41,487 bases of DNA from Spirochaetales bacterium (GTDB lineage Bacteria > Spirochaetota > Spirochaetia > DSM-2461). How positions within the stretch are numbered: the first letter of the stretch is position 1; each line of letters starts with the position of its first letter. Both the position numbers and the translations under genes were made by a program. The stretch spans positions 1 through 41,487 of the forward strand of contig JAFGXR010000074.1 in the NCBI GenBank assembly GCA_016936555.1, read 5' to 3'. The notes below the pieces were generated by a model. The model did no database searches. It had not been told where the DNA came from and saw only the letters and a program-made list of their open reading frames with translations. Positions 1 through 41,487 of this stretch are shown one piece after another.

Positions 1-1443
1 ATGCCCCCGGAACTGATCGGGCAGGAAATGCGGATGATCAAAGCCATGGGAGCGAATTTCATCCGCCTCGGCCACTATCAGCAGTCCCCGCAGGTTCTCG
101 ATTTGTGCGACAGCCTCGGCCTCCTGGTCTGGGAGGAGATTCCCTGGTGCCGCGGCGGACTGGGAGACGAATCCTATAGAGAGATGGGCCGGACCATGCT
201 GAAGAATATGATAGAACAGCATTACAACCACCCCTCTGTCATGATCTGGGGGCTGGGTAACGAGAATGACTGGCCGGGGGATTTTGAAGATTTCGACGAA
301 ACAGCTATCAGGCAATATATGAATGAGCTGCACGAACTCTCACAGAGACTTGATAAAACAAGAATGACAGCAATCCGCCGCTGCGATTTCTGCAAAGATA
401 TTCCCGATGTCTATTCTCCGTCCATCTGGGCGGGATGGTATCGCGGCCACTACAGGGAGTACAAAGAGGCGACTGTGAAACATATGGGCGAAACCGATCA
501 TTTCCTCCACGCCGAATGGGGGGCATCCAGCCACAGCGGGCGCTTTTCCGAAGATCCCTACGAGGGTCTGGAGCACTTGAAGACAGGTGTGGGGACCGAT
601 GAGCGCGGCGGAGACGCCTCTCTCTACGGCGGGATATCCCGGGTTTCCAAAGACGGGAACTGGTCGGAAAACTACGCCTGCGATCTCTTCGACTGGACGC
701 TGAAGGAACAGGAGACCATGGGGGATCTGACCGGATCGGCGTTCTGGCCCTTCAAGGATTTCGCCACACCGCTCAGGCCGGAGAATCCCCTGCCCTACGT
801 CAACCAGAAGGGGGTCGTGGACAGGGACCTGACCCCGAAGGAATCCTTCTATGTCGTTCAGTCTTTCTGGTCTAAGATTCCCATGATCAGAATATTCGGC
901 CATAATTGGACGGACCGCTGGGGCGGGGAAATGGAAGAAAAGGAGTTTCGCGTTTACTCCAACTGCTGCCGGGTGGAGCTGTTTCTCGACGGCCGGAGCC
1001 TCGGAGTCAAGACCAGGAATTCACAGGATTTTCCCGCGGCGGGATTGCGCTGGACCGCAGAACTGTCATCGGGGATCCACGAACTGCGCGCGAGGGCCGT
1101 GAATGAAGAACTGGAAGACCATATCAGCTTTACCTACCACAGCGAAAAATGGGGAGAGCCGGCCGCTCTTCTGGCCGATATGTCCGAAGAGGATTCAAAT
1201 ACATACCTGATTTCGGTTAAAATGACCGATGGCCGGGGAAAAACCTGTCTGGATTACGGTGATTACGTCTATTATTCTCTCGCCGGGAAGGGTCAGATGA
1301 TCAGAAACCTTGGAACGGTCAGAGGATCGGAAAAGGTCCAGATGTGCAACGGCAAATCGGAAATAACGGTAAAGGCGGAAAAGGGCTCCTCCCTTCTGGT
1401 TATCAGATCGGGACAGGCGGATCCCCTGTTTTTGAAATTATGA
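1..1443 (+). CDS. Glycoside hydrolase family 2 enzyme, 5'-truncated by the window edge
   Basis: C-terminal 480 residues of a GH2-type enzyme (beta-galactosidase/beta-glucuronidase superfamily), which would hydrolyse non-reducing-end beta-glycosides. The frame is open at base 1 and the N-terminal sugar-binding and Ig-like domains are missing, so the visible ATG is probably internal; full members exceed about 750 residues. The TIM-barrel shows the strand ending NFIRLGHY (res. 19-26), the acid/base segment WGLGNEND with Glu88, and the nucleophile segment HAEWG with Glu172. From about residue 300 an Ig-like beta-sandwich follows (VYSNCCRVELFLDG). No signal peptide can be judged. Its stop overlaps the start of the next gene (ATGA), so the two are probably co-translated. 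Substrate specificity cannot be read from this part. Confidence 0.9.
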   Translation: MPPELIGQEMRMIKAMGANFIRLGHYQQSPQVLDLCDSLGLLVWEEIPWCRGGLGDESYREMGRTMLKNMIEQHYNHPSVMIWGLGNENDWPGDFEDFDETAIRQYMNELHELSQRLDKTRMTAIRRCDFCKDIPDVYSPSIWAGWYRGHYREYKEATVKHMGETDHFLHAEWGASSHSGRFSEDPYEGLEHLKTGVGTDERGGDASLYGGISRVSKDGNWSENYACDLFDWTLKEQETMGDLTGSAFWPFKDFATPLRPENPLPYVNQKGVVDRDLTPKESFYVVQSFWSKIPMIRIFGHNWTDRWGGEMEEKEFRVYSNCCRVELFLDGRSLGVKTRNSQDFPAAGLRWTAELSSGIHELRARAVNEELEDHISFTYHSEKWGEPAALLADMSEEDSNTYLISVKMTDGRGKTCLDYGDYVYYSLAGKGQMIRNLGTVRGSEKVQMCNGKSEITVKAEKGSSLLVIRSGQADPLFLKL

Positions 1444-2255
1444 AAGAGAATTATGAATTCATAGCCATTGATGAAGGGAAACAGAATCTCCTGAGGGGCA
1501 ATACAGGCGGGAAAACTATCAGCTGGAAAAGATCTCTGGCGGACTATCCGACCGCCCGGGCCCTCGAAAGGCTCGACGGGGACAGGATCCTGATCGGTTA
1601 CGACCGGGGATACTGCATTGCAGAGATCGACAGCGGAGAGATAATCCATGACTGCCGCCGCTGGACCGGTGTCACGTCGGCTATATCCGGTCCCGACGGG
1701 ACCAGGCTGATAACCGGATTAAACCTGGAGGGGCGGAAAGGCGTCACGGTTCTGACCCTGGATCGCGAAGACCGGGTCATCGACGCCCGATCGCGCAGAG
1801 GCCATTACGTGAGGCTGATGTCCCGGACGGAAGAGAACCGGTATCTCCTGTCGACCAATGACAGGATCAGGATCTGCACGAGCGGGCTACAAATGAAAGG
1901 GTCGCTTGCAGCAAAGGGATTTCTCCACGCCTGGCAGAGCCGTGTGACCGATGACAGCATTCTGGTATCGGCCGGATACGGGGCCTTTATGGCCAGATTT
2001 TCCCTTTCGGGAAAACTGATACAGAAGTTCGGCGGAAAAGACGCGGTCCCTACGGAGGTTCAGCCCTTTTTCTACGCCTCTTTCTCCCTAGGCGCAGACA
2101 GTTCAATCCTGGTGGCCAACTGGCAGGGTCACGGTCCCGATCAGGGCGGCAAAGGACGTCAGCTTCTTCATTTTGACAGCGCAGGAAATTACATCCGGTC
2201 CTGGTCTTTTCCCGAAGAGATTTCCTCTTTTCAGGGTCTTCTGCTTTTGGAATAA
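1440..2255 (+). CDS. Beta-propeller repeat protein, unknown function
   Basis: 271-residue protein with repeated four-strand units of the type xxRILIGYDRGYCIAEID, DGTRLITGL and DDSILVSAGY, typical of WD40/NHL/PQQ-like propellers. No signal peptide or catalytic motif is visible, so I do not assign a reaction. The start is placed at the ATG overlapping the stop of the upstream glycosidase (ATGA), not at an earlier in-frame ATG at 1344, because translational coupling is the simpler reading and residues encoded before it look non-native. Co-occurrence with a GH2 enzyme suggests a role in sugar metabolism, perhaps as a sensor or accessory factor, but that is inference. It ends at an inverted repeat that may terminate transcription. 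Confidence 0.65.
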   Translation: MKENYEFIAIDEGKQNLLRGNTGGKTISWKRSLADYPTARALERLDGDRILIGYDRGYCIAEIDSGEIIHDCRRWTGVTSAISGPDGTRLITGLNLEGRKGVTVLTLDREDRVIDARSRRGHYVRLMSRTEENRYLLSTNDRIRICTSGLQMKGSLAAKGFLHAWQSRVTDDSILVSAGYGAFMARFSLSGKLIQKFGGKDAVPTEVQPFFYASFSLGADSSILVANWQGHGPDQGGKGRQLLHFDSAGNYIRSWSFPEEISSFQGLLLLE

Positions 2256-2266
2256 AGAAGACCTGA
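2231..2266 (+). terminator. Inverted repeat at the end of the propeller gene (weak terminator candidate)
   Basis: The arm TCAGGGTCTTC (2231-2241) pairs with GAAGACCTGA (2257-2266) with one bulged G; the 15-base loop contains the stop codon. Only an A-rich, not T-rich, stretch follows, so it is at best a weak terminator or an RNA-stabilising hairpin. Confidence 0.3.
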
Positions 2267-2310
2267 AAAGCAATTTAAACTTTGTAAAAAGACATTTATA
2301 CTGATGAAAG

Positions 2311-3237
2311 ATGAAAGTGTACTATTCCGGGACAGACGATCCTTTCCTCAATCTATCCATTGAAAAATGGCTTTTGAAACGGGAAGACCTGAAAGAGACT
2401 GAGATTCTCCTCTTCTACAGAAACAGACCATCGGTCATTCTCGGTCGCTTTCAAAACCCCTGGCTGGAATGCGATCTCGAAAAGATGGCTGCCGAGGCCG
2501 TTCCCCTCGTCAGAAGGGAAAGCGGAGGCGGTACGGTTTATCACGATATGGGAAATATGAATTTCTCTTTTATCGGACCGAAAGAGAACTTCGCCAAAAG
2601 GGAGAGAACCGCCCTGATCGTCCAGGCTCTCCGGTCACTGCGAATCCCCGCCGAGCAGGGGGAGCGAAACGACATCTACATAGCGGGGAGGAAAATATCG
2701 GGGAGCGCCGGACGGTACACCTCATCGAGAGCCCTCCTACACGGCACCCTGCTCATCAGCGCCGACCTTTCCGCGCTGGGCAGGTATCTCATATCAAAAG
2801 ACTATCACTCCACCGATGTGTCGAGCCAGGGCATAGCGTCTATCCGCGCCGATGTGACCAATATCTGCGACTACAACGCCGAACTTGATTATGAGACAAT
2901 CTGCGAAGCCATAGTCCGCGAAACCTCACACTATCTTCAATCGAATCCGGAAGTTCTCTCCCTGAACGAATCGGAAACGGAAGAAATACAGGAAATAGAG
3001 AACTACCGCTCCGCAATGACAAGCTGGGACTGGATCTACGGTAAAACGCCTTCATTTACGATGGTCTGCCCGGTACAGGCTTCCCGGGATTCATACCTGT
3101 GCCGCTTTACCGTAAAAAAAGGCCTGATAGAAGAAATTTCCATAGCGGAAAATACACCGGATGAAGAACGGGAAGCCCTGGCCGCCTCCTGTTCGCCCGG
3201 CACGAGATTCAGCGCAGTTTATAGCGCGCCCGTATAA
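2311..3237 (+). CDS. lplA: Lipoate-protein ligase A family enzyme
   Basis: 308-residue protein of the LplA family, which activates lipoate (or octanoate) with ATP and transfers it to the lysine of lipoyl domains (2-oxoacid dehydrogenases, GcvH) in the cytoplasm. The diagnostic RRESGGGTVYHD motif is at residues 68-79, and the catalytic lysine lies in GRKISGSAGR (Lys128). Length is slightly below that of E. coli LplA (about 337), with a short C-terminal accessory part (YRSAMTSWDWIYGKTPSF) as in many anaerobes. The ATG at 2311 lacks a clear Shine-Dalgarno sequence. The last 29 bases overlap the convergent MATE gene. No lipoylated protein gene is in the window. Confidence 0.9.
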   Translation: MKVYYSGTDDPFLNLSIEKWLLKREDLKETEILLFYRNRPSVILGRFQNPWLECDLEKMAAEAVPLVRRESGGGTVYHDMGNMNFSFIGPKENFAKRERTALIVQALRSLRIPAEQGERNDIYIAGRKISGSAGRYTSSRALLHGTLLISADLSALGRYLISKDYHSTDVSSQGIASIRADVTNICDYNAELDYETICEAIVRETSHYLQSNPEVLSLNESETEEIQEIENYRSAMTSWDWIYGKTPSFTMVCPVQASRDSYLCRFTVKKGLIEEISIAENTPDEEREALAASCSPGTRFSAVYSAPV

Positions 3238-4531
3238 ACATAACCAGCGCCCCGCCCCAGACGGAAATGACAATTCCCCACCAGACTCCCTGCAGCCCCA
3301 GTCCGAAAAAAGTTCCCAGCAGATAAAAAAGAAGAGGCGGAAAAATAATCTGTCTGAACAGCCCTACCCAGAAGATCAGCCCCGGATCCTTAAGACCCTG
3401 CAGAAGAGAGTTTCCCGTACCGAGCAGGACATAGGCGGGCATGGTGATAATTTCAATCAGCAGGTACCCCGCGCCGGCGGCTATGACGCCTTCTCCGGAA
3501 TTGAACAATGAGACGAGAGGCCGGCGGAGAAAAAACAGCATGACCATTCCGGCTCCCATAATGACCAGCCCGTAAACCACCGTTTTGAAATAGGCTTCCC
3601 TGACTCTCCCGGGCTGATTAGCCCCGTGGTTCTGGCCGGTCAGGGTGACCAGCGCCATATTCAGTCCGATAGTGGGCAGGAGAATGATCTGTTCGATACG
3701 GATAGCCACGCCGTAACCGGCTATGGCTTCGTCTCCGCCGAACTTGACGATATAGCGGTTGATGATGAAGACGCCGAGGGCGATGCTCATGGAATTGAGA
3801 CTGGAAGGGAGGCTCTGGCGGAGCAGAGAGGGCCAGAGACCGGCATATCCCCCGGTCTTGATCCCCCGGAAGAAGGAAAGGTTTTCCGTCTTTCTCAGAC
3901 GGAACCAGAGATAGACTGTACCGACGGCCTGGACAACCACCGTCGCCAGGGCCAGCCCGGCCGTTCCCAGATGAAAGGCGATGATAAAGAGAGGATCGAG
4001 CCCCAGGTTGAGAAAGAACCCCAGAATGAGAAAATTCCGGAAGGCTTTCGTGTCCCCCGTAGCGGAGAGAAGACCGTTTATGGCGTTATTGAGAAAAAAG
4101 AAAGGCAGCCCCAGAAGTATCACACGGATATAGATGACGCCTTCCCGCAGAGACTGTCCCGCGGCTCCCATAAATCTGAAGGCCGGCAGGGAAACGAAGA
4201 TTCCGGCCAGAGCCAGAATCAGAGAGAAAAGAACGGCCAGAAAAATCCCCGCGGCGGCCAGCCTGTCGGCGCCGTCATTGTCTCTCCGGCCCAGAGCGTT
4301 GGACGTCAGCCCCTGAATTCCGCTTCCGATTCCGTGGCTGAAGGCTATGAGTATGAAAAAAACCGGAAAGGAAAGGGAGAGGCCGGCCAGAGCTTCGGTG
4401 GAAATGAACCGGGTATAGTAGGTGTCGACCACATTGAACATGGTGTTGAAAAAGAAACCCGTTGCGGCGGGAACAGCTATGGCTCCGATCAGCCCGCTTA
4501 CGGGATCTCTGGTGATATCCATTGTCTTCAT
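3209..4531 (-). CDS. MATE family multidrug/toxic compound exporter
   Basis: 440-residue integral membrane protein with about 12 predicted helices and the MATE pattern of two homologous six-helix halves. The opening PAATGFFFNTMFNVVDTYY and GIGSGIQGLTSNALGRRD segments are typical of the family, including the first-loop GxGxGxxxLxSxALGRRD region seen in DinF/NorM-like members. MATE proteins export cationic drugs or metabolites using Na+ or H+ gradients; the substrate here is unknown. Start: ATG at 4531, with another ATG at 4522; neither has a strong ribosome site. The 3' end overlaps lplA by 29 bases on the opposite strand. It lies 91 bases downstream of a sensor kinase on the same strand, separated by a terminator-like hairpin. 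Confidence 0.9.
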   Translation of the reverse strand: MKTMDITRDPVSGLIGAIAVPAATGFFFNTMFNVVDTYYTRFISTEALAGLSLSFPVFFILIAFSHGIGSGIQGLTSNALGRRDNDGADRLAAAGIFLAVLFSLILALAGIFVSLPAFRFMGAAGQSLREGVIYIRVILLGLPFFFLNNAINGLLSATGDTKAFRNFLILGFFLNLGLDPLFIIAFHLGTAGLALATVVVQAVGTVYLWFRLRKTENLSFFRGIKTGGYAGLWPSLLRQSLPSSLNSMSIALGVFIINRYIVKFGGDEAIAGYGVAIRIEQIILLPTIGLNMALVTLTGQNHGANQPGRVREAYFKTVVYGLVIMGAGMVMLFFLRRPLVSLFNSGEGVIAAGAGYLLIEIITMPAYVLLGTGNSLLQGLKDPGLIFWVGLFRQIIFPPLLFYLLGTFFGLGLQGVWWGIVISVWGGALVMFIRARYKLR

Positions 4532-4566
4532 GATTAAATGTTTATCAAAATTGTCGTCTATGACAA

Positions 4567-4591
4567 GGAAAAAGAGTCGCCTCCGTGACGA
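4567..4591 (-). terminator. Intrinsic terminator candidate after the sensor kinase gene
   Basis: Reading the minus strand, a stem of TCGTC and GGCGA around a 5-base loop (4577-4591) is followed by CTCTTTTTCC (about 4567-4576). It lies between the stop of the upstream kinase gene (4623) and the MATE start (4531), where a terminator of the leuC-leuD-kinase unit is expected. Confidence 0.5.
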
Positions 4592-4622
4592 TTCCGGAAA
4601 AGACCGGCCTTTTGAACAGGCC

Positions 4623-6458
4623 TCAGGGAGCCGGTTCCTCCCCCTTCACGCAGGGTAGATTGAGAGTGAAAACCGTCCCTTTGCCGATGGCGCTTTCCAC
4701 CAGGATTTCACCCCTGTGATCCCTGAAGATGCCGTAACTGACGGAAAGTCCGAGTCCCATGCCTTTGTCCTGCTGTTTTGTCGTGAAGAAGGGATCAAAT
4801 ATCCGGTTCAGATGTTCCGGAGGGATTCCGACGCCGTTGTCGGATATTTTAAGCCGGCAGTAGAGTCCCGGAACAAGATCGAAGGAACTGGAGAGGCAAT
4901 AACTTTCATCGAGGTGGACATTTTCAAGAGAGAGGAGAATCTCGCCGCCTTCCTCTATAGCATGGCAGGCGTTGAGACAGAGATTGATGACCGCATTCTC
5001 CAGATCGGAATAAACTCCCGAAACGGATCTCTGCCCGGCCATGATTGACAGGGTGATATTCTTTACGATTGTGCCGTAGAGCAGATCCACCGTATCGCGC
5101 AGGATATCCCCGAGATCTATGTACGCATCGGGAATATTTCCTTTCTGTCCGAAAGAGACCAGTTTCTCCACCATTTCCCCGGCTTTCCGGGAAGAATCCA
5201 TTATCATTCCGGTGTATTTCAGCCCCTTTTCATCGAGATTCCGCTGGGGTGACCGGAGAAGCTGCGTCGCATTGGTAATGCCGCAGAGTATATTGTTGAA
5301 GTTATGGGCCACTCCGGCGGCGAGCTGGCCTATCGATTCCATCTTCCTCGATTGAAGAAACTGATCCTCCAGCTTCTTCTTCCCCGTGATATCGTCGAAA
5401 ATCGAGATGATCTCCCCTGTGGGAAGCTTATAGACGAAATACTCCCGCCAGCCGGAAATTCTGTTATCCCTGTACTCGAACTCGGGGCTGTGTTCCGAAG
5501 CAGAGCTGATCCAGACTCTTTTCAGAAGAGAAAAGAATTCCAGAGACTTCATAGCGGGATACACATCGGTGATCCGCTTCCCCAGCACATCCTCTTTATC
5601 GAGCTGATCGATTTCGCAGGCGGCCCTGTTTATATCGATAAAAACAAAATCTTCTCCGCTGTCCACGGCCTGCAAAACTCCGACGCCGCTGCTCATATTC
5701 TGAAACAGTTCCCTGAACATGGCTTCGCTTTTCTGAAGGCCCACTTCCGCCTGACTCTTCTGAATGGCGATGGAAGCCTGTTTTATAAAAGTTTCGATGA
5801 GTTCTCTGTTCTGCAGAGGCTCTCTGCTTCTGCTCAGAATAATGACAGTCCCGAAGAACTGATCCTGTTTGGCCATATCAATGAGATAGATACGCTTTAT
5901 ACCCAGCAGCTTTTCTATGGAGCTGCTGACGACACGGGGGATAGAGCCGAGGGACAGGCCGTAAATCCCCTCATCGAAATCGTGCAGTTTCCCGTCGGCA
6001 TAATAGGGTGTTGAATCTTCAATTGCAAAGGACATTCTCCCGGGATCGAAGCCCAGGATATGTATCAGTTTTTCAAGGAAATTCCCGATGCCGAGAACGG
6101 CTTCGACGGTCGATTTTTTATTGTCATAATCGACGGAGTTGACAAGGATATAGGCGCTGTCATTCAGGTATCCGAGAAGGCTTCTGCCTATATATTCGTA
6201 TATATTGTCATCGCGGGGAAATTCGATAAAATCCAGCGCCGTCCCGGAGAGAAGCGTCAGCATTCGGCGGTTTTCACTCTGCTCCGTCTCAAAAAGAGAG
6301 GGAGCGCTCTCGATCAGCCGGAGCCTCCATTGATCGACAAGATCGGCAGAGACGCCGTATTTTTCGGCTATTTGAGAAGCAGGAATCCTTCCGCATAAAG
6401 CTTCTATGGCAATTTCCGCTTTCAGCCTGCTATCCGGATCGATATATTTTTCCTTCAT
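4623..6458 (-). CDS. Sensor histidine kinase with an N-terminal insertion-sequence (IS3 OrfA-type) helix-turn-helix
   Basis: 611 residues, no membrane segment, so a cytoplasmic kinase. Residues 1-60 closely resemble the HTH of IS3-family transposase OrfA proteins (LKAEIAIEALCGR ... ASQIAEKYGVSADLVDQWR). Residues about 65-235 look like a GAF-type sensory domain and 240-360 a PAS domain. The dimerisation/phosphoacceptor segment is AAGVAHNFNNIL with His385. The ATPase domain has N-box Asn492/Asn496, G1 DNGVG (540-544), FDPFF (554-558) and G2 GMGLGLS (566-572). There is no receiver domain and no partner regulator beside it. It begins 36 bases after leuD and may be co-transcribed with leuCD. The HTH could bind DNA or act in dimerisation; the former is untested inference. 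Confidence 0.9.
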   Translation of the reverse strand: MKEKYIDPDSRLKAEIAIEALCGRIPASQIAEKYGVSADLVDQWRLRLIESAPSLFETEQSENRRMLTLLSGTALDFIEFPRDDNIYEYIGRSLLGYLNDSAYILVNSVDYDNKKSTVEAVLGIGNFLEKLIHILGFDPGRMSFAIEDSTPYYADGKLHDFDEGIYGLSLGSIPRVVSSSIEKLLGIKRIYLIDMAKQDQFFGTVIILSRSREPLQNRELIETFIKQASIAIQKSQAEVGLQKSEAMFRELFQNMSSGVGVLQAVDSGEDFVFIDINRAACEIDQLDKEDVLGKRITDVYPAMKSLEFFSLLKRVWISSASEHSPEFEYRDNRISGWREYFVYKLPTGEIISIFDDITGKKKLEDQFLQSRKMESIGQLAAGVAHNFNNILCGITNATQLLRSPQRNLDEKGLKYTGMIMDSSRKAGEMVEKLVSFGQKGNIPDAYIDLGDILRDTVDLLYGTIVKNITLSIMAGQRSVSGVYSDLENAVINLCLNACHAIEEGGEILLSLENVHLDESYCLSSSFDLVPGLYCRLKISDNGVGIPPEHLNRIFDPFFTTKQQDKGMGLGLSVSYGIFRDHRGEILVESAIGKGTVFTLNLPCVKGEEPAP

Positions 6459-6494
6459 AAATCAGAATTAATTGTAGTCTTTCCTATCGATTAT

Positions 6495-7094
6495 TCAATC
6501 GATAAATGCCGGCAGCCTTTTATTTGCCCTTTCAATATCCTCCAGACTCTCCATGAGCATGGATGTCGTGTCCCATCTCCCTTCGACCAGGGCGAGGCGG
6601 TAGTTTTCGGGAATATGGAAAGGGAAAGTTCTGTTTCCGCTGTAGAGTCTTTTTCCCAGCAGATCGATAGAGAAATCCACGGCGGGATCATCTTCAACCA
6701 TTTTAAGCAGTTCGTCGGCGATGTTTTCATCGACAGCCAGAGCCGGAATGCCCAGGCTGCTGCAGTTATTGGCAAATATTTCAGCATAGGACCGGGCGAT
6801 AATGCATCTGATCCCCATCCCCTTCAGAGCCCAGGGAGCGTGTTCACGGCTGGAGCCGCAGCCGAAATTCCGGCCGGAGATCAGAATGGCATGCCCTTTA
6901 AAATCGGGAGAATTCAGTACGTGCTCTTTCTCTTCCCCCTTCTCCCCATACTTCACATCGTAGAAGGCGAACTGTCCCAGTCCGTCGAAAGTGAGACATT
7001 TCATAAAGCGGGCCGGTATGATCCTGTCCGTATCGATATCATCGCCCCGGAGGGGAACGGCCTTACCAGTTATCTCTATAATTTTCTCATTCAT
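6495..7094 (-). CDS. leuD: 3-isopropylmalate dehydratase small subunit
   Basis: 199-residue LeuD, the swivel subunit that with LeuC isomerises 2-isopropylmalate to 3-isopropylmalate in leucine synthesis. Recognised by [13 protein letters not shown] near the N-terminus and [15 protein letters not shown] in the active-site loop, then [10 protein letters not shown] and the late [10 protein letters not shown]. Length fits the archaeal/anaerobe-type small subunit family. The start is the ATG at 7094, overlapping the leuC stop as ATGA; a longer in-frame extension to 7292 only covers the leuC 3' end and is not used. Other leucine genes (leuA, leuB) are not in the window. Confidence 0.92.
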
Positions 7095-8458
7095 AACATG
7101 TCCCTCACATCGGATATTCTGCCGATGATTGCCGAAGCGGCGACCATGGCGGGACTCATCAGGATTGTCCGTCCCGTTGGCGAGCCCTGTCGTCCGATAA
7201 AGTTCCGGTTCGATGAACTGGCGCATAATTCGCGCTTTATCAGTTTGTCGGGATTCATGGCCAGGCACATGGAGCAGCCCGGTTCCCGCCACTGAAATCC
7301 CGCTTCTTTGAAAATGGTATGGAGCCCTTCCCGCTCCGCCTGATCGGCGACGCTTCTCGATCCCGGAACAACAAGAGCCCGGACGCCCGGGCTGACCTTT
7401 CTTCCCCTGACAACTTCGGCGGCGATTCTCAGATCGCTGATCCGCCCGTTCGTGCAGGATCCGATAAAAGCCACATCGATCTGTGTTCCTTTGAGAACCT
7501 GCCCGCGCTCAAAGCCCATAAAAGCACAGGCCTGCTCATCGGCATCTTCGGGAATCCTGTCTCCGACCCCCAGAGCCTGACCGGGATTGATTCCCCAGGT
7601 GATCATGGGCTCCAGGTCAGAGACATCGAGGGTATAGACATCATCGTATTCTGCATCTTGAGGGGAAGCGAGCTTTTTCCACTCTTTTACAGCGGCATCA
7701 AAATCCTTCGGCGCGTATCTCCGGCCCTTCAGGTACTCATAGGTTTTTTCATCGGGATTGACGTAGCCGACGCGGGCCCCCCCTTCTATGGTCATATTGC
7801 AGATGGTCATTCTCTCTTCCATCGACATATTGTCGATAACCTCGCCGCCGTACTCATAGGCAAAGCCGATGCCGCCGTTCACCCCCAGGTCGGCGATGAT
7901 TTTCAGAATGAGATCCTTGCCGTACACGCCTTTTTTCAGAGTTCCGTCAATGTTGATCCGCCTGACTTTCGGTTTGGAAAGAGCCATGGTCTGGGTTGCC
8001 AGGATATCGCGGATCTGGCTGGTGCCTATTCCGAAAGCAATGGCTCCGAAGGCGCCGTGGGTCGACGTATGGGAATCTCCGCAGGCGATAGTCAGTCCCG
8101 GCTGTGTCAGTCCCAGTTCCGGTCCCATGATATGGACGATCCCCTGATGATCGCTCTCGGGACCGAAATAGCTGATCCCGTTTTCACCGGTGTTTTCCTC
8201 CAGGGTGCGGATCATCCCTTCGGCCAGTCCGTCGTCAAATGGTCTTTCCCTCTTGTCCGTGGGGATAATGTGATCGACCGTGGCGAAGGTCCTTTCGGGG
8301 TAGAGAACCTTCAGCCCTCTCTCCTTCAGCATTCCGAAAGCCTGGGGAGATGTCACTTCATGGATGAGATGGAGGGAGATGAAAAGCTGGTCCTGCCCGG
8401 TTGGCAGGGTTTTGATCCTGTGGATGTCCCATACTTTATTCAGCAGGTTCTGGCTCAT
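7091..8458 (-). CDS. leuC: 3-isopropylmalate dehydratase large subunit
   Basis: 455-residue aconitase-superfamily protein carrying a [4Fe-4S] cluster; partner of LeuD. Cluster ligands are visible as Cys335 in GSCTNGR and Cys395/Cys398 in GCSMC. Other family marks are [21 protein letters not shown] near the N-terminus, [14 protein letters not shown] (126-139) and [12 protein letters not shown] near the end. The ATG at 8458 is chosen because AGAGGT lies 6-8 bases upstream; a TTG ten codons earlier (8488) has no ribosome site. The gene is the first of leuC-leuD and possibly the downstream kinase, and sits 69 bases after a DUF2269-like gene on the same strand. Confidence 0.94.
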
Positions 8459-8527
8459 GGCGGACCTCTCTTTACCGATGTATTCCAATAATATAAAGAA
8501 TTACAGAGTTAGGTTCCACTAATTATT

Positions 8528-9130
8528 TTAAAAAAGCGTAAAATCCGGTTTGTAAACCATGAGGATGAAGACGAAGATCAGAGGAACCACCCCGGCCAGA
8601 GAGACTTTTAATCGTTTTTTTAACAGATCCATAAGCTCATCGGAGAGGACATCTGATGAGGGGTCGACTTCCGCCAGCAGCGTTTTGATCTTATACTGCC
8701 CGGGAATATCGCTGATAATCCACACGACGCCGGAGAGAACAAAAAGGCCGAAGCCGAGAAAAAGCCAGCCCGTATGGAGGAAATCACCGTAAATCTGAGT
8801 CAGAATGATGCCGCTGATAACCGAGAGAATGATGAGCGGCGAGGAGAAACGGGCATCGAGCCAGGCGACTGTGTTATAGGTATGGAGGATGATCTCCTTC
8901 CGGTTCGAAGCCAGGCTCCGCAGCTCCCAGAGTATGCCGATGACCGCATTGGCGAAAAATAGAGTGACCGTGAGGATATGGGCGAACAGGACGTGGGGAT
9001 AGAGAAAGGGCCTGTTCAGGAATTCATCGATACGATCGCGGAACAGGATGCTCAGGACAATCATGGCCGCCATAAGGGCCAGAAAGAAAATAAGTACCGG
9101 TTTTGAGTTTGTTCTGTTTTCTGAGTTCAT
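8528..9130 (-). CDS. DUF2269-like integral membrane protein
   Basis: 200 residues with about five membrane helices (roughly 11-29, 45-65, 95-113, 119-139 and 177-194). The helix starting HVLFAHILTVTLFFANAV, the following WELRS loop and the SGVVWIISDIPGQYKI segment fit the DUF2269 group of predicted membrane proteins, whose function is unknown. The His residue in helix 2 and conserved Trp/Asp after helix 4 might bind a cofactor, but that is speculation. It lies divergent to the Mbx-type operon and upstream of leuC; no functional link is evident. Confidence 0.65.
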   Translation of the reverse strand: MNSENRTNSKPVLIFFLALMAAMIVLSILFRDRIDEFLNRPFLYPHVLFAHILTVTLFFANAVIGILWELRSLASNRKEIILHTYNTVAWLDARFSSPLIILSVISGIILTQIYGDFLHTGWLFLGFGLFVLSGVVWIISDIPGQYKIKTLLAEVDPSSDVLSDELMDLLKKRLKVSLAGVVPLIFVFILMVYKPDFTLF

Positions 9131-9203
9131 ATAAGTCTGTTATATCCCCGCTCATGATATTTCCTGTCTTTCAGTTATCCAGGCATTCCGACAATATCTG
9201 AAG

Positions 9204-9269
9204 TCTACCACGAAGAGGTAGAATCGGTGAAGCCCCGGTGAAATGAGTAGATTCCGGCTCCCCGCAATC
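9204..9269. promoter_or_regulatory. Two inverted repeats in the gap before the Mbx operon
   Basis: TCTACC (9204-9209) pairs with GGTAGA (9217-9222) around a 7-base loop. Further on, GATTCCGG (9250-9257) pairs with CCGCAATC (9262-9269) with one mismatch around CTCC, followed by CTTTT. The region is upstream of the proposed operon promoter, so it could be an operator, a leader of a longer transcript, or a terminator facing the operon. No known riboswitch pattern was recognised. Confidence 0.35.
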
Positions 9270-9290
9270 CTTTTAATCAAGCTCTTTTTG

Positions 9291-9319
9291 TTGACAGCTA
9301 CAGTTTAACGATTTAACAT
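9291..9319 (+). promoter_or_regulatory. Candidate sigma-70-type promoter of the Mbx-like operon
   Basis: Perfect -35 hexamer TTGACA at 9291-9296, a 17-base spacer and TAACAT (4 of 6 matches) at 9314-9319, followed by an AT-rich leader of about 40 bases to the first gene. Confidence 0.55.
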
Positions 9320-9367
9320 TTAATAAAATAATAATTTATCGAAGTGAAGTCCTTCAAAGGAGGAGCA

Positions 9368-9865
9368 ATGAAGACGATTCGAATGCGTCTTGCCACTTTT
9401 CTCATTTTGACGGTTATCTGGCTTCTGGTTATGTATCCTTTTTCATCAGCCGATCTGGCATTGGGAGCGGGCATCGCCCTGTTTCTCTCCCTTCTGCCAC
9501 TTCCGGGTTTGAGGATATATGAAGAGATAAGCCCGGCCCCGCGCAAAATCATTTACGCTCTTATTTTTTTACTGGTTTTTGTCAAAGCGGTCATCCTGTC
9601 CAACCTGGATGTGGCGTTCAGGGTTCTCAAGCCCTCACTCCCCATCAACCCCGGTATTGTCAGAGTCAAAACGAAATTGAAAAGCCGCCTCGGCAGACTG
9701 TTTCTGGCCAACGCCATAACCCTGACTCCCGGAACCATAACCGTCGAGGCCGAAGGGGAGGACTTCTACATTCACTGGATCGACGTCGCCTCTCATGATG
9801 TCGATGAAAGCACATCGAAAATCGTCTCGGGCTTCGAGAAATATCTGGAGGTGATCTTTGGTTAA
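9368..9865 (+). CDS. MbxA/MrpE-like Na+/H+ antiporter subunit
   Basis: 165-residue MnhE/MrpE-family subunit, the first gene of the respiratory complex operon. It has two to three N-terminal helices (about 5-35 and 60-80) and a cytoplasmic C-terminal domain typical of the family, with FVKAVILSNLDVAFRVL and NAITLTPGTITVEAEG, both strongly conserved in MrpE/MbhA. In Mbh/Mbx complexes it belongs to the sodium-translocating module. The start at 9368 is chosen over an ATG eight codons earlier because AAGGAGG lies five bases upstream. It overlaps the next gene by 8 bases. Confidence 0.9.
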   Translation: MKTIRMRLATFLILTVIWLLVMYPFSSADLALGAGIALFLSLLPLPGLRIYEEISPAPRKIIYALIFLLVFVKAVILSNLDVAFRVLKPSLPINPGIVRVKTKLKSRLGRLFLANAITLTPGTITVEAEGEDFYIHWIDVASHDVDESTSKIVSGFEKYLEVIFG

Positions 9866-10118
9866 TCAGCTTTTTCTCACAGCCGGAATCATCGTCCTCA
9901 TCGCCGGGGTTCTCTCTTTTTACCGTCTGCTCGCCGGCCCCGACGCGACGGACCGCGTCGTCGCCCTGGACGCCATGACCATCATCTCCCTTTCGGGGAT
10001 CGCCATGTTCGCCTGCTGCTTCGGCAGGGTCATCTACCTCGATGTGGCTCTGGTTTACGGAATCCTGAGTTTTCTCGGGGTCATAGCCCTGGCCCGCTAT
10101 CTGGAAAAGGAGCTCTGA
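9858..10118 (+). CDS. MbxB/MrpF-like antiporter subunit
   Basis: 86-residue three-helix MrpF/MnhF-family protein of the sodium-translocation module. The family segment GPDATDRVVALDAMTI is visible between helices 1 and 2, and DVALVYGILSFLGVIALARYL forms the last helix. The start is TTG at 9858, preceded by GGAGGTGATC at six bases spacing; no ATG start fits. It overlaps the previous gene by 8 bases and ends one base before the next start. Confidence 0.88.
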   Translation: MVNQLFLTAGIIVLIAGVLSFYRLLAGPDATDRVVALDAMTIISLSGIAMFACCFGRVIYLDVALVYGILSFLGVIALARYLEKEL

Positions 10119-10119
10119 T

Positions 10120-10461
10120 ATGATAATGGGATATATCGGCGGAATACTCGCCATAATCGGATCGCTCTTTCTTCTCCTGGCCGCTATCGGACTCATCAGA
10201 ATGCCCGACACCTACAACAGGATGCAGGCCGGAACGAAAGCCACCACGCTGGGAAGCGCCCTTATCTTCGCGGGGATCGCCTTGCATCAGCCCGGATGGG
10301 AACTGAAAATGACGGGACTTATCATCTTCGTTTTTCTCACCAACCCCCTCTCCTCCCACGCGCTGGCGCGGGCGGCCCATTTCATCGGGATGAACCCTTT
10401 CGTCAAGGGAAAGAGCCAATCGTCCCGCGATGACCTGAAGGCAAGGAGGGATGAAGAATGA
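10120..10461 (+). CDS. MbxC/MrpG-like antiporter subunit
   Basis: 113-residue MrpG/MnhG/PhaG-family protein with three helices. The typical RMPDTYNRMQAGTKATTLG motif follows the first helix, and FLTNPLSSHALARAAH closes the third. Strong ribosome site (AAAAGGAG). The stop overlaps the next start (ATGA). Part of the sodium module of the complex. Confidence 0.9.
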   Translation: MIMGYIGGILAIIGSLFLLLAAIGLIRMPDTYNRMQAGTKATTLGSALIFAGIALHQPGWELKMTGLIIFVFLTNPLSSHALARAAHFIGMNPFVKGKSQSSRDDLKARRDEE

Positions 10462-10727
10462 TCTACATCGTAGCCGTTTTGGGTATCGTCATCGCCGTTT
10501 CGGCGGTTTTCGCTCTCTACACGGGGAAAATACTATCGGCCATTATCGCCAGCGGAGCGGTCAGCCTCGTCGCCTCGCTCATCTATATACTGGCGGGAGC
10601 GCCCGATGTCGCCATGACAGAAGCGTCCATAGGTTCGGCTCTGACGACAGTCGTTTTCCTCATAGCCTGGAGGCGGATCAGCCGTATCGTCGCAACCTCC
10701 ACGGAAAAGGAGGATAAAAATGCTTAA
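10458..10727 (+). CDS. MbxD-like subunit (MrpA C-terminal DUF4040 homologue)
   Basis: 89-residue three-helix protein matching the DUF4040 domain found as MbhD/MbxD in archaeal Mbh/Mbx complexes and as the C-terminal part of MrpA. The segment YILAGAPDVAMTEASIGSAL is the conserved core, with the Asp and Glu expected in the ion path. Its ribosome site AAGGAGGGATGAAGA lies within the end of the upstream gene, and it overlaps both neighbours by a few bases. Confidence 0.88.
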   Translation: MIYIVAVLGIVIAVSAVFALYTGKILSAIIASGAVSLVASLIYILAGAPDVAMTEASIGSALTTVVFLIAWRRISRIVATSTEKEDKNA

Positions 10728-11421
10728 AAGAATCCTTCTTATTGTTTCCATGGTTCTTCTGGCGCTTATATTGCTTCCTCTCCTGGAAGGCCTGGGAGAA
10801 CAGACTCATGTTTCCTCTCTGGCGGAATACTATCTCTCCTCCGGCGCCGACGACCTGAACTCACCCAATCTGGTCACTTCGGTCGTCGTAACCTACCGGG
10901 GCCTGGATACGCTGGGGGAAGTGACGGTTCTCTTCGCAGCCGCGGCGGGAATCATGCTGGCCTTCAAAGGGCTGAAGATGGATGAAAAAGAGAGGGAAAA
11001 GACCCAGGGACCCAGCGAACTGCTCGCCAGCGGCGCTTCCCTGCTTTTCCCCATACTCTTCATATTCGGGATCTATATTTTCACTCACGGGCACCTGAGT
11101 CCGGGGGGAGGATTTCAGGGAGGCGTCGTTATCGCTTCGGCCGCCCTCCTTCTTCTTCTCAGCGGCGTCATTCCGGGTGTTTCCCACCTCATGACCTCGC
11201 TCCTCGAAGCTCTTGCCGGAGCCTCCTATGTGGCGATCGGTCTTCTGGGCCTCTATCTGGCGGCGGGATTTCTCGATCCCCGATTCCTTCCCAGGGGCGA
11301 ATGGAGCGGGATATTTTCCGCCGGCGCCATACCGGTCATCTACTCCCTCGTGGGAATAAAAGTCGGCTCGGAGCTCAGCGCCGTACTGAACGCCATGATC
11401 TCCAAAGGAGGTGAAAAGTGA
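10720..11421 (+). CDS. MbxF-like subunit: fused MbhE and MrpB/MbhF domains
   Basis: 233 residues. Residues 1-90 resemble MbhE (an MrpA C-terminal piece), with VVVTYRGLDTLGEVTVLFAA; residues about 100-233 are an MrpB/MnhB domain with FTHGHLSPGGGFQGGVVIASA (121-141) and a conserved helix LEALAGASYVAIGL. The E+F fusion is the arrangement known for Mbx (MbxF) rather than Mbh, where the two are separate. AAGGAGG precedes the ATG. Sodium module, membrane. Confidence 0.85.
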   Translation: MLKRILLIVSMVLLALILLPLLEGLGEQTHVSSLAEYYLSSGADDLNSPNLVTSVVVTYRGLDTLGEVTVLFAAAAGIMLAFKGLKMDEKEREKTQGPSELLASGASLLFPILFIFGIYIFTHGHLSPGGGFQGGVVIASAALLLLLSGVIPGVSHLMTSLLEALAGASYVAIGLLGLYLAAGFLDPRFLPRGEWSGIFSAGAIPVIYSLVGIKVGSELSAVLNAMISKGGEK

Positions 11422-11774
11422 CGCAATTACTCTACATTCTGGCTTTCGTCGTCATGGCGATCGGCCTGTGGGGAATCCTCTCGCGGAGACATCTTATCCG
11501 CATGATCATAGGGTTTTCCATTCTGGATACGGGCATACACATCCTTCTGGTGGCGATCGGCTACCGCAAGGGCGGAACGGCTCCGATCCTCGATGAAGCT
11601 CTTTCGAAGGGAGAGGCTTTAATGAATGCGGTCGACCCCGTCCCTTCGGCTCTGGTTCTGACGGCCATCGTTATCGGCCTGGCCGTTACAGCGCTGATGC
11701 TCAGTTTCGCCGTGCGGATGGTTCAGAATAATCCGACTATGAATGCCGATGAGCACAAGGAGTTGAAATGGTGA
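11418..11774 (+). CDS. MbxG/MrpC/NuoK-like subunit
   Basis: 118-residue MrpC/NuoK-family protein with three helices. Visible marks: GLWGILSRRHLIRMIIGFSILDTGIHILLVAIGYR, and DPVPSALVLTAIVIGLAVTALMLSFAVR, the usual TAIVI-G-A helix of MrpC. The start is GTG at 11418 (GTGA overlap with the preceding stop) with AAAGGAGGTG upstream. The insertion RKGGTAPILDEALSKGEAL between helices 2 and 3 is characteristic of MrpC-type rather than NuoK-type proteins. Confidence 0.88.
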   Translation: MTQLLYILAFVVMAIGLWGILSRRHLIRMIIGFSILDTGIHILLVAIGYRKGGTAPILDEALSKGEALMNAVDPVPSALVLTAIVIGLAVTALMLSFAVRMVQNNPTMNADEHKELKW

Positions 11775-14700
11775 CACCTATTGTTATAATTGCAGCGGCT
11801 CTGGCTATGGCCTTCCTTCTCCCTGTGCTGGAAAAGGCGGGAAAGGGTCTGATAAAAACACTGAGCCTTCTCGTTCTGGCGGGCTTTTTCGCAGCCAGTC
11901 TCTCCTGGGTCGCCCAAATTCTCCAGACAGGAGCCATTATCAGTCAGACAGCCGGTTTCAAAGCGCCCGTATCCATAAACCTGTCGGTTTCCATGATGGA
12001 GGCGACGGGTCTGGCCGTGATTTATCTTGTCGCTTTACTCAGCGGAGCCTTTCAGATCTTCGTAAAGAAAGCGGTCTGGCAGGGGAAAGAGTTGTCCCTC
12101 TACTTCGCTCTCATTCTGGGATTGAGCGGGCTGGTGATGACAAGAGACCTCTTCAACCTCTTCGTTTTTATGGAAATAACATCCATTTCCCTCTACGGGC
12201 TTCTCGTGTCCGGCCGCGATGAGCGGCGATTCGAGGGGGGATTCAAGTACATGATCGCCGGAGGGCTCTCCTCGGCGTTCTACCTTATAGGCGTGGCCTT
12301 CCTCTACAGAGAAACGGGACAGCTCAATCTCGATATCATTGTGGCACAGAGCGGACAGGCCAACCTCTACCTGCCTCTCCTGCTCCTGACGATCGGGATT
12401 CTCATAGAACTGAAACCCTTTCCCGCTAACGGCTGGGCCCTCGATGTGTACGAATCAGCCGATCCGGGAACGGGAGCCGTCATAAGCGCCATGAACACGA
12501 CAGCGCTCATTCTGGTTTTTATGAAATTAATGCCTCTGCTTCAGGCTTTCGGCAGCGGCATTGTCTATGCAGCCCTTATAATCGCCGGCCTGACCTTTTT
12601 CCTTGCCAATCTGGCGGGTATCCGGCAGACCAGCGGCCGCAGAATGCTCGGCTATTCATCGCTTGCCCAGACCGGTCTCATTCTTTTCGTTCTGCTGAGC
12701 CCGTCGGCAGGTTTGTCGGAAGAAAGGGGATTATCGATTATCGCATCGATGCTCCGCCTGGATACAATTGAAGTGATTGCGCTGGCTCTGCTGATCAATC
12801 ACGCTCTGGCAAAAAGCGCTCTTTTCTGGCTGACGGAATTCCTCAAAAAGGACGCACTTCACAAATCATCGGAAGAAGGTGACTACCGCGGCAACAGGGG
12901 CTGGCTCATTCCGGCAGGAATGGCCGTTCTCGCCCTGACGGCTCTGCCCCCCTTCCCGGGATTCTGGGCGAAATGGGCTGTCATAACCTCTTTCGGCGCC
13001 GCCGGAAACATCGGCGGAATCGCCGTCATTCTGATCGGTTCTCTCCTGGAAGTGTATTACCTCTTCCGCTGGTTTATCAGAACCCAGGCCCACGGTGAGG
13101 ATGGCGGAGACGTTATCGCTCCTCAGGTTCCGGAAGATTTTGCACCGGAAGCGGCTCCCGCACCGGCCGGCCTGACCATAAAACCGGCCTGGCAGATTTT
13201 TGCTCCGGCCCTCAGCATCATCATTCTGACATCTCTCGGGCTGGCCTGGGCCTTCCTGAGCCTGTCAGGCGGTCAGGAACTGCTTCTTCTGCCCCTCGCG
13301 GCTCTGGCCCTCTATGCCCTTTTTGATCTTATAGCTCTGCCTTTCGCCGTGAAAAATATTCTGGCCATGGCGGGGCTCGGCGGATACGCTTATCTCATCT
13401 ACGGCGAACTGAACAATATGACGCTTATATTCGGCGCTGTTTTCATTGCCGGTTCACTGGTCCAGCTCTTCCTGCTCTTCAATAAAAGAGATAAGAGATC
13501 GGGGCTTCTCCCCTTTCTGGTAATGATGATCCTCTCGCTGGGGAACCTCCTTGTTTTCAAAAGCTCCCTCGGATTCTTCTTTTCCTGGGAAATGATGACT
13601 GTCTCCTCCTTCTTTCTGGTTATCCGGGGACGACAGGCCTCAAGAGCTTCTCTCCGTTACATCATGTTTTCCCTCGCCGGAGCTTTTATGATCATGTACG
13701 CGCTGGCCGACGGATTCAGAGGTCCGCTTACAGGACTGGTTTTCGCAATAGGCCTTCTGATCAAAATGGGCGCGATCGGGTTCCATATCTGGCTTCCCGG
13801 CGCTTATGCGGAAGCGGAGGACGAAGTTTCCACCTTTCTCAGTTCGGTTCTCAGCAAAGCGGGACTTTTCATTCTCTTTATCACGGCGGGAATCTACGGA
13901 CAGACATTCTTTCCGGGCGCGGGCAATGCCTTTCTCGCCTCGATCGACATCAACGCCATTCTGGGTTGGATCGGCGTCATAACCGCTCTGGCGGGAGCGA
14001 TGATGGCCCTCTTCCAGGAGGATATCAAATACACTCTGGCCTATTCTTCCATGGGGCAGATCGGCTATATGATACTGGCCTTCAGCATCCAGTCCCATCT
14101 GGGCTGGGTGACAGCTCTCTATCTGGCTGTGACCCATCTCCTCTTCAAAGGGCTCCTCTTCATGGCCATAGCCGGCGTTATCATGAGGACGGGAACCCGG
14201 CTCATGTATCAGATGGGAGGATTGATTAAGAAGATGCCCATCAGCTTTATCTCCGTGCTTCTGGCGATTATCGCCCTTTCCGGCGTCCCGCCGCTGACAG
14301 GATTCGGCGGCAAGTGGCTGCTTTACTCTTCGCTTATGGAGAAGGGCTGGTATCTCCACGCGGGACTGGCCATGTTCTCATCGGGCGTCGCCTTCCTCTA
14401 TCTGTTCCGGCTGATCCACACGATTTTCCTGGGGCAGCCCAAAACCGGCATGTTTGAAAACATCAAGGAAGCGCCGATCTGGGGCCTAATCCCCCAGGCG
14501 ATTTTCATGATGGTCATCATGGGATTCTCCATGTTCCCCTCCCTGCTGATCAAGCCGCTCCAGGCTGCGGTGGAAATGGTTTATCCCGCCGCCGCCGAAG
14601 GCGTGGCCTGGCAGGGCTCCACGGTTCTGTCGTCCCTGGGCTACTGGAACGGCTCGGCAGTTATGTACGTCACCATGGGAGTTTTTCTGATTCCCCTGGC

Positions 14701-15004
14701 CTGGCTGATGATCGTGAACGGCAGAATCCAGAAGGTGAAGCAGTTCAATATCGTTTTCGCCGCCGAACGGCCCTATAAACCGGAAACGACCCACTATGCC
14801 TACAATTTCTTCTCCCACTATCAGAAAGCCCTCGGCTTCCTGGTCGAAGTGCGGGCCGAGCGGTTCTGGACCATGATAAGGAAATCGACTGACGCCCTCG
14901 GCGGGCTGGTGCGCAGGATCTATTCGGGCAACGCCCAGACCTACGCCTTCCATATCATCATTTTCGTCATACTATTCCATCTTCTGGCAGGAGGGACATT
15001 CTGA
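11768..15004 (+). CDS. MbxH-MbxH' fusion: two proton/sodium-conducting antiporter-like subunits in one chain
   Basis: 1078 residues made of two NuoL/M/N-MrpD-like units. First half (1-500): Glu136 in FVFMEITSI, Lys216 in LIELKPFPANGW, Lys349 in NHALAKSALFW. Second half (about 505-1078): Glu608 in FFSWEMM, Lys666 in LLIKMGAIGFHIWLPGAY, Lys697 in VLSKAGL, Lys794 in THLLFKGLLF. These are the Glu/Lys residues of the proton path in complex I antiporter-like subunits. A charged, Ala/Pro-rich linker (about 438-472) lies near the join. In archaeal Mbx, H and H' are separate genes in this position; here they are fused without a frameshift. ATG with CAAGGAG upstream. Two pumps suggest a greater coupling capacity than Mbh, which has one. 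Confidence 0.9.
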   Translation: MVTPIVIIAAALAMAFLLPVLEKAGKGLIKTLSLLVLAGFFAASLSWVAQILQTGAIISQTAGFKAPVSINLSVSMMEATGLAVIYLVALLSGAFQIFVKKAVWQGKELSLYFALILGLSGLVMTRDLFNLFVFMEITSISLYGLLVSGRDERRFEGGFKYMIAGGLSSAFYLIGVAFLYRETGQLNLDIIVAQSGQANLYLPLLLLTIGILIELKPFPANGWALDVYESADPGTGAVISAMNTTALILVFMKLMPLLQAFGSGIVYAALIIAGLTFFLANLAGIRQTSGRRMLGYSSLAQTGLILFVLLSPSAGLSEERGLSIIASMLRLDTIEVIALALLINHALAKSALFWLTEFLKKDALHKSSEEGDYRGNRGWLIPAGMAVLALTALPPFPGFWAKWAVITSFGAAGNIGGIAVILIGSLLEVYYLFRWFIRTQAHGEDGGDVIAPQVPEDFAPEAAPAPAGLTIKPAWQIFAPALSIIILTSLGLAWAFLSLSGGQELLLLPLAALALYALFDLIALPFAVKNILAMAGLGGYAYLIYGELNNMTLIFGAVFIAGSLVQLFLLFNKRDKRSGLLPFLVMMILSLGNLLVFKSSLGFFFSWEMMTVSSFFLVIRGRQASRASLRYIMFSLAGAFMIMYALADGFRGPLTGLVFAIGLLIKMGAIGFHIWLPGAYAEAEDEVSTFLSSVLSKAGLFILFITAGIYGQTFFPGAGNAFLASIDINAILGWIGVITALAGAMMALFQEDIKYTLAYSSMGQIGYMILAFSIQSHLGWVTALYLAVTHLLFKGLLFMAIAGVIMRTGTRLMYQMGGLIKKMPISFISVLLAIIALSGVPPLTGFGGKWLLYSSLMEKGWYLHAGLAMFSSGVAFLYLFRLIHTIFLGQPKTGMFENIKEAPIWGLIPQAIFMMVIMGFSMFPSLLIKPLQAAVEMVYPAAAEGVAWQGSTVLSSLGYWNGSAVMYVTMGVFLIPLAWLMIVNGRIQKVKQFNIVFAAERPYKPETTHYAYNFFSHYQKALGFLVEVRAERFWTMIRKSTDALGGLVRRIYSGNAQTYAFHIIIFVILFHLLAGGTF

Positions 15005-15936
15005 TGTTAACATCAATTTTAACCAAAGCCCTGTACACCCTCATATCCTTCTTCGTGATACTCAATTATTCCCTTCTGCTTCTGGGAACGATGGCAAGGG
15101 TAAGGGCCAAGGTTCAGGGGCGTATCGGCCAGCCGGTCTGGCAGCCCTATATCGATATTATCAAGAACAACGCCCGGAGAAGCGGCGTCACCCACGGGAT
15201 CATGTTCTACCTCGGGCCGGTCTTCCGGCTGGCGGGAGGACTGGGAACCTATTTCTTCATCCCCGTCATCTTCGGATCGAAAATTTTCGCCAACTTCAGC
15301 TTTTCCGGCGATGTGCTGCTCGTCATGTATTTCATCTTCTTCGGACAGCTGGGCATGGCCCTGGGAGCCGGAGAGAGCGGACACCCCTACAGCCCCATCG
15401 GGGTCGCACGGGGCCTGGCCCAGATGACGGCCTTCGAACTGCCCTTCTCGCTGGCGGTTATCGCCGTCGCCGCCCAGTACGGCAGCTTCTCCATTACGGA
15501 GATCGTTGCCGCCCAGCAGGGAGGATGGCAGAACTGGGTGGCCTTTACCAACCCCTTCGCCATGGCCGCCGGCATGCTGGCCTTCCTGGGAATGTCCATG
15601 AACAATCCCTTCTCGATCGTTATCGCGCCGCAGGAAATTCCCATCGGGCCGCCGACGGAAATGCATTCCTCATTCCTGGGGATGCTGCAGACCAACCGGG
15701 CCATCTTCAACGGCGCCAAAATGGTTCTCTTTATGAACCTCTTCTTCGGCGGAGCGGCCCATCCCAATATATTCATCGCCCTGGGAATCATGATCATGAA
15801 GACCTTCCTCATCTACCTCTACGTGGTCTTCGTCGGCGTTTCATTCCCCCGGTTCCGGACCGAACAGTCCATCCGGTTCTTTCTGGGAGTCCCCACTCTG
15901 CTGGGACTGATCGCTGTGATCCAGCAGATGATTTAA
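15004..15936 (+). CDS. MbxM/NuoH-like membrane subunit
   Basis: 310-residue NuoH/HyfC/MbhM-family protein with about eight helices, linking the hydrophilic arm to the pumps. Conserved regions: RVRAKVQGRIGQPVWQPY near the N-terminus, GVARGLAQMTAFELPFSL with the functional Glu, and the loop IGPPTEMHSSFLGMLQ, which faces the quinone-like or catalytic site in complex I relatives. It starts one base inside the preceding stop (TGATG). The gene precedes J rather than following L, the order known from Mbx. Confidence 0.9.
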   Translation: MLTSILTKALYTLISFFVILNYSLLLLGTMARVRAKVQGRIGQPVWQPYIDIIKNNARRSGVTHGIMFYLGPVFRLAGGLGTYFFIPVIFGSKIFANFSFSGDVLLVMYFIFFGQLGMALGAGESGHPYSPIGVARGLAQMTAFELPFSLAVIAVAAQYGSFSITEIVAAQQGGWQNWVAFTNPFAMAAGMLAFLGMSMNNPFSIVIAPQEIPIGPPTEMHSSFLGMLQTNRAIFNGAKMVLFMNLFFGGAAHPNIFIALGIMIMKTFLIYLYVVFVGVSFPRFRTEQSIRFFLGVPTLLGLIAVIQQMI

Positions 15937-15946
15937 GGAGTTTGAT

Positions 15947-16603
15947 GTGAGTGACAATATGAATGATATGGACCAGATACAGCTCTTCAACGACCAGGGC
16001 AGGCTCCTCAACGCCGGTCTTCCCGACGAGGAAAAAGCCCTGTTCTGCGACGCCGCGCCTCAGGTCGACGCCCCCTACCGGGGCATCTGGGAGAAATTCC
16101 TCAACTGGGCCCGATCCGAATCCCTCTGGATTCTCGGCTTCGGTACGGGCTGCGGAGCCATAGAGCTCCGCCCTCTTATGACCAGCCGCTACGACATGTA
16201 TCAGTACGGCGTTCAGCCCAGGCCGACGCCGCGCCAGGCCGGGCTCTTCATCATCGGAGGTTACGCCTCGGTCAAAACCATGAAGAGAATCGTCCGCTCC
16301 TACGAGCAGATGCAGGGCCCCAAGTTCGTTCTGGGACTGGGAAGCTGCACGGTAAACGGCGGCATGTACTGGGACAGCTACAACACGATAAACAGACTGG
16401 ACCACTATATACCGGTGGATGTCTACATCGCCGGATGCATGCCCAGGCCCGAAGCTCTCCTGGCGGGCATCAACGAGCTGAAGAAGCTTATCAAAGAAGG
16501 AAAAGGCGAAAACGCCAACAAGTATGCGGAAAATTTCGAATGGTACAAACGGAACCAGAAGAAAATCATCAAAGACTGGAATATGCCGGACTACAACTGG
16601 TAA
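15947..16603 (+). CDS. MbxJ/NuoB-like iron-sulfur subunit with three cluster cysteines
   Basis: 218 residues, NuoB/MbhJ family; carries the proximal [4Fe-4S] cluster next to the L subunit. Candidate ligands are Cys69 (GFGTGCGAIE), Cys134 (GLGSCTVNGG) and Cys164 (AGCMPRPEAL). The fourth ligand, which is an adjacent Cys in NuoB (CC) or CxxC in hydrogenases, is replaced: Gly follows Cys69. Three-cysteine ligation matches the site-differentiated cluster described for the archaeal sulfane-reducing Mbs complex. The start is GTG at 15947 with AAGGAG six bases upstream; an in-frame ATG at 15959 is possible. Cys34 near the N-terminus is outside the motif. Confidence 0.88.
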   Translation: MSDNMNDMDQIQLFNDQGRLLNAGLPDEEKALFCDAAPQVDAPYRGIWEKFLNWARSESLWILGFGTGCGAIELRPLMTSRYDMYQYGVQPRPTPRQAGLFIIGGYASVKTMKRIVRSYEQMQGPKFVLGLGSCTVNGGMYWDSYNTINRLDHYIPVDVYIAGCMPRPEALLAGINELKKLIKEGKGENANKYAENFEWYKRNQKKIIKDWNMPDYNW

Positions 16604-16612
16604 GGAGAGGAC

Positions 16613-17149
16613 ATGACTGAATTTAACGAATTATCCAGACAATTCCAGATCTCCGATCTGAAGGAACAGAGAGCGGACCTCCACTTCTTCCATGCGTCGA
16701 AGGAACACGCGGTGGCGGTCCTTACCAGCCTGAAGGAAAAGTACGGCTACACCCATCTGGTGTTTTTTACGGTCGTCGATCACCTGGAAAAAAACGAATT
16801 TCATTTGACTTATATGCTCCACAATTACGAGAAGCATCACGATATGGGAGTGGTTGTGAAAATAGCCCGGGAGAATGTTCAGATGGAGTCGATCCATCAC
16901 CTCTGGCCGGCGGCGGCCACCTATCAGCAGGAGATACGGGAGATGTACGGCGTCGAGTTCCCCGGCAGCCCCGGGCTCTATGAGAACTTCGCCCTCGAAG
17001 GCTGGGAGGACATCCCCCCCATGCGCCGCGATTTCGACACGAAAGAATACTCGGACAAAACCTATTACCCGCGGCCCGGAAGAGAGTCGCACGATCCGAG
17101 GGAGTATATGAAAGAAAATCTTTATCCCGGCGAGGCGGAAACATGGTAA
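16613..17149 (+). CDS. MbxK/NuoC-like subunit
   Basis: 178-residue NuoC/MbhK-family protein (30-kDa subunit type). Family marks are YTHLVFFTVVDHLEKNEFHLTYML and the segment WPAAATYQQEIREMYGVEFPG, then the RRDF region near the C-terminus. It binds no cofactor and scaffolds the J-L pair on the cytoplasmic face. AAGGAGAGG precedes the ATG; the last 7 bases overlap the next gene. Confidence 0.9.
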   Translation: MTEFNELSRQFQISDLKEQRADLHFFHASKEHAVAVLTSLKEKYGYTHLVFFTVVDHLEKNEFHLTYMLHNYEKHHDMGVVVKIARENVQMESIHHLWPAAATYQQEIREMYGVEFPGSPGLYENFALEGWEDIPPMRRDFDTKEYSDKTYYPRPGRESHDPREYMKENLYPGEAETW

Positions 17150-18315
17150 AAGAAAAAGAAAACAGCAAGTTTCCTCCCCTGGTGGACGGAAAAAGCCAGT
17201 ACGATCTGACATCGGGCAAATACCTGAGGGTCTGGCAGGGCCCCCAGCATCCGGGTATTACCGGAAACATGTCGCTGGAGCTGACGATCTGCGGAGACGA
17301 GATCATAGACTGCAAAACCCATGTGGGCTACCTCCACAGAGGCTTCGAAAAGCTGATGGAGCGGAGAAAATACATCCAGTGCTTTCCCGTGGTCTGCCGG
17401 ATCTGCGTGCCCGAACCGGATTTCAACGAATACCTTTTCGCGGCGTGCACCGAAGAGCTGGCGGGAATACAAATACCCGAACGGGCCGAATGGATCCGGA
17501 CTCTCAATCTGGAAATGGCCAGGCTGACCAGCTTCCTCATGTGGATCGGCGGCCAGGCGGGCTCTTTCGGCATGGGAACCATCGGCCAGTGGACCGTCAC
17601 CCTCCGCGACTATATGCTCGACCTCTTCGAGGAACTGACCGGCGGAAGAATCTACCACATGTACATGCTTCCCGGAGGCGTCCGGGCCGATTTCCCCCCG
17701 GGATGGATCAATAAGCTGCTGGATACGCTCAAAACGGTTGAGAAGACCCTCGATGATGTGGAACTGGCCATGATGCACAACGCCGTCTTTAAAATGAGGG
17801 CGAAAGGCCTGGGAATCATAACGCCCGATATGGTGGATAAATACGGCATAACCGGCCCCAACGCCAGAGCAGCGGGCGTGGCCAGGGATATCAGGAAAGA
17901 CTCCCCCTACCTCGTTTACGACAAACTGGATTTCGAAATCGTCACGGGAACGAAGTCCGATGCCTACGGGCGTTGCGAAGTGCGGATAAAAGAGATGTAT
18001 CAGTCTATAGACCTGATCAGGCAGATCGTGGAGAAAATGCCCAAGGAAGGCCCTTTCTTCACCAAACTGCCCAACGTTCTCCACTGGCGGATCCCCGCCG
18101 GACACACTTACAAACGGGCCGAATGCACCAGAGGGGAATACGGATTCTACGTCCAGTCCGACGGATCGGACAAGCCGAGGCGGACCTATGTGAGAGGCCC
18201 CTCCTACACCCATGCCGTGGCTCTTATGGAGCATCTGGCCATCAGGACCAATATCGCCGATACGGCCGGTTTAATGGTCAGCCTGCACACCTATCCGCCG
18301 GAAATAGAGAGGTAA
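17143..18315 (+). CDS. MbxL/NuoD-like large subunit lacking the C-terminal NiFe cysteine pair
   Basis: 390 residues, NuoD/large-hydrogenase family. The N-terminal region retains one CxxC, CRIC (Cys85, Cys88) followed by VPEPDFNE, but the C-terminal DPCxxC of NiFe hydrogenases is absent: the chain ends LHTYPPEIER. The NiFe centre thus cannot be bound in the usual way, so proton reduction is unlikely. This pattern is that of Mbx/Mbs rather than Mbh. The QHPGITGNM region and KTHVGYLHRGFEKLMERR match NuoD/MbhL. It overlaps the upstream K gene by 7 bases. The active reaction is inferred from the attached N subunit (see findings). Confidence 0.9.
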   Translation: MVKEKENSKFPPLVDGKSQYDLTSGKYLRVWQGPQHPGITGNMSLELTICGDEIIDCKTHVGYLHRGFEKLMERRKYIQCFPVVCRICVPEPDFNEYLFAACTEELAGIQIPERAEWIRTLNLEMARLTSFLMWIGGQAGSFGMGTIGQWTVTLRDYMLDLFEELTGGRIYHMYMLPGGVRADFPPGWINKLLDTLKTVEKTLDDVELAMMHNAVFKMRAKGLGIITPDMVDKYGITGPNARAAGVARDIRKDSPYLVYDKLDFEIVTGTKSDAYGRCEVRIKEMYQSIDLIRQIVEKMPKEGPFFTKLPNVLHWRIPAGHTYKRAECTRGEYGFYVQSDGSDKPRRTYVRGPSYTHAVALMEHLAIRTNIADTAGLMVSLHTYPPEIER

Positions 18316-18318
18316 GAG

Positions 18319-20103
18319 ATGAGTTTAAAAGACATTATAGCCCCCTTTTCCGTGTGGAAAAGAGCTCTGGAAAAACCCTATACGAACAGAAAGCCCATTG
18401 AAACCCGGCCGGGAGCCGACCGCTACCGGGGGTTTCATCAGAACGCCATAGACCAGTGCATCGGCTGCGGAACCTGCGAGGAGATCTGCCAGAACAACGC
18501 CATCGACCTGGTTCCCCTGGAAGGGAAGACAAGCTCCCACGGCGATTCGGGGCTGAGGCCGAAAATCGATTACGGCCGGTGCTGCTGGTGCGCCCTCTGT
18601 GTGGACATCTGCCCGACCGGCAGCCTGGGAATGAGCAACGAGTACATCTGGATCACCACCGATCCGGAGGACTTCCGCTTTATCCCCGGCGGCGAGTCCA
18701 AGCCCTGGGACGACCGGGCCGAAGGATACAGGCGCGCCGAAGGCTACGATCTTCTCGAAGCGGAACGGGTGGAAATGCCCATGCTCTCCTTCGAGGAATC
18801 GCAGAAGAGCTTTATCGAAATGGTTCAGGGTTACAGCAAAGAACAGGCCATGGAGGAAGCGGATCGCTGCGTGGCCTGCGGAATCTGTATCGCCACCTGT
18901 CCCGCCCATATGGACGTTCCCGCCTATATCGAAGCGATCCGCAATGACGATATGGGAGAAGGACTGAAAATCGTCTACAACGCCAATCCCCTGCCGGCGA
19001 GCTGCGGGCGGGTCTGTTCTCATGCCTGCGAGTATGTCTGCGCCATGAAGCACAAAGGCGAAGCCATTTCCATCCGCTGGCTCAAGCGTTACATCATCGA
19101 TCAGATCTATCTGGGCGATTACAAGGAAATCCTGAAGAGCGCCGACGAGAGCAACGGAAAGAAAATCGCCGTAATCGGTTCCGGCCCCGGAGGATTGAGC
19201 GCCGCTTATTATCTCCGGCTTCTGGGATATGAAATCACCGTATTCGACGCCAACGAGAAAGCCGGGGGTATGCTCCGCTACGGAATCCCCGAATACAGGC
19301 TCCCCTACGAACAGGTGGATAAGGATGTGGAATACATCCGGCAGCTGGGCGTCACCATAAACCAGGACCTGAAGATCGGCGTGGACCGGGATTTCAAAAG
19401 CCTTTATGACGAGTACGACGCCATTTTCTTCTCCACGGGATTGAAAGATCCCTACGGACTGGAAATTGCCGGAGAAGATCTTCCGGGCGTCCAGTCCGGT
19501 CTGGATATTCTCGACGAAGTGACCAAAGGCAAAACTCCCGACATCGGTAAATCGGTTGTCGTCGTGGGAGGCGGAAACGTGGCCATGGACGCGGCCAGAA
19601 CGAGCCGCCGCTACGGGGCCGAAGTGACCATCCTCTACAGAAGGCGGGAAGTGGATATGCCCGCCGACGAAGAGGAGATCCATGAGTCTCAGGGAGAGGG
19701 ATGCAAGCTGGTCACCCAGGCCATACCGCTCCGCGTGGAGAAAGGCGACTCGACCAGGCTGAAACTGTTCTTCGGAATGGCGGAAATGGTTGACCAGGGC
19801 GAAGGCCAGAGGCCCAAACCGGTTCTGATCGAAGGATCGGAGGAAGTCATCGAATGCGATTCGGTCATTACGGCCATCGGACAGGAAGCGGATTACAGCT
19901 TCATTCCCGAAGAGATCGGCAAAAACCTGGTGTTCAACCGCGGCATGGTTCAGATCAATGAGTTCAGGCAGACAGGAGATTCCAAGATCTTTGCCGGAGG
20001 TGATATCGCCAACCGCAAGCGCGATGCCATCAGCGCCATTGCCGACGGGCATTCGGCGGCGAAAGGGATCGATATCTACCTGACGAATTTTAAAGAAAAA
20101 TGA
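18319..20103 (+). CDS. MbxN-type ferredoxin fused to a GltD/NfnB-like FAD/NAD(P)H oxidoreductase
   Basis: 594 residues. Residues 1-120 are an MbhN/NuoI-like double-cluster ferredoxin: Cys47, 50, 53, 57 and Cys88, 91, 94, 98. Residues about 145-270 are the N-terminal Fe-S region of GltD/NfnB proteins: Cys184, 187, 190, 194 and Cys229, 233, 237, 241. FAD-binding GSGPGG is at 287-292, the NAD(P)-binding GGGNVAMDAART at 417-428 followed by LYRRRE (suggesting NADP(H)), and the FAD C-terminal FAGGDI at 558-563. This joins the electron-input subunit of the membrane complex to a pyridine nucleotide site. In other Mbx operons N is a plain ferredoxin. Last gene of the operon; the 3 bases before its ATG separate it from L. 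Confidence 0.92.
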   Translation: MSLKDIIAPFSVWKRALEKPYTNRKPIETRPGADRYRGFHQNAIDQCIGCGTCEEICQNNAIDLVPLEGKTSSHGDSGLRPKIDYGRCCWCALCVDICPTGSLGMSNEYIWITTDPEDFRFIPGGESKPWDDRAEGYRRAEGYDLLEAERVEMPMLSFEESQKSFIEMVQGYSKEQAMEEADRCVACGICIATCPAHMDVPAYIEAIRNDDMGEGLKIVYNANPLPASCGRVCSHACEYVCAMKHKGEAISIRWLKRYIIDQIYLGDYKEILKSADESNGKKIAVIGSGPGGLSAAYYLRLLGYEITVFDANEKAGGMLRYGIPEYRLPYEQVDKDVEYIRQLGVTINQDLKIGVDRDFKSLYDEYDAIFFSTGLKDPYGLEIAGEDLPGVQSGLDILDEVTKGKTPDIGKSVVVVGGGNVAMDAARTSRRYGAEVTILYRRREVDMPADEEEIHESQGEGCKLVTQAIPLRVEKGDSTRLKLFFGMAEMVDQGEGQRPKPVLIEGSEEVIECDSVITAIGQEADYSFIPEEIGKNLVFNRGMVQINEFRQTGDSKIFAGGDIANRKRDAISAIADGHSAAKGIDIYLTNFKEK

Positions 20104-20141
20104 TGTCAGGGAGGGTTGTTGCAGAAGTAGAGATTGTCTGC

Positions 20142-20199
20142 TCCCCTCATCCCCTTCCCGTTCTCCCTCTCCTTTGGGAGAGGGCCGGGGTGAGGGTTG
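20142..20199. repeat. Nested GC-rich palindromic intergenic repeat
   Basis: Inner stem CCCTCTCC (20165-20172) / GGGAGAGGG (20176-20184) around TTT, inside an outer pairing of CCCTCATCCCC (from 20144) with GGGGTGAGGG (20187-20196). This CCCTCACCCC/GGGAGAGGG-type element is a dispersed intergenic repeat seen in many bacterial genomes. It may also act as the 3' hairpin of the Mbx operon, though no T tract follows. Confidence 0.6.
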
Positions 20200-20366
20200 G
20201 GAAAAACGCTCTCTCAGAAAAGCTGTGTTCAGAGATCTCACACAGTCTGCCTGGCAGAGTCTCAGTGTGAGGGTTTGAAACATATGACAAAAGACTTTGA
20301 CTATAGCCATTTTGCCGACGATAGGATATTGTTACTGCTGATTATAAACTTTTACAAAGGATATAT

Positions 20367-20687
20367 ATGGAAGACCGACAGGAATTGATAAATCAGATAC
20401 AATCACGCTTTGTCGTGGAACGGTGCGAGCAGGTGGAACAGCTGCTGATGATTATGTCCAATCCGGTCCGCTTTCATATCCTCTGTGCCGTCAGCCAGGG
20501 AGCTTTCACCGTAACCGAACTGGTATCCATATGCGGTTCCAAATTATCCAATGTAAGCCAGCAGCTGAAAATCATGACCCTTTCAGGATTTCTGGAAAAG
20601 GAACGGGACGGGAAACAGATGTACTATAAGCTCAAAGATCAGAGAGTCCTGAAGCTGATCGATTATCTGGAAACTCTCTATTCCTGA
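20367..20687 (+). CDS. ArsR-family winged-helix transcriptional regulator
   Basis: 106-residue regulator. Helix-turn-helix at about residues 46-72 (GAFTVTELVSICGSKLSNVSQQLKIM), followed by the beta-wing FLEKERDGKQMYYKL. NPVRFHILCAV is the usual helix before it. Cysteines at 20, 40 and 56 are present; the classical ELCVCDL metal site is not, so I do not call it arsenic-responsive. It lies 263 bases after the Mbx-type operon on the same strand and its stop abuts the convergent YhhN gene. ATG 20367 has AAAGGA six bases upstream. A regulatory role for the neighbouring operon is possible but unproven. Confidence 0.88.
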   Translation: MEDRQELINQIQSRFVVERCEQVEQLLMIMSNPVRFHILCAVSQGAFTVTELVSICGSKLSNVSQQLKIMTLSGFLEKERDGKQMYYKLKDQRVLKLIDYLETLYS

Positions 20688-21347
20688 TCAGAGCAAGAAC
20701 CCCAGATAACCGGCAACCAGCAGCCCCTGCCCCGCCAGGTAGGTCGTCATGGTGATGACCCTCTCCCTCGGCACCTCTTTCGCAAATTTGTTCCAGGCAT
20801 TCACCGTATCGGAAACCATAAAAATCATCGCTCCGGCAATTACAGTGACTGCCGGAGTCAATTCCTGACCGGGGAGACATAAAACGGCCGAAATACCCAT
20901 AGCCGCGATGACGACGATATAAACAGTAATAGCCGGTGCCAGTTTTCCCATATATGGTTTCAGTTTCAGAAATACCAATGCACAATAGACAAGAACGAAA
21001 CCCGCAAGAATTATGACAGGCATTGTCAGCTCAATCTTTCCCGCTGAAGCCCTGAAAAAAACCGACATATAAAAAATGTGCCCCAGCAGAAAGGCGACAA
21101 GACCCGGCTTGAACCATCGGCGCGTTTTTTCCGGATCGGGGATCATAAGAAACAGATCTCCCAGCCAACCGCCGGCAATAGCCAGAATCATAAGGATCGA
21201 AGGATCGGGATTTCCCGCCAGATAATATAAAGCCAGCAGCGGCATGAGCAGAGGTTTTGTAAAATAGCGGATCTTCATAGAACCGATAATCTCTCCGAAA
21301 ACATGTGCCAGCGAAAACAGGAGAAAGGGAATAAGTTGAACAGTCAT
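20688..21347 (-). CDS. YhhN/TMEM86-family lysoplasmalogenase-like membrane protein
   Basis: 219 residues with about eight helices. YhhN family marks: the KPLLMPLLALYYL helix, GGWLGDLFLMIP, FLLGHIFYMSVF, and GAMIFMVSDTVNAWNKF; these include conserved Asp residues typical of this alkaline ceramidase-related fold. Family members hydrolyse the vinyl-ether bond of lysoplasmalogens; plasmalogens occur in many anaerobes, which fits. It is 24 bases downstream of the MarR gene on the same strand and ends immediately beside the end of the arsR gene (stop to stop). The start has no strong ribosome site. Confidence 0.82.
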   Translation of the reverse strand: MTVQLIPFLLFSLAHVFGEIIGSMKIRYFTKPLLMPLLALYYLAGNPDPSILMILAIAGGWLGDLFLMIPDPEKTRRWFKPGLVAFLLGHIFYMSVFFRASAGKIELTMPVIILAGFVLVYCALVFLKLKPYMGKLAPAITVYIVVIAAMGISAVLCLPGQELTPAVTVIAGAMIFMVSDTVNAWNKFAKEVPRERVITMTTYLAGQGLLVAGYLGFLL

Positions 21348-21371
21348 AATCGTATTATTGTTCCGGAGGCT

Positions 21372-21806
21372 TCACTTTTCAACCCCCGAAAGAAGTGAAA
21401 TCAGCCTCCTGACGCTTTCCGTCAGATCGCCGGCCTCTTCCTCATCGAGTTTTTCCATCTTTTCGAGCATGTAGGAATCCCGTCTGGACTTATACTCTTC
21501 ATAATACTTTTCGCTTCCTTCGGTCAGAGAGATGACAACGGTTCTGCGGTCCTCCTCAAGCCGGTTGCGCTTGACGATATCCTTTTTTTCGAGTCGGTCG
21601 ATGATGCCGGAAACCGTACTGTTCGCCAGACCGACCTGGCCGGAAATATCACTCACTTTCGACGGTCCGTTTTCAGTGAGCACAGCCACAACTCCCAGCT
21701 GGGGAAGAGTCAGTTCCCCGTCCTTATAGAGTTCGTAGCTTATTTTTTTCATCTCCCGCCTCAGATCGCGAATGGAACTCAATAGCTCCTCATGATATTT
21801 TTTCAT
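21372..21806 (-). CDS. MarR-family transcriptional regulator
   Basis: 144-residue winged-helix protein. The DNA-binding core is LTLPQLGVVAVLTENGPSK, SDISGQVGLANSTVSGIIDRL and the wing KRNRLEEDRRTVVISLT; a long amphipathic C-terminal helix follows. The start at 21806 is used because it overlaps the stop of the upstream gene (ATGA) and has GGAGGAGAAGGAG upstream; a longer frame reaching 22010 lies inside the upstream coding region and is dismissed. MarR proteins respond to small phenolics or oxidants. Co-translation with a rifampicin-phosphotransferase-like enzyme suggests it regulates that gene cluster. Confidence 0.9.
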   Translation of the reverse strand: MKKYHEELLSSIRDLRREMKKISYELYKDGELTLPQLGVVAVLTENGPSKVSDISGQVGLANSTVSGIIDRLEKKDIVKRNRLEEDRRTVVISLTEGSEKYYEEYKSRRDSYMLEKMEKLDEEEAGDLTESVRRLISLLSGVEK

Positions 21807-24145
21807 GCTCCTTCTCCTCCCGAGAGGATTTCTATGGATCCGGTTCCCCCGTTCATCCTGATGCGATCGCCGGTCTTCAGACTGGTAGAAGCATGACCGC
21901 ACCCCACGATGGCCGGAATTCCCAGCTCTCTTGCCACTATAGCGGCATGGGAAAGCGGAGCCCCCACATCGGTTATGACCCCGGCCGCCCGGAGGAAATA
22001 GGGGGTCCATCCGATATTCGTCGTCGAGGCCACGAGGATCTCCCCCTCTTTCAATTCTCTGCCCTCTTCGGGACGTCCTATGATCCGGACCGGGGCTTCA
22101 ACAATTCCGCAGGAAGCCGGCTGCCCTTTCAATCCCGGGAATCCGGCTCCGACAGATTCCTCTTCCGAATCGGCGATATCCGCTCTTCTGTCCGGGCTGT
22201 TCCACCATTTAACCGGATCGAAGGGGCCTTTGATAAGGGGAGGATAATAGGGAATTCCGCTGTATATTTCATGAGCCCTTTTCCGCTCTTCGAGAATTCT
22301 CCTGTCATAGCAGCCCGTTTTCAGGGAGGCGATCAATTCCCCATAGGAGAGAAAGAAGAGATCATCACCCAATCCGGTTATCCAGCCGGCCTTCAGGTAA
22401 AAGACTCTGAACAATCGGAAAGTTCTGATCATTTCGGCCCGGACCCGCTCCCGTCTTCCGGCCATCGCCGATATACCTTCAAACTCCTTTCTGTACTTGT
22501 TATGGAGGCCTCTGCTCCTCTTTCCGAGCTCCAGCCAGGAGGCTGCGGCTTTCGCCTTCTGATTTTTCAGCAGGATCTCCGGATCCCTCAGCCCCGGGGA
22601 GGAGAGATAATCCTCCAGCAGTGAGGGCTCCTCCTGCATATCAGCGATGGAAATCTCAAACTCGTGGGGCCCCCGGAATCCGTTGTTTCGTATAAAGTCC
22701 TCACGGGTAAGCTCCCCCTTCTCAATAGCGTACACCCCCTTGACCAGGTTCAGACTGACGAGAGAAGAAGACGAACCTCCCATATCGGAGAGAATATCGC
22801 TGGCCGATTCTCCGCCTACAATCCGGTTGAGTTTTTTTCTGAAAACGGAGAGCCTGTCTCCGAAGAGAATGGTGGCGACCCGGAGATATCGGCAGCTCAT
22901 GATGAAATGGGGGAATATCTGTTCCTCCCAGAGGGAAACAAGATCGGATGGCTTTTCACAAGAGAGGATTTTCTCCTTCATTGACTCAATGAAATGAGGA
23001 TTTTCTTCAAGATAAGCCGGAATGTCGTCGCCGTACCGTTTGTACCGGGGAATCGTTGTAAACCGGGCTTTGAGTATGGGAGGGAGAAAATCTTTCTTTC
23101 TCTGGGGAAGCAGCGGAATTTCAAGATTCTCCGGTATATTTCCGAAAAACTCGTCTTTCCCCGTGTTTTTATATTCCTTGCCCAGGGCTTTGTAGATGGA
23201 AACCATATAGCTGATATTCATGTATGGCCGTCCGGCGATATTGGCGGCTCCCGGAACGATGCGGATCCAGGGAATCGGACCGGCATCGTGAAATTCTTTT
23301 AAAAGAGACCATGTAGCCGGCGTCATGATATCCGGGACGGCTTCGGCCACATTGTTGTTGGACCAGAGCATGCATCCCCTGAGCGAATCGTTCTGTCCGC
23401 CCGTTTTGGGATCCCGGGAAGACAGGGTGGTGATGGATCTGGCCTGGAGAATGTGTATTCTCTTTCCGTCCCAGGCCCATTCCACATCAACCGGCCCGGC
23501 AAAGATCTTCTCTATGGCGTGAATCTGCCCGAATAATTTACGGGCCGGTTTTTTCAACTCCGCCGGCCCCTGAAAGAGTCCCGATGCCCTTTCAAGGGAA
23601 AAATCGAGAGAATCCTCCTCCCCCGAGACAAGCCCTTCTCCCGTACCGGCGACGGCATTTCCAACAAAACGTTCAAAGCGCCGGGTCACCGGATCGGCCG
23701 AAAAGAGGACACCGCCGAAACGGGCATCAATCATGGGCTGAATGACGACAGCCATATCGGATACCTGAATTCCTCTTTCCGCCGCGTATTCTTTTACACG
23801 GCTGTTATTCCGGGAATTATAAACTTCTTCTACGGACTTTACCAAATCTCCGGGCTTCACATGAAGAAGGCTGTCGAACTCGCCGGCAAAGGAATGATCG
23901 GCAGAATCCTCTCCCTCCGCTGAAGATCTGACAGCATAAGTACCGCTTTTACCGCCTTTTATTAAAGGGAGCTTAACTTCAAGGAGGGAGACAGCCTCTT
24001 TTTTCAGAGCATCATTTTCAAAGGCTTCGGGAAGAATAATCAGCCCATCGGGTACTTTCAATCCCCGTCCTCTCATCAGAGCCAGGGTCCGCCCTTTTCC
24101 ACCTGCCCTGTGGACTTCGCTTAACTCGGAAAAAATCCTGACCAT
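21803..24145 (-). CDS. Rifampicin phosphotransferase / PEP-synthase-like enzyme
   Basis: 780 residues. N-terminal PPDK-type ATP-binding domain: GGKG (15-18), YAVRSSAEGEDS (70-81), PMIDARFGGVLFSADPV, and GPVDVEWAWDGKRIHILQARS. A middle helical region begins with NVAEAVPDIMTPATW. The C-terminal swivelling phosphohistidine domain has GAPLSHAAIVARELGIPA with His733. The PEP-binding barrel of true PEP synthase is absent. This domain order is that of rifampicin phosphotransferase (Rph), which inactivates rifamycins with ATP, but also of uncharacterised relatives with other substrates. Start ATG 24145 has AGGAAGGA upstream; ATGs upstream at 24187 and 24220 lack such a site. Coupled to marR (ATGA). 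Confidence 0.82.
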   Translation of the reverse strand: MVRIFSELSEVHRAGGKGRTLALMRGRGLKVPDGLIILPEAFENDALKKEAVSLLEVKLPLIKGGKSGTYAVRSSAEGEDSADHSFAGEFDSLLHVKPGDLVKSVEEVYNSRNNSRVKEYAAERGIQVSDMAVVIQPMIDARFGGVLFSADPVTRRFERFVGNAVAGTGEGLVSGEEDSLDFSLERASGLFQGPAELKKPARKLFGQIHAIEKIFAGPVDVEWAWDGKRIHILQARSITTLSSRDPKTGGQNDSLRGCMLWSNNNVAEAVPDIMTPATWSLLKEFHDAGPIPWIRIVPGAANIAGRPYMNISYMVSIYKALGKEYKNTGKDEFFGNIPENLEIPLLPQRKKDFLPPILKARFTTIPRYKRYGDDIPAYLEENPHFIESMKEKILSCEKPSDLVSLWEEQIFPHFIMSCRYLRVATILFGDRLSVFRKKLNRIVGGESASDILSDMGGSSSSLVSLNLVKGVYAIEKGELTREDFIRNNGFRGPHEFEISIADMQEEPSLLEDYLSSPGLRDPEILLKNQKAKAAASWLELGKRSRGLHNKYRKEFEGISAMAGRRERVRAEMIRTFRLFRVFYLKAGWITGLGDDLFFLSYGELIASLKTGCYDRRILEERKRAHEIYSGIPYYPPLIKGPFDPVKWWNSPDRRADIADSEEESVGAGFPGLKGQPASCGIVEAPVRIIGRPEEGRELKEGEILVASTTNIGWTPYFLRAAGVITDVGAPLSHAAIVARELGIPAIVGCGHASTSLKTGDRIRMNGGTGSIEILSGGEGA

Positions 24146-24233
24146 AAAGTCCTTCCTGCTTATATTTCGCTTACGAACATTTCGCATACTAAATATATAC
24201 AGAAAAGAGTCCCCGGTCAAATGAATTCAGGGA

Positions 24234-24866
24234 TTACTCCCTTATAACAGAAAAACGCAGAACCGTTTTCAATCTGGCAGGTTCGGTTTTCCGGAAATCG
24301 GACAGATAAATTTCCCGGTGAGTTTTCGAGGACCGCCTCATCCCCTGCTCTGCGGCGAAAGCCTCCATCTGCCTGAAACTCTCCGGCTCATCATCATAGG
24401 GTCCCACATGCAGCATCTGGACCACCGGGCTTTCTTCTATTGACTGAAATCTCACTTTATCCAGCAGGGGATGGGGCTTTTTCTTCCCTGTCAGCTCCAG
24501 AATCTTCCGAAAGAACTCTTCATCAATAAAATCGGGCTGCCTGATCATCAGTATAAATAGAAGCTCATCCTTATCGATCACCCCGTCATAAGTCTTCCGC
24601 CCCTCTTCCGTCAGATCCCAGACGCCTTCGAGAGGATATACCGTATAGTCCCGATATTCCGCCGGAGGATTGTCCATCTTTTTCAGATTCATCTTCAAAC
24701 CATAGGAAAGCGCATAGAGCTGAGCTATATATTCCCCGAATGATTCGCTGTTGGGATTCCCCTGTCCGGAAATAGTGAGAAACTGAAACCGGGGAATCTC
24801 CTTTAATTCAGGTTTCCTCCCCGGCAGATAGTATTTTTTTTCCTCTTTTCTCCATTCATGCTTCAT
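24234..24866 (-). CDS. GyrI-like small-molecule-binding domain protein
   Basis: 210 residues without HTH. Belongs to the GyrI-like/effector-binding superfamily of the longer COG4832 kind: EIPRFQFLTISGQGNPNSESFGEYIAQLYALSY at the N-terminus, then YPLEGVWDLTEEGRK and VVQMLHVGPYDDEPESFRQME near the end. Such proteins bind hydrophobic or cationic ligands; some hydrolyse or sequester cyclopropanoids or toxins. It follows katG by 30 bases and precedes the rph-like gene by 88, all on the minus strand, so a shared stress or antibiotic theme is plausible. SD GGAG seven bases before the ATG. Confidence 0.8.
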   Translation of the reverse strand: MKHEWRKEEKKYYLPGRKPELKEIPRFQFLTISGQGNPNSESFGEYIAQLYALSYGLKMNLKKMDNPPAEYRDYTVYPLEGVWDLTEEGRKTYDGVIDKDELLFILMIRQPDFIDEEFFRKILELTGKKKPHPLLDKVRFQSIEESPVVQMLHVGPYDDEPESFRQMEAFAAEQGMRRSSKTHREIYLSDFRKTEPARLKTVLRFSVIRE

Positions 24867-24896
24867 AAGGTGCTCCGGAGACTTAATAGGACAGCT

Positions 24897-27146
<2,250 letters not shown>

Positions 27147-27148
27147 TT

Positions 27149-27165
27149 ATTTTAAGAAATAAAAT
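27149..27165. promoter_or_regulatory. AT-rich 17-bp inverted repeat upstream of katG
   Basis: ATTTTA (27149-27154) and TAAAAT (27160-27165) are exact reverse complements around AGAAA. It lies about 50 bases upstream of the katG start. PerR/Fur-type operators are AT-rich dyads of similar size, but this is not the usual 7-1-7 spacing, so the link is weak. Confidence 0.3.
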
Positions 27166-27194
27166 ATTGAGGTTATCGGAAAGTGTCATAGCTC

Positions 27195-27222
27195 TCCCTT
27201 ACACTAAGTCTTGTGCAAGGGA
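27195..27222. promoter_or_regulatory. Strong inverted repeat in the katG upstream gap
   Basis: TCCCTTACAC (27195-27204) pairs with GTGCAAGGGA (27213-27222), 9 of 10 positions, around an 8-base loop. It is between katG and the plus-strand small gene; it could be an operator or a hairpin in a leader. No T tract follows on either strand that would make it a standard terminator. Confidence 0.35.
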
Positions 27223-27253
27223 AGAGGAAAAGCAAATGAACTTTAATATTCTG

Positions 27254-27262
27254 TGATATAAT
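27254..27262 (+). promoter_or_regulatory. Extended -10 promoter element (TGATATAAT)
   Basis: TG at 27254-27255, one base, and a perfect TATAAT at 27257-27262. No convincing -35 hexamer precedes it. The predicted start of transcription, near 27269, is only a few bases before the ATG at 27272. Confidence 0.45.
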
Positions 27263-27271
27263 CCTGAGTTT

Positions 27272-27493
27272 ATGGACAAAAAGATCAGAAAAATGTACAG
27301 CGAAGAGATTCCCGACTTTCAGAAACTGAGAGAAATGGAGCTCTATGCTGTTATTAAAAGGAGCTTCGATCTGAACAACCTGGATCCGTGGTGCAGCAGT
27401 TTTATGAACGGCCGCAAGAAGAGGCTGGAAGAGGAAGTTCCGTTCTTCCCCCTCGACCTATCCCTCTGTAGCAGAACAGGACCACCCCTGTAA
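27272..27493 (+). CDS. Small protein of unknown function
   Basis: 73 residues, highly charged, with an amphipathic helix from 8 to about 33 (YSEEIPDFQKLREMELYAVIKRSF) and a basic patch GRKKRLEEE; no family recognised. The ATG at 27272 lies directly after an extended -10 element, so the mRNA could be leaderless or nearly so; there is no Shine-Dalgarno site. It is divergent from katG and convergent with a lipoprotein gene, and may be a remnant. Confidence is limited by its small size. Confidence 0.4.
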   Translation: MDKKIRKMYSEEIPDFQKLREMELYAVIKRSFDLNNLDPWCSSFMNGRKKRLEEEVPFFPLDLSLCSRTGPPL

Positions 27494-27568
27494 TTTTCCG
27501 GATTTAATGATAGATCCCTCTTAATTCATATCCAATTTCAGGATGTGTCGAACAGTCTTATACGAACC

Positions 27569-28216
27569 TTAATCCGGATCTACAATTTCAAATCCTTGAA
27601 TAGAAGAAATCATGACATCATCTACCCACATTTCGTTATGGCACTCGAATCGAAGGCCGCCTGTTTTATTCACATCTGCTGGTAATGTGGTGCTGATTCT
27701 CCGTTTTCCATTGATGAATATTGCAATTTTGCTCTCTTTTACAAGAATATCGATTACATACCATTGATTTCGCGCCAATTTTGAATTGCTATGAAAACCT
27801 TCACCCCATTCATCCTGGGACAGCTGGTAGAAGCTTCCTATGCTTTGCGTATCGAAATTGATACAGAACCGTTTCGCCCCATTGGTAAACAGGTTTATAT
27901 GGGATAGAGGATGAGGCCGATTTATATCTTTCCCCAATTTCAGCCTGAAACTGATATGTACCGGATCAGTATAGAAAACCGGGATTTCAGCTCCGAGGCC
28001 TTCCCCTTCAGGGGCGGTAAAGTGAAGCTCTTCATCATCCAGTATGATTGACTGGGGCTGATGGATGTTTATACCTTCGGGCAATACTGCAAAATCACTC
28101 TGAAAAAGCACTTTTTCCTCATGCATTCGATAGTTATTAAAATTCATACTTGCACAGGAAGCAAAAAATAAGAGGAAACTCATAGATCCTAAAACTAATA
28201 AAAATCTGTAATTCAC
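27569..28216 (-). CDS. Lipoprotein with a concanavalin A-like (LamG-type) domain, paralogue B
   Basis: 215 residues. Signal peptide with lipobox FFASC (Cys21), so lipid-anchored, probably at the outer membrane or periplasm. Residues about 35-205 form a ConA-like beta-sandwich: SFRLKLGKDINRPHPLSHINLF, NQWYVIDILVKESKIAIFINGKR and GGLRFECHNEMWVDDVMIS. The last stretch is clearly related to the C-terminal domain of the next gene upstream (FECHQEIFIDNVRLE). GTG start with AAAGGAG. It is the end of a minus-strand series, 114 bases after its paralogue. Glycan binding is plausible, but there is no catalytic motif. Confidence 0.78.
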   Translation of the reverse strand: MNYRFLLVLGSMSFLLFFASCASMNFNNYRMHEEKVLFQSDFAVLPEGINIHQPQSIILDDEELHFTAPEGEGLGAEIPVFYTDPVHISFRLKLGKDINRPHPLSHINLFTNGAKRFCINFDTQSIGSFYQLSQDEWGEGFHSNSKLARNQWYVIDILVKESKIAIFINGKRRISTTLPADVNKTGGLRFECHNEMWVDDVMISSIQGFEIVDPD

Positions 28217-28330
28217 AAATTACTCCTTTGTCCTCTTTTCCCATAAGAGAATCCAGCTATCAATTTCAGTTTCCAGTCCGGTTAGCAGAACTGCCGCTTT
28301 TTCCAGGAGACCACAATGCTCCTTAATGAT

Positions 28331-29647
28331 TCAAAGAGGCAGATTGCCCAGGATTTCCCGTTCCAGCCGTACATTATCGATAAAAATCTCCTGATGACAT
28401 TCAAAGGAAAAACCTCCGGAACTCTGCAGCCTGTTATCATAAACATAGGTAATATCCGCATCCTGATTGATATCGTTGTAAACACGGACGACACCCTGTC
28501 TAATGAATATATACAGAGTGTGATAGGCTCCGTCATTATAGTAATCTGATCCTCCGTCCCAGGATTCTGTTGTCGTTGAAACTCCATCATAATGAGTTGT
28601 CATCCACAATCCGCTTTCATCAATCGTCAAAAATACTCTTGTATCTCCAGGACCGTTCCAATCGAGCATATTCACATGAAGCATTGGATGTGCGCCATTT
28701 AAGCCATCATTTCTCGTACCCAATTTAAAGTCGAACTTGATCAGCATGTTGTTTTCAATAGCGAACTGATCCAGATTGACATGGGGCACCGAATCCTCTC
28801 CATTTCCCGCCATATGAAGTTCTCCATTGACGTATTCAATGGTTCCTCCGGCATCGGCCCCTGTAAAATAGACAGAATCGTCACCGGAGAAATCATCTTC
28901 TATAAAATGGATGGTCTGTATGTCCAGCGATGCCGTGGTCTCGCCTACAGTATATATTGTCTGAGGATTTCCGGCGCTCAACTCCCGATGCCACGGTTCA
29001 TCGGCCGTCCAGTCCCTGTGATCAAAATTAGACGGAATGATATCAAAATCGTATTCACCGGGCTGTACTGAAAAGCTTCCGGACAGAATTGTTCCGTCCA
29101 GTTCAGTGGCATGAAAATGATAATGATTAAAGGCTTCCCCATCTGCGGAAATGCTGCTCATCCAGATTCCTGCATGATCAGGTGTAACCCCTTCGGCTAT
29201 CATGGAGGATACATCAATGTTGACGGTCAGATTATGAGTACCGGTCAGCCAGTTGTTATCAAAGGGCAAATCGGTTTCTTCGTTCTCGACAACAGTAAAT
29301 GCACGGGTTGCCGTTTCGCTGAATAACCGGCATCCCGTTGTATCGTCCCATTCCTTGTCCTGGATAATATAGCCTTGATAGTTTCCTGCCGGCAGGAGAA
29401 GGTTGAGACTCGCACTACTGTTTGCGCTGTCGGGAACCAGGGCGTGCCTGTATTCCGATCCGTCCGAAGGATCGATATAGACAAAACTCAATTCGGAAAG
29501 ATCGTAATCCGGTTCAAGATCCGTCAATACCTTTACGATGCCCTGACCGGGAATCAGAAGATCGGGAACGACACTGTCACAGGAGCCCAGTATCAGGGGA
29601 AAAAACGTAATAATTGTAAAAACGGTTGTGAAAAAGCTCTTTCTCAT
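28331..29647 (-). CDS. Lipoprotein with a C-terminal concanavalin A-like domain, paralogue A
   Basis: 438 residues. Lipobox LGSC puts the lipidated Cys at 23. Residues about 30-225 contain beta-rich Ig-like sandwich sequence (GIVKVLTDLEPDYDLSELSF, LPAGNYQGYI, VQPGEYDFDI); residues about 245-430 carry the ConA-like domain (HPMLHVNMLDWNGPGDTRVF, GAYHTLYIFIRQGVVRVYN, FECHQEIFIDNVRLE). The start is ATG 29647, preceded by GAGGAA; an earlier frame extension to 29707 runs back towards the -12 promoter element and is not used. The gene lies directly downstream of a sigma-54-type promoter and is the probable output of the adjacent two-component pair. Confidence 0.8.
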   Translation of the reverse strand: MRKSFFTTVFTIITFFPLILGSCDSVVPDLLIPGQGIVKVLTDLEPDYDLSELSFVYIDPSDGSEYRHALVPDSANSSASLNLLLPAGNYQGYIIQDKEWDDTTGCRLFSETATRAFTVVENEETDLPFDNNWLTGTHNLTVNIDVSSMIAEGVTPDHAGIWMSSISADGEAFNHYHFHATELDGTILSGSFSVQPGEYDFDIIPSNFDHRDWTADEPWHRELSAGNPQTIYTVGETTASLDIQTIHFIEDDFSGDDSVYFTGADAGGTIEYVNGELHMAGNGEDSVPHVNLDQFAIENNMLIKFDFKLGTRNDGLNGAHPMLHVNMLDWNGPGDTRVFLTIDESGLWMTTHYDGVSTTTESWDGGSDYYNDGAYHTLYIFIRQGVVRVYNDINQDADITYVYDNRLQSSGGFSFECHQEIFIDNVRLEREILGNLPL

Positions 29648-29701
29648 GCAATTCCTCGCTGTCAAAATTGTACTTCCCAAAAGGAAGCTCCGCAAAGATC
29701 T

Positions 29702-29719
29702 ATGCAAAACTCATGCCAG
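29702..29719 (-). promoter_or_regulatory. Sigma-54 (-24/-12) promoter of the lipoprotein genes
   Basis: On the minus strand, read from 29719 down, CTGGCATGAGTTTTGCAT fits the consensus YTGGCACGrNNNTTGCW with one mismatch (T for C). The GG and GC elements are exactly 10 bases apart. Transcription should start near 29692, giving a 45-base leader to the ATG at 29647. Confidence 0.75.
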
Positions 29720-29769
29720 TGTTTAATCAGAGCGATTTTAAGTGTTTGAGGAAGATAAACGCAGATAAG

Positions 29770-29800
29770 TGTAAACTATGTGGTCACCAATATGTTTACA
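29770..29800. promoter_or_regulatory. 31-bp dyad, candidate upstream activating sequence
   Basis: TGTAAAC (29770-29776) and GTTTACA (29794-29800) are perfect inverted repeats. The inner bases also pair partly (TGGT/ACCA around C29785), 11 of 15 positions in total. The centre is about 93 bases upstream of the predicted sigma-54 start, the usual position for an NtrC-family activator dimer site. Confidence 0.6.
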
Positions 29801-29859
29801 TAGGGTAAAAACGTAGGCATATCAGATTTCCCGGATTTTCATGTCTATTTGAGAACCCC

Positions 29860-31854
29860 TTACTGATAGATATCCATAAAGGTACTGTGATCATAACTGA
29901 AATGTGATGCATTATATCGGCCATCAGGATCGCAGGATCTGATTTCATTGTTACTGAAATAGTATAAGCGGTTCAAATCAAGAACAAAAGCGAGACCCAT
30001 AGGATAGGTCAGGCCCGAGACAATCGTTTCAACTTTTCCGGTTGCGATTTCAAGTCGTTTTATGGAACCCCTCCCTTCGGGAACCCAATTCGACCAGAAT
30101 AAAAAAAGGTTTGCTTCATCAAGCGCCAGACTGTGGGGAGACTCCTGACCTGAAACTAAGATTTCCCGATCGGATCCGTCTGTTGAAATTCTGAGAATTG
30201 TCCCTTCTGATTCATCGGTAATATACAGTTTATCATCCCCGGCATCCAGAGCCAGTCCAATAGGCGCATCCACAACACTCTCATCGAGGAGAATCTGCAC
30301 ACCGGAACCATCGGAACGTGACGTTTTAACTGTTTTGTTTCCAAAATCGGTCCAGTATAATCTTTGCTTTTCAGGATCTACGGCGATATCAGCGGGCATA
30401 ACAAGATCCTCATCGATTAATTGAATCTTTCCGTTTCCCAGAAAATCGGACTGGAAAATCGCACCTCTGCTGTAATCAGTCCAATAAATTTTTCTGTCCT
30501 GTCGGTCCAGGGCAATACCATAGGAATTGAATATCCCATAATGTCTCATATCTTCGCTTTGATCGGAACCCGGTGAAAATGATGACATGAAGCCATGATC
30601 ATTTGCCATATAAATCCTGATGTTTTCTTCATGGCTTTCCGGAAAGAAAAGAACACTGTGATTGTTCTCTATTCCCGTAAGAGAGAAGCTGGTGGTCATG
30701 ATTAAATTATCCCGAATCACCACATCTGTAAATCCGTCATGCAAACCGGTCAGGTCGATCCTGTCCAGAATATCCTGATTATGATTGACCACAAGGATCC
30801 GGGATCCCGTATTAAGATACGCTCTGTCGGCTGTAATGGCTATTCCCCGAAAAGATTGCCCCTCTATATTAAGTAGCTCTTGATCGCTACCGTCAGTATT
30901 CATCGACAGAACGCCATCAATCTCGTTTTTCCCTACAACATATAATCTGCCGTCGAAGATACACATGTCTATATAATCCGAAGCGTCATTCCGGGAAGAA
31001 AAGGCCAGCGCGAACTGATCGATCAAATCGAGGGTAAACTTGTCCAGAATATAAATGATATCGGTTTCTCTATCGGCGACGTAAAGGCGGTCCCCGGATA
31101 TGAGAATGGATACAGGTTGGGATCCCAAAGACTTTTCTCTCAAATAAGAAAACCCGCTATCGTATTCGATGATTTTACTATCGTCGAGATCGCAGGCCCA
31201 TAATGTTCCGGAATCCTTATCAATGGCAATTCCATGTATTCCCGCAGCGCCGGCAAGATCGAATACCGAACTGTTGATTCCCGATTGCCCCGGCATAGGC
31301 ACTTTCATCAGCTTGTTGTTTTTCCAGTTGACGGTAAAGAGATATCCCTCGTAGTAAACCAGATTGTATCCGCCGTCTTCTCCTCCTGTATCGAGAATTC
31401 CGGAGGGAACAGAACTGTCAAAATAATCCGGACCGCTCCTTCCCGCATCCGTTGGGACAGCGATTTCCATGTCAGAGGGAACGGTCAGCTTCCTGCCCAG
31501 TCCGTTATAGGCGATGATGGAAGTCCCTTCCTCCTCTGTCTTCCAGAACAGGATATCCGATTTCCAGTCCCCATCAACATCATAGGTGTCCAATAAGCGA
31601 TACCCTTCAGGGACGGAAAACTTCCTGAGGGACTCTCCTTTTCCATTAAAGATTCCGACATAAAGCCCCTCATCACTGAGATATTCCACATCTTCCTTTC
31701 CCAGAATATCCGCCGCGACAAGCCGGTCCTTATCGTTTCCATTGAAGTTGTATAATAAATCCGCGGTGTCTGAGGAAATCAAATCCCTTATTTTTCCATT
31801 GGAACAGGAAAACACAATAGTTACAATGAAAAGCAGAAAGAACCGGGCTCTCAT
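29860..31854 (-). CDS. Lipoprotein with FG-GAP-like and YWTD (LDL-receptor class B-like) beta-propeller domains
   Basis: 664 residues. Lipobox VFSC (Cys17). An acidic DVDGDWKSD loop (92-100) resembles the calcium-binding loop of FG-GAP/VCBS repeats. Residues about 160-430 contain NHL-like blades. Residues about 440-640 contain YWTD repeats: YWTD at 457-460 and 500-503, YITD at 544-547, degenerate FWSN and YYFSN later; such repeats are typical of LDL-receptor class B propellers, used for protein binding. ATG 31854 is preferred, with AAAGG upstream; the TTG at 31860 has no proper spacing. It starts 2 bases after the kinase stop, hence same transcript as RR and HK. An extracytoplasmic sensor role for the kinase is a reasonable guess. 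Confidence 0.82.
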   Translation of the reverse strand: MRARFFLLFIVTIVFSCSNGKIRDLISSDTADLLYNFNGNDKDRLVAADILGKEDVEYLSDEGLYVGIFNGKGESLRKFSVPEGYRLLDTYDVDGDWKSDILFWKTEEEGTSIIAYNGLGRKLTVPSDMEIAVPTDAGRSGPDYFDSSVPSGILDTGGEDGGYNLVYYEGYLFTVNWKNNKLMKVPMPGQSGINSSVFDLAGAAGIHGIAIDKDSGTLWACDLDDSKIIEYDSGFSYLREKSLGSQPVSILISGDRLYVADRETDIIYILDKFTLDLIDQFALAFSSRNDASDYIDMCIFDGRLYVVGKNEIDGVLSMNTDGSDQELLNIEGQSFRGIAITADRAYLNTGSRILVVNHNQDILDRIDLTGLHDGFTDVVIRDNLIMTTSFSLTGIENNHSVLFFPESHEENIRIYMANDHGFMSSFSPGSDQSEDMRHYGIFNSYGIALDRQDRKIYWTDYSRGAIFQSDFLGNGKIQLIDEDLVMPADIAVDPEKQRLYWTDFGNKTVKTSRSDGSGVQILLDESVVDAPIGLALDAGDDKLYITDESEGTILRISTDGSDREILVSGQESPHSLALDEANLFLFWSNWVPEGRGSIKRLEIATGKVETIVSGLTYPMGLAFVLDLNRLYYFSNNEIRSCDPDGRYNASHFSYDHSTFMDIYQ

Positions 31855-31856
31855 GG

Positions 31857-33119
31857 TCAAACCTTTAACGGCACGATTATATTGACAAAAGCCCCTACGG
31901 AACTCCGGTTTCCCGTCTCCATAAATCCCCCGTTGGACTCACTGATTCGGCTGCAGATTTTCAATCCCAGCCCCATGCCTGAGCTTTTTCGCTGATCCCT
32001 GAATCCGGGGCCGTTATCCTCGACGGAAAATTTCAGATGAGAGGAGTACTCATCTATCTTTTTCAAAGAAATTTTTATCATTTTATGCCCTTCGATTGTT
32101 TCCAGAACCTGCAAAGAATTTTTAATGGGATTGGAGAAAAGAGAAATTAAATCGATTTCCTGTATGGTTATATCTATTCTTTCATCTGTATCCAGCGTTA
32201 TCAAATCCCGCTTATGGGCCGGAACGGTAAGCAGAATGACATCATTTAGAACGCTAACGGCATCAATACGGCGGGGGCTGTCTTTACGAGTTACCAGATA
32301 AATTTGCTTCATTTTACTGATATGCTTCTGAATCGTTTTGAAACCGACTTCGTATTGCCTGCAAATGCCTTCGAGTTCTTCTGTAATGGATGAGATTTTA
32401 TTTCGGAATTCCCGATGAGATTTTGAATCCAAATGTTTAAGAGATTCCAGTTCTCCCATTATTTCCCGGAGAAAATAAACATTCCCTTCCATATGGTTCA
32501 GAGGATTGTTCACCTCATGAACAAAAGAAGCGGTCATATTCTGCAGCTGATGGGCTCTTTCATACTCCAGAAGCTGCCTGTTCATTTCCGTAATCCTTTC
32601 TGCGACTTCCAAACCCATTTGGTCTTGAAGGATCTGCCTGTTCCCCATGACCTGAGCTAAATACATTACAAGCATGACAAGACTGAGTATCAGGGAACTG
32701 GAAAGGGCATGGTCTTTCAGAAAAGAGAGTAAGAGAAGCTGGCCTAAAACAGCTAAGGAAAGGACTGTAAATCCCTTTGCAGATTCGAAACCCGTAGCCA
32801 GAATAATGCTCGATAAAACATGAACGATTCCGGTCATAATGATAAAATAAGGGGGACTTCCGCCGGATATGCCATCGGGTAGAAAAAAATAAAACAGAAA
32901 GAAAAGCAAAAGAGAAAGTGCCAATCGGTTCATGAGAATAATGTTCTTTATAGGAAAGTTACCGAAATGGGAAACGGGCATTAGAAAATAGAGAGACAGG
33001 CAGCCGGCAATCAGATATCTGATATAATAATAATGCTGGGGAAGATACAGGAAGGAAAGGAATCCTGTAATGGAGAGAAATACGATATCGGTCAAAATGA
33101 GAATGACCGGAGGAGTCAT
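31857..33119 (-). CDS. Membrane histidine kinase with six-helix N-terminal sensor
   Basis: 420 residues. N-terminal region of about six helices (roughly residues 5-160) with little loop sequence, so it may sense within the membrane or through a partner. A coiled-coil linker EVAERITEMNRQLLEYERAHQLQN leads to the phosphoacceptor ASFVHEVNNPLNHMEGN (His201). ATPase boxes: SNPIKNSLQVLE (N box), VEDNGPGF (G1) and GMGLGLKIC (G2). The start ATG 33119 has AGGAA upstream; an ATG at 33143 would overlap the regulator. It is encoded 4 bases after the sigma-54 activator and immediately before the YWTD lipoprotein, which defines its partners. Confidence 0.88.
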   Translation of the reverse strand: MTPPVILILTDIVFLSITGFLSFLYLPQHYYYIRYLIAGCLSLYFLMPVSHFGNFPIKNIILMNRLALSLLLFFLFYFFLPDGISGGSPPYFIIMTGIVHVLSSIILATGFESAKGFTVLSLAVLGQLLLLSFLKDHALSSSLILSLVMLVMYLAQVMGNRQILQDQMGLEVAERITEMNRQLLEYERAHQLQNMTASFVHEVNNPLNHMEGNVYFLREIMGELESLKHLDSKSHREFRNKISSITEELEGICRQYEVGFKTIQKHISKMKQIYLVTRKDSPRRIDAVSVLNDVILLTVPAHKRDLITLDTDERIDITIQEIDLISLFSNPIKNSLQVLETIEGHKMIKISLKKIDEYSSHLKFSVEDNGPGFRDQRKSSGMGLGLKICSRISESNGGFMETGNRSSVGAFVNIIVPLKV

Positions 33120-33123
33120 CTTA

Positions 33124-34515
33124 CTATTCCTGAATAACAACATTGTATCTCTTCAATTTGTTTTTCAACCCCTGCCGGCTCAATCCCAGAGTATCGGCGG
33201 TACGGCTGATGTTATTGTTTAGTAATCCGAGATATTTGGAAATTATCTCTTTTTCAATACCCTCGAGGTATTCCTGTAAATGTATTTGTTCAGGAAGAAA
33301 CTCCTCTTCATGATCAGATTTCCGGGATATTTTATCGGGTTCGTCTCGTTTCAGTACATCCATTATGACGTCAGCCGAGATGTGGTCAATCTGATACATT
33401 TTCCCGTATATTGACAGTTTTTCCGTTAAGTGAATCAACTCCCTGACATTTCCATTCCAATTATGCTCAAAAAGAATTTTCCAGGCCGGTACCGACAGGG
33501 AAAACTCATTTGTATGAAGTTTCTTTGAATAATGGAGAGTCAATAAAGCGATGTCATCTTTCCGCTCCCGTAAAGGCGGAATATTCAACTCAAGCGGTGA
33601 TAACCGGTAAAAGAGATCTTCTCTGAACAGATTCTCATTTTTCATATTATTCAGATTCTTATGTGAAGCGGAAATAATCCTTATATCAGCCTTTTTTTCA
33701 ATAGATGAACCAACAGGATAATAAGTGCAATTTTCCAGAAGCCGTAATAAAGCTGCCTGGTGATCAAGAGAAATATCCGAAATCTCATCGAGAAATAAGG
33801 TCCCCCCGTCAGCCCGTCCGACAAAGCCGGGAGAGTCTGATAATGCACCGGAGAATGCGCCTTTGATATGGCCGAACAATTCACTTAAAAATAACTCTCT
33901 GGTCAGAGCGGCACAATTCACGGCGACAAATGGACCGTCTTTTCTTGGGGACAGCTGGTGAACAGCTCTGGCAAGAATTTCCTTTCCGGTTCCTGTTTCC
34001 CCATGGATAAAGAGGGGTAAAGAACTTTCCGAGTAAAATTCAGCCTTTGATTTTACCTCTTCTCCTGCAGCAGTTATTGTCAGAAAGGAATCCAGTGGCG
34101 AAGGGTCTTTAACAAAATAGCGTGATAAAGACTCTTCTGTTCTGATTAATGGCATCAGATCTACAATTTCATCAACAAGTTTTCTGATTTCCATGGGATT
34201 ATAGGGTTTAACAATATATTTGTATATCAACCGGGAATTCACTGCGCTTACGAGATCATCAGGATCCGTATAGGCGCTGACTATGATCGATATAATACCC
34301 TTCTTTTCGGCATCGACAAGTTTGACCAGCTCGATCCCCGATATCTCCGGCATCTTCTGATCAGCGATAAGCAGCCTGACGCTCTCATCACATCGTATGA
34401 AATCAAAGGCATCGAGGGGGTTGGTATAAGTTTTCAATCGATGATGCTTTAAAACTTTCTGAAGGAATATCAGATTTTCAGGTTCATCATCAACAAGGAC
34501 AATCGTATCTGACAT
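33124..34515 (-). CDS. NtrC-family sigma-54-dependent response regulator (GAFSGA variant)
   Basis: 463 residues, complete three-domain activator. REC domain with Asp52 (LIADQKMPE) and Lys103 (IVKPYN). AAA+ domain: Walker A GETGTGKE (172-179), GAFSGA (219-224) where the usual form is GAFTGA, Walker B GGTLFLDEIS (237-246), and FREDLFYRLSPLELNIPPLRER. C-terminal Fis-type HTH (NNISRTADTLGLSRQGLKNKLKRY). It should open sigma-54 promoters when phosphorylated; a fitting promoter and dyad are found at 29702-29719 and 29770-29800. The Thr-to-Ser change in the loop is conservative. First gene of the RR-HK-lipoprotein series. Confidence 0.95.
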   Translation of the reverse strand: MSDTIVLVDDEPENLIFLQKVLKHHRLKTYTNPLDAFDFIRCDESVRLLIADQKMPEISGIELVKLVDAEKKGIISIIVSAYTDPDDLVSAVNSRLIYKYIVKPYNPMEIRKLVDEIVDLMPLIRTEESLSRYFVKDPSPLDSFLTITAAGEEVKSKAEFYSESSLPLFIHGETGTGKEILARAVHQLSPRKDGPFVAVNCAALTRELFLSELFGHIKGAFSGALSDSPGFVGRADGGTLFLDEISDISLDHQAALLRLLENCTYYPVGSSIEKKADIRIISASHKNLNNMKNENLFREDLFYRLSPLELNIPPLRERKDDIALLTLHYSKKLHTNEFSLSVPAWKILFEHNWNGNVRELIHLTEKLSIYGKMYQIDHISADVIMDVLKRDEPDKISRKSDHEEEFLPEQIHLQEYLEGIEKEIISKYLGLLNNNISRTADTLGLSRQGLKNKLKRYNVVIQE

Positions 34516-34585
34516 ATTATCAGTGAAACACCGGTTTGTGAATATTTCAAGTCAATTAATATACAGGTGTCCTTCAGAGCCCGAT

Positions 34586-35422
34586 TTATCCCCTGATCCC
34601 GATCAGCGCAGCCCCGGCAATAGCCAGAGCCAGACCGGCGAGCCTGGCAACCGATAGCTTCTCCTTGATAAAGAAGCGCTGGAGAAAGACGGTCGGCGCG
34701 GGATAGAGAGAGGTGAGAATGACCGCGATAATGAGAAATCCCGTGCGGGTCGACAGCAAGTAGAATACATTGGCCAGCATATCGAGACATCCTCCGGCAA
34801 GGATGGTGATCAGCGTTCCCTTGCGGGGAACCAATCTCTGTTTTTTGATTAAAGCTATGGTAATAAAAAGCGGGACTGTGATGCTCCGGGCTGCCAGAAG
34901 GGGAACCATCCCCGAACCTTCTCCCGTCCTGGCGATGAAGATGAAAAAACCGCTGAAAGCAATTCCCGACAACACACCCAGTTCCAGAGATTTGAGGATA
35001 TGATCGCGCTTTTCCCCTTTATCCCAGGAGAGCAGTAATATGGCTGGTATAGCGACAGCCACGCCGGCCCAGGTCATGAGCGGGGGGCGTTCTCCGGCTA
35101 TAAGACCGAACAGCACGGGAAGAGCCGCGCCGACAACGGCAGCCGTGGGCGAAACGATGGAGGCGAAACCGGTCGCCAGACCATGATAGAGGAGACCTAC
35201 GCCCGATGCGCCGGCGATTCCGGCGGCTATGCCCCAGAGGAAATCTGATGGAACCAGATATTCGGGCCTGAGAAAATAAACAGCGGCCAGAGCGGTCAGG
35301 AGCCCCATCGCCTGGGAAAGCGCCACAACGAGAAGAGCCGAGTTTTTCCGCGATGAAAAACCGCCGAGGAAATCGGCGGTTCCGTAAGAGAGAGCCGATA
35401 GAAGAGCGTAGATTATACCCAT
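34586..35422 (-). CDS. EamA/DMT superfamily transporter
   Basis: 278 residues with ten helices in two EamA repeats (about 1-135 and 145-278). Typical features: ALLSALSYGTADFLGG at the N-terminus, SPTAAVVGAALPVLFGLIAGERP at the end of the first repeat, and LSTRTGFLIIAVILTSLYPAPTVFLQRFFIKEKLS in the second. Members export amino acids, nucleotides or other metabolites; the substrate is unknown. AGGATG precedes the ATG. It is 30 bases after an aldo/keto reductase gene on the same strand. Confidence 0.9.
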   Translation of the reverse strand: MGIIYALLSALSYGTADFLGGFSSRKNSALLVVALSQAMGLLTALAAVYFLRPEYLVPSDFLWGIAAGIAGASGVGLLYHGLATGFASIVSPTAAVVGAALPVLFGLIAGERPPLMTWAGVAVAIPAILLLSWDKGEKRDHILKSLELGVLSGIAFSGFFIFIARTGEGSGMVPLLAARSITVPLFITIALIKKQRLVPRKGTLITILAGGCLDMLANVFYLLSTRTGFLIIAVILTSLYPAPTVFLQRFFIKEKLSVARLAGLALAIAGAALIGIRG

Positions 35423-35452
35423 AGCTCATCCTATCTCATAAAAATCGCTCTA

Positions 35453-36418
35453 TCAAGCCGGCCAGATCCTTCTTCCGCCACCGGGGTTGACGATACTGTC
35501 GATCAGAGCCTGCTCATCCTTGCTGAGCAGCCCTTTTTCAGCAGCACCGAAATTGGACTCGAGCTGAGAGATCCTCTTCGCTCCAGGGATGACGACCGAG
35601 ACATCGCGATGGCTGATTGTAAATCGTAAGGCAAGCTGGGCGAGGTTTTCGCCGGGGAACGCCTCTTTCAGTTTCTCCACGGTTTCCAGGTCTTTCAGGA
35701 ACTGTTCTCTCTGTTCAGCATCGTCCTTCCAGCTTTTCCGGAAATCGTTCTCTGCGAACTCGCTGTCCCGGGAAAACTTCCCGGTCAGTAATCCCATGGC
35801 CAATCCGCCGCGGATTATCGTACCGACATTCTTCTTCCGGCAGAAGGGGAAAATTTCATTTTCCGCCATTCTGTTGAGTATGCTGTAATCGATCTGCAGA
35901 GTGTCGCCTTCTCCGTTTCCGAAGAAAGCTTCAATAAAGGGATAATCGCTGGAACTGACTCCGAAAGCCCGGATCTTTCCCTCTTCCTTCAGTTTCATCG
36001 ATCCTTCGATAAAGGTTTCCATGGTCGGTTCCCTGAAGTTCACATGCCATTGGAGCACATCGATATAATCCGTATCGAGCCGTTTCAGATTGGTCTCGAC
36101 GCCTTCTTTGACTTTCTCAACTGTGCTGTAGGCGGACTGCCCTTTATCGCCGTCAAAATCAACCCAGCCGATTTTGGTTCCCAGAACGAATTTGTCGCGG
36201 CGCCCCTTCATGGCTTTGCCCAGGAGCACCTCGCTGTGTCCGTCGCCGTAGACATCGGCGGTATCAAAAAAATCAATACCCAGTTCTAGAGCCCGGTCTA
36301 TGGTACTCAGAGACTCACGGTCCTCAGTCGGTCCCCACTGATTCCCCCCCATGGCCCACAGACCGATTCCGATGGGATGAACTGATATTCCGGAATTGCC
36401 AAGCTTTCTTTTTTCCAT
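35453..36418 (-). CDS. Aldo/keto reductase
   Basis: 321 residues, NADP(H)-dependent TIM-barrel reductase of the AKR superfamily (closest in style to the YajO/Tas/potassium-channel-beta group). Catalytic tetrad: Asp52 (FFDTADVYGDG), Tyr57, Lys82 (GTKIGW) and His115 (LQWHVNF). The cofactor-binding C-terminal motif VVIPGAKRISQLESNFGA is intact. Start ATG 36418 has AGGAGAG nine bases upstream; an extension to 36478 lies over promoter-like DNA and is dropped. The gene has its own promoter candidate and operator-like dyad just upstream. Substrate unknown. Confidence 0.93.
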   Translation of the reverse strand: MEKRKLGNSGISVHPIGIGLWAMGGNQWGPTEDRESLSTIDRALELGIDFFDTADVYGDGHSEVLLGKAMKGRRDKFVLGTKIGWVDFDGDKGQSAYSTVEKVKEGVETNLKRLDTDYIDVLQWHVNFREPTMETFIEGSMKLKEEGKIRAFGVSSSDYPFIEAFFGNGEGDTLQIDYSILNRMAENEIFPFCRKKNVGTIIRGGLAMGLLTGKFSRDSEFAENDFRKSWKDDAEQREQFLKDLETVEKLKEAFPGENLAQLALRFTISHRDVSVVIPGAKRISQLESNFGAAEKGLLSKDEQALIDSIVNPGGGRRIWPA

Positions 36419-36435
36419 TGAGTTATGCTCTCCTA

Positions 36436-36455
36436 ATATTCTTTTATTAGAATAT
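36436..36455. promoter_or_regulatory. Inverted repeat overlapping the aldo/keto reductase -10 region
   Basis: ATATTCT (36436-36442) and AGAATAT (36449-36455) are perfect reverse complements around TTTATT. The position, over the proposed -10 hexamer and the start of transcription, is that of a repressor operator. Confidence 0.45.
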
Positions 36456-36478
36456 AATAAAAATCCTATGAGAGACAA
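36451..36478 (-). promoter_or_regulatory. Candidate promoter of the aldo/keto reductase gene
   Basis: Minus strand: TTGTCT (36478-36473), a 16-base spacer, and TATATT (36456-36451), 5 of 6 matches to the -10 consensus. It lies 33 bases upstream of the start codon. Confidence 0.45.
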
Positions 36479-36487
36479 AGTTATAAT

Positions 36488-37120
36488 TTAAATTAAATAT
36501 TTCACAAATCCCAGATAGAAAGAGATGCTTCCTCCCAGAACAAAGAGGTGCCAGAGAACATGGGCAAAGGGAATTTTCTTAAGGAGATAAAAAAGCACAC
36601 CGACGGTATAACAACCGCCTCCTATAGCGACCCACATGAGCAGTCCCGCAGGGGCCGCTTTCATCAACGGCCTGAGGGCCACGATGATTGTCCAGCCCAT
36701 GGGAATATAGAACAGATCGGAAATGATATGCTTCCGGCGGCCCAGGATCAGTTTGAAAGCGATTCCGAGAACCGCCATTCCCCAGATAACGCTGAAAATG
36801 GACCAGCCCCAGACCCCGCGGAGGGCAATAAGCGCCACCGGTGTATAGGTTCCGGCGATCAGAAGATAAATGGAAATCTGATCGACGACCCGGATAACAC
36901 CGTGAATATGCGGTTTGTCAGTGAAGAGATGGGTCAGTCCCGAAGACAGATACAGCAAAATCTGAAATGAGCCGTACAGCGAAAACGCGACATAATGCAG
37001 AGCTGTTCCCCCACCTGTCCCCGTGAGATAAAGGAGAAACACCAGCCCTCCGATACTCAGACCTGCGCCGATATTATGGGTCAGAGCATTGAGCTTCTCC
37101 TCGACAGAATGGTTTTCCAT
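36488..37120 (-). CDS. Hemolysin III / PAQR-family membrane protein
   Basis: 210 residues with seven helices, of the YqfA/HlyIII branch of PAQR proteins. Family motifs: EEKLNALTHNIG (res. 7-18), YLSSGLTHLF, DQISIYLLIAGTYTP and HVLWHLFVLGGS; the His and Asp/Ser residues in these are the predicted zinc-hydrolase-like site. Function in bacteria is uncertain (membrane lipid homeostasis or hydrolase). Its ATG overlaps by one base the stop of a truncated NagD-like gene (TGATG), whose 3' end carries the AGGAG ribosome site, so it is probably translationally coupled. Confidence 0.9.
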   Translation of the reverse strand: MENHSVEEKLNALTHNIGAGLSIGGLVFLLYLTGTGGGTALHYVAFSLYGSFQILLYLSSGLTHLFTDKPHIHGVIRVVDQISIYLLIAGTYTPVALIALRGVWGWSIFSVIWGMAVLGIAFKLILGRRKHIISDLFYIPMGWTIIVALRPLMKAAPAGLLMWVAIGGGCYTVGVLFYLLKKIPFAHVLWHLFVLGGSISFYLGFVKYLI

Positions 37121-37353
37121 CAGGGGATTTCTCCTACGCCATTCAGAATAAGACCGGGCCGCTTCAATTTCTTTTGAAGCTCCCTGGGAGATCTCTCGGA
37201 GCTGTTGGTCTGGAAAAGGTATTTCTTGTCATTTCCGTTCAGCCAGTTTATGAATTCGGGAACGCAGGGAAGCAGCTTGTTTCCAAGGTATATGACTCCG
37301 TCCATATCGCAGATAAAAGCTTTTTTATTCCTCACCAGATCCGGATCAATCAT
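37120..37353 (-). pseudogene. Truncated NagD-like HAD phosphatase fragment
   Basis: 77 residues corresponding to the N-terminal quarter of HAD-IIA (NagD) phosphatases, which are about 260 residues. The catalytic motif DMDGVIYLG (residues 16-24) and the motif-II region FQTNSSERSPRELQKKLKR are present; after this the frame runs 11 residues and stops at the PAQR start. The cap domain and motifs III-IV are lost, so no enzymatic activity is expected. The start has a good GAGGTG ribosome site, so it is probably still translated and could serve the downstream gene as a coupling leader. The truncation looks like a deletion that joined the two genes. Confidence 0.75.
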
Positions 37354-37417
37354 TCACTCACCTCTTCCCCTTCATTATGCCCTTTATTCCCCCGGCTTTG
37401 CCAGCCCATAAAAATAT

Positions 37418-37490
37418 AAAAAAGGGCTCTTTAAAAGTTGAACCATACAATTCAACCTCACAACCACGGAGAGAGGCCGGGTGAGAGCCC
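37418..37490 (-). terminator. Composite terminator after the GyrI-like gene
   Basis: On the minus strand GGGCTCTC (37490-37483) pairs with AGAGCCC (37430-37424), followed directly by six T residues (37423-37418) and further AT-rich sequence. The loop holds a second hairpin, GTTGAA/TTCAAC (37456-37451 and 37442-37437). The rest of the 163-base gap before the NagD remnant shows no gene. Confidence 0.6.
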
Positions 37491-37516
37491 CAGCAAAGAC
37501 GCCCCACCCGCTTGAA

Positions 37517-37963
37517 TTATCTGATGGGATAACAGATTTCGGTCCGAAGTTCCTCTTCCTTCACTTCCACAGGAGAATTGAGGTAGTACTCGTACATCCA
37601 TTCGGTCACATTCAGTCCTTTCTCTTTCACAAAGGCCATAAGGCTGCTGTAGGAGTCTTCGAGCTTTGCATAGGGCCCCACATGAACCGTTGACGCCACT
37701 TTCCCGGCGGGAATTTCTCCGTTTCTGATCCGCCCCTCACCTTTATCATCCGAGACGACGGGAAAGCCCATCTCCACATCGAGAGCGTCCATGTCCATGT
37801 TGTAGTACATGGCGTAGGGTGCGCCGGCAAAGGCGATTCCCTTCCGCCCCAGATAGGCTCCCAGTTCGCCGTACACCTCACCCATAACCTCAGGCAGCTT
37901 CGCCGCCGGCGCCGTCATTCTGATCATCAGAGTCTTCTGTTTTTCCACGTTTTTAATTTCCAT
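37517..37963 (-). CDS. GyrI-like / AraC effector-binding domain protein
   Basis: 148 residues, stand-alone effector-binding (GyrI-like) domain: KQKTLMIRMTAPAAKLPEVMGEVYGELGAYL, FAGAPYAMYYNMDMDALDVEMGFPV and STVHVGPYAKLEDSYSSLMAFVKEKGL. The conserved GPY and late Glu residues of the ligand pocket are present. No DNA-binding domain, so a binder, hydrolase or anti-toxin-like role rather than a regulator. ATG 37963 is used because AGGAG lies six bases upstream; earlier in-frame starts do not have this spacing. It follows a WYL regulator on the same strand. Confidence 0.85.
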   Translation of the reverse strand: MEIKNVEKQKTLMIRMTAPAAKLPEVMGEVYGELGAYLGRKGIAFAGAPYAMYYNMDMDALDVEMGFPVVSDDKGEGRIRNGEIPAGKVASTVHVGPYAKLEDSYSSLMAFVKEKGLNVTEWMYEYYLNSPVEVKEEELRTEICYPIR

Positions 37964-38030
37964 TGTCATCTCCTCTGGTTGCCCGTTCGATCGGGCCCCT
38001 ATTGTTGAGATCATTATGGCGGGACATATA

Positions 38031-38046
38031 CGACAGCCCTATGTCG
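38031..38046. promoter_or_regulatory. Inverted repeat between the WYL regulator and the GyrI-like gene
   Basis: CGACA (38031-38035) pairs with TGTCG (38042-38046) around 6 bases; a second small dyad GCCCG/CGGGC lies at 37981-37996. Candidate operator for the adjacent WYL regulator or 5' leader structure of the GyrI-like gene. Confidence 0.3.
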
Positions 38047-38071
38047 CAATTAATTCAGTTTTTTTTAATTA

Positions 38072-39004
38072 TCAGTATTTTTCTGCGATTTTTTCAGCGG
38101 AACGCTTCAGGTTCTCCCTGACACGGGGCGGATCGAGCACCGTGACGAACTCTCCGTAGGACAGAAGAAAACCGTACATCCAACCGTCCTCGGGCATCGA
38201 CACCTTTACAATCAGGCTTCCTTCCGGTCCTTCGCTGCAGTCGTCGGGGCAGTGAAACTCCTCCACAATGGTGCGCATGGAGGCATCAAAACGGAGAGTT
38301 AGTTCCGTTGCGGGGATCGATTTCTTTTTTTCCTGATTTCCCAGATATTCCTCAAAGGAGATATCCTTCCTTTTAATGCGGGAAGGGAGGATCTCAGGCT
38401 CCCGCATCCGCGATATGCGGAATGTGCGGAAGTCCTCTTTTTCACGGCACCAGGCGAAGAGATACCAGGCCCGCCATTTGAAAGCTATGGTCAGGGGTTC
38501 GACTGTCCGCCGGATCGATTCCAGCTTGTTGTTGGTATAGGTAAAACGGAGAAGCCTCTCCGAATCGACAGCGTCCCTGACGATTTTAAAAGACTCCTGA
38601 TGTCTCGGATCGCCGCCCAGCATGGTGAAGTCAATGGAGAGCTTCTCGTTCCTCTCGGTCAGAAAACCGGACTGCTGGGCCGGCATGAGGGTTTTCATTT
38701 TCTCAAGAGTCCTGTCGATTTTATCGTCGGCCAGTGTTTCAGAAACGCTTTTAAGGGCCGTGATGATGTAGTAAAAATCTTCTACCGATACAAGCTGATT
38801 GTGAATTTTGAAGTTCTCCATAATCCCGTAGCCGCCGTTTGGCCCCTGTATGGAGACAATGGGGATCCCGGCCAGCTCGATGGCTTCCATGTCGCGCTGA
38901 ATGGTTCTGGTGGTTACGGCGAAACGCTCGGCGAGAACTCTGGCGCTGACCAGATCGCGGTTCAGAAGATAGACGATTATGGAGAGGAGCCTGTCGATTT
39001 TCAG
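38072..39004 (-). CDS. WYL-domain transcriptional regulator (probable CTG start)
   Basis: 310 residues if translation begins at CTG 39004. The first 38 residues (starting [15 protein letters not shown] after the start) supply the N-terminal HTH, with [20 protein letters not shown]. The WYL domain follows at about 130-220 with [13 protein letters not shown], then the WCX C-terminal extension. The first ATG (38890) would remove the whole recognition helix region, so it cannot be the real start. No ATG, GTG or TTG occurs between the upstream stop and CTG 39004; AAGGA lies eight bases before the CTG, and the CTG overlaps the stop of the chemoreceptor gene (CTGA). WYL proteins sense nucleic acid or small ligands; target unknown. 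Confidence 0.85.
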
Positions 39005-41091
39005 ATCCGGAATTCCTTCAGATTGTTGTTCATTTTAGCCATAAGCTCTTCATTCTCAACACATTTCTCATTCAGATCAATAATGGATTTATCGATCTCC
39101 TGTATAGCCAGCTTAATCTCCGATATTCCGTTTGTCGTTTCACTGGTCAGACGGCTGACCGAATCCATGGATCCGCCAATATTGTTGACGTCCGATACGA
39201 TCTCCTCCGTCTCATCGGAAATCTCCGTCATGGATTGAGACAAATGCGCCGTCGACTTGAGAATTTCCTGGGAGCCTATGGACATTTCGGACATGGACGC
39301 GGCGATTTCCGACAGGGACCGGAGAAATATATCGACTTCGGATTTGACATCCTGAAATGAACTGATGCTTTCGCCCGAAGCTTCCGATGCCGAAGCGATT
39401 CTCATCCCGGCTTCCTTGAGGAGTGTATTGATCTGCTTGGCATTGACTGATGACGATTCGGCCAGTTTCCGGATCTCATCGGCGACGACGGCAAACCCCC
39501 GCCCCACATCGCCGGCATGGGCGGCTTCTATGGCGGCGTTCATGGCCAGCAGATTGGTCTGGGAGGCGATGCCGTTGATGATCTTGGTAATATTCTGAAT
39601 ATCCTCGGCGATCTGGGCGACTTCCCCTATCATCCTGTTGGTGTTATTGATCTGGTTTTCACCGCTTTCCGTTACTTTATTCAGATTCTCAGCCGCCCGT
39701 CCTCTTTCCTGGGCTATCTGCGCAACGCTCCGGATGGTCGAAATCATCTGCTCGATGGCCGTCGAGGCCTCTTCCACCGATGCGGTCTGGGTGTGCACCG
39801 AATCCTTGAAACGGTTGATCACCTCCAGAATATCGCCGGTAGCCTTGCTGGAATTATCAACCTGCCCGAGAAGCATATTGGTTTTTTGATTAATGGAATT
39901 GATATTGGCATTGATTTCCGTCGTGGCTGCGGCGGTTTCCGAAGCCGTGGCCACGATGGACGAGGTCAGATCGATACTCTGCTCCGAAACGGTCTGGGCC
40001 CGGGAAATCAGCTGGCGGAACGCGCCGACTGCCCCGTTGATCGAACGGGAGACCCTGCCCATCTCATCGTTTTTTTTGTAGTTGATATCCGCTCTCAAAT
40101 CACCGGTTTCCAGGCGGACCGTCTCTTCCATAATGAATTTCATGGGTAGCGAAATTGACCTGAGTACAAGCAGAGCGACAAATAACTCCAGGATAACGAC
40201 AGAAAGGGCCAGAACAAGAATATTGATTACGTTTCTTCTGTTCGATTGAGACAGCATGGCTTTCTGCTCAGCCAGAAAATTGTCCATTCTCTCAATTTCC
40301 TCCTTGAGCGCCCTGTCAAGCCTGCTGTTGACCGATGAGAGGTTGGCAATAGCCTCCTCTATTGCCGCTTCCGACTGCGCCAGGTCAAGAAATGCAATGG
40401 AATATCGATTTATCAGGTTTCCAGCTTCCGACCCTTCAGTCACTAAACCCTTCAGAATATCCAGCTGTTCCCGGAATGGCTCTATAAAATCGGTATTTCC
40501 CCTGAGCAGAAAATTGAGCTCGAGAACTCTCGCCTTCTCAAAGGCATCGAGGATCCGGAATGACTCTGTTTTATCCATTTCCACTGCCAGAGATTCGGTA
40601 ATGCGGTTCAGCTGACCTCTCATTCCACTGTTTTCCGCCAGCCCCCGTTCCGATTGGAGCTGAAAAACGTTCTCCCCGGAGGCTCTCATTTCACCGATCA
40701 GCCTCAGCAGCTCCGACCGCACTCCATCAGTCGTGTCCAGATATTCGCGGCTGTCCAGATACCGGAAGATCTCATCATCGAAAGCCGCGATCTCCTCGAC
40801 AAGGTCCTCCATGGCCCGGACCCGGTCGCGAAACTGATAAAACTCATTCTGATCGAGTTCCATGAGAAAAGCCCGTATTTTATTCTGAGAGATATTCAGG
40901 TTCAAATTGATTTGATTGAGGCGGTACGTCTTTCCCGAAACGGTATAGAGGAAAAAAGAATAGCTGTCTACGGATCTGATCAATATCAGAGTCATGCTGA
41001 CCGACAGCAGGGCTATCATCACAATCCCAGACAGGGCCATCAATATCATTTTTCTTCTGAGATCAAAACCTCTTTTTTCCTTTTTTCCCAT
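39001..41091 (-). CDS. Methyl-accepting chemotaxis protein
   Basis: 696 residues. TM1 at about 14-39, periplasmic helical sensor 40-287 (coiled-coil, four-helix-bundle-like, no PAS/Cache motif seen), TM2 at 288-311, HAMP at about 312-362, and a long signalling coiled coil with the hairpin tip [20 protein letters not shown] (508-527) and [16 protein letters not shown]. It would regulate CheA/flagellar motors. SD-like AGGGGA precedes the ATG. Its stop overlaps the start of the WYL regulator (CTGA), suggesting co-translation. No C-terminal CheR-binding pentapeptide. Confidence 0.95.
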
Positions 41092-41110
41092 CGGAATCCC
41101 CTTCTTCTAC

Positions 41111-41141
41111 ATTATAGCTTCAAAAGTAGTCGAAAGGTCAA
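41111..41141 (-). promoter_or_regulatory. Candidate promoter of the chemoreceptor gene
   Basis: Minus strand: TTGACC (41141-41136) and a perfect TATAAT (41116-41111), spacer 19 bases (longer than optimal). The predicted leader to the ATG at 41091 is short. No flagellar sigma-28 pattern (TAAA/GCCGATAA) was seen. Confidence 0.4.
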
Positions 41142-41188
41142 ATTCACGAAAAATACCCCAATGGGCTGCAGGAAAAAGAGCATTAAAA

Positions 41189-41205
41189 ATAGGAATTTTT
41201 CCTAT
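41189..41205. promoter_or_regulatory. 17-bp palindrome in the divergent gap before the zinc-ribbon gene
   Basis: ATAGGAA (41189-41195), TTT, TTCCTAT (41199-41205): a perfect inverted repeat located between the chemoreceptor promoter and the promoter of the last gene. Candidate shared operator or hairpin. Confidence 0.35.
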
Positions 41206-41232
41206 ATCATTTCGTATGGGAAAGCTGTATTT

Positions 41233-41260
41233 TTGAAGGCGTATCCCTTTGATGTATTTT
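41233..41260 (+). promoter_or_regulatory. Candidate promoter of the zinc-ribbon gene
   Basis: TTGAAG (41233-41238), 16-base spacer, TATTTT (41255-41260), followed by the GGAG ribosome site of the next gene. Moderate match only. Confidence 0.35.
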
Positions 41261-41281
41261 AAGGGGAAAAGGCAGGAGAAT

Positions 41282-41473
41282 ATGGCAGATACGGAAAAGA
41301 AAATGATGAGTTACCTTCAGTGTCCCCAGTGCGGGGAATTTCATGAGTACAACCTGTCTGACAAATCGGAAAAACTGGTCTGCCTCTATTGCGAAGCAGT
41401 CTTTTCTACGGCGGACTTTCAGCCATACGCCATCGCTTACCGGAAAACCGTCCAGCCCGTCAGCGCAATTTGA
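41282..41473 (+). CDS. Small zinc-ribbon protein
   Basis: 63 residues with two CxxC pairs, CPQC (14-17) and CLYC (34-37), spaced as in a zinc ribbon; in between is a short charged stretch. No enzymatic domain. Related short zinc-ribbon proteins act as protein-protein or RNA-binding modules. The ATG at 41282 has GGAG just upstream; a start 11 codons earlier (41249) lacks one. It ends 14 bases before the window edge, so an operon cannot be assessed. Confidence 0.65.
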   Translation: MADTEKKMMSYLQCPQCGEFHEYNLSDKSEKLVCLYCEAVFSTADFQPYAIAYRKTVQPVSAI

Positions 41474-41487
41474 CGACCTGAACTTTC

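Follow-up and report, generated by a model that had tools for sequence, protein, structure and literature searches.

Twelve genes lie on one strand at positions 9368–20103 of the window, the whole 41,487-nucleotide stretch of DNA analyzed here, in the order A-B-C-D-EF-G-HH'-M-J-K-L-N, and a regulator gene is the first past N. The genes, with their family or best matches, are as follows.

9368..9865, + strand: A, MrpE/MnhE-like membrane subunit (PF01899, 3.7e-36)
9858..10118, + strand: B, MrpF-like membrane subunit, TTG start (PF04066, 8.7e-18)
10120..10461, + strand: C, MrpG-like membrane subunit (PF03334, 1.4e-25)
10458..10727, + strand: D, MbhD-like membrane subunit (PF13244, 3.2e-19)
10720..11421, + strand: EF, MbhE + MrpB/MnhB-like fusion (PF20501 and PF04039 in a single frame)
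11418..11774, + strand: G, MrpC/NuoK-like subunit (PF00420, 1e-24)
11768..15004, + strand: HH', two antiporter-like pumps in one 1078-aa chain (PF00361 twice)
15004..15936, + strand: M, NuoH-like membrane anchor (PF00146, 1.8e-42)
15947..16603, + strand: J, NuoB-like, predicted proximal 4Fe-4S cluster, C69/C134/C164 (MbsJ 6u8y_J, 9.8e-66)
16613..17149, + strand: K, NuoC-like subunit (PF00329, 7e-25)
17143..18315, + strand: L, NuoD-like, no NiFe site, CRIC at 85–88 (MbsL 6u8y_L, 5.2e-96; tree)
18319..20103, + strand: N, electron-input subunit with ferredoxin-like and GltD parts (PF14691, PF07992, Fer4; NF010590)
20367..20687, + strand: ArsR-family regulator (PF12840/PF01022)

An earlier note on this DNA had described ten overlapping genes of the Mbx/Mbs type in this order. 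Open frames and family matches bore out the order and raised the number of genes to 12; overlaps were found at 7 of the 11 junctions, and the remaining four have gaps of 1–10 bases. The fusion of E and F was seen as a single frame carrying MbhE and MnhB domains, and the two pumps as two Proton_antipo_M stretches in the HH' frame. M precedes J, as the note had said, and was upstream of J in every other Mbx-type locus where both genes were seen (49 of 49); in three MBH-type loci (L101, L103, and L104), M was located after L. M also precedes J in the Pyrococcus furiosus gene order. The halves of HH' matched chains H and X of MBS, the membrane-bound sulfane reductase of P. furiosus (6u8y; X taken as H'), although these are separate chains in MBS, and the pump residues E214 and K666 aligned with MbsH E219 and MbsH' K217, respectively. 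The HH' frame state at L029 was ambiguous and was scored as two frames. The identical gene order was found again in other phyla which, together with the matches of L to MbsL (5e-96) and J to MbsJ (1e-65), indicates that the operon is not a chance pattern.

L matched MbsL best (325 bits), ahead of the best complex I chain (220 bits) and MbhL (148 bits). In a 73-row tree, all 41 L proteins of fused-N loci in the tree formed a clade with MbsL and with the L of an unfused-N Mbx from the same genome (C101), supported at 100/100, and the Mbx/Mbs clade was again recovered at 100/100 in a 57-row tree. The L phylogeny that the earlier note had proposed as a check thus groups L with MbsL, outside group 4 [NiFe] hydrogenases and complex I. 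The position of MbsL among the fused-N lineages was weak (83/73 in the 73-row tree, no resolution in the 57-row tree), and we therefore make no claim that an NAD(P)H module was lost in archaeal MBS. The first tree omitted L033 and L064, with 30 nuo rows (including L064) thinned to 9, and no L protein of 300 aa was extracted for L030, L031, and L036. The second tree omitted L033, L158, and L159, the last two being near-copies of other rows; it had no L for L030, L031, L036, and L165, and L025 and L164 were not entered. Protein sets excluded the short-window duplicates L001–L005, L046, and L047.

L indeed lacks the C-terminal NiFe cysteines and ends in ...HTYPPEIER. The second cysteine of the N-terminal NiFe pair is also missing, leaving C88 alone among the four NiFe positions, whereas MbsL retains two; both CxxC pairs of group 4 [NiFe] enzymes are thus absent. 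The positions of the complex I quinone His and Tyr are T40 and V83 in the alignment (residues rechecked). The available text of PMC7684303 describes MBS as likewise lacking this His and Tyr.

J also matched MbsJ best (225 bits; next match 134 bits; MbhJ 88 bits). C69, C134, and C164 aligned with MbsJ C28, C93, and C123, with no fourth cysteine there, and the three were kept in 50 of 50 Mbx-type loci having both J and L. According to the same text, C28, C93, and C123 hold the MBS catalytic cluster (PMC7684303). The proximal cluster of J is predicted to have three cysteine ligands from J, and an extra ligand from L is possible. Neither the hydrogenase CxxC nor the complex I CC is present; J has the single C69 instead. 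The surroundings of this cluster differ from those in MBS: the position of MbsJ C25 is G66 in J, L has Cys85 at a place where MbsL has no cysteine, and the position of MbsL C385 is Tyr. It appears that J gave up a cysteine close to the catalytic cluster and that L gained one. The J66/L85 table gave a Fisher p of 4e-5, a value that counts related loci as independent and hence is not a fair probability. We infer that L-Cys85 probably lies near the J cluster in space. It could be a fourth cluster ligand, which would close the MBS-type site and count against a sulfane substrate.

N is a protein of 594 aa, with a ferredoxin-like part at about 1–140 (Fer4-type clusters within 45–102) and an StnC/NfnB-type GltD part at about 150–594 (Fer4_20 at 163–262, Pyr_redox_2 at 282–577) containing FAD and NADP(H) sites. 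The 9 cysteines of the ferredoxin part and the 8 of the GltD part are each invariant in 34 of 34 sequences. These domains and cysteine sets agree with the earlier description of N as fused to an NfnB/GltD-type module with two ferredoxin clusters. The suggestion that this single-chain fusion may be uncharacterised did not hold: N matched NF010590/PRK13984 ('putative oxidoreductase') over its whole length (700 bits; N 2–590 of 594 to model 7–608 of 611), a family also present in Thermotoga maritima, which rules out a unique or unknown sequence family. The curated equivalog cut-off of NF010590 is 946 bits, and N of the window is a relative rather than a member of that equivalog. Among the control genomes only T. 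maritima passed this cut-off, and none of 198 Spirochaetota genomes reached it. NAD-type N copies scored higher (881 bits for the copy on C97 of the same genome and 917 bits for L094, both below 946). The T. maritima NF010590 protein, we assume, lies within its Mbx unit. T. maritima mbxA belongs to a 13-subunit Mbx unit in the available part of PMC9431562. A literature search on PRK13984, TM1217, and MbxN found nothing relevant.

Fused N stood directly after L in 32 of 40 fetched loci and followed 21 of the 24 Mbx-type L genes in 392 Spirochaetota genomes; the arrangement is also present in other phyla. MbsN, a protein of 208 aa, is matched by the ferredoxin-like part alone, whereas N of the window adds an NADP(H) flavoprotein. 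We conclude with near certainty that the operon encodes a complex of the Mbx/Mbs clade with an NAD(P)H module built into N.

The fold of the GltD part matched NfnL and StnC, with 5jca_L as the best structural match, and at the sequence level N was closest to three StnC/NfnABC chains (8oh5, 9bov, and 9n5u). The AlphaFold model was good for the GltD part; residues 1–146 were mostly at pLDDT <50, so the ferredoxin part was unusable, and an electron wire between the two halves is a proposal that goes beyond what the model covers. YRR at 440–442 corresponds to YRR of NfnL, suggesting that N very probably uses NADP(H) rather than NAD(H). In NfnL, E126 is a ligand of the cluster next to FAD (PMC9503767). 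K256 of N occupies this position and aligns with StnC K170; Lys was found in 54 of 54 fused N and in all three StnC-type alignments. R327 aligns with NfnL R201 and StnC R239 and is Arg in 54 of 54. The flavin of StnC (K170 and R239 positions from PMC10482914) was concluded to be non-bifurcating despite keeping the same arginine. Since the invariant Lys is shared with StnC where bifurcating NfnL has Glu126, the GltD module is likely to be a StnC-like, non-bifurcating, straight conduit from NADPH to Fe-S clusters, and an NfnL-type bifurcating flavin was rejected on K256.

Judged by sequence, N behaves like a StnC-type module, sharing its NADPH-FAD-two-cluster GltD part, but is not StnC. StnC includes a NuoG-like part and passes electrons to a HydBC-like module that bifurcates, whereas the window module is joined to a ferredoxin-like subunit belonging to an ion pump in the membrane and has no StnAB partners. 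NfnB/NfnL (4ylf, 5jca) has the same fold and FAD/NADPH site but differs in Glu126, in its NfnA partner, which a gene family check did not find in the operon, and in lacking the fused ferredoxin-like part.

Fused N proteins separated cleanly into 38 NADP-type and 16 NAD-type sequences. The L tree shows no matching split, so the input subunit has apparently been swapped between operons. The genome of the window holds one NADP-type, one NAD-type (C97), and one unfused Mbx (C101). Neither the NADP/NAD split nor N-subunit exchange in Mbx was found in the literature, a weak negative that covers titles and abstract openings, with subscription journals thinly represented.

Among the neighboring genes, a Rex-type NADH-sensing regulator lies directly before the operon in 5 of 28 fused-N loci with upstream room (one scanned, four grouped by BLAST), which points to NAD(H) balance, not sulfur. 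A Rex-box scan of the window gave a single site with three mismatches, which lies outside the operon; chance alone would give 1.49. BLAST relatives of the ArsR-type gene were near 12 of 43 other fused-N loci at varied positions; the downstream ArsR is possibly a regulator of the operon, and we refrain from labeling it a sulfur sensor (BigR model 57 bits, cut-off 155). No sulfur-specific family was found among the identified recurring neighbors, families in 3–5 loci being mostly without identification. The CoA-disulfide reductase/NSR-type matches in the genome reached 446 against a cut-off of 578.8; no control genome reaches 578.8 either, so these matches say nothing on sulfur reduction.

Characterized MBS receives electrons from ferredoxin. 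The window operon resembles it in its best L and J matches, clade, three-cysteine cluster, two pumps, and lack of both NiFe site and quinone residues, and we propose, at somewhat less than even confidence, that the operon encodes an ion-pumping NADPH:sulfane/disulfide oxidoreductase of the bacterial Mbx/Mbs clade. In the C-terminal GltD part of N, FAD would take a hydride from NADPH and release single electrons, first into the two 4Fe-4S clusters of that part, next into the two clusters of the ferredoxin-like part, and finally into the proximal 4Fe-4S cluster of J, which would sit at the top of the J/L/M chamber. There the three-cysteine cluster, probably with L-Cys85 near, would reduce an S-S bond of polysulfide or another disulfide, as in archaeal MBS, and this reduction would let the HH' pumps and the Mrp-like module move H+ or Na+ across the membrane. 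The complex may also work backwards. The clade, subunits, cofactor-ligand sets, NADP-type motif, and Lys for Glu126 are read from the sequences; we infer the linear flow, sulfur substrate, direction, and ion. That the chamber substrate is an S-S bond has about an even chance. The polysulfide potential lies near -260 mV. NADH lies near -280 mV (PMC10482914), leaving almost no driving force for the NAD-type relatives with a polysulfide acceptor. T. maritima mbxA was up 4.36-fold with S0, as given in the available part of PMC9431562, and no biochemistry on purified bacterial Mbx was found in the literature examined.

The main rival is an ion-translocating ferredoxin:NADP+ oxidoreductase, an NADP-linked counterpart of Rnf. 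Reduced ferredoxin would bind the ferredoxin-like part of N, the GltD part would hand the electrons to NADP+, and the potential drop would power the pumps. The driving force would be bigger (ferredoxin -500 mV, NADPH -370 mV), the name 'Mbx ferredoxin:NADP oxidoreductase' already exists (available parts of PMC4596419 and PMC6349859), the Rex-type genes are in keeping with it, and nfnAB pairs occur immediately after N in L006 and L012 and two genes farther along in L026. With both substrates reacting on N, however, electrons could bypass the J/L/M chamber, which in this superfamily links redox chemistry to pumping, although the three J cysteines are strictly conserved; the genome also already owns RnfC (on another contig) and an nfnAB pair (C100). 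We regard this rival as rather unlikely, and of the two activities guessed in the earlier note, NADPH:sulfane/disulfide fits the chamber anatomy better. The operon is not itself an Rnf relative: no rnf family was among the matches listed for its proteins.

The same machine might instead act on a chamber substrate that is neither sulfur nor a disulfide; an electron carrier, soluble or in the membrane, and a partner protein of the diiron type are examples. Of 40 fused-N loci with room, 10 have a rubrerythrin-like diiron gene after N, L-Cys85, missing from MbsL, indicates a changed site, and the chamber of complex I takes quinones (available text of PMC7684303); but the quinone His and Tyr are absent, the J cysteines are as in MBS, and no diiron gene adjoins the window operon, which makes this variant unlikely. 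Flavin-based bifurcation, with the N flavin directing one NADPH electron to the sulfane site and the other to ferredoxin, analogous to NfnL with NAD+, would suit the NfnL-like fold and FAD arginine but is highly improbable given the invariant Lys and the missing NfnA-like subunit. A [NiFe] hydrogenase such as MBH (6cfw) or a true complex I, which shares core subunits and fold families only, was ruled out, with a negligible residual chance, by the NiFe cysteines, the quinone residues, the J motifs, and both L trees, in line with the earlier note.

Beyond the NADPH:sulfane/disulfide proposal, a broader reading, which we hold as doubtful, is that Mbx has an exchangeable coenzyme cartridge, with NADPH, NADH, and ferredoxin-only inputs swapped in evolution and all three in this cell, and that the catalytic site of the window type has been rebuilt, which could make it an ion-pumping NADPH:disulfide reductase. 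J would have lost the cysteine that does no work in MBS, L would supply Cys85, usually as a CRIC pair, and the cluster and L thiol could cleave disulfides in the manner of ferredoxin:thioredoxin reductase.

The fused-N kind of Mbx is already known from Thermotoga; the invariant flavin-side Lys, the NADP/NAD split with its discordant L tree, and the apparent J-to-L cysteine shift are new, and each is directly testable. The three Mbx versions of this genome, with their different electron inputs, lend themselves to direct comparison. These findings bear on how relatives of complex I gained NAD(P)H input by another route than complex I, and, judging from sequence, the NADPH/NADH input cartridge may be swappable and the active site altered.

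The operon (9368-20103, plus strand) lies in a genome of 4.73 Mb in 134 contigs that is 95% complete. The earlier note had described ten overlapping genes; overlap was found at only 7 of the 11 junctions, and the genes numbered twelve.

Genes of the operon at 9368-20103, in order (families from a family scan, except for N)
First, A, plus strand: MNHE
Second, B, plus strand: MrpF
Third, C, plus strand: PhaG
Fourth, D, plus strand: MbhD
Fifth, EF, plus strand: MbhE and MnhB
Sixth, G, plus strand: Oxidored_q2
Seventh, HH', plus strand: two Proton_antipo_M stretches in a single 1078-aa frame
Eighth, M, plus strand: NADHdh
Ninth, J, plus strand: Oxidored_q6
Tenth, K, plus strand: Complex1_30kDa
Eleventh, L, plus strand: Complex1_49kDa
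Twelfth and last, N, plus strand: electron-input subunit

HH' was a single frame in 26 of the 39 judgeable loci, window included, and two frames in 13 (48 loci, of which 9 were set aside as cut or unclear); only some members of the group have the fusion. Open frames antisense to N (18325-20310, minus, 661 aa) and L (17122-18234, minus, 370 aa) were also observed, and these are most likely codon-use shadows, not genes.

Comparison of bit scores placed L and J closest to MBS, the sulfane reductase of Pyrococcus furiosus: L scored 325 with MbsL, 220 with complex I and 148 with MbhL of the [NiFe] hydrogenase MBH, and J scored 225 with MbsJ, 134 with the next best and 88 with MbhJ. In a tree of 73 rows, all 41 L sequences of fused-N loci (N with the GltD part), MbsL and the L of the genome's own unfused-N operon formed a single clade (100/100), with [NiFe] group 4 and complex I-type L outside it. 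These results confirm the previous assignment to the Mbx/Mbs type rather than to hydrogenases or complex I.

In MBS, the proximal cluster is bound by MbsJ C28, C93 and C123 only, C25 being too distant, and its open iron is the proposed polysulfide-reducing site (PMC7684303). Alignment placed C69, C134 and C164 of window J at the three ligand positions and a glycine at that of C25, and the three cysteines were kept in all 50 Mbx-type loci having both J and L. Redox coupling in the superfamily is thought to take place at the J/L/M chamber (same source, PMC7684303). Because the cluster in this chamber resembles that of MBS and is strictly conserved, and N supplies NADPH electrons, we tentatively rank above all rivals a reading in which N would deliver NADPH electrons toward this chamber, where an S-S bond would be reduced with coupling to ion pumping. 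In Thermotoga maritima, mbxA is induced by sulfur (PMC9431562), which speaks for a sulfur-related role in a relative. Ferredoxin:NADP+ oxidoreduction on N is a rather unlikely alternative, and a chamber acceptor other than an S-S bond is less probable still. In the alignment, window L has T40 and V83 in place of complex I's two quinone residues. No sulfur-specific family was present among the identified recurring neighbours of fused-N loci. Five FeFe-hydrogenase matches, RnfC and an nfnAB pair on contig C100 are also present in the genome, and the organism is thus likely to be an anaerobic fermenter with further outlets for ferredoxin.

One cysteine seems to have shifted from J to L. MbsL C85, in the motif RICVPEPD, aligned with C88 of window L, and three residues before it MbsL has leucine and window L has C85 (CRIC). 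MbsL C85 and C385 are adjacent to the proximal cluster and, together with MbsJ C25, are reported without catalytic involvement (PMC7684303). Across 50 loci, a cysteine at the J C25 position and L Cys85 were nearly exclusive (L only 38, J only 7, both 3, neither 2), counts that reflect few events among related sequences. Both were present in L094, L155 and L157, and neither in L026 and the genome's own operon on contig C97, the latter having a cysteine at the preceding residue. L094, L155, L157 and L088 formed a branch of the L tree (100/100) beside the larger window-type group, a position that fits an order in which L acquired its cysteine first and J lost its own later, although the join to that group was not strong (84/92). 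Judging from the position of its neighbour residue, L Cys85 would lie near the proximal cluster; it may bind the cluster, take part in S-S chemistry, or do neither.

Both sequence and fold grouped the GltD part of N with NfnL and the large subunits of StnC/NfnABC. In P. furiosus NfnL, the FAD-adjacent cluster has a glutamate ligand, E126, whose replacement uncouples the bifurcation branches (PMC9503767). StnC has lysine K170 at this place, and its authors conclude that the flavin is non-bifurcating (PMC10482914). Window N has K256 here, a placement counted by hand from pairwise alignment rows, and lysine occurred in 54/54 fused N. The lysine thus distinguishes window N from NfnL and is common to StnC, whereas the FAD arginine (R327; NfnL R201, StnC R239) is shared with both and was kept in 54/54 fused N. 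These residues suggest that N is a linear NADPH-FAD-FeS conduit, and flavin bifurcation is very improbable.

N matched NCBIfam NF010590/PRK13984, a 'putative oxidoreductase', over nearly its full length (700 bits, cut-off 946). At E <= 1e-150 this model was found in 1 of 14 control genomes, T. maritima, above the cut-off, and in 11 of 198 Spirochaetota genomes, none above it. The collection search revealed N directly behind L in 32 of 40 loci; among the remaining 8, L036 and L039 start inside N, and L038, L040 and L042-L045 match the GltD part only (30-40% identity). Record titles of the 32 loci, mostly metagenome bins whose taxon labels may be wrong, span eight phylum-level groups (Spirochaetota groups, Cloacimonadota, Gammaproteobacteria, Neomarinimicrobiota, Bacteroidales, Acidobacteriota, Aminicenantes, Fermentibacteria), with two titled only 'bacterium'. 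The fusion is therefore widespread and known as a sequence family; the earlier note had suggested that the machine built with this single-chain N-NfnB fusion may be uncharacterised. The ten nearest N loci in the collection were all titled spirochaetes (75-79% identity), including Candidatus Marispirochaeta associata. The cysteines of N, 9 in the ferredoxin-like and 8 in the GltD-like part, were each invariant in 34/34 sequences. Window L was matched at 1e-60 or better in 33 of 392 Spirochaetota genomes, 20 of which held the 24 long matches (>= 283 bits; next match 238 bits; G047 C147, located where a contig ends, matched only in part, at 49% identity, and was left out). Fused N followed 21 of the 24, with gaps of 698 bases in L090 and 195 in L089; short N (~140 aa) followed two, own C101 and G380; and in G089, L stops at a contig edge and fused N lies at the edge of another contig.

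In NfnL, two conserved arginines bind the extra phosphate of NADP (PMC6405883); we take them to be the two arginines in YRR. Window N has Y440-R441-R442. RR was found in 38 of 54 fused N. In the other 16 this strand ends with an acidic residue, typically as CLE or SLE, a usual feature of NAD-binding sites. One branch (100/100) split the two types in the N tree, whereas the L tree did not separate them: L028 paired with own C97, and L026 with L027, all having NAD-type N, and both pairs lay within groups of L that accompany NADP-type N, under well-supported branches. Given these branches, the NAD label must have changed at least three times and the NADP label four times, the second count including the short-N pair. 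The simplest reading of these trees is that the N subunit may have been exchanged between operons. The genome itself carries three versions, the NADP-type window operon (C119) and two others.

Other Mbx-type operons of the genome
C97, L052:6025-10475, minus strand: NAD-type fused N, cut at the contig end inside M
C101, L053:419-9790: short unfused N (141 aa) without NAD(P) part, gene A moved behind N

The placement of A behind short N recurs in G380 (L156). The NADP/NAD split, N exchange, the Mbx lysine rule and the J-to-L cysteine shift were not described in the literature searched, which mostly lay outside subscription papers (e.g. Schut et al. reviews). Mbx with an NAD(P)H-module N is a known kind, of which the window operon is a variant.

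Neighbours were surveyed in the first 44 fused-N loci (40 with >= 600 bases after N, 28 with A and >= 700 bases before it). Rubrerythrin-like genes followed N in 10 loci, L027 by Pfam and nine by BLAST grouping (L021, L023, L024, L029, L089, L090, L092, L093, L096; two scanned); those of L029 and L096 gave weak matches to the end of the Nfn-ferritin fusion model PRK12775. BLAST grouping placed a Rex-type gene before A in five loci (L027, L031, L034, L035, L037; L031 scanned). ArsR-type genes of more than one subfamily were found <= 4 kb after N in eleven loci, that of the window among them; in two loci such a gene precedes A. C20 and C40 were common to 9 of 13 grouped ArsR sequences, including that of the window (20367-20687, plus), which lacks a C-terminal cysteine and weakly matches BigR.

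nfnAB genes behind N
L006:11791-14153: directly behind N
L012:11799-14137: directly behind N
L026:12082-14273: two genes further on, after one CBS-domain and one ArsR-type gene

The window also holds, near this anaerobic respiratory operon, a catalase-peroxidase type gene with two peroxidase-domain stretches (24897-27101, minus), and a 666-aa protein (29860-31860, minus) matching LDL-receptor class B repeats (beta-propeller type), a name seldom met in bacteria.

The potential of polysulfide is about -260 mV. In cells, NADPH is at about -370 mV and NADH at about -280 mV (PMC10482914). With polysulfide as acceptor, the NADPH-type could gain enough energy to move about one ion for each pair of electrons. 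With the same acceptor, the NAD-type would have almost no driving force; this suggests that the NAD-type runs in reverse or has another acceptor, or else it speaks against sulfur as a whole.

Follow-up and report, generated by a model that had tools for sequence, protein, structure and literature searches.

A predicted sigma-54 control region between a two-component regulatory cluster and two lipoprotein genes in a Spirochaetales bacterium

In the window (the whole 41,487-nucleotide stretch of contig JAFGXR010000074.1 that was analysed), a 212-base gap (29648-29859) separates the genes at 29860-31854 and 28331-29647. The locus raises the question of whether the gap places the downstream lipoprotein gene under the control of the sigma-54 activator encoded nearby. 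Comparison of sequences leads us to conclude, with a probability of about 0.86, that the gap is a sigma-54 control region from which the adjacent regulator switches on the lipoprotein gene at 28331-29647 and probably also that at 27569-28216. The genes concerned are:

27569..28216, minus strand: lipoprotein, paralogue of the last domain of the target, with a weak laminin-G/keto-disaccharide-hydrolase-like match
28331..29647, minus strand: target, a 438-aa secreted lipoprotein (lipobox LGSC), all-beta by low-confidence prediction
29860..31854, minus strand: beta-propeller (NHL/LDL-receptor-b repeat) lipoprotein, directly after the kinase gene
31857..33143, minus strand: membrane histidine kinase (HEVNNP box, HATPase_c), its gene overlapping the regulator gene
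33124..34515, minus strand: response regulator/activator, REC-AAA+(GAFSGA)-Fis HTH (PF00072, PF00158 with E=5e-57, PF02954, over cut-offs)

The target lipoprotein matches no Pfam or NCBIfam family; its structure is predicted to be all-beta with low confidence (mean pLDDT 60, from a two-sequence alignment), and its partial galectin/laminin-G-like matches are only suggestive. The gene at 27569-28216 is probably co-transcribed with it as the second gene of the transcript, and no inverted repeat was found between the two. The only clear relative of the target in 395 genomes of the class (G098:C69, L060; 42-43% identity) is encoded behind another histidine kinase gene, and the short stretch inspected there shows no sigma-54 activator.

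The predicted sigma-54 promoter

The gap contains the following elements, all but the Shine-Dalgarno sequence, which is read directly from the sequence, being predictions:

29653..29657, minus strand: Shine-Dalgarno GAGGA of the target gene
29703..29718, minus strand: sigma-54 -24/-12 element TGGCATGAGTTTTGCA, predicted +1 at 29692
29770..29786, plus strand: operator A TGTAAACTATGTGGTCA (TGT-N11-TCA), centre -86, best matrix match in the window
29784..29800, minus strand: operator B TGTAAACATATTGGTGA, weaker, centre -100, overlapping A by 3 bp, second-best matrix match

As the initial annotation of this DNA had stated, the -24/-12 element on the minus strand (29718-29703) has exact GG-N10-GC spacing and, reading TGGCATG-AGTT-TTGCA, departs once from TGGCACGN4TTGCW. 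The target ATG at 29647 stands behind GAGGA and leaves a 45-nt leader from the predicted +1; the start given in the list of open reading frames (TTG, 29707) lies ahead of the predicted +1 and need not be invoked. No sigma-70-type promoter match was found in the gap. The annotation's judgement that such a promoter is unlikely to arise by chance in 212 bases agrees with the shuffled gaps, 0.1% of which reach its score on the right strand (chance about 0.001); equally good matches are expected 0.13 times per shuffled window, so that position before a gene and orientation carry much of the promoter's weight.

Genome-wide specificity upholds the sigma-54 reading: the 4.73-Mb genome (134 contigs) has seven sites that fit TGGCAYGN4TTGCW exactly, and the reversed control pattern has one. 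Each of the seven is followed, some 20-50 nt beyond its predicted +1, by a start codon that has a Shine-Dalgarno sequence. The other six (L022-L026, L028) precede genes whose products, judged by sequence alone, look like a modA-type lipoprotein, a small heat-shock protein, a lipoprotein, a membrane protein, an amino-acid-binding protein and a PspA-like protein; the promoter of the PspA-like gene shares its contig with an activator gene. The same genome (G000) encodes RpoN (PF04552, E=3e-52) and has 20 matches to the sigma-54 activator domain, 16 of them strong. In sequence, spacing, place before a gene and the presence of RpoN in the genome, 29718-29703 has the properties expected of a sigma-54-dependent promoter and is predicted to be one.

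The regulator, its putative operators and their relatives

The initial annotation had placed an activator of the right class three genes upstream, and the third gene upstream (33124-34515) indeed encodes intact REC, sigma-54 AAA+ and Fis-type HTH domains; this domain combination, with its GAFTGA-type loop, assigns the predicted product to the NtrC-class enhancer-binding proteins. The GAFSGA form of the loop has been reported as a working variant (PMC4641369, PMC6615313). The recognition helix SRQGLxNK is common to the regulators of the window, G047 and G035, and among the other activators of the genome with readable C-termini (a few are unreadable) the window form, SRQGLKNK, does not recur. 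No sigma-54 promoter was found before the activator gene. The N-terminal region of the propeller lipoprotein, a possible accessory sensor, is similar to lipoproteins whose genes follow the kinase gene in G047.

The receiver domain matches the HupR1 receiver structures 2jk1/2vui (E about 2e-11), among other receivers. The HupR/HoxA hydrogenase regulators have a REC-AAA+-Fis layout, and HupR is active when unphosphorylated; there is no hydrogenase target here, and the kinase control may have either sign. Elsewhere in the window (9344-20103, plus strand) lies a cluster of the Mrp antiporter/complex-I type, encoding MnhE, MnhG, MnhB/MbhE, a 4L-like subunit, a 1078-aa antiporter subunit and NuoH-, NuoB-, NuoC- and NuoD-like subunits, followed by an NAD(P)-dependent Fe-S oxidoreductase. 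In the NuoD-like large subunit an N-terminal CRIC motif is retained but a C-terminal CxxC is missing, which makes a standard NiFe hydrogenase seem unlikely.

The nearest relatives of the window regulator are found in other genera, in genomes G047, G067 and G035 (38-41% identity); the three other genomes of the genus yielded none as close. Beside these relatives a 17-bp operator is conserved before sigma-54 promoters in all three genomes, which supports the annotated pairing of the gap with the adjacent activator. In G047 the divergent gene has a sigma-54 site, TGGCATGGTGTTTGCA, preceded by TGTAAACTTACTTGACA; in G067, TGTCAACTTACTTGACA precedes both of the sigma-54 promoters TGGCACAGAATTTGCT and TGGCATGATTCTTGCT, of which the first leads into no clear gene and the second into a secreted-protein gene. 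The 17-mer of G047 and G067 (A or C at position 4) occurs four times in the 395 genomes of the class, three times at these loci; the fourth exact copy of TGTCAACTTACTTGACA lies at G056:C4:26347-26363 (L172), in a genome with few sigma-54 activators. Between the two near-identical copies of operator and promoter in G067 (L113 4931-5486) there is a toxin-antitoxin-like small gene pair, into which the first promoter now points antisense.

The operator pattern TGTMAAC-N4-TKGWCA (17 bp), derived from the G047 and G067 sites and the G035 region, was searched in seven genomes and has three matches on one 17.6-kb contig of G035 that carries the activator gene, one of which had helped to define the pattern while the other two were found by it. 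Each is followed on the same strand by a sigma-54 site and then a secreted-protein or lipoprotein gene, and the centres of the three operators precede the predicted starts by 170-173 bp. At 22 bp from one of the operators is a near-match to the pattern, and at 24 bp from one of them is TGACCACACCGTGGTCA, a perfect palindrome, which suggests that TGACCA is a half-site. On this contig (G035:C62, L184), 4598-8224 takes in two of these lipoprotein genes, with their sigma-54 sites and operators, beside the related regulator. As assembled, the activator gene there (15520-16940) is interrupted by an in-frame stop close to its start and is frameshifted ahead of the HTH, and its product may be inactive or the gene misassembled, through real decay or assembly error; if it is inactive, its operators would be remnants of a once-working circuit.

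A kinase gene adjoins the activator gene in G047 and G035, and the G067 contig breaks off inside the activator gene. The targets of the relatives are mostly secreted proteins or lipoproteins but without visible homology to the window targets, so that the cargo varies around a conserved, predicted regulator-operator pair. Among second-tier related activators (G062, G094, G106, G037, G080) the neighbours differ and no comparable promoter-operator pair was found.

The initial annotation had described a 31-bp dyad with perfect 7-bp ends some 93 bases upstream, and TGTAAAC-N17-GTTTACA is present at 29770-29800, centred at -93 (minus-strand sequence TGTAAACATATTGGTGACCACATAGTTTACA, 29800-29770); it also contains an inner TGGT-N-ACCA that the annotation did not mention. 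The arms themselves, on which that description leaned, are an insufficient argument and were rejected as evidence, since a perfect 7-bp inverted repeat with a spacer of up to 40 is present in 34% of shuffled gaps; the overall symmetry of the dyad (11/15) is matched in 5.7% of them. The genome scan that the annotation had proposed found no second copy with both arms perfect, for which reason a genome-wide regulon of the 31-bp dyad was rejected, and the full pattern with up to 3 mismatches was not found in 197 other genomes. The dyad is significant because of the comparative data, that is, the conserved 17-bp operators beside related regulators, and not because of its arms.

A matrix trained only on the G047, G067 and G035 sites, with those of the window left out, ranks 29770-29786 (plus) first and 29800-29784 (minus) second in the whole 41-kb window, and none of 3000 shuffled gaps equals both dyad halves, a test to be read with the caveat that the motif was defined after the window had been looked at. 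With fewer training sites, the window operator has a held-out P of 0.004. Operator A is identical at 15/17 positions to G035:C62:8208-8224, with half-sites TGTAAA and TGGTCA (complement of TGACCA); the inner half of operator B is poor. The 31-bp dyad thus consists of two overlapping, back-to-back putative operators, centred at about -86 and -100, nearer the promoter than those of the relatives (-139 to -225). The annotated role of the dyad as a regulator site is supported by the comparative operators, whereas its description as one 31-bp site gives way to two overlapping divergent 17-bp operators. Being of a type shared by related regulators and lying before a predicted sigma-54 promoter, they have the features of an upstream activating site for regulators of this group. 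The other places in the genome that match the operator pattern (C38, C70, C82 and C96) overlap open reading frames, have no sigma-54 site within about 1.5 kb on each side, and were treated as chance.

The proposed switch and its alternatives

The proposed chain runs from the membrane histidine kinase through the NtrC-class regulator and the sigma-54 holoenzyme to the two lipoprotein genes. RpoN holoenzyme would wait at 29718-29703 as a closed complex; the response regulator (33124-34515), controlled by its partner kinase (31857-33143), would bind both overlapping operators at 29770-29800, oligomerise and hydrolyse ATP, and its GAFSGA loop would remodel sigma-54, so that transcription starts near 29692. 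Occupancy could take the form of one dimer on operator A, with B as the weaker alternative, or of a higher-order complex across both. The promoter match with its genome-wide specificity, the presence of RpoN, the intact activator domains and the conserved operator are observations; binding, activation, the signal, the sign of the phosphorylation control and any sensing role for the propeller lipoprotein belong to the inferred part of this scheme.

The promoter might be real and yet be driven by another NtrC-class activator of the genome, with the adjacent regulator acting elsewhere. About 16 strong sigma-54 activator domains are available for this role, and activators are not always encoded beside their targets (PMC6615313); the gap operator, however, matches the operators beside relatives of this very regulator, whose recognition helix is not seen in the other readable activators of the genome, and we regard this alternative as improbable. 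It is quite improbable that sigma-54 has to do with the promoter alone, the dyad being bound by an unrelated repressor or some other factor, or forming an RNA element at the 3' end of the upstream gene. The dyad does lie just after the stop codon of that gene, and its arms are of a kind common by chance in such a gap, but a terminator or RNA structure found no support there (no terminator-like match, RNA folding that does not beat shuffled sequence at a z of 0.32, no Rfam family), and a matrix built from other genomes matches both halves.

That promoter match and dyad are both accidents, the genes being transcribed by upstream read-through or from some promoter that escaped notice, seems to us scarcely credible: the expectation of 0.13 such promoter matches per shuffled window and the frequency of 7-bp inverted repeats would each allow for one accident, but the genome-wide specificity of the promoter pattern, taken with the conservation of the operator, makes the joint chance very unlikely. 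Activation by the adjacent regulator through the operators in the gap remains our preferred explanation.

Relation to known sigma-54 systems

The predicted switch resembles the NtrC-class proteins with local sigma-54 targets described in Clostridiales (PMC6615313) and Desulfovibrio (PMC4641369), with which it shares an activator near the target operon, a -24/-12 promoter, a GAFTGA-type loop and an upstream operator of the TGT-N10-12-ACA type that is common in published members of the class (PMC6615313). It differs from them in its operator, TGTMAAC-N4-TKGWCA (TGT-N11-WCA), for which no earlier description was found in the literature and which is doubled back to back with a 3-bp overlap in the window, in its lipoprotein cargo, and in its occurrence in the class Spirochaetia. 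Among spirochaetes, the EbpA-sigma-54 system of Leptospira (PMC12655853) likewise has a sigma-54 activator switching on predicted lipoprotein genes, but EbpA has GAF sensor domains and targets that include amtB, whereas the window activator has a receiver domain and its own kinase and lies beside its predicted targets. In the Rrp2-RpoN-RpoS pathway of Borrelia (PMC4014564) a receiver-type sigma-54 activator also affects surface lipoproteins; that pathway works through RpoS, whereas here the predicted promoter, with its own operator, lies directly before the lipoprotein genes.

A broader generalization, which we offer tentatively as somewhat unlikely in its full form, is that a sparse module across the class Spirochaetia, made up of an SRQGLxNK REC-AAA+-Fis activator, a membrane kinase and the module's own operator TGTMAAC-N4-TKGWCA, with a propeller/repeat lipoprotein after the kinase in two genomes, switches on neighbouring surface-lipoprotein clusters that differ by genome, the propeller lipoprotein serving as an extracytoplasmic sensor.

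The understanding of sigma-54 control is unchanged by this locus, the predicted switch being of a well-known type, and the circuit fits the published view that sigma-54 is linked in general to the cell exterior and controls it (PMC3162934). Its value would lie in adding, for environmental members of the class Spirochaetia, one defined sigma-54 circuit whose operator may serve to find further targets.
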